From contig NC_133398.1 of assembly GCF_047511655.1 (NCBI RefSeq), positions 108,020,332-108,084,331 of the forward strand: a stretch of 64,000 nucleotides of DNA, read 5' to 3'. This document shows, one piece after another, positions 1 through 64,000 of this stretch (position 1 is the stretch's first letter; every line of letters starts with the position of its first letter). This DNA comes from Castor canadensis (taxonomy: Eukaryota > Chordata > Mammalia > Rodentia > Castoridae). Position numbers and translations under genes: made by a program. The notes below the pieces were generated by a model. It did not search any database. It was not told where the DNA came from and saw only the letters and a program-made list of their open reading frames with translations.

Positions 1-690
1 CCAAACTGTTCCACTTTTTCTTCACAGAAATTACTAGACTATCCTCAAATAAATTCTTACTTGCCTCTACCCTGGCTGCTACTATAGAAAGTGTTCTCAA
101 GTTGGATATATACTTTTTTGATATTTGAGGAAGTTTTGTTTACAACTGTTACCCTTTTATTCTCTTCAACCTATATATTGGAGCCAATGTTATTCTTGAA
201 ACATATACTAAATTCCCACAAACATATGTTAGTTATCCTACTGAGAAAATTCAAAGATAATGCAGCTTCCTACCCTTGAATCCAGGAAGGTGCTGGGTCA
301 TTGCATCCAGGAAAGAATGCTTAAGGACTGGATTTTCTTCTCAAATATCACATCACAGGGAAAACTGTTATCCACTGGGGTACATCTCATTTTCGTGAAA
401 TATTTTTGCATATTTTCAAACACATAATTGATCTGGCTGAATCTCTTCATATGCTTTTAAAAATAATATAATAAAGATGAATAATTTTAACAACATAGGT
501 TAATTAGAAAATAAGCAACTAGCTCTTTTATATTACTATTTGTATCAAATCCTTAGAAACATCAGTCTAATAAAAGAGAAGGACCACCAGAAGAGTGTTG
601 AGCTCCAGATTTTCACCAAAGACATCCAGCACTCTGTAAGTTTTTTTCAGACCAAAAAGAAAATTTCAAGTTCCTGACTTAGGCATAATG
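1..690. other. Non-coding stretch, nothing recognised
   Basis: AT-rich sequence. The only long frames are short and have no recognisable family signature. I see no RNA gene or clear repeat family here. Confidence 0.5.
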
Positions 691-692
691 AC

Positions 693-731
693 AGAGAGGG
701 AGGGAGGGAGGGAGGGAGGGAGGGAGGGAGG

Positions 732-795
<64 letters not shown>
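693..795 (+). repeat. (AGGG)n-(AG)n polypurine microsatellite
   Basis: An uninterrupted purine tract: roughly eleven AGGG units run directly into about thirty AG units. It is a pure polypurine/polypyrimidine mirror-like tract of the kind that can adopt triplex (H-DNA) structure and varies in length between individuals. No gene is adjacent. Confidence 0.95.
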
Positions 796-796
<1 letters not shown>

Positions 797-797
<1 letters not shown>

Positions 798-1764
798 TTA
801 TCAAGTATCACATGGAATCTTTCCTTAGGAAAGCATTTAGTTACACTTATTTTTGAAGGTCAGTTACATGCACCATGGCTCTCTATTCTTAAATACTTAT
901 GTATTTCATTAGAGTGAGGATTTTCTTGTTCGTAACTCCCATTCTGCAACTTCAGCAAATTCAATATTGTTTTTCTATATGATATGTGATATAGATTTGA
1001 TATAATGTGTGTATGTGTGTTTGTACAGTGCTGGTGTTCACCCCAATAGTATTCCCTTTTCCAGGACAAGATCCTCTAGAGTAAGTCATTGCATATAACA
1101 ATTATTTCATACGCAGTTTTGATAGGTCTTTCCTTCTTAAAAACATCAAGATTCAATAGAGCCAGCTAAGAGGGATGAAACTTTGAAGGGATCAGCATAT
1201 GTCTACCTCATCTTTTTTAATACTATTGAGAAAAATCCTGAACCTTCAATAGTACATAGCATTTAATTTCTAAAATTATATTACAGTAGCCAGGATGTTC
1301 ACAACGATGAGTAAAATATTCTAGATATTTTTATGTTCCTTAGTTCTGTATAGTGGTTCTAAATTGCACAAAATAGTACTGAAGGAGGAAAAGGATAGTA
1401 CCAAAACATTCTTTCCCAGTCAATAGAAAGCCACAAGATTGTTCTGACCTTTTTAATGCACCAAATGAATTGTGGATAGTTCTCATGTAAGGAAGCACAG
1501 GTTTGTCTCTGCCTGCTTGATTTCAGTGGTGACAAGTGCTTACATTTAGAATTTCTCAAGGAAAACTTCTTGACATTTTAAAAAGTCAACTATAATTAGG
1601 TCCAATTTACAAAACAATAAACATTTTGAGTGCACTGGTTTTTGTCTCATAATATGAAGATCTAGATCATCTTATGCATGGCAGCCCATTCAAATGGGAA
1701 AAAGTCACATTTCCATATTTGCAAATGTTTTAATGAATATTTTTAAAACTTTATTTGTTGTTGG
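797..1764. other. Non-coding stretch, nothing recognised
   Basis: AT-rich DNA with a short TG-rich run near 1005-1022. No coding or repeat family could be supported. Confidence 0.4.
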
Positions 1765-2212
1765 GTGCTGGTGGCACATGTCTGTAATCTTGGCTACTTG
1801 GTAGACTGAGATCAGGAGGACTGCAATTTGAGGACATTGCAGGCATAATGTTAATAAGACCATATTTCAAGCAATAGCTGAACATGGTGACATGTGCTGG
1901 TTATCCCAGCTAGGTGGGCAGCTGTGATCAGGAGGATTGTGGTTCCAGGCTAGCCTAGGGGGAAAAAAAAGTTTTTGAGGGCCCATTTCAACAGAAGAAA
2001 AGATCAGCATGGTAGCACATGCCTGTCATCTCAACAATAGCAGAGTCATAAAATGGAAGGATTGCAGTTCACTTGGTCCTGGACAGACATTGAGAACCTA
2101 TCTCTGAAATAACTAGAGAAAAATGGTCTGGAGACATGATTTATGTGGCAGAGTGCCGGTCTAGCAAATGTGAAACCCTGAGTTCAAACCTCAGCATCAA
2201 AAAAAAAAAAAA
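1765..2212 (+). mobile_element. Old composite SINE cluster (B1-like plus tRNA-derived), plus strand
   Basis: B1/7SL-like phrases ('ctggtggcacatgtctgtaa', 'gatcaggagga', 'agcacatgcctgtcatc') occur several times. They are followed by a tRNA-derived tail with a B-box-like 'gagttcaaacctcagcatc' and a 13-nt A tail ending at about 2212. At least two head-to-tail B1-like segments precede the tRNA-like part, so this is probably a nested or compound insertion. The family is inferred from motif order and not from a library match. Confidence 0.7.
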
Positions 2213-2680
2213 TCACTTAATTTCTCTCTTTTATTTTTTTTACAAAGAGCTTTGACTAGACAAATTTACCCATTTTGTCTACAAGAACACAATCTGGAAT
2301 AAATACAAATATTATTGGATTATTATTTTACTTACCCTGTTCCAGCTTTCATGAACACACACTGTCTTGCAAACCATATAAATTAAAAAATGATTAGCAT
2401 TTCAAAGAGTTTTTTTCTCTGTAAAACATTTAATGGTGGAATTTTAAAATTATAAGGGAGACTTTCCTGACATGTTAAAAACTGCAGAATCTTCTAACTA
2501 AATTTGAAGCTAAAGCTCAGTTGTACCCTCTAGATATTATAGCATAAAAAACTCTGACTTCTCACAGTTTTGTTGCTCTAAGCCATACTTTTGGGTTCTT
2601 AGAAAAAATTTCACAATTCTTAGGCTGTAAGAATGAATGTAATTTAAGACTATTTGTTTATAAAAATCCAATGAATCCTG

Positions 2681-2786
2681 GCCAGACTTGGTGGATAGCC
2701 TGTATTCATAGATATTTATAAGCCAGAAATTGGAAGCATTGTGGTTCATGGCTTGGCTGGGTAAAAACGAAAAAAAAAAAAAAAAA
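2681..2786 (+). mobile_element. B1-like SINE fragment with A tail
   Basis: It starts with 'gccagacttggtggatagcc', resembling the 5' end of a 7SL-derived SINE, and has a diverged body. It ends in a 16-nt A run interrupted once by 'cg' just upstream. Confidence 0.55.
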
Positions 2787-2929
2787 CAGTGAGAGCACTT
2801 TCAGAGCCAACTTTCATGTCAGCCAATTAGACCATAATAAAATAAAACACAATGAATTACAAAAGACTTTCCATAAATTTATTTTAGTACCATTTAAAAG
2901 CCTATGGGTGCCCACCTATGCTGTTTGTC

Positions 2930-3042
2930 TTTTTAACCAGAGTTTTGGTATATAGCTCAGACTGTCCTCAAACTCACAATCCTTTTGCCTCAGCCTTTGG
3001 AATGCTGGCTTTTGAGAGAGTGACACTATGTCCAGCCATTGT
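2930..3042 (-). mobile_element. B1-like SINE fragment, minus strand
   Basis: The plus strand reads the reverse complement of a B1/7SL SINE: 'tagctcagactgtcctcaaa', then 'cctcagcctttggaatgctg', then 'tgtccagcc'. Moderate divergence shows it is old. Confidence 0.7.
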
Positions 3043-3044
3043 TT

Positions 3045-6000
3045 TTCTTCTTTAAACACTGCCTATCAGATGATACAGAACTCATTGTGGATTTATATGT
3101 TATAAAATCTACATGCAGAGTATTTTTCTTATTTTATGATAATGTGTTTTGAAATTTAGATGGTTCAATGGTATCAACTCAGAATTCCTTTAATTATTTT
3201 CAGATTTTCTAGAAATTGTCTTTCTATTTTTATAGAGTATATCTGAATGTAATATGTACAAGAAATGATTTAATTCAGTTGAGAATGAGAATGGAGTAAA
3301 ATGTATGAAAGATTTTATTTTTGATTTTTAGATTATTTTAATAAATATCAAAAATGAAAATCTAACAAACTCTGAAAAGAAACTGCTCTCTCCATTGTGG
3401 TTTTTTGAAAATGTCCTTAATAGTCAGGTTTTTTTGGATTTTAGTGGAACTGAATACATAACTTGCAAAGGAATAATGCCATAATATCAAAACACAAATT
3501 GGGAACACAAGGAAAAGGATTCAGCTCCCCCTTTTAAAACCATTGGCCCAAGATTATGGAAGTAACCTCACAGTGCTCAAGACCAGTCCCCATGCCCTCT
3601 TTGAATACTGAAATTTTCTCTTCCTTAACAAAGATGTTATATTTCAAATCCTTTATTTGAAAAGAAATGTGTTATACTGAAATGCTCCCTAGTGACTTTC
3701 TGTTATATAAGGGACTGAAAAACATTTATCAAGTGTTTGTGTTCTGCATGTGCTTTATGAAGTCATCACTTGAAAGCAAGCTTTGTGTTGAATATGGATA
3801 ATAATTTGACAATAAGTATGTAATCACATGCTTTGGAATTTTTAATTTATAGCATTTTTCTCATTTATTTTTCATAGCCTGTTGCTGTCACTGCATCAAG
3901 TACTGATACAGTGAATGATATTATCAAGAAAACACTTTCAATGCTAGGAATAAGTGTAAGTTACTTACAAGCAATTTTTAAATTGAAAGAAACTTAGATT
4001 TTTGAGATTCATAAATTTGTTTTTATGTATACATATACATAAATATCATCATATGATATTTGATTATTATAGATATCAATGTCAAGTGTTGTCCCAACCT
4101 CACTTTTAGGAACTGAAGGCAGCTATGAGATAAGATTAGTCTATATATGAACACTCTTCTTGCATTCTCATTTTAACTTTCATGCCAATTGAAAGTCATA
4201 GCATAATGAATTGTGCTATATCTGTAGAAAACTAATAACAAGCATTTTGATTTTATAGATTATAAGCATATACAATAAAACTTGTATGAGATTTGTAATA
4301 GAAAGTTCTCACCTCCTTCATTAGAGTGTTCTTTTTGTATCATCTTTTCCGTTTTCTCCTTTCCCATACTTGTTTACTCAGATTCTCACCAGAAGACACA
4401 ATCTGAATGTGATGAAACCTACAGTACACGTTTTATTATACATTTTTACATAAAGAATATGTGGCTAGGAGCCATGTTCACTGGATATTGGTCCCAAGAA
4501 TTAGATAGCTGATACCTTTAAATAACTGATAAAGAGAGAAACAAGTTTGGATGAGACCATGGACTTGGGGGCATTTGTGTGTGCACCACTTTCATCCTGT
4601 TTCACTTTTAGGTGTCTATTGCTTTATGTTTTGATGGTGCTGGAATGTGCAACTAAGCACTTTTGGTAGAAAAGGTGCACATATTTGAGGATAAGGCTGG
4701 AAAAGAGGAGGAAGATACAACTCAGTTTTATTCAATTAAATGACTTGTGGACCAATAGGAAGTGAGAGAAGCATGGGTTAACATGGTTGCTTATATAAAA
4801 TTCTCATTGTAAAAATTCCTTGATATTGTGACACAATCTCTAAGATTTGTATTTAAATTTGACTGGGTGGTATAATCAAATCCCTTAGAAACTCAGGGTA
4901 GCCAGAATTTGGAATAATACATAAACCATTTTTATAGGAGTAGAATTTATTAATACATTGAAAAAGAGCCAAATTTATAACTTCTTAGTAAAGCAGACAC
5001 CTCCACACTAATTTCTATCTGTAGGATGTAATCTGCATAAAATTAAATCTTGGAAGACAATGAGTAGTTTTAGGGACAGAGTGGAGAGAGTCAATTAAAA
5101 TACAATTCATTTAGTTAATATTTGTGAATTTCCTTTGCTTAACAGCTCAGTACAAATGAAAGAATTTCTATTTTAATAAAGAAGTGAGGTTATTTGGTTA
5201 TGTATGTATGCCTGATGTAAGTGACTTCAACAAAAAATATCCAACGCCTGTCTTGTGAGAAAATATGCTTTATGAGGTCTTACTTCCTATTTGCCACGCA
5301 GTACTGAGCTGATGTAGCATGCTCATATGTGTACTTTTCACCAATATCTCCACTTGCAACATGTTTATGCTTTAACTCCTCCTTTAGTACTCCAAAATAA
5401 TTCAATGGAATGTATGTAACCTAGGTTTTTTTAAGTGGAATTTCAATATTGTTGGCCAATAGTTCTGCTGGCCCATTTCCCAGGTAGAGTTCCTATAAAG
5501 CTTCTCCCCCCAGGATAGGGCTGCTCTGACTAAAAGTTAACAGCTACTTCCCTCTGACATCTTCTGAAGGTCTCTTGAGCATCTGTCTCTTTTGCCCAGA
5601 GTTGGTTAGCTTGCAATGACTTCTAAGTTTTACTTTTGCTCAGGTGTAGTCATGGCATGTGTTTGGCTCTCTGAGCAACAAGTTTGTCTGTAGAAGGACA
5701 TGTGGCGGCAAAACCCAACATTCTCCTCAAACTGTGGAGATATCAGAAGGAAGGACACTGGGGATTAGACTTTCCATCCTTACTGAAGGAGCATGAGCTT
5801 GATTTCTTATTCCCTGGGTAACTCAGAAACTGATAGCTTGTTTGCATTGTGGAGAGTAGATCCGTGGTCCTTCAGAAGCCACGAGGCAAGAATCTGGAGC
5901 AATCAACTGGAGGCTTGAAAGTACACAGAAATTACTAAAATCAGTACTGTTGAAACTGTGGCCACCACATGCATACAATAGCAATTATACTGAAACAAAT

Positions 6001-7859
6001 TCCTTTCCTTTTTCGAAACACATAATTGTTGAGGAACTGTGTTCTTTAAGAATCTATTGTCAATGATTTTTTGTGATCCTTAGTTGTTTTGTCTCCCAGG
6101 GCTGTGAGAAGGAGTACCTGCTGTCCTTCATTTCTGGAAAGGAAGAAGCCCCATTCACACTCATTGGTAAATGTCAAGAAAAATCTAAAATATGATTGAT
6201 TGGGTTCAAAGTTGTACCTCTTAGTCTCAAAGTATTGATTGTTCTCTGACACTTAAATACCTCTTGTACATTTAAGAAATAATTACCTAGCACTTACTCT
6301 ATAAAGGTACCTGGAAACATCTCTTTACTCAAAAATTTCTGGTATAGTTGAACAGAAAAATATGAAGCTGTCTTCTGATTTTTCACACAAAAATGTTTTC
6401 TTAAAAAACAAGAACAGAACTATTTTGGCCAAAAAATATAAATTAAATTGCAAATTCATTGTCCCTATTTATTGTTCCTGTTCAGTAAAAATCCACTGTC
6501 CCTTTTTCTACAGACTAGGGAGCCTCTATTTTGTAAGGACCTTCTAAAATTCAGCCAGGATTGTATATCCACATACAAATATTTAACTGACACAAGCTCT
6601 ATTGTCAGGACTTTTCTCAGCATAAATGGAAAAGGAGATAATCAGGTTCCCAATGGCTTCCCTGACTGATCATCCTGAATTTATCATTTATTAGGTTGCA
6701 TTTTCCAGCAGGTCTTTTCATATATACTGATAGTCTACTCATCTTTAAAATAGTCATTAGAACAAATTAGCTGGAAACAAAATTCATAGGCCATCAAGTG
6801 TGGTTGAAGAAACAAAACCATTCCAGCATAGGAAGGGCCAGACAAATAGTGTATGCTGTAGTGAAAAGGAGATGATTTCTGACGAAAATCATAGAGCACT
6901 CTTCTTTTTAATAATGTAGACACTACTATATAATTAGGACAATGAAATACATTGGAGAACGATATATTGAAAACGTATTTACCTTAATATAATGTATTAA
7001 TTTGATAAGTAACATTGTCTCACTGATAATTTTAAGGATGGGAAAACCTTCACATATGGCTGGCTCTGAAGAACTCTAAGACCCCAGTATTCATGAGGAC
7101 CCATTATCAGCTTTTCTGATTCTGTACTTTTGATGTAACCTCAGTTCTCAAGTGTGAGTCAACTGTTGGTCATCCTGACGCCTTGGCTTTATTACATTGA
7201 TGCCAGAGGCATTTCTTTTATTCTAAAAATCAGAAGTTTCCATATTTCTTGTTCTGAATGCAGCTTCGACTTGTATCTGCCAGATGGAAAGGAAAAGCAA
7301 GAGGTCACCAAGTAACATCAGTAAAAAATGAGGAATTAATGAATGGGAGCTTATATGCTCTTCCTAGATATTGAAATTCAATTCTCATTACAATACCTTT
7401 GAGAATTCTTTGTAAAAGAAGTAATTCAAAGGATGAAAGAGCAAAACAAGTCACTAGCCATGCCGCTCCTGATGACTCTGGGTATGGTTTCCCTCCTTGC
7501 AGTGTTTTGCACATTGTTTTTGATTTCTAATACCCTGCAGTCTTCTTTCTACTCCCTTTCTGTGAGGAAACACCAGAAATACAACAGTGGGAGAGAAAGA
7601 TGAGGAAAACCTGTCCACTACTCAGGAGTAGCCTTGACTTGAGAACTGACGAGGGAAATAAAATATCCTTAGATAAAACTGACATCATGTATAACAAAAT
7701 GCTAATCTTAGCAATTATTGGCATGTATAGTTCGATTATTAAAGAATATTAGTAGCTAATGTCCATCAATATATTTTCTTACATCTTTATAAGTCTCTGC
7801 AATTGGGATGACAGATGTGTAAAATGATGACTACAAGGTTAGAGGAGTCAAGCAAAATG
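3045..7859. other. About 4.8 kb of non-coding DNA, nothing recognised
   Basis: Long AT-rich sequence with only short accidental frames. I found no splice-bounded conserved protein segment, RNA gene or clear transposon. It may contain very old repeats that cannot be recognised by eye. Confidence 0.4.
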
Positions 7860-9600
7860 CCTAAGATATCAAAACCTGTGTGATGTCAATGCAGGAACTA
7901 GAAGGCCTTAAATAGTCTTAGATGGGAACATAGCAAAAGTCACCATTAAACAATGCAGTGGTGAATCTATGCATTCCAAGCAAGGCAAAATATTTGAGTT
8001 TTTAAAAATCTCTTTATTAAACTCCTGTGCTTTGGCTCCTGTTTTCTGAATGGTCTCTTCAGTGAGTGTGCATAATTCATGCAGGAAACATAGCCTTCTT
8101 CACTCCATAGGCCCCAAGAGAACGATGCTCATATCACTGTTCATGAGCTCAGCAAAAGGTAAATTTGATCACAACCATCACCATCAGTTTGAATCAATAT
8201 TTTAATTTTCTCCACATAGGACATGAGTATCCGTACACTATTAAAATGAACCATCTCAGATATAAGGTGTCTATGCCGCAAGGACCAAGAAAGTTAACCT
8301 CTCGGACCCTCCAGGATTCCTTCCAGAAGCAGATGTCCCCAGATCTGGAAGGATATTTTTTCTTCAGCCAAAGCACCCACCCAAAGGCAAGTAGGGGAAC
8401 AGTGAGTACCTCCTTCCCATCTTTCAAGTGTCATCTCTTAGCTCACACCTCCATTTCTGACCAACAAAATCCATGACACATAAGTATTCTCCCTATGGCA
8501 GAAGATGATATATGCAGAAACTGAGTACTCACTCAGAATCAGGCGTAGAATGCCTATAAAGACTGAAGTTAAGACCCAAGTCCTGTCTAGGAGGATTTTT
8601 TGATTCCTCCTCCCTCAGAGATAATTGCTCTCTTAGCTCTCTTATCTGTTTTCCCAGAGCACTTTAGACAAAGAGTTATGCATGCACACATTTGTGTGTC
8701 TCATTACAGGATGGTCTCTGAGTTCTGGACTCTCATATCTTACCCACCCCACGTGCCATTATCTGGGATGAGAGTAGTCATGACTGCATGACTTAGACAC
8801 ACTTGGAACTGATGGTCTTGAGCAAAGTATTATGGTTTTACATGGAATCTCTCTTTTATCTGGAGTGCCTTTTCGTCTAGAACTCTACTCCATGGCAAGT
8901 TTGCACTCTACAGGTAGAATTGTAGAGAACTTTATCAATTCAGGGACTTTTTATTCATCCTTCTTACCAGTTTTTTCCTCTAATGTTACAATGTTCTCCC
9001 ACTGATATTTCTTTCTCTGATACAAATATGTTATTAATTTGGGATATATTTTGGCTGGAAAAGAGTTTCTTATTTTGCTGTTGCCAGTGTTATTCTGTAA
9101 GCTCACAGCTTATAATTTTTACATTTTCTCATACCCTAATTCATTCTGGGACACTTTAAAACAGGTTGCTTTTTCACCCTATATTTTCATGGCACCCACA
9201 TAAACATTCATTCATAATACGATATTTCCCATCAAATAACATACATCATAAAAGGTCTGACTAAGTTTGAAAATATTTTTGAGAATATATTGGACTCGGT
9301 GTTCACTTTGCTTTCAGTCTTTTCTCATAGAATAGCTTGCACATACAGCTTTATATCAAGGGACAGGGCATTATTATTATTTTTTTTCAAATTAAGACTA
9401 GGTAATAGAATACATTAGGGTAATTTTTTAAATAATAAAATCAGAGAAATCAAGTTGAATACCATAATTTAACTTGTGTATTTACATTCATAGTCATCAA
9501 ATTTGTACATATTGTCATCCAGGAATATCCTCCAGGATTGAAGAATGTGCGTACTTTCTTCTTATCTACCTTTTGAATTGGTGGGAGTGTGTACAACAGA
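7860..9600 (+). repeat. Diverged local duplication, copy 1
   Basis: The order of blocks matches copy 3 (15400-17070). Shared blocks are the 'tctatgcattccaagcaa' block (7968-7985 versus about 15519-15536), 'agagcactttagacaaag...tgtgtgtctcatta' (8656-8707 versus 16136-16185), and the stretch ending near a 'ttgaattggt' block (about 9573 versus 17070). Divergence is high, with many indels, so the duplication is old. The unit has no recognisable gene. An apparent 103-codon frame at 8165-8476 is not preserved in the sister copy, so it is not supported as coding. Confidence 0.7.
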
Positions 9601-10429
9601 TAGAGAGTTAATTTTGATTCAGTTAGAGGCTGCTAACTGAAATGAAGAGAAGTAGAGCTTGTTTTGTTGGGAGATGACTGTTTCCTAGGCTGCCTTAAAC
9701 TATCTGAGTGAGGGATAAAGTAAACCTCATCAAGAGTGCTATGAATCATTCCTTGTTCTGAGGAGTGCACTAGTCCAATGAGGTATAGATGGTGTCATAC
9801 CTGCAGGTTAAATCAAGGAATTAAATCTAAAGGAGATTTTATTAAATAGTCCAAGTCAGTGGCAGAGTCAGAAACCCACAGTGGCATCTCTGGCATCTCT
9901 GTTCCAGCCCCACAATCATTGCCCCTGTGTTTATAGAAAAGCCAAGTGAGCAGTTATTTAAAGATTTGTGGTCAAATGTCAATATTCTTGCAAATCTTGG
10001 CTCATCTATTATCTTTCTAAATGTTTGGTACATGCTATTTATTTAATAAACTATGAATGTGCCATGATTGGGAAAACATTCATAGCTCAGGAGTAGAAAC
10101 TTTGGACTCAGTTTTGAACACAGACTACCTGGTGAAGTGACCAGAGGCTGACTGAGGATTAACTCAGGCAGGCTGTTTCATTAAGGCTATTCCCTTGATG
10201 AGATAGACTTGACCGTGGTTGCATGTTTGGGAAGTAAACAGAAGGAGTTTTGCTTTGAAAGTAGGACATTATAAGACAACTGCAGTTGATACCAAATAGT
10301 TTTATCTTTCAAAATGGGATATGGCATGTCAATTCAGGGATCATATTTACCCTCCAGAATCTTGTCCAACTAGGTGTTAATGGTCTGATTATACCATACC
10401 ATAGACCAGAGACAAATCTGTCTAGGATA

Positions 10430-11830
10430 CATTCACATGGAAAGAACTAAACTGAGTCTGATCAGGCCACTAGGTCTAACCATCAGTTAATTGGTTTTGA
10501 TAAAGAAGAATATATTAACACTACAAGGCAATGAACCAATTTCAGAAGGTCGTACAGTTACAGTACAAATGGCTCAGTTCCTCTACTATGCACTGCACCT
10601 AGCATACTAAAAAAGGAAAATGGTGGGAACAAGGTGAAAGGAATGACACATTAAATGCAATAATCTCCCTTCTTCCTCTACTTCAGAGCCAACCACAGAT
10701 AAAACAAGATGCCTTTTCATGAATTGTATATCTCATCGGCATTCTAGATCCTGCCACAATATTTTTTGGGAAGCCCCACCACCTGCAAGGACAGGACTAC
10801 ATGTCAGAACTTCTCCCACGGGTATTTATGAGAATAACAGTCCATCATTTACAATTCTGGGGAAAAGAGCTTGTTGTTACATATTATGTTTAAAAGTTTA
10901 CTGCCCTACAGAAGCAAATTCTGTTCATGATCTAAAGATTTAAGTGAAAAAACTCCTGATAAAAGCCTGAAAGTATTAGGTTTATGGGACATGTGTATCA
11001 TTTCCCAGAAAGATCCCAAATGGAAGCAAGAATCCCTCACACATGAAAAGGCAAATGAAGTGTCTAAGAAAAATGGACCCTTGCACTTTCAATACAGGAC
11101 AGTTCAACAAAGACTGACTTTCTATAAATTGAGTTTGTTTCATCACCTCATATTTTTTAATGCAAGAACATACACCTATTTCAAGGCAAGAACCTCCACT
11201 TTCATTGGTCACATAGAGAACATGAATTCTCATATCAAAAAAGATACATCACAAAAGACCTAGCTGAGTCTCAAAATATAATTTGGAAAGCACCAGACTC
11301 AATGGTACTGAATAATTTTCCTCACTGAATTGCAACACATAATAGCTTTGTATCAAGGGACAGAGCATTCTCAATTTTCCCACTGAAGCAAAATACAGAA
11401 TAATTTGGGCAATTTTACACATAATAAAATCAGAACAATAAGACAGAATACAATTCAACATGCATATTTACATGCACAGTAATCCAACATTTGCTCATGT
11501 TAAGAACATCCATCCTCCAGAATTTAAGAAGGTGTTTCTTTTTTCTCACCTTATGAATTGTTTGTGGTGTAAAGTCATGTAGAGAGGAGGCATTGTCTAA
11601 AGGCTATTTATTCAATGAATGGTATAAATTACAAATTATGTTTGTAATAAATGAAGATTTTTTTTTCAAATACTCCTTTCCTTCACCATTCACCCCTTAA
11701 GAAAGGCAGGGACTTGCTTCAGAGAATTTATCATACCAAGGAAATGTAAATTTGATTGCCAGTTATTACAAATTAACTTTCAAGAAAATTACTAACATAG
11801 GGCAATGTTTAGGCATCTTCATGGCCTAAA
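10430..11830 (+). repeat. Diverged local duplication, copy 2 (internally deleted)
   Basis: 10430-10930 matches 17910-18330: 'aagaactaaactgag' versus 'aagaacctaactgat', 'ctctactatgca', and a 'gagaataacagtc' type block. 10880-11100 matches 17270-17480, including an identical 'gtattaggtttatgggacat'. 11190-11560 matches 16690-17060 ('ttcattggtcacatag', 'agctttgtatcaa'). Compared with copy 3, the central part is missing between about 11100 and 11190. No gene was found inside. Confidence 0.7.
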
Positions 11831-12011
11831 GATTTATGTGAAAACCTCATGATGAAATACTGAAAGCATTAGGGTTATGAGACTTTGGTATGATTTCCTA
11901 GACGGATTCCTAACAGAACCAAGAATCAGTCACAAAATAAATAGGTAAATTATGTGTCTAAGAGAAATGCAGCCTTGCACATTCATACAGAGTTTTTTTA
12001 AACCTCAGAAT
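11830..12011 (+). repeat. Left flank of duplication copy 3, up to the retrocopy insertion
   Basis: Matches 17330-17490 in order: 'cctaaagatt', 'gaaagcattagggttatg', 'gccttgcacattcatac'. Homology to the sister copy stops at about 12010, which places the 5' end of the PPP4R1 retrocopy. It resumes at about 15300 ('cccatgcctcc...gagtgataatgg' versus 17528-17550). Confidence 0.65.
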
Positions 12012-12013
12012 AG

Positions 12014-14910
12014 ATGTGTGTTGATGCAGGTGAGCACTGGAGAGGCATCCCCTCTTCTGGCTGCCCACTCTGACCTGTCTTTCTTCTCTCCCAGGTGTAG
12101 ATGCTGACAAACTTGGTGTGGATGACTACAACTCAGAGTCTGGTGTGCTTATTACACACTCTGCCCTGGACTTTGTCTCAGAAGATGAAACGTTGACACC
12201 ACTGGGGAGACTGGAAAAGTACTCTGCAAGTGAGGACGTACTTAACAGGCAAATTGTGGCCCAGAATTTGCTGAACACGTTGAGGGAAGTCAGTGACAAT
12301 AAAAGACATTGTATTACAGTTTGGGAAATAATTACCCAATTAGCTGATGATCCAGAACCAATTGTGAGAGCAGAGCTGATGGAACAGGTGCCTCAGATTG
12401 CATTGTTTTGTCAAGACAACCAGACTTTCATAACAAATGCTTTTTCTAAATACTTACTATCTGTTTTGATTAGATATCTCTCAGATCAGAATAGTGTAGT
12501 GTGGAGAAAAAGTCAGGAAACTTTGATGGCTTTGCTGGAGGAGGAGTTGACTGAAAGATTTGACTTGGAAACCAAGGTGTGCCCTGTGCTTATGGAGCTG
12601 ACTGCCCCAGACAGTGATGAATTTGTGAAAGCAGAAGTTCTGCCTATCATGTGCAAGATGGTTCCCATGGTTGGGAAGTATATTACAAAATGTTTTATCC
12701 TCCCCAGATTTTGTGAGATGTGCTGTGATTATGGAATGTTTCATATTCGAAAGGTCTGTGCTGGTAATTTTGGAGACATTTGCAGTGTAGTTGGCCAGCA
12801 AGCTACTGAGGAAATGCTGCTGCCCAGGTTTTTCCAGCTGTGTTCGGATAATGAATGGGGAGTCTGCAAGGCTTGTGCTGAATGCTTCACGGCAGTTTCA
12901 AATGCAACAAGTCAAGAAATCCGATGGGACAAGCTATCAGCAATATTTGTGGACTTGATCAGTGATCCCTCACATCGGGTTCGCCAAGCAGCTTTTCAGT
13001 CTCTGGGACCTTTCATATCTACTTTTTTTAATCTATCTAGGTCAGGACAATATTTTGAAGGAGAAAGCAATCCTTCAGAGGATGTGTCAGAAGATAAGTA
13101 TAGCATAGGAGATCAAGACATCCCTAAGTATGGGCAGATCAGACCAGAGGCTGTTCCTTTGAATCTCAGCATCACTAATTCCAGTTTCAAACTGGGAAAC
13201 GCACTGGAAGATGGTGCTGCTGAAATTTGCCAGAACTGTACAAGTGAAATAAACATTCCAGTGGATAGCTCTTTACTCTGTACTTTGTCCTCTGAATCTA
13301 ATCAGGAGGCAAGTAGCAATGAGAAGGATGGAAATCTTAATAACAACCAATCTGCACTCCAACCAAAGGTTGGCACCAGTCCACAAGATTACACTCTCTT
13401 AGGTAAGAAGTTACCCAATTCACTCAATTTCTGGAAGACTCTTAGTTTTGAAATTGATCTAGCTGAAGAATTTGAACAGGACTCTGGGAAGAGTCTTAGC
13501 CCAGAGAGATCAGAAGAAGCACCTGAAGTCACCATGCCAGGTTCTCCAAACATCAACATGACTACAAGGAATGAACTGGAAAAACTGACAGAAAATCTGG
13601 AGCCCCACATTGATGGTACAGATGTCAAAGCACAGGTGGAAGAACTGTCAGCTGTGCTGCATGCTTCCAGTTTGGATGCTTATGAGGAGACCTTTCGTAT
13701 GGAAGAGAGGCATGAGCTGCAAGAAGATGTGGGTATAAATGAGCTACCAAATTCTAATGTAAATCTAGATGATTCTGTCCCTTTAATCAGTGATGCTGAT
13801 GAGAATAAAGACACCACTGCTCACTATGTCCACAGTGATGCAGATGTGAACACCATCAGTGACTTGAACCCTGAGGAAGAGAGGAGGCCTAAAGTGCAAG
13901 ATGTTGTACCCCAGGCTTTATTAGATCAGTACTTGCCAATGACAGATCCCTCTCTTGCAGAGATGGTTGATACTGAAATTGTTAAGCATTGTGCCTACAG
14001 CCTGCCAGGTGTGGCCCTAACACTTGGAAGGAGGAATTGGCACTGTCTGAGAGAGACTTACAAGATTCTGGCATCAAACACACGGTACGAAGTTCGAAGA
14101 ACTTTGGCATTCTCGATCCACATGCTTGCAATTATCCTTGGAGATGAGTTAACAGATGCAGATCTGGTTCCAATTTTTAATGGATTTCTAAAAGATGTTG
14201 ATGAAGTTAGGATTGGTGTTCTTAAACACTTGTATGACTTTCTGCATCTTCTTCATATTGACAAAAGAAGAGAGTATCTTTATGAGCTTCAGGAATTTTT
14301 AGTGACAGATAACAGTATAAATTGGTGTTTTCGAGCTGAACTGGCTAAGCAACTGATTTTCCTTCTACAATTGTATAGTCCCAGAGATATTTATGAGTAT
14401 TTATGTCCCATCGCTCTGCATCTCTGTGCAGACAAAGTTTCTTCTGTTCGTTCGGTTTCCTACAAGCTAGTCAGCAAGATTGTGATGAAGCTGCACAGAG
14501 AGACACCTGTGACCTTTGGAATAGATTTCCTCAATGAGCTGGTGGAGAATTTTGGGAGATGCCCCAAGTGGTCTGGTTGGCAAGCCTTTGTCTTCATGTG
14601 CCAAACTATCATTGAAGATGACTGCCTCCCCATGGACCAGTTTGCTGTGTATCTGATGCCACATTTGCTGACCTTGGTGAATGACAAGATTCCAAATGTT
14701 AGAGTGCTACTTGCAAAAACTTTAAGACAAACTCTCCATGAAAAAGAATGCTTCTTAGCCTCTGGCAGCTGTCATGAAGAAGCTGTGGAGCAAGCCATCA
14801 TGACACTTCAGATGGACCAAGATAGTGATGTCAAGTATTTTGCAAGCAAACATCCTGCCAGTAGCAAAATCTCTAAAGATGTCATGAGCACAGCTTCCTC
14901 AACCTACTAG
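12014..14910 (+). CDS. PPP4R1 retrogene candidate (PP4 regulatory subunit 1-like)
   Basis: The parent protein is a HEAT-repeat scaffold that binds the catalytic subunit PPP4C and directs protein phosphatase 4 to targets such as the IKK complex and HDAC3. Here one uninterrupted frame of 930 codons runs from 12118 (a GTG in the parental Gly-Val-Asp-Asp-Tyr context) to the stop at 14908-14910 and ends with the parental-type tail STASSTY. It has an N-terminal HEAT region (about residues 80-310, e.g. ELMEQVP, LPRFCEMCCD, VRQAAFQSLGPFISTF), an acidic low-complexity middle (about 320-600) and C-terminal HEAT repeats (about 610-910, e.g. CAYSLPGVALTLGR, CPKWSGWQAFVFMCQT). All internal introns are absent, so it is a retrocopy. 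The parental start exon is missing. A 943-residue product needs splicing of 12030-12094 from the ATG at 12014; without splicing the first in-frame ATG is at 12379 (843 residues). Many substitutions fall in normally conserved HEAT positions, so function is unproven. Confidence 0.8.
12030..12094 (+). other. Candidate 65-nt GT-AG intron upstream of the PPP4R1-like frame
   Basis: The segment begins GTGAGC after 'gatgcag' and ends in a strong polypyrimidine tract and acceptor ('ctttcttctctcccag'). Removing it joins ATG-TGT-GTT-GAT-GCA-G (from 12014) in frame to GT-GTA-GAT-GCT and then the whole PPP4R1-like frame. Left unspliced, an in-frame TGA lies at 12031-12033. Most likely the acceptor is the parental intron 1 acceptor kept in the retrocopy. 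The donor may be fortuitous, because 12018-12029 resembles the exon start at 12095-12106 (10 of 12 bases), which could also reflect a small duplication. Splicing is a prediction only. Confidence 0.45.
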
Positions 14911-15297
14911 ACAACCTGAACCTTGGGGTTCTTCTGCTTCCATGACAGCTGAAGTTCAATCTCCCCATAAAAGTCTGGAAGAGCTATGGGGGTAGAGGCC
15001 TTCTTCCCACTGACTTCTTCCAGGTTCCAGTTGCCTACACCCACTACCAGGGCTTTTAAGAGTCAGGAGAAACTTGAGGACTCTTTAGTCATGCTGTTAA
15101 GGTTATCAGGGTACAAGTTTTCCGATCTAAGTGCAATTTATTAATAAGATGTATAAAGAGAAAGATATATAAACTTTTGATTACTTTCTAGATGTTTATG
15201 AATAAATGCGATTTGTGAACAAATGTGAGTTATGACCTGTATGAATGATTTCGTGTATAACAGGAAAACTAGATAAACATACTTGTCTTTAAAAATA
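14911..15297 (+). other. 3' UTR and A-rich tail remnant of the PPP4R1 retrocopy
   Basis: Sequence after the stop up to the point where the host duplication resumes (about 15300). It contains AATAAA at 15201-15206 and an A-rich 'taaaaata' remnant at about 15289-15297. A possible decayed target-site duplication is 'acctcagaat' (12002-12011) versus 'acttcaatat' (about 15302-15311), which is a weak match. Confidence 0.55.
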
Positions 15298-17260
15298 TAG
15301 ACTTCAATATTATTCCCATGCCTCCATGAGTGATAATGGATTTTAAAGAGACATATCTTAGAGAGAGTTTTAGTTGTCAATTACCCAGTATTAGATAAAA
15401 ATAGAACATCTCAACAGCTGCCAGTGTGCAGAGAGGAGAACCAGGCATAAGCTAGATGACCATCTAAGTCTTCAGATGGGAGCCTAGCAATAGTCTTCAT
15501 TGTACAATGCACTAACACATCTATGCATTCCAAGCAAAGCAGTGCATTTATATTTATTTCTCTATTTTATGAACTCCTATGCTTATGCTTGTACACTTGT
15601 TTCCTACAGGGCTCCCCAGTCAGTGGTCATGATGCTCAGGAACCTGGCTTTTTTTGTTCACAAAGCTCCACAGAGCCATGCTTACACCAGTGTGTGCACA
15701 TGGTCATACTGAACTAGAATTGATCACATAGTCAATATTTTCCAGAATCTGAAAATCTCAAAGGAAATGGAATGAACCACATTGGAGACTCTGTGTTCCT
15801 TTCACTGGAAATAAGGAAGTCCCCCTTCTTTACCTACCCTCCAAGAGCCCATCCGGGAAAAACAGTTGCTCCCTATATGCAAGACCAACTCGTCATGAAG
15901 CCAGGGCTTTGAGCCAAAGGAAACAGGAGCAATGACTCCTATCCCCAACTTTGAGTGCCTCCAATGATTTCACACCTCCATACAAGAAGGTCATGACACA
16001 GCTATTCTCCATACAGAAGGAGGGTGTAGCATAGGCAGTATTCCAGTACCCATCCAGGATCAGGCTTAGAGTAAACTCCTCCTAGGAGGAGTTATTTTTT
16101 CATTTCTCTGGGGAAATAGTTGTTCTCGGTATGTCCAGAGCACTTTAGTTTTTTAGTTATGCATGTGCACATCTGTGTGTCTCATTAGAGTAGCATCTTT
16201 TAAAGTCTGGGATCTCATATGTTCTCTCTCCCAGAGTTTCACCCAGGATCCTGGGCCAGAACAGGACATGCCAAAATGACTAAATGACATAGGCATATTG
16301 GAATGGAGGGGCTTGAGTAAAGAGTTATGGTATTGAATGGAACCCATTCTTTGAAATGACATTGAGATTCTATCTGAATTCAGATCTAACTCTAACCCAT
16401 AGGAAGCTCACTTCCAACATCTGCTTCAGGTTGAACTCTATACTAGAGTCTGAAATTTTCACAGTTGTGGACTTTGTAATCTTCCTTCTTTCCATTTTCC
16501 CCTGCCATTCCAATATTCTCTCACTGCTGTTCTCTCTGACAGAAATTTAATGTTTATTCAGGAAGTATTTTCACTAGATTTATTGTTATTAATTTCTAAT
16601 TTTAAATTTTAATGACCCAAACCACTAACCCAAATCATCCCAGGAATGTTTAAAGGGGGTTGGGCTTATATACATTTAAATAACCTCAGCACATATTTTC
16701 ATTGGTCACATAGACAATGTCAACTCTCACATCAAATATGATGCATCACAAAAGGGCCAGCTAAATCCAAAAGTATGTTTTTTAAAATACGAGATTCAGT
16801 GCTTACATTGATCTGGTTCTTATCTTACAGAATTTCAGCATGTATAGCTTTGTATCAAGAGACAGAACACTCTCAAATTGCCCATTGAAGCAAAATATAG
16901 TATAATTAGGGCGATGTTGTGTATAATAAAATCAGAACAACACAATGGTATACAGCAGTTCAACATGCATCTTTACACGTGTAGCAATTCACCATTTGCA
17001 CATATTGGCATAGAGGAACATCCCCGAGGATTTAGCAAGGTGTCTTTGCTCTCTTCTTTCTCACCTCTTGAATTGGTTGTGGTTTAAAGCCATGCAGAAA
17101 GGGGGCATTGCTGAAAGGATATTTATTCAAAGAGTGTTACAATCTGTCTTTGAGTTAAATGAAGACTTTTTCCCCAAATATTCCTTTCCTCCATCCTTTA
17201 CTCTTTAATAAATGTAGGGCCTTGTCTAAGTAAACTGACGATACCAAAGAAATATGAAGA
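15298..17260 (+). repeat. Diverged local duplication, copy 3 (right flank and body)
   Basis: Continues the unit interrupted by the PPP4R1 retrocopy. It parallels copy 1 (7860-9600) and, towards its end, 11560-11830 of copy 2. Net of the retrocopy, the spacing between equivalent points at 11830 and 17330 is about 2.2 kb, which is the repeat period. No gene was recognised. Confidence 0.65.
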
Positions 17261-18340
17261 GAACATTGCTTGTTGTTACATATTATGTTTAAAAATTTAC
17301 TCTCCTAGGGAAACAATCTATTCATAACCTAAAGATTTTACATGGAAAACTCATGCTAAAACCTGAAAGTATTAGGTTTATGGGACATGTGTACAATTCC
17401 CTAGAGAGATTCCAAATGGAGGCAAGAATCCCTCAAAGAATGAATGATGAGTTCAAGAAAAATGGAGCCTTGCATATTCATACATACTTTTTACTGCCTC
17501 CAAATACAGGTCAGCAGAATTTATCCCATGCATACAAGAGTGATAATGGAAATAACAAACAACCCACTGGATTTGAAATTGACCTATGTTCAAAGGAGAG
17601 CCACACACCAGTTAGGATTAGACAGAAAATAGAATATCTTAACTGATGTCGATGTGCATAGAGTAGATCCAGGCAGATCCTAGAAGGTCCTAAATAGTTT
17701 CAGATGGGAAAAAAACAAAAGTCATCATTGTCCAGCACACTACCAGATCGATGTACTCCAAGCAAGGCAATAAATGTAAGGATTTTTTCCCTCATTGTTT
17801 GAATTCCTATCCTTTGAACCTGTTTTATGCATGGCCTAGGATATACTCATCATGCTCAATCAGGAGATGGCCTGGTGATGCAATTCTGTATACCACAGTC
17901 AGCACTGTCTGAGAAGCATTCCTATGGGAAGAACCTAACTGATTTTGATCAAACCACTTAGCTTAGCCATCAGCTTACTGTTTTGCAGAATTAATATATT
18001 AACAATGCAAGGCAATTAGACAGTTTCAGAATGTGGGTTATTTATACTACAAATGATTCAGTTTCTCTACTATGCATTGCAACAAAAATGCTATAAAATA
18101 GAAATATTGTCAACAGAGGTAAGCTATTTAAACCACTCTATACTATAATCTTCTTCCTTAGATAGATTTAGAGCAGAAGAAAGTTAAAAGGATGTAATTT
18201 TTATGAATTCGATATCTCAGTGGAGGCTCTAATACCTGCATGGCCACCATATCCCCAAAGATAGGAAAGGTCTTTGGAAATTCTCTCATGGCTGTTTGTG
18301 AGAATGACAATCAGCACACCCCAATTCTGGTTGGTTTATT
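17261..18340 (+). repeat. Diverged local duplication, copy 4 (partial), with the empty site
   Basis: Repeats the same block order: 'ttgcttgttgttacatatta', 'gtattaggtttatgggacat', 'gccttgcatattcatac', 'gagtgataatgg', 'ctccaagcaaggc', 'ctctactatgcattgca'. The point equivalent to the retrocopy insertion (about 17480-17530) is continuous, so this copy shows the pre-insertion arrangement. Homology fades after about 18340. Confidence 0.65.
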
Positions 18341-21207
18341 TTTGTTCTCTGTACTTCTCCTGAGGAGCAAAAAAGTGGGCTAGTGTGTCCATTGTTCTCA
18401 CTGAACTCCACCCACAAATAGAGAAATCTAAACTTTGGCTTAGAAGTTTGTTAATAATACTCATGGAATAAAAATTTGAGGCATTTCAGAAGTATGTAAG
18501 GCAAGCACCACAGGAAAATACTCATCTATTTTGCTGGTTTCAGTTAAGTCCCACATATACGTGATGGACAAATCCAATGGGATCCGTGAATATGAACATC
18601 TGAGTCCCCCTCCACTCACATTCACATTCTCCCTGTGTATTAGTTGAAAATATCTTTCAAGGATATTTTTAACTTTGTTTTTTGGATTTCAGTCATTTAA
18701 ACATAAAGATTCATCAGCTTGGCATCTACCAATCCTTTAATCCTAACACAATGCATCAAATGAAAGCCATAGGGATTGGATTATATTATCTGAAATTAGT
18801 GCCCTAAATTGTCAGTGGACATTTATTGAATGTCCAGTATCCCACAAAGCAGTATACTGGATGCAGAGAATTTTATAGCAGATTCGAATGAGTATATTAT
18901 ATCAAGTACTTGATAGTGAATACCCCATGTCTTGCATCTTTCACAAAATCCTGTGTGTCAGATATGGTCTCCGTCATTCCAAATTCACAACTGGAATGAA
19001 GAAAATCTCTGTAAAGTTATTTACTGTGCTCAAGGCCAGTCAGAAAATCCTCTTTGGTTACCTCCCTCTGACACTTTCACCACCAGAAGCAGAAGACAAG
19101 AATAAAAGGAAAGAAAAGGCTGTTGAGAAGGAAATGTAATCAAGAAATTTTCATATAAGGGATGGATTTTGAGCCTGATTTGAAAAGAGTCTTGGAAATA
19201 CAGGAAGTGGGAATGGGGATGTAGTCACTTACAGGAGAATAAAGAAATGGGAAATGAGTATAGCAATCTCCATTTTGGGGAAAGACATCCACATCAGGGT
19301 ACAATGAAAAATGAATAGTGGAGTAGGAGAGGGAGACTCAACAGAAGCCTGCAAACAAAAGTTTGAGGTAAAAGCATCCATTCACTGAAAAGAAAAACCT
19401 GATCCAGAGTTTAAAGTTTTTCAGGGTATGAACATAGAATGAATTGATGACAGAGCATATATTTAAAGGCACCAAACAAATTTAAAATTAACTTCATTGC
19501 TCTTAGCTTTAGGACTATAATCTCTCACTCCCTCATCTGGGCTTTCAAGAAGGGGTCAGGTTCGTTCTCTGTGCTTATGTACAGGAAATACCATGAACTT
19601 TCCTTTTCCTTCCTTCTGCAAAGGATATACTTTTCCTTATCAATCAAAAAGGGTCTGTCACAGAAGACATCTTCAGAAATACAAGCAGTATAAAGTTCTG
19701 CAGAGGACTAAAGTAGGAACTAAATTCTGGAGTCAGCATGGATATCAATGGGGGAATATGCCTTTTTGGTTGCACAAATATTAGAGTTAGGGAAAGTTCT
19801 AGAATTATCCAAGTAGAGCTGCATAACTTAGAAACTGTATGGATGGTTTCCATCATCATCATTACTCAGTAAGAATAGGCAAAATACACTACTGAAAATC
19901 TGGAAAATTGAAGAATGCATAACAAAGTCAAAACTCAGGGAAGCTACTCTGATTGTTACAAAACCTGATATGTTAGACATGTGGGGTATAATGACTCCAA
20001 TATTGTTGACCCACTTGGTGGCTGTCATCAATAACTTTTATGTTTAACCCACCACTAACAGTTGCAGTTACAAAGCACACAACTCCTGTAACAATTCATT
20101 TCTTCTAAATATGACTCTTGACCTGAGTGTAGTAGCCAAATGTAGCTCAGAATTCTGAAGATTCAGTTGAATTATACAAAAAGTAGATAAGCTTTAAATG
20201 ATACAACTAAGTCTCTGTAGTATTTTAAAACAAAATATTACAAGTGAGAAAGAGTTTAATTAATCCATATTTGTGCTTTTTAATAGTTCTGAAAGCATAT
20301 GATAATGTGGTAATGAGTGCAAAAAGTTTCTTAAAAACATTTTAGAATCTCTGCTGAACTTGGTCCTTCCCTATGTTTTCTGAGTGCTTGGCTACTGTTC
20401 ATTAATGGTTTATTGCTGACAGTTCAGTAATGGTTTATGGTCAGTGAGTACTATGCTGAAACTATAGCAATATAGAGTAGGGATCCAAATAAATTGATTG
20501 TTGACCTCTAGAAAGTACACACTTGAAATGGATTTCATTTTCTAGCAAGATATAGAGTTACCATTTTCAGATTTTCCAACTTGGCCTGGATAATACTATA
20601 TCAGATAATTGTAGAGTTAAGCTATCCTAACCTAGAAATGAATATGTAACCATGGCAACATTAAATATACTTAAGCTTTCTATAACCAGTAATAGTGAAT
20701 GCCCTTGGATTATTTTTCTTGGGTCATGTGCTGGGTTTACCACCAAACACCACCAATGAATTCTGTCTCACAGATCCCAGGAAACCATAGGGGAGACACA
20801 TATGATTGGTTTTGAAAGTTCAGTGTACAGCAGGCAAATGTGTTCCAGAAACCTTCCAGAACCCAGAGCTCAAGTTCTTTCTCTCTACATACTGGGCACA
20901 TTCCATGGGAATCACAGTGAGAAACCAGAGCCACAACAGGAAGGGATTCCCACACATAACATGTTTCAGCAGCAGAAGGACTGTGACTTTGTCTATTGTC
21001 TTCACTTTTCAATCTCCAGTACTACACCCCTGCTTGTTACAAACAGCAGCTCATAAGGTATTAGGATCAGTGAATAATTTCTATAATAGATGTATTTGAC
21101 TATTTGGTAAAAACTATGTTAACAAGGTGTGCCTTTGAAGCTAGCATGGTGATATGTCAACTTCTCATTCTTACAGAAAAATTTACACTTCACATTTTTG
21201 CTTTTTT
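18341..21207. other. Non-coding stretch, nothing firmly recognised
   Basis: AT-rich sequence with only accidental short frames. The overlapping frames at 20737-21099 on both strands have no family signature and no splice context, and I do not support them as genes. Confidence 0.4.
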
Positions 21208-21490
21208 TCTTGATGGTTCTGGGGTTTATGCTCATGGCTTTGCACTTGCTTAGCAGGAAATCTACCATTTGATCCATTTCCCCTGACCCTTTTTCCTTCT
21301 GTTTATCTCTTAGACAACATTTCATGCTTTTTCTCAGGCTGGCCTTAGATGAAGATCATCATATCACTCCCTCTCACCACACCCAGTTTGTTGAGTTGGT
21401 GTCTCACTAATATTTTGCCTGGACTTTCCTTGAACTATAATACTCTCATCTCTGCCTCCTAAGTAGCTGGTACTACTGGGATACACCAAA
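21208..21490 (-). mobile_element. Composite SINE (tRNA-derived plus B1-like), minus strand
   Basis: The plus strand shows the reverse complement of a tRNA-like head ('gcacttgcttagcaggaaat', 'ctaccatttgatccattt'). It is followed by B1-like text ('ctcaggctggccttagatga', 'tgcctcctaagtagctggta', 'gggatacacca'). A duplicated B1-like portion lies in between, so this is an old compound element. Confidence 0.7.
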
Positions 21491-23894
21491 CTCTTAATAA
21501 ATTTTAATAGGCCTAGTATTATAGTATTGAGATATATTAATCAACCATTTAAACTAACTATGTAGGCAACTAAGGAAGAAACCTACACTTGTATTTCTGT
21601 AGCCCTGGCATTCAGAAGTCCAAATGTTGGATATATCATCATGCAGATTAAGTTTTCATTTTGTGGAGGGTTTTCATATGTTTTAATCCTAGCGATTGAA
21701 AATAGTAATGTGTAGTTAATACAGATTTGAGGGCCTTTCCATGTCTTTTGCTTCCTAGTTTAAGAGTTGATAGTTTATATAGTTAAGAGAATTGAAGAAT
21801 GAAGTTGTTAAAAGAATTTTCGCCCAAGGAATACACATTGCTCAAGTTGTAAAATCCACCCCTCACTTAATATGTGTTCATAAGTATTCAGTTCCATTGT
21901 TCAGAAAGTTTATTGCTAAGAATTAAAAGCACTGCATTCAAGAAATAATCAACATGTGTATACATATTTCTTTCAAGAAAATAGAATTTAGGATGATTTC
22001 TCACTTGTGAATTTTAACCCATCTGACTTATGTCAACGAGAGGAAGTTTCAGATGGTAGCTGTATCTTCACTCCCATCACTTCCCAGACTATGCTTTCAT
22101 ACTTATAGTTTGAAGTGGAAAGTTTGAGCCAAGGTCTATATAGGTCGCTGCTGGGGTTGCTCTGAAGGAATTGGCATCTAAACTGAATTTTTCTCTTAAA
22201 TTCTTTCCCCATAAGTTTTCTAATTTAGATTTTTCTATAAGAATAATAATATTTTGCCTATATAAAGATTTTCTACAAACTATCAGCAGAAATATCAAGG
22301 CAATGAAGAGAACATAACTGCAGTCTAGAGGTAATGATGCAGCAACTTGTCTATTCTACACATGACTCAAAATTGCAATTAGTATATTCTTAGAAAAATA
22401 TTATCTTATGTCTTATAGTTTGAGCAGCTAAAGTAATGTCCAGTGCCAAAAATTTCATGTGGTCATGCGTGGAAGCCAGTTCAAGAAGATATGTATGTCT
22501 CACTACTCTAAGTTATTGTTTCTCTACTAATGTTGTAGAATATTTGACCATGGGTACACACTTTGAGTACCCATGCCACTGATGAAGAAATTCACTGATA
22601 TCCTAAAGAAATTAGAATAATAATGTACCCCAACTTTGTTTAATAGTTATCTAACCAAAGAAGTTCATGTCTAATTGAAGAATTGAACTCAAGTAAACAT
22701 TTTTGTATGCATTATTTCCTAGCATGAATGGCATTGATAACAGAGCTTTGGGCTTTTGCCAGTAAGCAGCATTCCAAAGTTTTACTTTAAAAATGAACAG
22801 AGAATTTCCTATTTAATTTTTTAATTTTATCCATAAGCTTTTAGTTGAGCATATTGTAGAATGTTACTGGAGTCTTAAACATCCTGATATTAAATTAGAT
22901 GTTAGTGACATTTTCTAAGGGTAAATACACTGTAGTGACATACAGGATGTATTCTAAGTCATATTTTTAAGACATGATCTCATTGCTGTTGCATTTTCAA
23001 TAGCATATGTCACTGAAATAGAAAATTTCCTTTTCCTTTCTCCATATTTACAACTTCCTAAGTAAAATTACTTGGATTAAGTGTGTGTTTTTCTGTATTT
23101 TAGAATAGTTGCCAAAGTACAACATTCCTCTATTAAACCAACTTTTGGTAATGTTGTACAATGTTCAGAAAAATGCCTCAGCAAATAAAGTGTCATCATA
23201 AAATTTATTCATGTGCTTATTAGCAAGTCTTCTGTGGAGGCATACTTCCTGAATCACAGTAGTAGAAAAGATCCTATCCACAAAGATAATGGGGTTTCCT
23301 AATTTTTTCCATAGGGAAGCAGTGACCCCAATTTAAGGCTGAAATTCAGGATAACTACGACTGATGTTTTCCTTTTTCTAAGTACATAATAAGTTTCGAA
23401 CCTCTGGGTTGGCCCAGTCATTTCTCCCACTTTGCTGAGATGTTGGAAGATAGCTTGTTAAGGAAAAATTGACAGAACCCAATTCTTCATTTCTGTTCAA
23501 GAGGCAGAACAGTAGATTGACTAATGGAGTAATGGTAGAGAAAACACAGGCTTTGGTAGATTTCCCCCTTCCATATTCACTGACAACAACTCTTGTAATT
23601 TTATCATTAGCATACTTTTAAAGTATGCTATGCTCCATGGTACTGTAACTGCTGTCAGGGAAGAGACTATCCTGCTCTTCACTGTATCCCTAATAGTTGG
23701 CAAAGATTTTGGGCTTCTCATGAAGTCCAAGTTTGTTGAAGATGCCATGTAAAATGAAAAAGAAGGGAGGGGAAGATTGACTACCTGAATTATCACTCTG
23801 CCCATTGAGCATGTTCAACACTGACCCACTGCCCTCAATTGAAGGATCAGAAAAGGATATTAACCTAGATCCAAAGTACCTCACAAAGACATTT
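21491..23894. other. Non-coding stretch, nothing recognised
   Basis: AT-rich DNA. A 94-codon minus frame at 23521-23805 lies in it, but neither strand gives a protein family I recognise, and it is not supported as coding. Confidence 0.4.
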
Positions 23895-23966
23895 GTTTCT
23901 GGTGATAATGGGTTTTGAACTCAAGACCTCATGCTTTCTAGGCAGGTGCTGCACCATTCGGCCACA
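23895..23966 (-). mobile_element. tRNA-derived SINE fragment, minus strand
   Basis: Reverse complement of a tRNA-type SINE. The B-box-like part reads 'gttttgaactcaagacctca' and the A-box side reads 'taggcaggtgctgcaccatt' followed by 'cggccac'. No A tail is visible. Confidence 0.7.
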
Positions 23967-24429
23967 AAGAAATTTTTATTAAAATCCAAAAAGAGCAAAC
24001 TGAAGGTGTAGAATGATTCCTTCTTCCTGACAGAAATAAAATTTGAGATGGCTATGCTTAAAATTGAAACCCAACTTGTTAATGAAAGTTTTGTTATAAG
24101 CATAAATTTGTGGAAATTAAATCTCTCTTGCCTTTAAGATGATGACTCTACAAGGAGGTTGCTAAATTCTTTATTCAAACAGACTTCATAAAATCTGTAG
24201 ACATGTTCAGAACATATATGAACTTAACAGTAGTCATAACTTAGCCTCAAGTACAGACTTTCATTATACTTTGTTCACTCCTTCATTCTCTTATCTGTTC
24301 CTCCTCTTCTTTGACTACATCATTTCAAGACTGTAACTTCTTGACTTTCTAGAAAAAATTATCATGCTCCCAAGCTTTATATTGTAAAATTACCCTCAGG
24401 CATGGCTTGTTTTTCCTTTCTATCCTCCA

Positions 24430-24790
24430 CTTTTAAAAAACAGACTTTTTTGTTTCACATAGCTATATAAAGAGTTTCAATATGACATTTCCATGTATAT
24501 ATGATTTATAAGTCCTATTAGTACATCCCTTCCATTTTTATCGATTTTTTCTCCTTTTTGCACCTTAGTCTCCTTCTTATAGTGATTTCAACAGGTTTAA
24601 AAATTCTATGTTCCTTCTTGTATAGAAAGCTCATCAGTCATGTTTCCCTTCTTTACTTCCTTCTTTTACTCTCCCTCTCGTGTGTTTTCAGTCTGTCCTT
24701 CCTTGTTTAGGTGTCTGTTTGTTGTTCTCTAGGTATTGTACCCATACCTATACCTATTGGTATGTAAATCAGTGTATCCTCCACTCACTG
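24430..24790 (-). mobile_element. Probable old L1 3'-UTR fragment, minus strand
   Basis: Pyrimidine-rich text with 'caatatgacatttccatgta', 'tatatgatttataag' and 'catcccttcc' resembles reverse-complemented rodent L1 3' UTR sequence, as does 26860-27010. No coding part remains, so assignment is tentative. Confidence 0.35.
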
Positions 24791-25138
24791 CACTTCCTTG
24801 CCCTTTCCACCTATCCTGTGTTAATCAGCACTTTCAGTTTGCTTCTGGAGATCAAGAAAATTCTTTCTTCTTTGCTAGAGATGAAAAACCAGTGATAGAT
24901 GACATGAAAAATGCAGAGACATTGAAGAGTTTGACTACAAATTTTTACTGAAAAATAATACACCTAGAGGAAAGAATACACATACATATGTATAAAACTC
25001 AGTGAACTTTTTTGAAAGAACACAGTTGAGTTAACCTCTATCCAGATCAACAAATAGAACATTTCCAGGACCTCAGGAGGTCTTGCTCTGTCACTAACCG
25101 TACTCACTAAAAGCAACTCTTTCAACTTTCTCTTTTAA

Positions 25139-26450
25139 AAAAATTTTTCATTTATTCACATGTGCATACATTGTTGGGGTCATTTCTCCCCCCTCTCCTT
25201 TTCTCCCTCCCCCACAAACTCCCCCTGTCAGTTCCAGGAAGGTCCTGTTCTGCTTTTATCACTAATTTTGTTGAAGAAAATACACAGGCCTAATAAGGGA
25301 GACAAAGCATTTTTGCTAGTTGAGGTGAGGCTAGCTATGCAGAAATATTCCTAGCATTGCTTTCGTGTACACATGTGTTATGACCCATGTGAATTCATCT
25401 CTAACTGATCTTTACACTGGTTATCGATCCCTTCCATTATAACCTCTGTCACTTTAAGGTTTCTGTATTAGTTCCTCTGGAGTGGGGACATTGAACACTT
25501 TCATGTTTTGGGTTTTCTACCTATTCCTATATCTCCCGTATGTGCTCTCCCCTTATCATGTGATCCAAGTCCAACCACATTGCTGCATTTGCCCTAAATC
25601 AAAGTCTGCATATGAGGGAGACCATATGATTTTTGGTCTTCTGAGCCTCGCTGACCTTGCTCAGAATGATGTTCTCCAGTTCTATCCATTTACCTGGAAA
25701 TGATAAGATTTCATTCTTCTTCATGGCTGAGTAAAATTCCATTGTGTACATTTTCTTGATCCATTCATCAGTAGCGGGGCATCATGGTGGTTTCCATAAC
25801 TTGGCTATGGTGAATAGCACTTTTCCCAGCAACATTTGTTTTAGAGGCTGTCTTTTCTCCATCGTATGTTTTTGGCCCCTTTGTCAAAAATGAGGTGGGA
25901 ATAGTTGTGCGGATTCATATCCAGGTCCTCTATTCTGTCCCACTGGTCTTCATGTCTGTTTTTGTGCCAGTACCATGCTGTTTTTATTGATATTGCCTTG
26001 TACTATACTTTGAAGTCAGGTATTGTGATACCTCCAGCATTGCTCCTTTTACTGAGTATTGCCTTGGCTATTAGTGGTCTCTTGTGTTTCCAAATGAACT
26101 TTAGAGTAGATTTTTCAGTCTCTGTGATGACAGTCATTGGGATTTTGATGGGAATTGCTTTAAACGTGTAGATTGCTTTTGGTCGTATGACTACTTTTAC
26201 TGTGTTGATTCTACCGATCCATGAGCATGGGAGACCTTTCCATATTCTGTAGTCTTCCTCGATCTCTCTCTTCAGGAATTTGTAATTCTCCTTATAGAAG
26301 TCATTCACATCCTTTCTTAAATTTTGTCCTAGGTGTTTCATTTTTTTGAGGCTATTGTGAATGGAATTGTTTCCATATATTCCTTCTCAGTTTGTTTGTT
26401 GTTGGTATATAGAAAAGCTAATGATTTTTGTATCAGCATTCTAACATTTA
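25139..26450 (-). mobile_element. L1 fragment: 3' UTR and ORF2 pieces with internal deletion, minus strand
   Basis: 25139-25280 is an L1 3' end ('cacatgtgcatacattgttg', then a C-rich tract), parallel to 48360-48500 in the large L1. 25600-25820 parallels the ORF2 C-terminus at 48830-49075. At about 25820-25830 the sequence jumps to the equivalent of 49845, so roughly 780 bp are deleted. It then continues to the equivalent of about 50450 near 26445. The minus-strand frame at 26003-26341 keeps RT-thumb/connector residues such as [13 protein letters not shown]. It is a dead element, 5' truncated within the RT domain. Confidence 0.85.
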
Positions 26451-27010
26451 GATCAGATTTGCTTGTTTTTGGCCTTCATATAAAATAGAATCATTCAATG
26501 TGTATCTTTATGTCTTACTTCTTTTGCTGAGCATTATGTTCAACGAACAATCTGATTAATCAGTGTTTCTGCATACATCAGGTGTTCATATTCATTTCTG
26601 AGAAGTCTATAATTATGTATCTGACATTTGGATTGTTTTCAGGTTTGACTTTTGAATAATTAATATGTATTCACATTTAGGACTTTCTATTGTTCCCATG
26701 TCTATTACATATATGCCCAGGTATGGAATTGTTGAGTTATTGGCTGTGTTTGTGCAGTTTTCATATTTACTGCCACAAGGCTTTCCAACATTTCCTTTAA
26801 AAAAATTATTCAGGTATAACAGTTGTACTGGGAGACACATTCTGATTGTTACATATGTGCTTATGATAGCTTAGTTAGATAATTCTTCCTCATACTTTCT
26901 CCCTTTCCCCCTCCTCCACCTCTTAAAATAAGTTTAACAAGTTTCATATATGAATACAATATATGTATGTCATATTCACCCTAATTTACCCTTTCCTTGT
27001 ACCCAATCCC
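26451..27010 (-). mobile_element. Older L1 3'-end material, minus strand
   Basis: 'tctttatgtcttacttcttt' followed by 'tgctgagcattatgtt', then 'ctgccacaaggctttccaac', matches the usual reverse-complemented text of ancient mammalian L1 ORF2 or 3' sequence. A second 3'-UTR-like piece starts at about 26800. It lies directly behind the younger fragment at 25139-26450, which probably inserted into or beside it. Confidence 0.5.
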
Positions 27011-28882
27011 ATCCCACTGGTAACCATGGCCAGAAAAGGCCTATTTTACCCTTGTGTCCTTCATTTTTGAGTGTAGATTGATAGGCCAAGGGCATTTGTC
27101 ATGGTACTTCAGGTATGTATATAGTGTACTTTATTCAAATTAATGCTGCCCATTACTCACTGTTTCTTTATTACCATGCTCTATTAATATTCAACAGCCC
27201 ACAGTACAGTAAATTATATTATTACTATTATTAAGTACAAGGAGAATGGTATCCTCTACACCAATACTGTACAAAGGATTTGAGAGTGAAGATTTTTAAA
27301 ATTGAAAAAAATCCACACCCATAAAGAACCCATTGAAGGAGCTTAGACAAATAGACCATTTCACTCAACTTTACAGTGAAAAGCCATATTCAGAGTAGAT
27401 AGAATGGTGGCTCAAGCAGTAAAGCAACTGCTTCATCTTCATAAGGCCCTGAGTTCAATCCACAGAACAATCATAAAAAAGAATGAAAACCCACATTCAG
27501 AAGAAACAGTAATTCTCAAGCTTGAGAACCAGACTTAACACTGAAATGGCACCCCACAGAGCAATAGTACTGAGACAGAGACACCGAGTCATTCTGGGGC
27601 CACAACATGCCTCTTTTCCCCTCTTCCTACCATGGTAATAATTCTCCCTCCTTCAACACCATAGTAGACAACAGAGGGACTCTCACATAGAGTCATCCAA
27701 AGCTCTGAGAAAAAGACCCTGTCTGTTTCATAAACTCATTCTTCATGAGCATGCTTACATAATTCTTTCTCTAAGCCTGACTTTTTAGACCCTATTAACA
27801 TACAAAGACTACAGTCCAACCCTAAAGACTCTATGTATGCCAAATCAATACTGTCCAGACAATAGTCCACCACTACAATCTTGGAATGTGTAGAATGCTA
27901 ATCACATCTGCATGTATAGAACATCACACTCCTTATTGTGACTGTGCTTTTCTAGCAACTGACAAACCTCTTCCAATTCTTTCTTACCTGGAGTCAGTGT
28001 AACAAATGTCACCCAAAGGCCAATGTGTGAAGGATTCTGTCCCTTGCTTGGAAGTGTTGAAGCTGTTGGAACGTGTAGGAGGTATTAAGTCTTCAGATAT
28101 CAGGAAACATGTCATCAAGAGAGTTAGTTCATGGGGGCATACTCTCTTCTTCTGTTCTTTTGCCCCCTTCCATGATGTGAAGCGTTTTGATGCACCACAT
28201 GCTTCCCACCCAAAATACTTCCTGGCCCTGTTTGTAAAACCCAGCAAAGCCATTCAATCATGTATGGGGACTGACATAACTAAGGACCACAAAGCAAATT
28301 TAAGTCTTACAGCTTTACTACAGCATGAAAAGTCAACTAATACACTGCTGGCTGGTCTCCCAGCACCTGAAATCTGCCATTTCAAACATGAAGAGACCAA
28401 GTTTTGAGTAATTTGCTACACCATTTTCATCTTATGAGTTCTTCACCAGTCTTTAAGTCATCATCTTCCTTCTACCCCTGCACACTCAAAATTATCAGCT
28501 GAAGGATCTTCTCTCACTTTCCTTTCTGCCCTCTGGCTAAGAGACCCCAGAATCATCAGGTGTAATCACCATACCTCCCATTTTCAGGGTCCTTGTATAC
28601 TTTCCATAATCCATTACTTAGGTGGAGTTATCAGAATCTTCCTTCTCCTATTTGTTTCTCTCTACCCATTTCCCTATCTATATGAGCATCGCTCAGTGCA
28701 GAAACAAGGCCTTTTGTAGGAAGCATCATCCTTCAAATCCAGGAAGACTGCACAAATACCAAGCCATTTTGTTCAGGTACAGTGTGTTTCTCTTCATAGG
28801 TCCTGGAAAGAGCTAAACATAGAGTCTTGTTGGTGTTAGACCATTTTCTCTTGTTAATTGCAAAATAATATAGTCTGGGAAA

Positions 28883-28920
<38 letters not shown>
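27011..28920. other. Non-coding stretch with a tRNA SINE and possible old LTR-like text
   Basis: 27400-27475 is a tRNA SINE listed separately. 28030-28215 contains 'gaagctgttggaacgtgtag' and 'ccatgatgtgaagcg', reminiscent of old LTR-type interspersed repeats, but I cannot name the family. The 133-codon plus frame at 28006-28407 overlaps that text and is not supported as a gene. Confidence 0.35.
27385..27482 (+). mobile_element. tRNA-derived SINE, plus strand
   Basis: 'gaatggtggctcaagcagta' (A-box side) is followed by 'aaggccctgagttcaatcc' (B-box side) and an A-rich end. Same family as the elements at 32086 and 57236. Confidence 0.75.

Positions 28921-28921
<1 letters not shown>
28886..28921 (+). 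repeat. (TA)n microsatellite
   Basis: About 17 perfect TA dinucleotides. Confidence 0.95.
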
Positions 28922-28923
<2 letters not shown>

Positions 28924-29150
28924 TCTATTTTTTGGCTTTGTTTGGATTGTGGGCCTGCAGTTTGAACTCAGAACTTAGCACTCCTGAAGAAGGTGCTCCA
29001 CTGCTTGAAACACAAATCTACTCCATTTTGCTGTGGTTATTTTGAAGATGTGGAAGTAGGAATTATTTGTGCAGTTTGATCTTGAGACACACACTCCTAA
29101 TCTCAGCCATACAAGCAATTAGTATTACAGAACTGAACGATGGGTATCAG
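28922..29150 (-). mobile_element. Composite tRNA/B1-like SINE, minus strand
   Basis: Reverse-complement tRNA-like head ('gcagtttgaactcagaactt', 'ggtgctccactgcttgaaac') followed by diverged B1-like text ('ttgatcttgagacacacact' and 'ccatacaagcaattagtatt'). Confidence 0.55.
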
Positions 29151-29670
29151 GCAAAATTAGTATATATTTTTTCCAGGATTTCCAAGGTCTAGGATCAAGG
29201 GGATGCATCAGTGAAGAGCTTCTTACTTACCATTTTCTATATATATGTTTGTACACAGAAATTTATTTTGTGTGTATATGGCATATAAGAGCATATATTT
29301 GCCTTCTGCACATATCTATAATTTGTGTTTGTATAAATACTTCTGTTTTATATGTCCCTCTGTAAAACTTTCTATTTATATGTATCTATATTACCAAAAT
29401 TTACATTAATGTCTTTCAATGTATATATAATCAAAATAGATTTATGTTTTTCAATATTATATACATGTATATATATATAAGAAATGTGTATCTAACTCTA
29501 TAAAGGCACAGATTTTAGTTATTATATAATGATTATTTTAAAAGACTTGAAAGTTCTGAGGACTGCCTGGGAATAGAAAATGGAAAAGCTGGAGGATGAG
29601 AAGAGAGTGTAGAGGAAGGAGAAGTTAATCAAAGTGCTTTATACAGACGTGTGAAAAGGTCATACTGAGC

Positions 29671-29872
29671 CAGGCACCAGTCGCTCATGACTGCAATCCT
29701 TGTAACTGAAGGGATTGAGATGAGAAGGATCATGTTCCAAGGCCAGCACAGGCCAAAACATAAGGGCAAGACACTATCTCAAATACAGTCACAGAAAGAA
29801 GGGCTGGAGATGGAGACATGGATGAAGTTCCTGAGCAACTGCTTTTCAAACACAAGGTCCTGAGAACCATTA
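29671..29872 (+). mobile_element. Composite B1-like plus tRNA-derived SINE, plus strand
   Basis: 'gagccaggcaccagtcgctc' opens a B1-like half. A tRNA-like half with 'agcaactgcttttcaaacac' and 'aaggtcctgag' follows. Its layout matches the better preserved copy at 29969. Confidence 0.7.
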
Positions 29873-29968
29873 TTGTGTATAAATTAATATATGCTAATAA
29901 AATCTCACTGATTTTCTTTCTTTCTTCATAATAAATAAAGAGTTCAACATTGAATAAGAAAATAAGTT

Positions 29969-30170
29969 AACCAGGTGTTGATGGTTCATGCCTGTAATTG
30001 TAGTTACTCAAGGTGAAGAGATCAAGAGGGTCACAGTTCAAAGCCTGTGAGGGCAAATAGTTTACAAGAACCTGTATTGAAAAAACCCTTCACAAAAAAG
30101 GGGTGGTGGAGTGGCTCAAGGTGTAGGCTCTGAGTTCAAACTCCATTCCACAAAAAAAGAAAAGAAATTG
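29969..30170 (+). mobile_element. Composite B1-like plus tRNA-derived SINE, plus strand
   Basis: The clearest composite in the window. The B1-like half is 'ccaggtgttgatggttcatg', 'cctgtaattgtagttactca', 'gggcaaatagtttacaagaa'. It joins a tRNA-like half 'ggtggtggagtggctcaagg' plus 'ctgagttcaaactcc', which has an internal shortening ('gtgtaggctctgag'), and then an A tail. Confidence 0.8.
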
Positions 30171-32074
30171 AACACAGTAACCTCTACTTCTTTGAAGTAC
30201 TCTACTTCTATAATAAAATCATTCAAAATAATGCTTTGAGCAATGATTCACAAAGAGGAAAACAATAAAACCGTGTTTAGATGAGGACAGCACTAAAACC
30301 TACACATACTTATTGTGGTGTGGATTCTCCAGCTTGTGCAATAAACGCAAGCATTTATCAATGTTAATGATCTGTTTAAACATATTCTGTGTTTGTCCTC
30401 CATGAGAAGGTGGTGTGACAGACTACAGGTGACAAACAAAATAGGGCCACTATTCTCACCTAAAATATCACAGTCTCTCCTGTATGATGTTTCAAACAAA
30501 AATTTTAAATCAGGAAGCATGAAAGAGCCTGTGGTGATTAAGCCTGGTGAAAACTAAGAGTCTTTTAATAAACAAAAATATTGTGTAAAGTTTAGGATCA
30601 GCCACAGAAATGACTGGATTCATCTCCTGGAGTGGAATTGGAACTCAAATAGAATTCAAAATTGTCAAGAAGATATAAATATACAGGAATAGACTATCTA
30701 ATCTCCATCATGAAATGTGAATGTCAGGCGAGTAATGAAGCAAGGGTCTAAGAGGAGGTAATATTTGGTGAATTACCATATATTAACCAAACATTACTTA
30801 AGAATTTGTTAATTTGAAAATAATACCATCCTATCATCTTTCTTCTCAAAGGAATATTATCTTACTGTTTTTAAGTACACATGAAACATCTTGCTAGTTT
30901 TCTTTCCTACCATATGCATCCGCAAATGATGCATCAGAGACTGCTAGTGCTTCATTCAAAAATGGGATTGTAAATTTTGTCTTTATTAAATTATTAATGT
31001 TGGTATGATACTATGAATAAACTACAGTAGAAGGTAGAGGGCTGAGTGCAATGACTCTACGCCAAAGCCAGTCTTTAGCAAAGAAGTTCTCCTTGGTGGT
31101 TTCTGCACAGCTGCCCTCCTTTTTTAACTGGGCTCTTACTACTGAGAACACCTAAAGAGGAATGGTGACTAACAGTGAGAAGCTGCAGAGCACTAACTAT
31201 TTGGCGGGCCTTGTCCTGCCTGAGGTTTTAACTTTAGTGACTGTGGGCTGTTTCATGGAGAGTATTTGTTTTTTCATGCTTAGAGTTGGTGGAGTCACAC
31301 TAAAATATTCCTATATTACTAAAATATGTGAGGAACAGGCCTAGAGAAAGACAGATTCTGGTATTTTCTTGAAAAAACAGCTCATAATTTTTGCAGTTTG
31401 TTCAGGTCATAACCTTAAGCTGACTCCAGTTGAGAGTTCCTGGATGGCAAATACTAAGGGGTTGAGGGAGAGAACATTTCAGCCCTTGATGGAGGGACAA
31501 TAGGGCATGGAAAAACCCAGAGTTAAATCCTTACCTGATCCTAACGGACCACAGAGATATATCCTCTGTGTGCTGCATCCAAGCAGGATGTCTTGGTGCA
31601 AAACTAGGTAATTTGTTTAACCTCATGAATAGGTGTTTTATTGTGGCCTTCGGTAAAGCAGTCTGATTTTTTGAGCTAGTTAAAGGTTTGGTTTCTGTCC
31701 ATCTTCATTTCTGTGTAGAATGTTTTGGGCATGTAACTCCCATTTCTGCATGCATGCAATAATTATAATCCTGAATTGGTATATTTTAACTTGCTAGAGT
31801 AAAAATAGGTAGATTGTACAAGAAGATATGTAGTCAGAAAGTCTAGGCTATAAAACCAACTTTCTCTTTCCAGCTCCTTGTAATTTGACCTCAGGGTCTC
31901 TTTCATATTCCAGCACAGGCCTTACATAGAAGAAATATTAGGGGATCCATCACCATGAGTTCAGCCTTACATAAAATGGCAACAATGCTTACACTTTGTT
32001 TAAAGTGATCTTGAAATGATATTAGTATGTGACAGTTCTAATCCCACTGGGAAAAGGCAAATTTTGGTCATATT
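30171..32074. other. Non-coding stretch, nothing recognised
   Basis: AT-rich sequence with small accidental frames (e.g. 31162-31344) and no family signature. I see no structural RNA or transposon that I can name. Confidence 0.4.
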
Positions 32075-32191
32075 TAGAATACTCAGGGCTGGCGGAATGG
32101 CTCAAGTGGTAGAGCACTTGCCTCACAAGCATGAGGCCCTGAGTTCAAACCCCAGTACTGCAACAACAAAAAAAAATTAATAGAATACTCA
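32075..32191 (+). mobile_element. tRNA-derived SINE with perfect 11-bp target-site duplication
   Basis: The body at 32086-32180 starts 'gggctggcggaatggctcaa', has 'gtggtagagcacttgcct' and 'gagttcaaaccccagtact', and ends in an A-rich tail. It is flanked by identical TAGAATACTCA at 32075-32085 and 32181-32191. Intact boxes and a perfect duplication indicate a fairly recent insertion. Confidence 0.93.
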
Positions 32192-32682
32192 AACGGTATA
32201 AAGCAGAGTGTAAAACTCTTTTTAACTTCAATAAGTTAAAAAATCATTAAAAGTAAATAGAAATACAATTGTTTTCTTGGTATAAAATACAGAGAGATGT
32301 AAAGTGTGACATAAATAGTATTAAACACATGGAGTGGGAATGAAGTTAAAATGAACCTTTTAGTCCAATTAATAGTAAGTTTTTGCATTTAATAAACAAG
32401 ATATTTTATGTAACTATTATAGCAATGATAAAAACACATTTTTCAATTATTTTATTGCTGTGTTTGGTGGGGGTACACTGGAGTATTTACAAAGGTTCCT
32501 ACAATGAATCAAACATATCATACTTAAATTTACCCCTTGCACTGCTCTCTTTCATCCCCCTAAAAACACATTTCTAATAGAGACACGTGACATAAAAGAA
32601 ATCACAGCATATAGTATCAATAAAAAGTAAAATACTAAATAAGGCAGCATGATTGAAAAAAAGGAACATTAACTACAAAATT

Positions 32683-32815
32683 TATTTTTCAGATAGGGTC
32701 TTACTTTCATTTTGGTCAGGCTGATAAAACGGCTCATAACTGAACTCTGAGCATCCTTCTTTCTGCCTCCTGAGTAACTAGAATTAGAGATGATAGTCAT
32801 AGGTGCCCAGATCCA
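32683..32815 (-). mobile_element. B1-like SINE fragment, minus strand
   Basis: The plus strand reads 'gatagggtcttactttcatt', 'ttggtcaggctgataaaacg' and 'ctgcctcctgagtaactaga', the reverse complement of a B1-type element with its A tail side at about 32680. Confidence 0.65.
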
Positions 32816-33409
32816 CTTACTTTTCACTGACACACAAATGACAGTGACTCAAATGCTGCATAAAACTTAAGCCAACTGAAAAATTACCATGTATAGGAAT
32901 GGACTCATCAATTCAACACAGTTATAAATCAAAGTATAAGTACCTATTTAGCTGATTCAAGATGGTACCTATGAAATGCAAACACAATGCTTTAACACAA
33001 CTTACAGAAGCAAGTCACCTTGATACACTTAGTTTTCTCTTATTGAGCTGTTATTGTTTTAAACAGGGTGTTGCTAGTGTCCAAATATTGGCTGAAGTTT
33101 GGTCCTGCCCAGGTTTCCATGCAGCTGAATTTATAAGCAGACTTCAGAATGAATCTTATTCTCTGGAGTAAAAATTGAAACAAATACTTCCCAGTTCATT
33201 AAGAATGATACATAATACACTTACATCTTCTAAAATATTCTATTTTATTCTGTGGTTTGGAAAACTCTACACAAATTCACAACTTAATCATTTTACTTAT
33301 TTTACAGCATTCAGCTGCATGAAGAATTTTTACTGCTCCATTACTTATTTTATAAAAGTGTGCAATATTATCACATTTTTCCAATGACATATTTTCTGTT
33401 GTTATTCAT

Positions 33410-33502
33410 CTTTCTATGCAGCCCATGTAGCCCAGGAACTTGCTAGATACCTTGATGGGTCTCAAACTTGCTATCTCCCTGCCTCCACAACCAAAGTGTG
33501 AA
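33410..33502 (-). mobile_element. Degraded B1-like SINE, minus strand
   Basis: 'gcagcccatgtagcccagga' and 'ggtctcaaacttgctatctc' followed by 'cctgcctcc' resemble a reverse-complement B1 core, strongly decayed. Confidence 0.45.
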
Positions 33503-33659
33503 TAACCACAGAGTGTAATGAACCTTTTAGCACAATATTTATGTCACATCCTCTTTTTTACAACATCAATTATTATACTTGTGGATGGAGTGAAAGTAAC
33601 ATTTCATGTTTCTCTAATAAAAGTTATAAAAACTGTGAACTCTCATGATGGCTAGAATG

Positions 33660-35170
33660 AACTTCTTTCATGTGGGTAAAATGGAGTGGGATCAATGAAG
33701 GTTTTCCCTCACTTTTTCTATACATAGGTTTTCTGCCCAGTGTTCTTTCATGTATTCGAAAGCTTTCCCACACAGCTTACATAAATAAGGTTTGTGCAAG
33801 TGTGAATTATTCCATGTGTTTGAAGGGAAATGGAGTGAATATATTCAGCTATATTTTCCTTAAATCTATAATTTTTCTCAACAGTGTGAGTACTTTCATC
33901 TTTTGAGGGCATTGAAATGAGTGAAGACTTTCTCACCTTGCTTACAGATGTGTGGTTTACATGCTTTGGAAGGGCATTGAAACATGTGAAGGCTTTTGTA
34001 CATTGCTTATATCCCCAGAGTTTCTCTCCAGTGGGAGATTTTTCATGTCATCTCGGGGTGCTAAAACATGTAAAGGCTTTCACACATTTCTTAAGTCAAC
34101 AATGTTTATCTCCAGTGTGTGGCCTTTTATGTACTCAGTCTATGAAAAATAATGAAGGATTTTCACACTGTTTACATCAATATATTTTTGTCTCCAGTAA
34201 GTTATTTTATGTTGTTAAGGGACCATGAAATATTGGAAGCCTTTCTCAGATTGCTTACACCCATAGGTTTCTCTCCAGTGTGAGTTCTTTCATGTTCATG
34301 AAAGTCACTGGAATGAGTGAAGAATTTCCCACATTGCTTATATCCATAATCTTTCTCTCCAATGTGAATTTGTTCTTGTTTTTTAAGGTGACTTGAGTTT
34401 TAAAGGATTTCGCACGTGGCTTTCATCCATAGGGTTTCTCTCCAGTGTGAGTTCTTTCATGAGTATGAGGACAGTAGATACAAATGAGGGTTTTCTCACA
34501 TTACGTACTTCCATATGGTTTCTCTCTGCTGTGGGGAGAAACCATCTGTTTTTGAGGGGAACTGGAATGTATGAAGGCTTTCCCACAACACTTACATGCA
34601 TAGTTTCTCTACAGTGTGAGTTTGTTCCTGTTTCTTAAGGTTGGAAGCTAACAAAGGATTTCCCACACTGCTTACATCCATATAGTTCTCTCCACTATGA
34701 GTTCTTTCATGTGTTTCAAGGAGAGTGGGATATGTGAATATTTTCCCACATTTCTCAATCCGTAGGGTTCCTCTCCAGAGTGAGTTCTTTGATGATTTAA
34801 AGTGAGCGGGAAGAGTGAAGCTTTATCACAATGCTTACATTCATATTGTTTCTCTCCATTTGTTTTTATGAGCCTGAAAGTGACTGAAAACAGTGAAATT
34901 TTTCAGCATTCTTTGGGTCCATTTTTTAGGTTTCTCTCCAGTGTGTCCTTTCATGTTTTTGAAACTCGCTGGTGAATGTGAAGGTTTTTCCACATTTCTT
35001 ACATCCACAAGTTTTGCCTCAAGTGTGTCATTTCATGAATTTAAGTGGCACTGAAACATATGAAGTATTTTCCACATTGCTTACATACAGTAGGTTCTGT
35101 ACAGTGTGTGAATTCTTTCACAACTCTGAAGTTGATGGGAAATAATGAAGGCTTTACCATCCTTTCTCTT
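33660..35170 (-). pseudogene. Decayed C2H2 zinc-finger array (KRAB-ZNF type)
   Basis: Read on the minus strand, an 84-bp unit repeats about 17-18 times. Each unit carries remnants of H-x-R/E-x-H-TGEKP linkers and of the KQCGK first half-finger. For example, 34370-34256 reads with EQIHIGEK, then YKQCGKFFTHSS, then HERTHTGEK. Key residues are missing: the first Cys of that finger is Tyr, several His/Cys pairs are gone, and frames shift between units, so no long frame survives. In a working gene these fingers bind DNA and a KRAB domain recruits KAP1/TRIM28. I saw no KRAB exon at higher coordinates, where it should lie. This is most likely the finger exon of a dead ZNF gene. Confidence 0.85.
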
Positions 35171-36422
35171 TATCTCCTTTTACCAGGGAAACTGGGATTC
35201 TTGCTATCACTGGAAACATATAATGTAAAGAAATATGAAAACTTTAAAATGGCATTGTTTTCCTTTGCAATGAAGCAGGTTATTAATATCAGTGGTTTTT
35301 CCTGACAAGATGATTTTTACCAGGTGACCATCCATCCTGAGTGAATTATTATAAATGAAACATAGAAGTAAATGACCACAACAAATACAGACCTATAAAA
35401 AATGCAGTACCTGGGAAATGCAAAATGCCTTCAAATTTTTGGCATAGCCATGTGAAATTGTAGAAATAGAATTTAATTTAATATATGTTACTACCATGGA
35501 GTGAAGAATACACTGCTGCAATCAATAAACAGGGTTCCCATTTTTACAGAACATATTTAAATTCTGCATATCATTAATTAATCCTATTCACCAATAAATA
35601 AAAATGTATTGTAGCCATGACTACCTATATCTTCATGTCTCTTGCATTTTTAGTTTTCAGAGTGAAAAAAAGAACACTTTTTACATTTTTAATCAAATCT
35701 TTCTTATATCTTGAGGAATATAGTCACATTTCAAATCATGATTTGTAAAGTAGCAAATTTCCAAGTCAACTTAACATTGGCAACTAAATCCTTGCTCTTA
35801 TGTCTCTCAGGAAGTTCCATATTCTTTTCTCTTCCTCTTCACACTTTCCTGCTCACCTCTCCTTTCATTGTTACACTCAGTTCCTAATTTTAGCTAATTT
35901 ACTAATACTTATAATCTTTATTTGTTAGATATATTTTAATTTAGAATTCATATATAGCCTGAAATAATGTCTTTTGGTGGTTCTGAGGATTTTGTTATTT
36001 TCTATACAATAAGCAAAAACAGAGTTCAACAAAATCAGTGTCTGGAGTTAAATTACAATATCATGCCATACATCCAGTCCTTGGATACCCAAAAAGAAGT
36101 GTGAGCATGCATATCAAACTGGAAGCTAGGGAATATAAATTAATCACAATACTTTTAATCTTTTCCGTGCCTTTTAATCATGAATTGGTATTATTTCAAA
36201 CTTTTATAAAACCATTCTATCTTATTTTCCAGAGGTATCAAAAGAAGGCCCACTCATTTGTTCATAGTTTCTAAGCTGTACTAAGATAATATGAAGGATG
36301 TGTTAAGTGCATCTGTGATGATCAATGAAAGTGTACTGATAATGAACTCATAATGCATGATGGAAATGTGAGATAAATAGCAAGATATATTGATCACCTT
36401 CCTTAGAAAGATCTCAAAAAGT
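35171..36422. other. Non-coding stretch, nothing recognised
   Basis: AT-rich DNA upstream (on the minus strand) of the zinc-finger remnant. No KRAB box motif was seen in either orientation. Confidence 0.4.
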
Positions 36423-36618
36423 CTCTGTTTTTGGCACTACAAGGTTTTGAACTAAGGACTGTGTGCTTGCTAGGCAGGTGCTGTTTCACTTGAGCCATGC
36501 CACCAGCCCCCACACCCCTTTATTAAGACAGGAACTCAGTATATAGCTCAGGCTGGTCTCAAACTTGATGACTTCCTGTCTCATCTTCTTGAATGCTGGG
36601 ATTACATTTGTACACCAA
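36423..36618 (-). mobile_element. Composite tRNA/B1-like SINE, minus strand
   Basis: 'ttttgaactaaggactgtgt', 'ctaggcaggtgctgtttcac' and 'ttgagccatgccacc' are the reverse-complement tRNA-like part. 'agctcaggctggtctcaaac', 'gaatgctgggattaca' and 'tgtacacca' are the B1-like part. Confidence 0.8.
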
Positions 36619-37627
36619 AATTCTTAGTTTTTATTCTGCCTTGTTTTTTGTGACATGAGTTGAAGTACAATAACTGCTGAAGTAGGCGAGGCCAAGTGTA
36701 TGTCAAAATGAAGCTCCAAAGGATAGGACTGGGATGGGCTATCAAAAGGAAGCTCATAGCATGGTACTGGGCTGGGGTGGTTAACATCCTATAGACTGAA
36801 CAGTTAGCCCTAGGTGCCCCTCAAGTAGTTCTATTTCTACAAATTTCCCAGCATCCCAGCTACTGCACTTATTACAGAATGAATTAACAAGTGGATGGAT
36901 GGAGATGATGGCTCCTTGCTGCTTGCCTTCATTTACTCCACTATGTGCAACACAGTTGGGAAGTGTGAAACTACAGTGGCTATCTATGATCCAGTTCACA
37001 CCTCATTGACATTCCTCCATCCATGCTTTTCCTATCATGTACAGAATTTAAAGGTGTGTGTTGGAAAAACTTAAAATATTACTTCAACATACAGCATTCT
37101 CATAGTAGTGATTGCAGAAAAAATATATATTTCATCACAGTCAGACATCTAAAATTCACAAGCATTTCTAAAGAATAACACAGGTAGAAAAAATTCAACC
37201 AGTCTGCCTCAGACTGAGTTTTTAATAGCATGAAAAATTGATTCAAATGATCTGTCTGCATAGCCTTTGGATCCTTTTTTCTCACTAAATCATTTTCCAC
37301 TTAATCTTCTATTTGTACAAGTTTCCATGCTCTGGATATTGACTTATGTGCCATTAGTTCTCATAGTAGTGTTTTGTTAGAATGAATTGCAATTGACTAT
37401 GTAAATACTTTAGAAGCAGGAATTAGATATCTTTTCATTTTACGTTTTCCACCATGTGGAACTAATGTTACATCTGAGGTTTACCTTGGTAAAGTATCAG
37501 AAATGAAAATGAGACACAAAAAAGAAACTGTTTTTTCAGATATTAACTACTAGAATATTCTTTTTTTTCTAATGGACTGAGGAATTTTAATAATTTTCCA
37601 GGAAAAGGCTCCTTAAGTAGAACATAA

Positions 37628-37712
37628 CCGGGCTGGGGCTGTAACTCAATCACAGTGTGTGTGTCTAGCATGAACAAGGCTCTCAGTTTGATCCCCAGCA
37701 CTGTGAGAAGAT
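37628..37712 (+). mobile_element. ID-like tRNA-Ala-derived SINE, plus strand
   Basis: 'gggctggggctgtaactcaa' and 'gatccccagcactgtgagaa' match the layout of rodent ID elements (A-box and B-box). The central part is altered by a TG run. Confidence 0.75.
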
Positions 37713-38735
37713 AAGTATTCGCAGAGTTTGCCAAAGAACATCTAGTATAAAATTATACTGTTTATATCAGCTTAAAATTGCTTGATTACTTACTGAGGCA
37801 GAACACTGTCTTGGGATTAGTATATACTTTTTTCTCCTATCTTAAAAGTTATGGCCAAGTTGACTGAAGTTATACCTTTTCTACTTTCCACTTCTCATGA
37901 TGCTGGAATATTACTCAAGAAATAAACATGATGGAATCTGTTTTTTACTAAACCATGAGAAAAATGTGAACTGCTTGAAAAATTGTGTCCAAGGGAAAAG
38001 GGTCCTTCTCAGGTCATGGATGAATATAAACGTTTTTAGTCACTTTTCTCAAGAGTCCACTTCTTTTCACTGAGTTAGGAAACCTGCAGCTCTTAGAGAA
38101 ATAGCCTGCAGTTTCAAAGTGAACAGAATGGAGAGAAAGCACTGAGATTAATAGATCTCCCCAATGAGCAATTGCCCTGACTGTGGCAGCAACATGCACT
38201 ATACATTCTACCTCTTTTGGCTCCATCTCAGTGATGAATTTAACATTTTAGAAATAATTGACTAAATGATTTCAAACCTAATCAAAACATCAAATTAAAT
38301 TTCTTTCTTTCTCCTGATCTCCAAGCTGTCTTTGTTTACAGCCATTGCCTCAGCTATTGTAGAGCTAATTATTTGTTTATCTTGCTTGGAGTCAAGTTTT
38401 AAATAAAGTGGCAGACTACTTACAGATTCTTGAGGACAACTGCTGTTATGTGAAAAGGTGTTGACAGACAGAGAAAAGTAACCAGCTCTGCTGTGTAGTA
38501 GGAGAGCAGGAAAATAGTGGCGTGGGGAGGAAACCTATGAGGGAAATGGTGGCAGGGAGAGAAGGGAACAGAGAGCCAGTAGCTGTGAAGAGTAAAGAGA
38601 GAGCCCAAGGACACAGAAACCACACAGTGGGGAAGGGAAATCAAGAACTTGCACTATTAGGATGCAGAGATGTTGCAAGGCTCCAGTGAAGGGACAGGTG
38701 GGAACTTTCATAATTTTTAAAATATAATTCCTATA

Positions 38736-38992
38736 GGCTGCATGTGGTGTCTCAATCCTGCAAATCCAGGTACTCAGAAGATGGAGATCAGGATGATGGC
38801 AGTTTGAGGCCAGCTCAGGAAAAAAGTTATGGAAATCCCCATTTCAACAAATAGCTGGGCATGTTGGTGTGTATGACAAAAAAACCCAGAAATCTCTATC
38901 TGGAAAATAACTAAAGTTGTGGCTCAAAGAGTAGAGCACCTGCTTATCAAGTGCAAGGTCCTGAGCTCAAAGTCAAGCATCTCCCAACATAA
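38736..38992 (+). mobile_element. Composite B1-like plus tRNA-derived SINE, plus strand
   Basis: 'aggtactcagaagatggaga', 'tcaggatgatggcagtttga' and 'ggccagctcagg' form the B1-like part. 'gtggctcaaagagtagagca', 'cctgcttatcaagtgcaagg' and 'tcctgagctcaaa' form the tRNA-like part. Confidence 0.8.
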
Positions 38993-39694
38993 AAGTTCCT
39001 ATGTCCAGAATATTGAGCAACTGCCTGAGAAGTGAACTGAGTGTGAAGGCAGAACTTATGGAGAATGACGAAAATTCAAATGAATCCTTTGCAAACATTT
39101 TGGTCTAGATCCTGTAAACCTTGAAGGAAAATACATTAAAATGAGGATCCAAAGAACACTTCAAATATTTTTCAAAAAAGAACATTTTAGAATCTTCTTT
39201 TTCTTGAGAGTGTTTTGTTTCCTCTTTCTTTCCAGCTGTCCTTCCCAGCAGCCTGATGGACACACCCCTTTTGAGTTGGGCTTTGTTAGCACTTCCCACT
39301 TTGTGGCAGAGACCATGGTAGTTCTCTGGAACCCACACACTTTCCACTGGATATTTCATACCTCAGCTCATAGCTTCCTGTGTTTTGATCATGTTACCTC
39401 TGCTGCCACTGTCTTTTTTATCCATAGTAAATTTCCAAGAACAAAGGTGGAACTAGAATGAGTTGTGGGAACATAGCTTCTTGTAATCTTACAATAGTTT
39501 TAGACTCAGTTTTGGTATCATATTGTAACCAGTTAATTTTCCCCATAATAACTGTTGAAAATTATTCAGTAGTCAATCTTGTCTTCTATTCTGTCATTAG
39601 TCACTTAAACTTTTAAAAAAAATTTAAATGTTAATAAAATGCAAGTGAAGAAGTCTAGACAATGCCTCCATGTCTTAAAAGTTATTTTGATCTG

Positions 39695-42432
39695 CATACA
39701 CCATGAACAAGTGGGTTTCATTCCCTAGATGCAAGGATGGTTCGTCGTATGTAAATCCATAAAAGTAATACAGCATATAAACAGAAGCAAGGAAAAAAAT
39801 CACATGATCCTCTCAACAGATGCAGAAAAAAAACCTTTGACAAAATCCAATACCCTTTCATAATAAAAGCTTTGAAGTAACTAGGAATAGAAGGAATATT
39901 GCTCAATGTAATAAAGGCTACATATGACAAAACTAGAGCCACCATCACAATCAATGGAGAACAACTGAAACCATTCCCATTAAAGTCAGTAACAAGACAG
40001 GGCTTTCTGCTTTCTCCACTCCTATTCAAAATGATTTTAGAATTCCTAGTCAGAGAAATAAGAGAAGAGCAAGATAAGACAGGGATTCAAATAGGCAAGG
40101 AAGAAGTCAAACTTTCCTTTTTGTAGATGATCCTATACCTAGGACACCCTAAAAAAACTACCAAAAAACTATTAGATATCAAAAAAACATTCAGGAAAGT
40201 AGCAGGATACAAAATCAGTAGCCTTCCTATATATTAAAAATGAACAAACTAAGAAAGAAATCAGGGGAACAATCCCATTTCTGAAAGCTTCATAAACGAT
40301 AAATACCTTGGAATAAATTTAATGAATGAAACCAAAGTCTCTTTTAATGAAAACTATAAATCACTGAAGAGAGAAATCAAAGAAGACATCAGAAAATGGA
40401 GAGACCTTCCCTGCATGTGTATTGGTAGAATCAACATTGTGAAAATGGCCATACTACCAAAATCTATGTGTTCAAATGCAATCCTTATCAAAATTCCAAT
40501 GACATTCTGCATGGAAATTGAAAAACCAATCTTGAAATACACGTGGAAACATAAAAGACCTCAAATAGCCAAAGAAATTCTCAGCAAAAAGTTCAATGCT
40601 GAAGGCATCACAATACCCAACTTCTAGCTATACTGCAGAGACATAACAATAAAAACAGCATGGTATTGGGACAAAAACAGACAGCAAGACTAATGGACGA
40701 GAGTGGAAGACCCAGGCATAAACCCACACATCTATAACCAACTGATCTTTAACAAAGGAACCCAAAGCACACGATGAAGTAAAGACAACCTGTTTAACAA
40801 ATGATGCTGGGAAAACTGAATATCCACATGTAGAACACTGAAACTAGATCCCTGTCTTTCACCGTGCACCAAAATCAACTCAAAGTTGATCAAAGACCTT
40901 AATATAAAGTTTGAAACTTTGAAACAACTCATGGAAGCAGTACAAAGTACACTGAAGGAGATAGGTATAGGGAATGAGTTCCTAAACAGAACTCAAATGA
41001 TTACACATTTAAGAGAAAGAATGAACAAAAGGGATGGAATTAAACTAAAGAGCATCTGCACAGCATAGGAAATAGTGCCCAGACTCAAGATACAGCCCAC
41101 AGAATGGTAGACAATTTTTGCCAGCTACTCATTTGATAAAGTACTAATATCCAGAATCTATAGCGATCTCAAAAAACTCAACCCCCAAAGAATCAACACC
41201 CCAATAAAGAAACGGGCACATGAATTAAACAGGGAATTCTCAAAAGAAGAGTTGTAAATAGCCAGTTAATACATGAAGAAGTATTCAATTTCCCTGATTA
41301 TAAAATAGATGCAAACAAAAATAACACTTGGATTTCATCTCACCCCAGTTAGAATGGCCATAATTAAGGGCAATAATAACAACAAATTCTGGTGAGGATA
41401 TGGGGAAATTGGAATTCTTATACTGTGTTGGTGGAAATGCAGATTAGTAAAACCCCTATGGAAGCAGTATGCAGATTCCTAAAAAAGCTAAAGAACTGTC
41501 ATGCGATTTAGTGATACTGCTCCTGGTCATCTACCTAAAGGAACCTAAGACAAGATATAATAGATACACCTGTTCACTGATGTTCATCACAGCACTATTC
41601 ACAATAGCCAAGCTTTGGAAACAACCCAGTTGCCCTAAAACTGACGAATGTATCAAGAAAATGTGGTATATGTACACAATGGAGTATTGCTCAGTCATAA
41701 GGAATGATGACATGTAGCTTGAAGGTAAATGGATGTAATTGGAGGATATCATGTTAAGTGAAGTAAGCCAGGCTCAGAAACAGAAAGGCCACATGTTTTC
41801 TTTTGTACATGGGAGATATATCTATAAGATGAAAATATACACAAAAGTAAGCATGAACATATACAATCTCAGATGTAGAACATGTTTGTAATGGTGGAAC
41901 GACTCTGTAGAACTCAGAGAAAGAGGGCAAGGAAAAGAGTATGTTAGAGCATCAGTAATATCACATAAGATGTAAAGGTAGAAGATATAAGTATGTATAT
42001 TGAAAGCTGTTGAAAAATGGGGGTAGAAGGTAAAGGGTAAGGGAGAGTAATGGAAGGGGATGAACAGACAAAATAAAGTATACCCATAGTGGGCATATAT
42101 TGAGACACCCTATTGAACATCAACTGAAATATTGATAATGAAAAACAGGACTGTAACATAGGTACAGTGTGTATGTATGTGTGGGGGTACTAGTGGGAGG
42201 GGAAAGGGTGAATGGAGATATAGGTGATGGTGTAAGGTAGATGGGCTTCATAAACCTATATGAAATAGAACAAAGAAACCTCTTACAATTGCTTTAAACG
42301 AGGCAGGGAGGAGGCTGAAGGGGAGACATGATGGAGGGAATGTAACTAATGTACAATATAAGTCTAATTGGAATTGTCACTATGAATCTTCCCTGTAAAA
42401 CAAATACATCTTAATAAAAATTTATAAAAAAA
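39695..42432 (+). mobile_element. 5'-truncated L1 (ORF2 from mid-RT to 3' UTR), plus strand
   Basis: It begins within the RT domain, at a point equivalent to about 50990 of the minus-strand L1 ('gtgggtttcattccctagat'). It runs through the thumb/connector, the C-terminal Cys-rich region and a 3' UTR ending in an A-rich tail at about 42410-42432. It is full of stops and frameshifts, so ORF2 survives only as short frames such as 40322-40627 and 41469-41717. Its 3' UTR differs from the large L1 at 48310, suggesting an older subfamily. Possible target-site duplication: 'ttttgatctg' (39685-39694) versus 'tttcgatctg' (42433-42442), 9 of 10 bases. Confidence 0.9.
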
Positions 42433-42455
42433 TTTCGATCTGAAGGGATTTGAGA

Positions 42456-42875
42456 ATGTGCTTTTTTTCTAAACTCCCTTCCTTATCTGTGTAAAAGTAA
42501 AGTCTCTCAGAAGAACTCAATTATCATTAATTCTTTCCCCCGGGAAATTTAACCAGGGAAGGCTGCTTCTTATCACCAACGACTCAGACCGACATTGTCA
42601 TAGAACTATTCTCTCTCATGTTCGCCTAAGGACCCATTTATCTTTCTTCAAAATCACTTTTTTCTGTTAAGTGCTCTTTCTCTCCCTTATTAAAATGTTA
42701 TATAAGTCCCAAATTCTAACTACCTCATGGAGTTACAATTTTCCTGTGAACTCTTGTACATGTCATAAATAAAGTTTGTCACTTCTCTTGCTAACCTGTC
42801 TTTAGTTTAATTTGCAGGCCCTCAAACATTAAACAGAGGAGGATAGAGGAGCAGTTCTTCCTCTCCAACACAGGG
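42456..42875 (+). mobile_element. Probable solo LTR of an endogenous retrovirus, plus strand
   Basis: A compact promoter-to-polyadenylation layout: a TATA-like TATATAAG (about 42699-42706), then about 60 nt later AATAAA at 42768-42773, then a T/G-rich downstream stretch and an end near 'ctctccaaca'. No retroviral coding sequence lies on either side, so this is read as a solo LTR formed by LTR-LTR recombination. Exact ends and family are uncertain. Confidence 0.5.
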
Positions 42876-45800
42876 CTCTCAGCATGAGATTTTGGATGTT
42901 CTACCAACACAGCCTCAAGATACCTGGGTATTTGCCTATCTCTTCTCCATTCTGCACTGGTTCCCAAACTTCCTACTTACCACTCTACTGGGCCTCTCTG
43001 CTTGTCAACCTCTATTGCAAAATACTTAAGAGTTAGTCCTAGATTGTTTCTTTCTTTCATGTGGTTAGCAAAAGTGGAGGATACCTGACCTCTTATTGAG
43101 ACTTAACTTACCATGCCAGGTAGTCTTCCTAGTCCTTTGGGTTAGAGGTTAAGTCACTTGCCAGAGTCTGCTCAGCCCAGGTAGCTTGATGGCAATTCCA
43201 GTTCAGGCAGTTTGGGAACAGAGATCACTCTCTTAATCCCTACACTTCTCTGTATTTTCTCTCTTGCCATCAGGGCAATTTTACTAAACATAGGAAATTA
43301 CATGTTCTGTGATTTATTAGAGTGGTCATGCCCTATAAAAGGCATTGAAATTTAAAGACACTGTTTTGTCAAATAAAACTCTCAGCATATAAATTACTAA
43401 TTAGGACTACTGGCCAGGATGCTAGTTTATCAACTACAACCCGAATAAATACAGATTCTGTGCTCCATACTCCATTTTTCTCCACAGACCAAAAGTCAAA
43501 GAACAGATGCAATGGAACAGATGTTCCCCCTTGATATTTCAAGATCTTAAAGGTCCAAATTGAACTCCACAGCTCCACAACATCCTTCTAATATCTTGTT
43601 GGTGCTTCTGGTTCCATTAGTCAATAATTTATGTTCAAATCATTAAGCTATTTTTGACTTTTTTCTTTTCCTCCTGTCCCAAATGCCATCACTGCCAAAA
43701 TCAAGTTTCTTTTTAGTATATATCAAGTAAATTACTCATTTTAAAGTGCAATAGACAAAGACCAAGTTCAGGTCTTATTCTTCACATCTAAAATAACCTT
43801 TTAAATATTATCTGTGCTTCCAATCTGTCTTTCTCTATCATCCAACTCATCCAATTGGTACTGGATTTATCTTCCACAAGCATTTTGTAAATATTCTCAT
43901 CTGATACCTCAGTTGTTCCTCTGCTAAATAATGTTCCAGAAGGTATTCTTTGGTAACAATCAATAAAGCCTAAAAGGGGGTGTGGGTATGTGTACGTGTG
44001 TGTGTGCCTGTGTGTATGTGAAACCAGAACAGATTACACAAGCAAAGGCCATTAGAATAAGAGGTCAAGGTAATTCTAAGATTGAGCTGGTCTCTTCCTT
44101 TCCTGACCTCTCTACTTCTCTCCATGAATCAGCCACAAGCCTACACTATGCCAGAACCATTTGACCTCTAAGGTTCAGGGATTACCAGCAGCTGCAACAA
44201 TCTCAGGTTCACAATTTGAAAGCTCTGAAAAACATGCTGACATGCTTATCATTCCTCACTCTGCTTTTAGGAGGAAATCTGTATTTCTCCCTCCTTATGT
44301 TTCTTTAGAATACGCTGCTATTTGTCCCCTTCAGTGGGAGAGTATATAAGTGAATGCTTCCAGCTTTTTCCCTATACTTCAACTGTCCATCATCCTGAAA
44401 GTCCAACATCTTAACTCATTGATGAGACTATTAAAAACCTGGCTTCTTTGGGCCATCTTATTAATTGGAAGTGTTGTTAGGCTCCCCAAACTGTCTATAC
44501 CTTTGTTCTCTCTCATCTTTTCTTTCTCCTCATCCACTCTCTTTTCCTATTCTCTCTGTTCTCTTCTTTCCCCTTCCTTGCCATTTCTGCTATTTTCTCT
44601 CTTCATTCTTCTTCCCCTCAGATGCACTTAGAGAGGTCATCTCCTTTTGTATATCCAAACTCTGTGAAGTTAACAAATTAATACACCTAACTAGATCTCC
44701 AATTTTTAGTTTTACTTTTCTGCCTTCATCTTAGTGCAGTGGATCTACCTTCAGTGTCACAAACAACTGGCTGGGAGTTCTTTTGCTCTATCCAGATAGA
44801 AATTGTGGCTAAGCATTTAGCAGCTTTAATTGTGTTGGTGCTTCACAAACTGGGTTTCCAATCCCAGAGGCTTATTTTTCTAAACCTTAAGGACTAGTGG
44901 TTCATGGATCCATGCTTTCAGAGATGGAGGCTAATTGCTCTAGGTACTCAAGGCAGAGACTTGTCATTCTGGGCTGACAGTGTTAGCACTCAGTAGCTAG
45001 AGTTATATATATCCTGACCTCTGGATGTTGGGACATTTGGCCCTTTTATCCTCAGCAACTCTCTCCTACTCTTCTAGTGACCAGGACTTTCAGAGTGATT
45101 TGTAGTCCCAACTCTTGCCTTGCACCTTCTGCAGTCTCAGCTTCTCTACTACTTCTCACCACCTGAATACTTCCACCATTGTTTGTAGTCTTAGTTTCTC
45201 ACAGATTCTTCCCTTGGCCATTCTTTTGAAATCTTAGCCACCTACTCGCTGTTGCTGCCAGGTCTAGATGAGCTCAGGTCTTGTATGCTCTTGTGAAGCC
45301 AGTTCATCCTGCTCTACTCATGACAGTGATCACAATGATCTGGCCTGATATTGGAACACAGGGTGATGGAGGTAGTACATAAGAGAGAAGCCTCCAAGTC
45401 TAACCAGACAAGACTGAGGAATAGCTTGCTTATATAGATAGAAAAGTGGCATGGCAAGCTTGTGTTCAGATTGTCATTCTACTAGTCAGAGCCTTACTGT
45501 GCATGGCTTCCAGTTCCACAAATCACAAGTCTTAGAATATATGTCAGTCATAAGTCTCACACTACATTAATCACAACCTTTGTGCAGAGTGGGGCCCTCC
45601 TTTTTATCCTTAGTGAAAATAGCTGCAGGGTGAGTAGGGTCCTCTAGTCTTCACCAAAACTTATCATGCCTAGAGTGGAGCCTTTCAAAGCCAACAAAAG
45701 TTGCCAGGACTTGTTATTACTGGGGCATGGCCTCCTGAAGTAAGCATCATGGTTTTAGGAAAGATTGCAAGTATTAAGCATGATAATTTCTAAGTCTACA

Positions 45801-48291
45801 TTGCCACCCTCACAGTGTAAGAAAAACCTAGATTTTTCCCCCTCAAAAGTCTTCACATGGATGTACCATGTTAAACAAATATTAAACTATTAAAATCATC
45901 TGACACTCAAACCACATTCATAAACTTTTTAGTACCTTTTTACCTCCCCACCTCTGTATATCATGATTGACACATCCAGGCTAAAAAAAGCAATGATGCT
46001 ATTAAATTTATCCCCTTTTCTTTGCTCTTTTCACTGAATATACATCTGAGTCCTGTCAATTCTACTGCTTCATGGACTCTCCTGATCTTCCCTTTTAATC
46101 CTGATGGTCACTGACCTATGGTTCTGTCTTAATTGCCAGGCTCTGCCCTGACCCCCTTTCACTCCTTATTTTATTCAGTAGTCACCACAGTATTGTGATT
46201 TGGGTTATTTTCCAATAGTATTACATATCTATATATCCTGAGGGTTGAAAAGGTTAATAAACATGTTCAAGGCTAATGATGTAGTATGGGAACCAATACT
46301 CAGATTCAAGCCCAAGCCATTGTTCTGTAATACAAAGCTTAGGCATTCAAGACACATAATTATGTATTTCTTGTTCTACTACTTATGAGCGAGATTTTAT
46401 TCAAGTTTTTTAATACTGCTAAGATTTATTTTATTCACTCAGAAAATAAACAAAATGTTACCTCTTAGTGTTATGTGCCTGTATATTATTAGCAAAGTGT
46501 TTGGCACATATTGATATGCTAAAAAACACTGTATTCTAAAAGTCATAATGATTATGCATTGTGATAAATATGGTTGTCACAGATTCCTTAACTATATCCT
46601 GAAATATATGTTTGTGGTTCAAACGCATGGTTTTTCTTCGATCTCAACTCTAATCATGTTACCTTCAGCAACTGAAATGGTACACAATTTTCAACAGAAG
46701 AAAGTCCAACCTTGTGCAGCCTAGTAAGAGTTCTGCATACTGGCCACAACTAACCCCCAAAGCATCTGTTCCTATGATCCACAATGTTTTTGTCACAGCT
46801 TACATTGTGTTCTGCCTTATAATGCAGATTAGTGTGAACATGTCCTGTCTATAATACCAAATTAGAAATAATATATTTTATACATTTGTGTAAACTTTGT
46901 AAAAAAGTGATAAAGAGTGCATGGGTGAGAAATAAATGATTTTGGTATTACAATAAATTATGTCAAGGTAATATATGCCAAAAAATATTTACAGTTAAAT
47001 GCTCAGTTTTGTAGGGATAGTTCTGGCATGTGTTTCTTTACTTTTTATTCTTACTTAAAAGTACACTTTTATATAATTTTGACATTTTCTTTCTAAGTGA
47101 AGGAAGACCTTTTTTCCTTACATGAAGGAAATTTTTGGAGATGATGCTTCTTCTTTCCATTGACAGAATTAAAATATATGGTGCTACTTGGAAATCAGAA
47201 TACAACAGTAATCTCGGACAATTACATTAAAATTTTAAATAAAAGAAAAATTATGATTAAATATATCCTTATGATTACTGTCCTCTTCAAGCCAAAGGCT
47301 GTCTTACATCACTGCCAATATGGCCAAAATGCTAAATATGGAGCTCCTTTTTCAGTTAAGTTAAACTCTACTTATTTAAAGATGTCAATTAATACAATGA
47401 TTTCCCCAGTGTTCATGTGAAAAATGAACCATTCTGCTTATAAGCCTTAGATAGTGACTGCTTTTCTTCTGGAGCCAGTTGAGGGTCTTGATTTCATATT
47501 AAATATAATAGCATATTTAATACTCTTAGCTGGGCACCTGTAGATTCTTTAAGGTTGTAAGTGCAATCCCTCCTTTGCAATAGAGATCTAAGCAATCCAA
47601 GATGAGGATGTCAGGGCTGCAGTATCAAACAATTCCTACTGATGATTCTCCTGCCCAGAGTTGTTGTGACTGACCTCCTGTCTCCTAGGTTCCCTATCAT
47701 GTGTCTTAGGCTGAACTCCATGGTGCCAAATATTGTCAAACTTCACCATTCCTATAGGTCTAAGCCAATGCAATCTGCTTTTACTCAGTGTGAAGATTAC
47801 TGCTCACAAACTTGAATACAGGTATTATATAACTTCAGTCTATTGCCAAATATCTTTGATAAATGTCGACTGCCAACACCCTGGGCTACTTCTACCTCTT
47901 ATGCTACATTTAGTGATGGCCTGCTTGAGTGTCACTCTGTAATCTCCCAAGGAACTCTCAGACACTGCCTACTTGATTGGCAGATGGAGACATCCACCCA
48001 CCTCTTACTACTTAACTCTTCAACATTGCTAAGTCTATATGTGTTGGATTCCATCTAACACATATCAACTTTTCTTTTGTAACTCTACTTTTAATAGCAG
48101 TTTCATTAACTAAGAGATATGAAAGTTTAAAGATATATTTTTACCAACTGGCAAAATATAACAAATTTATTGTAATTATTATTGTAAACTACAGAAAACT
48201 GATCCTTTTCATTACCAGTGCAGTTGTTCCTCTCTCTACTGATGTTTGTAGCATCTGTAATTGCCCATTTTCTTAGATCACAATTTTAGAA
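42876..48291. other. About 5.4 kb of non-coding DNA, nothing recognised
   Basis: Mixed sequence with a TG microsatellite at 43979-44020 and pyrimidine-rich stretches at about 44500-44640. Frames up to 93 codons are low-complexity products of those tracts and show no family signature. Confidence 0.4.
43979..44020 (+). repeat. Imperfect (TG)n microsatellite
   Basis: Interrupted TG dinucleotide run. Confidence 0.85.
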
Positions 48292-48309
48292 CTCATAAGA
48301 CTATTTTTT
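48292..48309. repeat. Left copy of the L1 target-site duplication
   Basis: CTCATAAGACTATTTTTT, identical to 55206-55223. Its T run merges with the poly(T) representing the tail of the minus-strand L1. Confidence 0.93.
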
Positions 48310-48320
48310 TTTCTGTAAGT

Positions 48321-48354
48321 TTATTTTTATTTATTTATTTATTTATTTATTTTT
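48321..48354 (-). repeat. (TTTA)n in the L1 tail
   Basis: About six ATTT units within the T-rich (A-rich on the sense strand) 3' end of the L1. Confidence 0.85.
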
Positions 48355-48401
48355 CATTTTTCTTTTATTATTCATATGTGCATACAAGGCTTGGTTCATT
48401 T

Positions 48402-48472
48402 CTCCCCCCTGCCCCCACCCCCTCCCTTACCACCCACTCCACCCCCTCCCGCTCCCCCCCCAATACCCAGCA
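48402..48472 (-). other. G-rich polypurine tract of the L1 3' UTR (possible G-quadruplex)
   Basis: The plus strand is a run of C-blocks (six Cs, then five, four and so on, ending in eight Cs). The L1 sense strand therefore carries many G-runs of three or more, a common feature of mammalian L1 3' UTRs that can fold into G-quadruplexes. Confidence 0.75.
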
Positions 48473-48837
48473 GAAACTATTTTGCCCTTATCTCTAATTT
48501 TGTTGTAGAGAGAGTATAAGCAATAATAGGAAGGAACAAGGGGTTTTGCTGGTTGAGATAAGGATAGCTATACAGAGCATTGACTCACATTGATTTCCTG
48601 TGCATGGGTGTTACCTTCTAGTTTAATTCTTTTTGATCTAACCTTTTCTCTAGTTCCTGGTCCCCTTTTCCTATTGGCCTCAGTTGCTTTAAGGTATCTG
48701 CTTTAGTTTCTCTGCATTAAGGGCAACAAATGCTAGCTAGTTTTTTAGGTGTCTTACCTATCCTCACCCCTCCCTTGTGTGCTCTCGCTTTTATCATGTG
48801 CTCATAGTCCAATCCCCTTGTTGTGTTTGCCCTTGAT

Positions 48838-51800
48838 CTAATGTCCACATATGAGGGAGAACATACGGTTTTTGGTCTTTTGGGCCAGGCTAACCTCACT
48901 CAGAATGATGTTCTCCAGTTCCATCCATTTACCAGCGAATGATAACATTTCGTTCTTCTTCATGGCTGCATAGAATTCCATTGTGTATAGACACCACATT
49001 TTCTTAATCCATTTGTCTGTGCTGGGGCATCTTGGCTGTTTCCATAACTTGGCTATTGTGAATAGTGCCGCAATAAACATGGATGTGCAGGTGCCTCTGG
49101 AGTAACAGTCTTTTGGGTATATCCCCAAGAGTGGTATTGCTGGATCAAATGGTAGATCGATGTCTAGCTTTTTCAGTAGCCTCCAAATTTTTTTCCAGAG
49201 TGGTTGTACTAGTCTACATTCCCACCAACAGTGTAAGAGGGTTCCTTTTTCCCCGCATCCTCGCCAACACCTGTTGTTGGTGGTGTTGCTGATGATGGCT
49301 ATTCTAACAGGGGTGAGGTGGAATCTTAGTGTGGTTTTAATTTGCATTTCCTTTATTGCTAGAGATGGTGAGCATTTTTTCATGTGTTTTCTGGCCATTT
49401 GAATTTCTTCTTTTGAGAAAGTTCTGTTTAGTTCACATGCCCATTTCTTTATTGGTTCATTAGTTTTGGGAGAATTTAGTTTTTTTAAGTTCCCTGTATA
49501 TTCTGGTTATCAGTCCTTTGTCTGATGTATAATTGGCAAATATTTTCTCCCACTCTGTGGGTGTTCTCTTCAGTTTAGAGACCATTTCTTTTGATGAACA
49601 GAAGCTTTTTAGTTTTATGAGGTCCCATTTACCTATGCTATCTCTTAGTTGCTGTGCTGCTGGGGTTTCATTGAGAAAGTTCTTACCTATACCTACTAAC
49701 TCCAGAGTATTTCTTATTCTTTCTTGTATCAACTTAAGAGTTTGGGGTCTGATATTAAGATCCTTGATCCATTTTGAGTTAATCTTGGTATAGGGTGATA
49801 TACATGGATCTAGTTTCAATTTTTTGCAGACTGCTAACCAGTTTTCCCAGCAGTTTTTGTTGAAGAGGCTGCTATTTCTCCACCGTATATTTTTAGCTCC
49901 TTTGTCAAAGATAAGTTGCTCATAGTTGTGTGGCTTCATATCTGGATCCTCTATTCTGTTCCACTGGTCTTCATGTCTGTTTTTGTGCCAGTACCATGCT
50001 GTTTTTATTGTTATTGCTTTGTAATATAGTTTGAAGTCAGGTATTGTGATACCTCCTGCATTGTTCTTTTGACTGAGTATTGCCTTGGCTATTCGTGGCC
50101 TCTTGTGTTTCCATATAAATTTAACAGTAGATTTTTCAATCTCTTTAATGAATGTCATTGGAATTTTGATGGGAATTGCATTAAACATGTAGATTACTTT
50201 GGGGAGTATCGACATTTTTACTATGTTGATTCAACCAATCCATGAGCATGGGAGATCTCTCCACTTTCTATAGTCTTCCTCAATCTCTTTCTTCAGAAGT
50301 GTATAGTTTTCCTTGTAGAGGTCTTTCACATCTTTTGTTAGGTTTACACCTAGGTATTTGATTTTTTTTGAGGCTATTGTAAATGGAATTGTTTTCATAC
50401 ATTCTTTTTCTGTTTGCTCATTGTTAGTGTATAGAAATGCTAATGATTTTTCTATGTTGATTTTATATCCTGCTATCTTGCTATAGCTATTGATGATGTC
50501 TAGAAGCTTCTGAGTAGAGTTTTTTGGGTCTTTAAGGTATAGGATCATGTTGTCTGCAAATAGGGATATTTTGAGAGTTTCTTTACCTATTTGTATTCCT
50601 TTTATTCCTTCTTCTTGCCTAATTGCTCTGGCTAGGAATTCCAGTACTATGTTGAATAGGAGTGGAGATAGTGGGCATCCTTGTCTGATTCCTGATTTTA
50701 GAGGGAATGGTTTTAATTTTTCTCCGTTAATTATAATGCTGGCTGTAGGTTTGTCATATATAGCTTTTATAATGTTGAGGAACTTTCCTTCTATTCCTAG
50801 TTTTCTTAGAGCTTTTATCATGAAATGATGTTGGATCTTATCAAAGGCTTTTTCTGCATCTATTGAGATGATCAAGTGGTTTTTGTCTTTGCTTCTGTTA
50901 ATGTGGTTTATTACGTTTATTGATTTTCGTATGTTGAACCACCCCTGCATCCCTGGGATGAAGCCTACTTGGTCGTGGTGAATAATCTTTTTGATGTGTT
51001 GCTGAATTCGATTTGCCATTCTTTTGTTGAGGATTTTTGCATCAATGTTCATTAAGGAGATTGGCCTATAGTTCTCCATTTTGGAGGTGTCTTTGCCTGG
51101 TTTTGGGATAAGTGTAATACTGGCTTCATAAAATGTGTTTGGCAGTTTTCCTTCCCTTTCTATTTCATGGAACAGTTTAAGGAGGGTTGGTATCAGTTCT
51201 TCTTTAAAGGTCTGATAGAATTCAGCAGAGAATCCATCAGGTCCTGGACTTTTCTTTTTGGGGAGACTCTTGATTGCTGCTTCAATTTCATTTTGTGTTA
51301 TAGGTCTATTCAGGTGATTAATTTCCTCTTGGTTCAGTTTTGGATGATCATATGTATCTAGAAATCTGTCCATTTCTTTTAGATTTTCAAATCTATTTGA
51401 ATATAGGTTCTCAAAGTAGTCTCTGATGATTTCCTGGACTTCCATGGTGTTTGTTGTTATCTCCCCTTTTGCATTCCTAATTCTACTAATTTGGGTTTTT
51501 TCTCTCCTCATTTTAGTCAGGTTTGCCAGGGGTCTATCGATCTTGTTTATTTTTTCAAAGAACCAACTTTTTGTTTCATTAATTCTTTGTATGGTTTTTT
51601 TGGTTTCTATTTCGTTGATTTCAGCTCTTATTTTTATTATTTCTCTCCTTCTATTTGTTTTGGGATTTGCTTGTTCTTGTTTTTCTAGGAGTTTGAGATG
51701 TATCATTAGGTCATTGATTTGGGATCTTTCAATCTTTTTAATATATGCACTCATGGCTATAAACTTTCCTCTCAAGACTGCCTTAGCTGTGTCCCATAGG

Positions 51801-52657
51801 TTCCGTTAGGTTGTGTTTTCATTTTCATTGACTTCCAGGAACATTTTAATTTCCTCTTTTATTGCATCGATGATCCATTCTTCATTAAGTAATGAGTTAT
51901 TTAGTTTCCAGCTGTTTGCATGTTTTTTGTCTTTACTTTTGTTGTTGAGTTCTACTTTTACTGCATTGTGGTCAGATAGTATGCACGGTATTATTTCTAT
52001 TTTCTTATATTTGCTGAGGCTTGCTTTGTGCCCAAGGATATGATCTATTTTGGAGAAGGTTCCATGGGCTGCTGAGAAGAATGTATATTGTGTAGAGGTT
52101 GGATGAAATGTTCTGTAGACATCTACTAGGTCCACTTGATCTATTGCATATTTTAGATCTTGGATTTCTTTATTGAGTTTTTGTTTGGATGACCTATCTA
52201 TTGATGATAATGGAGTGTTAAAGTCTCCCACAACCACTGTGTTGGCGTTTATATATGCTTTTAGGTCTTTCAGGGTATGTTTGATGAAATTGGGTGCGTT
52301 GACATTGGGTGTGTACAGATTGATGATTATTATTTCCTTTTGGTCTATTTCCCCTTTTATTAGTATGGAATGTCCTTCTTTATCTTGTTTGATCAATGTA
52401 GGTTTGAAGTCTACTTTGTCAGAGATAAGTATTGCTACTCCTGCTTGTTTTTGGGGGCCATTGGCTTGGTAAATCTTCTTCCAGCCTTTCATCCTAAGCA
52501 TATGCTTATTTCTGTCGGTGAGATGAGTCTCCTGTAAGCAAAAAATTGTTGGATCTTCTTTTTTAATCCATTTTGTCAAACAGTGTCTTTTGATGGGTGA
52601 ATTAAGTCCATTAACATTAAGTGTTAGTACTGATAGGTATGTGGTGATTCCTGCCAT
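48838..52657 (-). pseudogene. L1 ORF2 (endonuclease/reverse transcriptase), broken
   Basis: About 1272 codons if read through its lesions, the normal ORF2p length. The endonuclease keeps N14, E43, D145, N147, D205, D229 and H230. RT motifs follow, including [15 protein letters not shown] and [17 protein letters not shown]. The C-terminus keeps the CX3CX7HX4C motif (CWRGC...HCWWEC). Lesions: TAA at residue 284 (51806-51808, one change from Tyr TAC); TGA at residue 809 (50231-50233, one change from Arg AGA); an extra A in a 7-A run (about 49480-49486) that shifts the frame near residue 1057; and FADD altered to FADN (residue 703, codon 50549-50551), losing the second catalytic Asp. Any one of these should abolish ORF2p activity in cis. 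Confidence 0.95.
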
Positions 52658-52707
52658 TTAGTTATCTTAGTTGTTTGAAGGTTTGATTGTGTGTACCTAA
52701 CTTGATG

Positions 52708-53910
52708 TTACTCTCTACTGTCTTGCTTTTTCTTATCCTGTGGTTTGGTGCTGTCTGCCTTTTCATGGTTAAGTTGGGTGTCACTTTCTGTGTGCAGGAT
52801 CCCTTGCAGAATCTTTTGTAATGGTGGCTTTGTGGTCACATATTGTTTTAGTTTCTGCTTATCATGGAAGACTTTTATTGCTCCATCTATTTTGAATGAT
52901 AGCTTTGCTGGGTAGAGTATCCTGGGGTTGAAGTTATTTTCATTCAGTGCCCAGAAGATCTCACCCCACGCTCTTCTTGCTTTTAATGTTTCTGTTGAGA
53001 AGTCTGCTGTGATTTTGATGGGTTTACCTTTGTATGTTGCTTGTTTTTTCTCTCTTACAGCCTTCAATATTCTTTCCTTAGTTTCTGAACTTGTTGTTTT
53101 AATGATGATATGTCGTGGAGTAGTTCTATTTTGATCTGGTCTGTTTGGTGTCCTGGAGGCCTCTTGCATCTGTATGGGAATATCTTTCTCTAGATTTGGG
53201 AAATTTTCCGTTATTATTTTGTTGAATATATTATGCATTCCCTTCGCTTGCACCTCTTCTCCTTCTTCGATGCCCATGATTCTCAAGTTTGGTCTTTTGA
53301 TGGAGTCAGTGAGTTCTTGCATTTTCTTTTCACAGGTCTTGAGTTGTTTAATTAATAGTTCTTCAGTTTTTCCTTTAATTACCATTTCATCTTCAAGTTC
53401 TGAGATTCTGTCTTCTGTTTGTTCTATTCTGCTGGATTGGCCTTCTGTTTTGTTTTGCAGTTCTGTTTTGTTCTTTTTTCTGAGGTTTTCCATATCCTGG
53501 CTGTTTTCTTCTTTATTGTTGTTTATTTTTGTCCTGAGTTCATTTATCCATTTATTCATTGTGTTCTCTCTTTCACTTTGGTGTTTATACAGTGCTTCTA
53601 TGGTTTCCTTTATTTTTTCTTTTGCTTTTTCAAATTCTCTATTTTTATTGTCTTGGAATTTCTTGATTGTCTCCTGTACATTTTGGTTGACCCTATCCAG
53701 TATCATCTCTATAAAATTCTCATTGAGTACTTGTAGTATGTCTCCTTTTAAATTATTCTTGTGAGCTTCATTGGGTCCTTTGGCATAGTTTATCTTCATT
53801 TTGTTGGAGTCTGGATCTGAGTTTCTGTTCTCTTCATTCCCCTCTGGTTCCTGTACTAATTTTTTGCTGTGCGGAAACTGGTTTCCTTGTTTTTTCTGTC
53901 TTCCTGTCAT
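52708..53910 (-). CDS. L1 ORF1 (nucleic-acid chaperone), intact
   Basis: A 400-codon frame starting at the ATG at 53910 with A at -3. The frame is open further upstream, but that part is 5' UTR. ORF1p trimers coat L1 RNA in cytoplasmic particles and act as nucleic-acid chaperones. Here a basic N-terminal segment is followed by a long coiled coil (about residues 60-200, many E/K/N heptads). An RRM domain (about 205-300, with RPNLRIMGIEEGEE) comes next, then a C-terminal domain (about 300-370, with NNFNPRILYPAKLSF). There is no stop or frameshift. It could in principle act in trans if expressed. Confidence 0.93.
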   Translation of the reverse strand: MTGRQKKQGNQFPHSKKLVQEPEGNEENRNSDPDSNKMKINYAKGPNEAHKNNLKGDILQVLNENFIEMILDRVNQNVQETIKKFQDNKNREFEKAKEKIKETIEALYKHQSERENTMNKWINELRTKINNNKEENSQDMENLRKKNKTELQNKTEGQSSRIEQTEDRISELEDEMVIKGKTEELLIKQLKTCEKKMQELTDSIKRPNLRIMGIEEGEEVQAKGMHNIFNKIITENFPNLEKDIPIQMQEASRTPNRPDQNRTTPRHIIIKTTSSETKERILKAVREKKQATYKGKPIKITADFSTETLKARRAWGEIFWALNENNFNPRILYPAKLSFKIDGAIKVFHDKQKLKQYVTTKPPLQKILQGILHTESDTQLNHEKADSTKPQDKKKQDSRE

Positions 53911-55205
53911 TGTCCTTGGTGTTGTTACTGTCCCTGTACTGTGTGTAATTAAGTATTTTCTAGCTTGTAATAATAACAATGGTAATATTGAGAATGGAAG
54001 AGTGAGCTGAGATGGAAAGCAAGAAGTTAAAGAAAAGGGGAAAACAAATATACAGACAAGAGGGAGAAAGCAGAACAAGGTATCAGACAAGAGAGTTTCA
54101 AAGGTATAAACAGGGAGTGTTAGTGTGCTAATCAACAGTAAGCTGAACAGACAATAGAGAGACAGAGAGAGGATTGAAAATCAAAGATAAAAAAAATAAA
54201 AAATAAGTACATGAAAGTAATATCTATATATAAAAATGAATTAAAATAAAATGGAAAATAGAAAATTAAAAAAAAAAACCAAAAAACTTCCAAGTTTATA
54301 TGCAATGCAATTTCAGTCTTAATAATTTGGATGTCCGTCTCAATCTCCAGTCCTGAAGTTGCAGGTGTAATTCGGTTGTTCTCTCATCAAAGGTAGGGAG
54401 AAAAAGAAAAAAAGGCGTCTGGAGGCAGTTCTGAGAGTGGTATCTGCAACTGTGGCTTGCCTGCCTGCTGCTCTCAGCCTGTAGCTGGTGGCGTTATTTA
54501 TGCAGATCTCTGGGGTGAGCTTAGCACTCACCTGGTCCCACAGGCTTTGTTTGCTCAGAGTTCTCCTGTGCGGAGGCCTCTGCCACAGCCTTTCCCCTTT
54601 CCAAGCACTGGGAAAGGTGACACTGCCCCGCGTTGTCAGGCCTGCGTGTTTATTTACAGTTCACGTGGGAAGTGGGTCTTCCCTCCTCTCACAAGCGTCC
54701 CCGCTCCTGGTTGCTGGGCGCGCCCCGCTCCCTCCAGAGCCTCTCCAGCCCGCCCGGCTCGTTTATTTACAGTCCCGGGAAGGCTTCCCTTCCCCCAATC
54801 TTCAGCGCTCAGGGCGCCCCACCCTCTTTCCAACGTGTCTTAACTGTTCTTATTGCTTAGTACTCAGTTTCTCTTTTTTTCCCGGGTGGAGGTCAGTCTG
54901 TCCAGAGGGCTATGCTGCTCTGGCCCAGGCTTGTCTGTGGGGGAACCGCGGTACCGCGAAGCTCACCTGGTCCGCGTCTTCCCAAGCCGTATGGGCGCCG
55001 GCCCCTGGCGGCCCGGGGGCCTCCTCGGTTCTCCGTTTAACGTGAAGTGGAGATTCTCTGCACCGGCTGGAGATGTGGAGGGGTCAAAGTTATGCCTTTT
55101 CTCGGTGATTATACCTGCAAAGTGTGTCTCCAGCGTCTCTCCAAGATTTCACTATAGGAGGGTCGCTTTCTGCTTCCTCCCTCTAGCCGCCATCTTGGAA
55201 TTCCT
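53911..55205 (-). promoter_or_regulatory. L1 5' UTR / internal promoter with CpG-rich start
   Basis: About 1.3 kb between the 5' end of the L1 and ORF1. The first 700 bp (about 54500-55190) is G+C- and CpG-rich, unlike the AT-rich surroundings, as expected of an L1 internal RNA polymerase II promoter and methylation target. The remainder towards ORF1 is A/T-rich. Confidence 0.85.
55186..55197 (-). promoter_or_regulatory. YY1-type site at the L1 5' end
   Basis: The plus strand reads GCCGCCATCTTG, so the L1 sense strand reads CAAGATGGCGGC, the canonical YY1 core, within 20 bp of the element's 5' end. In human L1 a YY1 site at this position sets the transcription start. Confidence 0.8.
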
Positions 55206-55223
55206 CTCATAAGACTATTTTTT
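55206..55223. repeat. Right copy of the L1 target-site duplication
   Basis: CTCATAAGACTATTTTTT, identical to 48292-48309. Confidence 0.93.
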
Positions 55224-56837
55224 CTCTTTTACCTCTAACCTTAATTCAAATTAGTAAGGAAAATTTTCAACAATAGACTTTATTTTTCCTGCTCATAGGA
55301 ATCTGTCTCTTGTTTAATGTCATAATTCCTGCAACAGTTTTGTACTTGAAATTTCCTGAGATATGTATATTGTGAATAGAACACATTTTCTTAAATATGT
55401 TTGTCCTATCATTTCCTTTTATTTATTTCAAAAGAGGTAGAGACTTTCAAATGTATCAGAACTTACCAAAACCAATTTCCTTGTGTTTCAAGACCTCTAT
55501 TATCTGATTTCTTTAGTTAATAACCTGAGTCTCTTTGTTTTAGAAATCAAACTTGCACAACTTGTTAGTTTTGGCTTTCATATATTTGAACACATGGCTT
55601 TTAGCTCAGGACATATATAGTCAAACAAATGCATGAAAATATTCAAGTTATAATCTTGCTATGAATATATTGTCTCTGTATCAGGTCTTAGACCAGCCTA
55701 AACCCAGCTTCATTTAAAACACTATATGATATAGGATTACAGCAGTTAGTCTCAAAGCAGATTATTTTTGGACTTCAGCATTATAACAGATTTTTTTCTA
55801 CTTTTGTACCACACATAACATATGCAAATCATTTGTCATCAGATAAACTCAAATTTATCTTCAAATTAATATTTCCTTAACTAGTAAATCAATTGCTATG
55901 TGATTTATTAATTTTGCACTTTCCAGACAGTTAAAGGCCAGCACAATAATTGTCAAATATTTTCAATTCATATTGAGGATTGCTTTTTATATACTTTGGG
56001 ACATATTTAAATATGTCCCAAATATGATGAGAAAATTGACTCATCATCTGATTTTATAGTTGACTACATACATGAAGATGCTACATGATGGAAGATGGGA
56101 GCTCAAGGTGAAGAGAAAACAACATCTTTGGGGGTCAATAAGGAATGTGTCACTTTCTCAAAAGAACTAGGAGTTGGGATACCTTTTTTTAAATTTTGTT
56201 TTTCTTTTTAATTAACTTATTCATGTATAATTTCATCTTATATCTTGAGTTTTTAGGTACACAATAAAATTTTGCTACAGTCGGATAATACCTTAACTGA
56301 GCTTAATTTTCTTGCCTTATAAAGGAGCATAATTTTGATCTCTGTGGCTTTGGATAGGGGAAGGCATGATAAAATAAGGCATGAAGAATTATATATGGCG
56401 ACTAGATCCATGGTAAGAAGCTTAGGTCAAGCAGAATCATGTAGTAGAAAAATGAATTTTCAACTCTGGTGAAAAAAAAGAGCTCATATTAGGTTCATCA
56501 TGTCTAAATACTATAACTTAAAAACACTTTTTATTTAATAGTATGATCCATGATTTCTCTTTCAAAGTAGAAAGTTGGACTTACATGAAAATACGCTTAT
56601 GTGTATGCATATCAGTACATATACATCTTGATAGAGTCAATTGGTGCTGTAGACAAGACTCCTTCTGTACTTATTGTTAAGTACTCCAAGTTATTTTAGT
56701 CAATTTGTGGGAGTGCCACAGAAAGTGTCCAATTAAATACATAACCACAAATTGTCATCCATAACTTTTCTGCTTTCCTCAATTGGTTATATTGAAGAAC
56801 ATAATACCTCTACTTTCTATTTCAGAGTAATATAGAA
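55224..56837. other. Non-coding stretch, nothing recognised
   Basis: AT-rich sequence without family signatures. It was continuous with the DNA left of 48292 before the L1 inserted. Confidence 0.45.
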
Positions 56838-56936
56838 GAATAGAGGTATGGCTCAAGCAGTAGAGTACTTGCTTTGCAATCACAAAGCCTTGGGGTCAAA
56901 CATCACTAGCACTAAAAGAATAAGAATAATATAGAA
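56828..56936 (+). mobile_element. tRNA-derived SINE with 10-bp target-site duplication
   Basis: The body at 56838-56926 contains 'ggtatggctcaagcagtaga' and 'gtacttgctttgcaatcaca', with a diverged B-box side 'ggggtcaaacatcac'. It is flanked by identical TAATATAGAA at 56828-56837 and 56927-56936. Confidence 0.8.
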
Positions 56937-57235
56937 AATACCAGTAGCCATGCAACACCCACACACTATAAAAAAGGATTTTGAGGGAGTCTTGCCTATT
57001 AATGTTGGATAAAATGTTATACTCTCAGAAAAAGAACATAAACATGAAGAACATTGGGCTACAAAATCTTAACTATTTAAAATGAAAAAATTATTTCTTA
57101 CAAAATCTTATCTATCCAAAAATAAAACTGAAACCAATGTTAATGGCAAACTATGGCTAGAATTTTTATCCTGAAAAACAATGTTTCCTACTGATGTGCA
57201 AACCCACATCAAAAGGTGAATATTCTTCAGTTCAA

Positions 57236-57330
57236 GCTGGTGGAGTGGCTCAAGTGGTAGAGCACCTGCTTAGTAAGCATGAGGTCCTGAGTTCAAACCC
57301 CAGGTACCACCAAAAAGGAAAAAGAAAAAA
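57236..57330 (+). mobile_element. tRNA-derived SINE, plus strand
   Basis: 'gctggtggagtggctcaagt', 'ggtagagcacctgcttagta', 'gaggtcctgagttcaaaccc' and an A-rich tail. Both Pol III boxes are well preserved. No clear flanking duplication was found. Confidence 0.9.
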
Positions 57331-57409
57331 TCAAAATTTTCATATTCTTTGGTTAATAATTCTGAAAGAAATGTATTACTTACAAATGCTCTTTGAAATT
57401 TTCCTCATC

Positions 57410-58020
57410 CATGAAGAAGAATGAAATCTTATCTTTCGCAAGTAAATGGATGGAATTGGAGAACATCATTCTGAGCAAGATTAGCCAGGCTCAGAAGACC
57501 AAAAATTGTATGTTCTGCCTCATATGCAGACTTTAGATCTAGGGCAAATACAGAAAACTGGTTGGACATGGGTCACATAATAAGGGGAGAGCACATACAG
57601 GAAGTATGGGGATAGGTAAGAAACCCAAAACATGAAAGTATTTCATGTCCCCACTGCAGAGGAGCTAATACAGAAACCTTAAAGTGATAGAGGTCAATAT
57701 GAGAAGGGGATCAGGAACTAGTGAAAAGGTTAGTTAGAGATGAATCAACTTGGGATGTAACACATTTGTATGTGGAAGCAATGTTAGGAATCTCTCTATG
57801 TAACTGTCCTTATCTCAGGTAGCAAAAATACTTTGTATTTCTTATTATTGCTTATGTTTTCTCTTCAATAAAATTAGAGATAAGGGCAGAACGGGTTCTG
57901 CCTGTAAGCAAGGGGGGATGAGGGGAGAAGGTAGGGATGGGGAGTAGGGGGGAAGAAATGGCCCAAACAATGTATGCACATGTGAATAAATGAATTTAAA
58001 AAAAACAAAAACAAAAACAA
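57410..58020 (+). mobile_element. 5'-truncated L1 3' end, plus strand
   Basis: It begins at the end of ORF2 ('catgaagaagaatgaaatct', 'aatggatggaattggagaac') and runs through the 3' UTR with a G-rich tract (57905-57955) to an A-rich tail (57993-58020). Possible target-site duplication: 'caaatgctctttga' (57383-57396) versus 'caaatgctccttga' (58018-58031). There are about 14 extra bases between the left copy and the L1 start. Confidence 0.9.
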
Positions 58021-58389
58021 ATGCTCCTTGACTTACCATACAGTTACATCCCAACTAACCCACTGTAAGCTGAAAATATCATGAGTCAAATATGTATGTG
58101 TTAACATCTATCCTACCTACCAAACATCAGAGTTTACTGTAGCCTAGCTAATCAATGCTCGAAATATTTGCACTACTCTTAAGTTGGAAAAAGTTATTTT
58201 TAAAAAAGCCTATTTTATAATGAAGTGCTGAATATCTCATGTAATTTATGCACCTAAAATGAAAACTAGGATGGTTGTACAGGCAAACTTTCACCCTATT
58301 TCAAAGTCAACATATCATAGTCAAACTGTCATAAGTTGGCGATGATCTAAATACGAGTTTAAAAAAAAGAAAGAAAAAGGTTGCATAAT

Positions 58390-58915
58390 CATGTACAGAG
58401 GTAGCTTACAGAACTGTCCAACTATGGATATGGAAAAAAGGTATAAATATCAAGGTACAAGAAATATGAAGGTCTCCAAACAGATTAAATCTAAACAATC
58501 CAATAATAAGACATATTGTAATCACAAAGTAGAAAGTCAAAAAAGGAAAGAAAGGATCCCACTGAAAGCACCACAAGGAAAGGAAATATATCACATACAA
58601 AGGATTCCAAAAAGGATCTGATTGGACTTCACAGTAGAAACTTTATAGGCCAGGAGACTGCAAAGTAGTCATCAAAATTAAGTAAACATAAAGACTTTCT
58701 CAGATAAGCAAAAGCCAAGGAAGTTCATCACTTGACCTATCTCATAAGAAATGCTAGCTGAAGGAAAAGGTTACTTAACAACTTAAAAGCATTCAACAGT
58801 ATGAAACTTACTGGAAAAAGCATGTATGTAGTCACACTCCAAAAAATGTAATAATGTGGAGTATAAATCACTTATATGCTAGAATGAAGTGTAAAAGACA
58901 ATGGTATTAAAAATA
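58390..58915 (+). mobile_element. Ancient L1 (L1M-like) ORF1 3' region, plus strand
   Basis: 'aggccaggagactgcaaagt', 'ctttctcagataagcaaaag' and 'ccaaggaagttcatcac' resemble the end of ORF1 in old mammalian L1s. 'gtattaaaaataact' at the end resembles the inter-ORF linker. Highly diverged, no open frame. Confidence 0.6.
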
Positions 58916-59812
58916 ACTGAACCATCCTCAGAGAAATGCAAGCCAAAACCACAGTGAGACATGGCCTTACACATGCTTAAATGACTAATATGAAAAAGCT
59001 GAAAGATAACAAGTGTTTGTGAGGATGTGAAGAAAAGGAAACTTTTTACACTGTTGGTGGGGTTATAAATTAGAAACTCATGGGAAATTGTAAGATGGTT
59101 CTTCAGAAAAATCATTTCTTCAACATAGAATTATAATATGATCAAGCATTTCTACTTCTAAATATACATCCAAAGGAAATGAAATCAGCATTTTGAAAGG
59201 ACATCTGTTTCCCCTAATTCACTGCAGCAATATCCACAATAGAAAAAATATATCATCACACTAAGATCAGACAAGTGTCCATCATTGGATGAATGAATAA
59301 AGAAAATGTGCACATATATGCATATGTATGCACACATACATTGAGCTATACAATTCATCTTTAAAAAAGAAGAAAACCCTATAATTTCCAACCACAGGTA
59401 TAAACCTGGCTGACAGAGAGACAAGTACTACATTACCTCCTTTATATGAAGCATCCAAACAGTTGGAGTTCATGGAAGCAGAGAGTAGAATGGTGGTTAT
59501 ACCAAGGCTTAAGGGGCTTAAGGTTGGAGAGTTGTTCATCAAAAGATGCAAAATTTCAGTTAGGAAGAATAGGCTCAACAGGTCTGTTGTATATTGTGGT
59601 GACTAGAGTTAATAAAAATTTATGCTCTTGAAAATAACTAATTGAGTAAATTTTGTATGTGCTTACCAAAAAAAGCAGATAAGTATGTAAAGTAAGGCAT
59701 ATGATAATTAGCCCAATGGGGCCATTCCAAAATATATACATATTTCAAAATATGTTGTATGTGATAAACATACATAATTTTTAAAATAAATTTTAAAAGC
59801 AGTTCTGAGGAA
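58916..59812 (+). mobile_element. Ancient L1 (L1M-like) ORF2 C-terminus and 3' UTR, plus strand
   Basis: It starts at 'cagagaaatgcaagccaaaa' and continues with 'ttttacactgttggtggggt', 'atccacaatagaaaa' and 'agtgtccatcattggatgaa'. A 3' UTR with 'gtggtgactagagttaataa' follows. It directly follows the ORF1-like part in the same orientation, so most of ORF2 is missing: either one internally deleted copy or two adjacent copies. Confidence 0.75.
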
Positions 59813-62239
<2,427 letters not shown>

Positions 62240-62251
62240 GAAAATGTAGGC
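62240..62251. repeat. Right target-site duplication of the DDT retrocopy
   Basis: GAAAATGTAGGC directly after the A tail. Confidence 0.9.
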
Positions 62252-63140
62252 ACAAATAAAAGTGTATATGAGAATGTTGAACTGGCATGATAAAAAAGAA
62301 TTATTCTCAGAATTACAGAATTAGCTACGTGGTCTTGGGCATCATATTTGGCTCTTTGTTTCTTTTCTCTTTTCCCACTTTGGTTAAATTGGCTTTGAAC
62401 TCATGGACTCAAGTCTTCTTCCTAACTCATTTTCCTAAGCAGCTAGCATTGTGGGTTTGCACTTCCATGCCCTGTTCCACATTTGCCTTTTTGTTTATCT
62501 AAGAGCAATCACAGGATGAGTCTGTATGCAGTCAGCTGATCATAACCTAAGTGCTGCCTGTAACACTACTGTATTCACAAAAATAGTATGATAAATTAGC
62601 AGAGATAAAAATGGGAGACTCTTGAGGTCAAGTCCCTCTAAAACTATAGTTTTGGTTAATATCTGTGTTAACAAGTGTATGAACATTTCATGCAAGCAAA
62701 TACTTTACTTACTCTAGGTTACAGAAAAGTCTTGGGATACTTTTCCATGTTCTATCTCTACAGTCAAGATCAAATCCAATATAGGCAAAGTGATTGGGTA
62801 AGAAACAGAGTTCTAGGACTGTATTGTACCCACTACTACAAACTACCATGCATATTGTGATAAGGGGTTCTAGCAAAGCACGATAAGATGTAAAAGGATC
62901 AAGTTAACTACTCTTTGAGTTATTTTAGTTCATTATCCTTCTTAAAGGATGTGCACATGTATGCATGTGTGTGTGTGTGTGTGTGAAATAATTAAGGACT
63001 AGTCTAATTTTTAAATTCCTGTCTTATATCAGACCTATGGCACCTAAACATCACAGTGATTATTAGGAACCTAAAATATTCAGAATTATATTTTGCCAGA
63101 AGTCAGTGAACTATAAATTATGGTATTATCTATAAATGTT
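62252..63140. other. Non-coding stretch, possible NDST-like intron
   Basis: AT-rich sequence with a GT microsatellite at about 62965-62985. It lies just downstream (minus strand) of the NDST-like exon's splice donor, so it is probably intron of that locus. No further NDST exon was seen in the window. Confidence 0.45.
62965..62985 (+). repeat. (GT)n microsatellite
   Basis: About ten GT units. Confidence 0.9.
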
Positions 63141-63145
63141 CTTAC

Positions 63146-64000
63146 CTTCACATCTTTGACATTCATCCTCATTTCTTCCTTTCCCACAAATATATCATCA
63201 ATATCCACCAGGACATACCTGTCCAAGAACAATGTCAGCCTCTTTCCTGATAAGAAGCAGGTGGTGCCTATGAAGATCACCTTGTGCAGACATCATGAAG
63301 TACCAGATCCGGAATTACTGTTGCATAGAGTGTTTTGCTGGACAAAGGTGAAAAGCATTTTCCTGCATGCAATTCACTTAAAAGCACAGGTTGGTAGGTT
63401 GAATGGTTATATCAGAAAATAGTCCTGTCTTCCCCAGAAAGCAGTCCCTTCTTGACCTTAGGGACTTTGGTAACAGGCAGCAAAGGAGACTGAGGGTTGA
63501 CAAAGCAGCCCTTTAGAGCTAGATTATTAAAAAGTTTTAATGGAAAGCCTTTTAATTGTGTACTTAGTAAGCTGTTCTCATCGGTTTTATGAAAACCAAT
63601 TTTATTAACACTGTATTCCACACAGCATTTTTGCAAAAGCTCTTCCTTCCATAAGTCCATGCTGACATACTTCAAAATATTTTCATAAATAACTGTAGTA
63701 TACTTCTCTTTGCCATTATCTGTAAGAGGAGGCATGTCTCCCTTGCCAGGGGCGATGAGCATGTGGTACTGAAATCGAGTGGACTCCAAGATCGCTATGC
63801 GTTCTTTTTTTAAAATTAATTCATTCACATGCACATACATATTTGGCTCATTTCTCTCCCAGTGATATCTTGACCAAATTGAGACTATTGGCTCTTTATA
63901 AAGAGGAAGATAATAGGGTCAGTTTTGGATGTATCCATAAGTTTAACTGTTTTCAAATCCATGGATGGATAAGGTAGAATTTTGATGTCAGCACATTCTG
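63146..64000 (-). pseudogene. NDST3/4-like exon, broken and partial (runs off the window end)
   Basis: NDST enzymes are Golgi type II membrane proteins that N-deacetylate and N-sulfate glucosamine in heparan sulfate. Minus-strand translation gives N-deacetylase-side sequence in order: [140 protein letters not shown] normal splice donor (GTAAGA, 63145-63140) follows at once, so this is an intron-containing exon and not a processed copy. Lesions: TAG at 63885-63887; a 65-bp L1-tail insertion at 63799-63863; TGA at 63412-63414 where Gln is expected; and a frame-breaking deletion of roughly 40-45 nt near 63286-63292 (loss of the stretch between LHD and HKL-IFID). NDST4 is slightly favoured over NDST3 by remembered sequence, which is weak evidence. 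Confidence 0.9.
63799..63863 (-). mobile_element. 65-bp L1 3'-tail insertion inside the NDST-like exon
   Basis: T7 followed by 'cattcacatgcacatacata' and 'tttggctcatttctctccc' matches the reverse-complemented L1 3' end (compare 25148-25195 and 48370-48405). Removing these 65 bp restores 'gctat' + 'gatatc' and the NDST frame. No target-site duplication longer than a base or two is visible. Confidence 0.85.

Follow-up and report, generated by a model that had tools for sequence, protein, structure and literature searches.

A semi-processed PPP4R1 retrocopy with a predicted new first exon, multiplied in the beaver genome

The stretch of the beaver (Castor canadensis) genome analyzed here, 64,000 nucleotides long and called the window below, carries one member of a family of PPP4R1 retrocopies. 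The most satisfactory account of the family, which is probably correct, is that a semi-processed retrocopy gained a new 5' exon, was amplified, and was used as a protein-coding gene in the past, and that the window copy is still open and may encode 972 residues. An old PPP4R1 transcript still bearing the end of the short intron 1 would have been reverse-transcribed and inserted once. The 3' splice site carried in with it would then have been joined to an exon in the upstream flank, which would have contributed the start codon and 34 new N-terminal residues. Segmental duplication would then have raised the number of loci to at least 23. The copies would long have been kept protein-coding under weak amino-acid constraint and strong frame constraint; most would have broken later, and five, the window copy among them, are open today. 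This copy may be either a working gene or one only lately freed from constraint.

A Processed Copy of PPP4R1

The earlier note on this DNA described an intronless, PPP4R1-like open frame of 930 codons, and the frame is real. On the plus strand of the window, the open reading frame listing gives a stop-free frame from 12034 to a stop codon at 14908-14910. Its 930 codons beginning at a GTG span 12118-14910, and homology to the PPP4R1 coding sequence begins at about 12095. The encoded protein aligns with Castor PPP4R1 (P0003) over 918 residues at 74% identity with no gaps, ends in the same C-terminus, and matches three Pfam HEAT families above the cut-off.

The parental gene, on contig C4, has about 20 exons by our count spread over about 77 kb. 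The retrocopy is a single block from parental exon 2 onward and lacks introns 2 and later, and the description as intronless holds only for this retrocopied part, since an upstream exon and intron are predicted (Table 1). Homology stops about 20 bases beyond the parental ATTAAA, itself 979 bases past the parental stop. The absence of parental introns after intron 1, together with a 3' end at the parental poly(A) site, identifies a processed retrocopy of PPP4R1. What is left of a poly(A) tail and target-site duplications is a short A-run and degraded candidate duplications; by eye, both junctions of the retrocopy align to one and the same stretch of an empty unit, AAATACAGGTCAGCAG.

Table 1. 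Features of the PPP4R1 retrocopy and its surroundings (window coordinates)
Feature	Position	Strand	Remarks
Predicted upstream coding exon	10687..10821	+	Preceded by acceptor ...ACTTCAG; ATG 10719; 103 coding bases; donor G/GTATTT
Predicted intron GTATTT...CTCTCCCAG	10822..12094	+	Final bases are the parental intron 1 tail brought by the retrocopy
Candidate left target-site duplication remnant (AGAATAG)	12007..12013	+	Low confidence; by-eye alignment
Retrocopy 5' end (start approximate)	12020..12094	+	Polypyrimidine tract and AG of parental intron 1 matched by about 25 bases (12070-12094)
Main coding exon (PPP4R1 retrocopy; all parental exons from exon 2 on, fused)	12095..14910	+	About 938 codons plus stop; includes the 930-codon frame 12118-14910
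Retrocopied 3' UTR	14911..15290	+	Ends at a parental poly(A) site; lacks about 650 bases found in the genomic 3' region of the parent
A-run and candidate right target-site duplication remnant (AAAAATATAG)	15291..15300	+	Low confidence
Diverged local repeat of the flank without retrocopy (empty site)	16697..17840	+	Homologous to 11200-11997 and 15387-15584

Compared with the parental DNA of the same genome, the window copy differs in amino acid at 233 of 860 comparable codons (dN 0.161, dS 0.252), with 70 of the 930 codons excluded as intron-split, at exon ends, or containing N. A small synonymous divergence would have voided the earlier argument from the open frame, and the value found is large: at a dS of 0.25, recency is no explanation for the frame. 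It is unusual for a retrocopy this long to be still open at 25% synonymous divergence.

Among the best 120 of 1537 database matches listed, the closest protein is P0001, annotated as "PPP4R1-like" from Castor canadensis, with 41 differences; no other species among these 120 has a close match, and none of them is from Castor fiber. P0001 is a RefSeq protein model that agrees letter for letter, over all 972 residues, with a sister copy, L003. The gene for P0001 lies 18 Mb from the window copy on the same contig, C13, and the two are paralogues.

Other features of the window include long minus-strand frames at 48838-54180 that by eye resemble L1 ORF1 and a broken ORF2, two overlapping plus-strand frames at 54397-55045 that look GC-rich, and two tRNA-family matches (32091-32163 and 57239-57312), perhaps derived from SINEs.

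A Family of Copies in One Genome

The copy had been taken for a single intact retrocopy; it is instead one of at least 23 related loci. The assembly searched (2.81 Gb in 181 contigs, with the window at C13:108020332-108084331) contains at least 68 stretches matching PPP4R1, from the best 49 of 78 candidates scored. By our own grouping there are at least 23 loci on seven contigs (C1, C3, C7, C9, C10, C13, and C19), a count that omits the parent on C4 and an intron-containing, exon-by-exon match on C5 (L032). Five of the 23, namely the window copy, L003, L015, L016, and L017, read through all their mapped codons without a stop or a change of frame. L002 has two stops and L004 one, L036-L039 have at least two frame changes each, L031 is a fragment of 184 codons, and L040 is decayed, with 19 stops.

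Copies open to comparison share their flanks. Matches to the window copy's 5' flank lie at L002-L010, L012-L017, L020, and L030, and those to its 3' flank at L002-L011, L014-L019, L030, and L031; the two flanks are partly alike, so some of these matches represent local repeat. In most cases divergence is greater in the flanks than in the coding part, and neither flank matches at L032. The flank unit without a retrocopy (16697-17840) has its longer genomic matches at or near the PPP4R1-copy loci, among the best 40 of 354 candidates, as does the stretch 20000-21500, among the best 40 of 774. Shared flanks and repeat-unit matches at the copy loci point to one retroposition followed by segmental duplication, and on these alignments the loci, at least 23 in number, are read as a single insertion spread in that way.

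Two other origins were considered and set aside. Because the flanks are alike, the retrocopy could have been the cargo of a transposable element or have sat between two LTRs, but the longer matches of the flank units track the PPP4R1 copies (again among the best 40 of 354 and of 774 candidates). An X-linked ampliconic family is also unsupported: a query with Xist exon 4 gave two weak partial matches, on C20 and C27 and below the curated cut-off (best 43 of 227345 candidates), which gives no support for C9 or C13 as the X. Old local repeat units, 66-80% alike, surround the retrocopy at window positions 7900-18100; by our own reading they are spaced about 2.2 kb apart.

A tree of 24 rows places the window copy with L002, L003, and L004 in clade A. 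The remaining groups are A' (L009 and L010), B (L007 and L008), C (L012 and L013), D (L005, L006, and L030), and E (L014-L017, L031, and L036-L039), with L040 apart; L036-L039 were taken with insufficient flank, and it is the tree that puts them inside clade E. The order of the deepest splits is weakly supported (55/93 and 44/64), and the protein tree neither establishes nor rejects a grouping of the retrocopy with just the Castor parent (AU p 0.339). By our own reading, no stop or frame change is common to all members within clades A, C, D, or E, so the ancestors of these clades look intact.

Clade E is located on C9 (L014-L017 and L036-L039) and C10 (L031). Its members lack codons 336-575, in the low-confidence middle of the protein, and the frame is unbroken in L015-L017, which have open frames of 768-769 codons. 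By eye, the N-terminal leader of these three looks doubled and resembles parental exon 2. C9 also has near-alike copies in opposite orientations (67581722/67747531, 51843228/52826328, 32383305/37306955, and 58.8-63.9 Mb), which suggests inverted duplications. P0121, a 524-amino-acid JGI protein whose contig measures 3.3 kb, shares 98% identity with L016 and is probably beaver host DNA inside a metagenome. The match at L032 (C5:177404000-177413999), PPP4R1-like exon by exon and with introns, is perhaps PPP4R1L.

A Predicted Upstream Exon and an Inherited Splice Acceptor

The window copy appears, from its sequence, to have gained a new first exon. The predicted upstream exon would encode the new 34-residue N-terminus MNCISHRHSRSCHNIFWEAPPPARTGLHVRTSPT; the peptide of P0001 is located at window 10719-10826, and excising the predicted intron yields the same 972-codon structure as P0001. 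The main exon contains no Met codon until about the hundredth residue, so the GTG at 12118 is an artefact of the ORF finder, being merely the first GTG. The protein of the window copy is predicted to start instead at the ATG of the upstream exon, and the two exons together may encode the 972-residue product.

The acceptor of the predicted intron can be traced to the parent. Parental intron 1 is 213 bases long by our reading, and its tail aligns with the window over 23 bases (CTGACCTGTCTTTCTTCTCTCCC versus CTGACCGGCCTTTCTTCTCTTCC, E 0.001). Copy L005 retains part of parental exon 2 and matches across the junction of intron 1 and exon 2 over 61 columns (E 5e-9). With the tail of intron 1 lying directly 5' of the coding part of the copy, the template RNA must have started in intron 1 or retained it. 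A splice acceptor arising de novo was considered and dropped, given these two alignments.

The RefSeq model of P0001 splices the intron-1-derived acceptor to an exon 1.3 kb upstream. The acceptor AG is present in the compared copies of clades A, A', B, C, and D; clade E differs in that stretch. The ATG, frame, GT donor, and acceptor tract are conserved in L003, L004, L007, and L013, where the comparison for L003 and L004 starts only shortly before the exon and L007 and L013 are about 22% diverged. The upstream exon is interrupted by a stop in L002; in the window copy, the exon, donor, and acceptor are all intact. No match to the exon was found in the remaining copies, some of which were included with too little flank to tell. 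Residues 1-60 of P0001, used as a query, matched only P0001 itself (22 candidates), which leaves the upstream exon with no known donor gene.

Frame Conservation and Amino-Acid Selection

Over its whole history, the frame of the window copy is intact beyond neutral expectation. Along the path to the window copy the expectation is 14.1 stops against an observed count of zero, and forward neutral simulation to the same divergence gives a mean of 10.6 stops, with none of 1000 runs stop-free. For clade D, the expectation as we correct it is about 12.8 stops instead of 14.1. Frameshifting indels were counted in the coding part and in the flanks, which are more AT-rich, so that the two rates are perhaps not strictly comparable. 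Between the window copy and L005 there are 0 in 2781 coding bases and 31 in 2107 flank bases. For L015, the counts are 0 in 2034 and 28 in 1413, or 21 in 1039 when the alignable 3' flank alone is used; the L015 5' flank is 44% different and aligns poorly, and its 7 frameshifting indels are to be discounted. The corresponding coding and flank figures are 1 in 2729 and 30 in 2151 for L007, 2 in 2748 and 24 in 2008 for L013, and 4 in 2714 and 23 in 2100 for L012. In the decayed A' copies they are 5 in 2762 and 16 in 1890 (L010) and 7 in 2760 and 13 in 1730 (L009). The earlier expectation that a neutral copy this diverged should carry stops and indels is well founded, with 10-14 stops expected against none. 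For the recent part of the history, the evidence for frame-keeping is the four-way comparison of clade A, where 0 indel events in 2817 coding columns stand against 10 in 2454 flank columns, a contrast that, given the AT-richer flanks, is no more than suggestive.

Constraint on the amino acids is of another order. A branch-class codon model for 17 of the 24 tree rows (L008, L030, L031, and L037-L040 omitted) gives a dN/dS of 0.707 on the deep branches to intact-looking ancestors, where a value of 1 is rejected (2dlnL 20.07). The value is 0.858 on the branches of broken copies (2dlnL 2.77), 0.938 on young branches, where 1 is not rejected (2dlnL 0.21), and 0.331 on the parental branch taken together with the family stem. 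A model with all copies neutral is rejected (2dlnL 23.39, 3 df); setting deep and broken branches equal is not, the difference between them being nonsignificant (2dlnL 2.62). The stem path of the window copy alone has a dN/dS of 0.734 (2dlnL 4.78). Amino-acid constraint is thus real but weak. Pairs within clade A have a dN/dS of 1.05-1.46 (dS 0.014-0.022), with none differing from 1, and variable columns are about as frequent in the coding part (103 of 2817) as in the flanks (97 of 2454). The simulated neutral expectation is 228 changed codons, compared with the 233 parent-window differences observed, which include the parent's own changes. The proposal that the copy was, or is, under selection is upheld for the past by the deep branches, the missing stops and frameshifts, and the large dS; for today it is not, with recent branches indistinguishable from a dN/dS of 1 and stops in two of the four members of clade A.

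These results bear differently on the alternatives. A processed pseudogene evolving neutrally, with a frame open through luck alone over its whole history, would agree with the near-neutral total of amino-acid change, but such a history is extremely improbable in the face of the simulations, the lack of any frameshift relative to L005, and the intact-looking ancestors of clades A, C, D, and E set beside the 19 stops of L040. Chance is refuted for the deep history and may hold for the recent part alone. Another reading is quite possible, though not the one favored: the family was once functional, and the window copy has since become a young pseudogene, open only through the recent duplication of its clade. 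The near-neutral dN/dS of the recent branches and of the clade A pairs would be expected from it, as would the stops in L002 and L004, and by our own arithmetic each lineage should have gained only about one stop since the clade A ancestor, which makes an open copy unremarkable. The absence of coding indels in clade A and the intact upstream exon, donor, and acceptor of the window copy speak against this reading.

It is also very unlikely, if less so than an unbroken run of chance, that the copies work as RNA, for example as endo-siRNA against parental PPP4R1. PMC5408686 reports small RNAs mapped to the mouse retrocopy Gm15681, antisense to Ppp4r1, and several beaver copies lie in opposite orientation. 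RNA function does not, however, account for the conserved frame and missing frameshifts, and the window copy stands at a dS of 0.25 from the parent. The preferred reading remains a coding past for the family, with the window copy either active or lately released.

The Predicted Protein

Changes in the protein reach sites that are otherwise fixed. At 119 of 625 sites (19%) that are invariant in 22 other mammals, the window copy and P0001 both depart from the mammalian mode, as they do at 29 of 92 nearly invariant sites and at 80 of 221 variable ones; among the variable sites, the Castor parent itself departs from the mode at 58. By region, sites changed in both copies make up 24% of the N-terminal HEAT block, 35% of the middle, and 15% of the C-terminal HEAT block. 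The window copy and P0001 differ from each other at 41 positions, which show no preference for the middle region.

An AlphaFold model is weak overall (mean pLDDT 61, pTM 0.46), with helical repeats kept in both HEAT blocks and a low-confidence middle. The pLDDT is mostly 65-90 at residues 31-310, about 70-90 at 631-860, and 42-63 in the last 80 residues. The Pfam matches and modeled helical repeats give the HEAT-repeat architecture of a PP4R1-type subunit, and the copies were most likely kept as a PP4R1-like HEAT scaffold, which the window copy may still encode, with PP4C binding suggested by ancestry. The loss of codons 336-575 in clade E without loss of frame fits the HEAT scaffold as the part that matters. 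Splicing, translation, and a scaffold role in PP4 are what we infer from the sequences.

Relation to Known Retrogenes

Rodent preproinsulin I is an example of a semi-processed retrogene. The PPP4R1 parent and the window copy share the same HEAT-repeat protein and C-terminus, and the window copy has a predicted new N-terminus. PMC3565874 reports intron gains in human retrogenes, and its abstract names intronization, inserted sequence, and reversed orientation as mechanisms. The beaver copy is like these semi-processed or intron-gaining cases in being a retrocopy with an intron, using a cryptic or inherited splice site. Unlike the mechanisms named there, its acceptor is the retained tail of a parental intron, joined, as predicted, to an upstream coding exon derived from the flank. 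Retrogenes with host-derived upstream exons, covered in PMC5408686, are similar in that a retrocopy is joined to upstream exons and differ in that the beaver exon lacks a known donor gene. The same paper describes Gm15681, a mouse and thus rodent retrocopy of the same parent, as a source of small RNAs. Among the matches listed from open-licence full texts, no account of a beaver PPP4R1 retrogene family was found, nor any paper there that treats beaver together with PPP4R1.

Implications for the Beaver Lineage

The amplification provides its own internal controls: a single genome contains intact, newly broken, and wholly decayed descendants of one insertion. It also offers an example of a retrocopy that brought along a splice acceptor of its parent, which by prediction was afterward put to use for a new coding exon. 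More tentatively, the beaver lineage may possess a family of PP4R1-like scaffolds founded by one semi-processed retrocopy with its own acceptor, the frame guarded and the protein fast-changing, in which the window copy, L003, and the shorter L015-L017, their disordered middle lost in frame, would be making variant PP4 scaffolds today. If true, such a family would resemble fast-evolving reproductive or immune gene families, and it raises the testable question of why a phosphatase scaffold multiplied in beavers.
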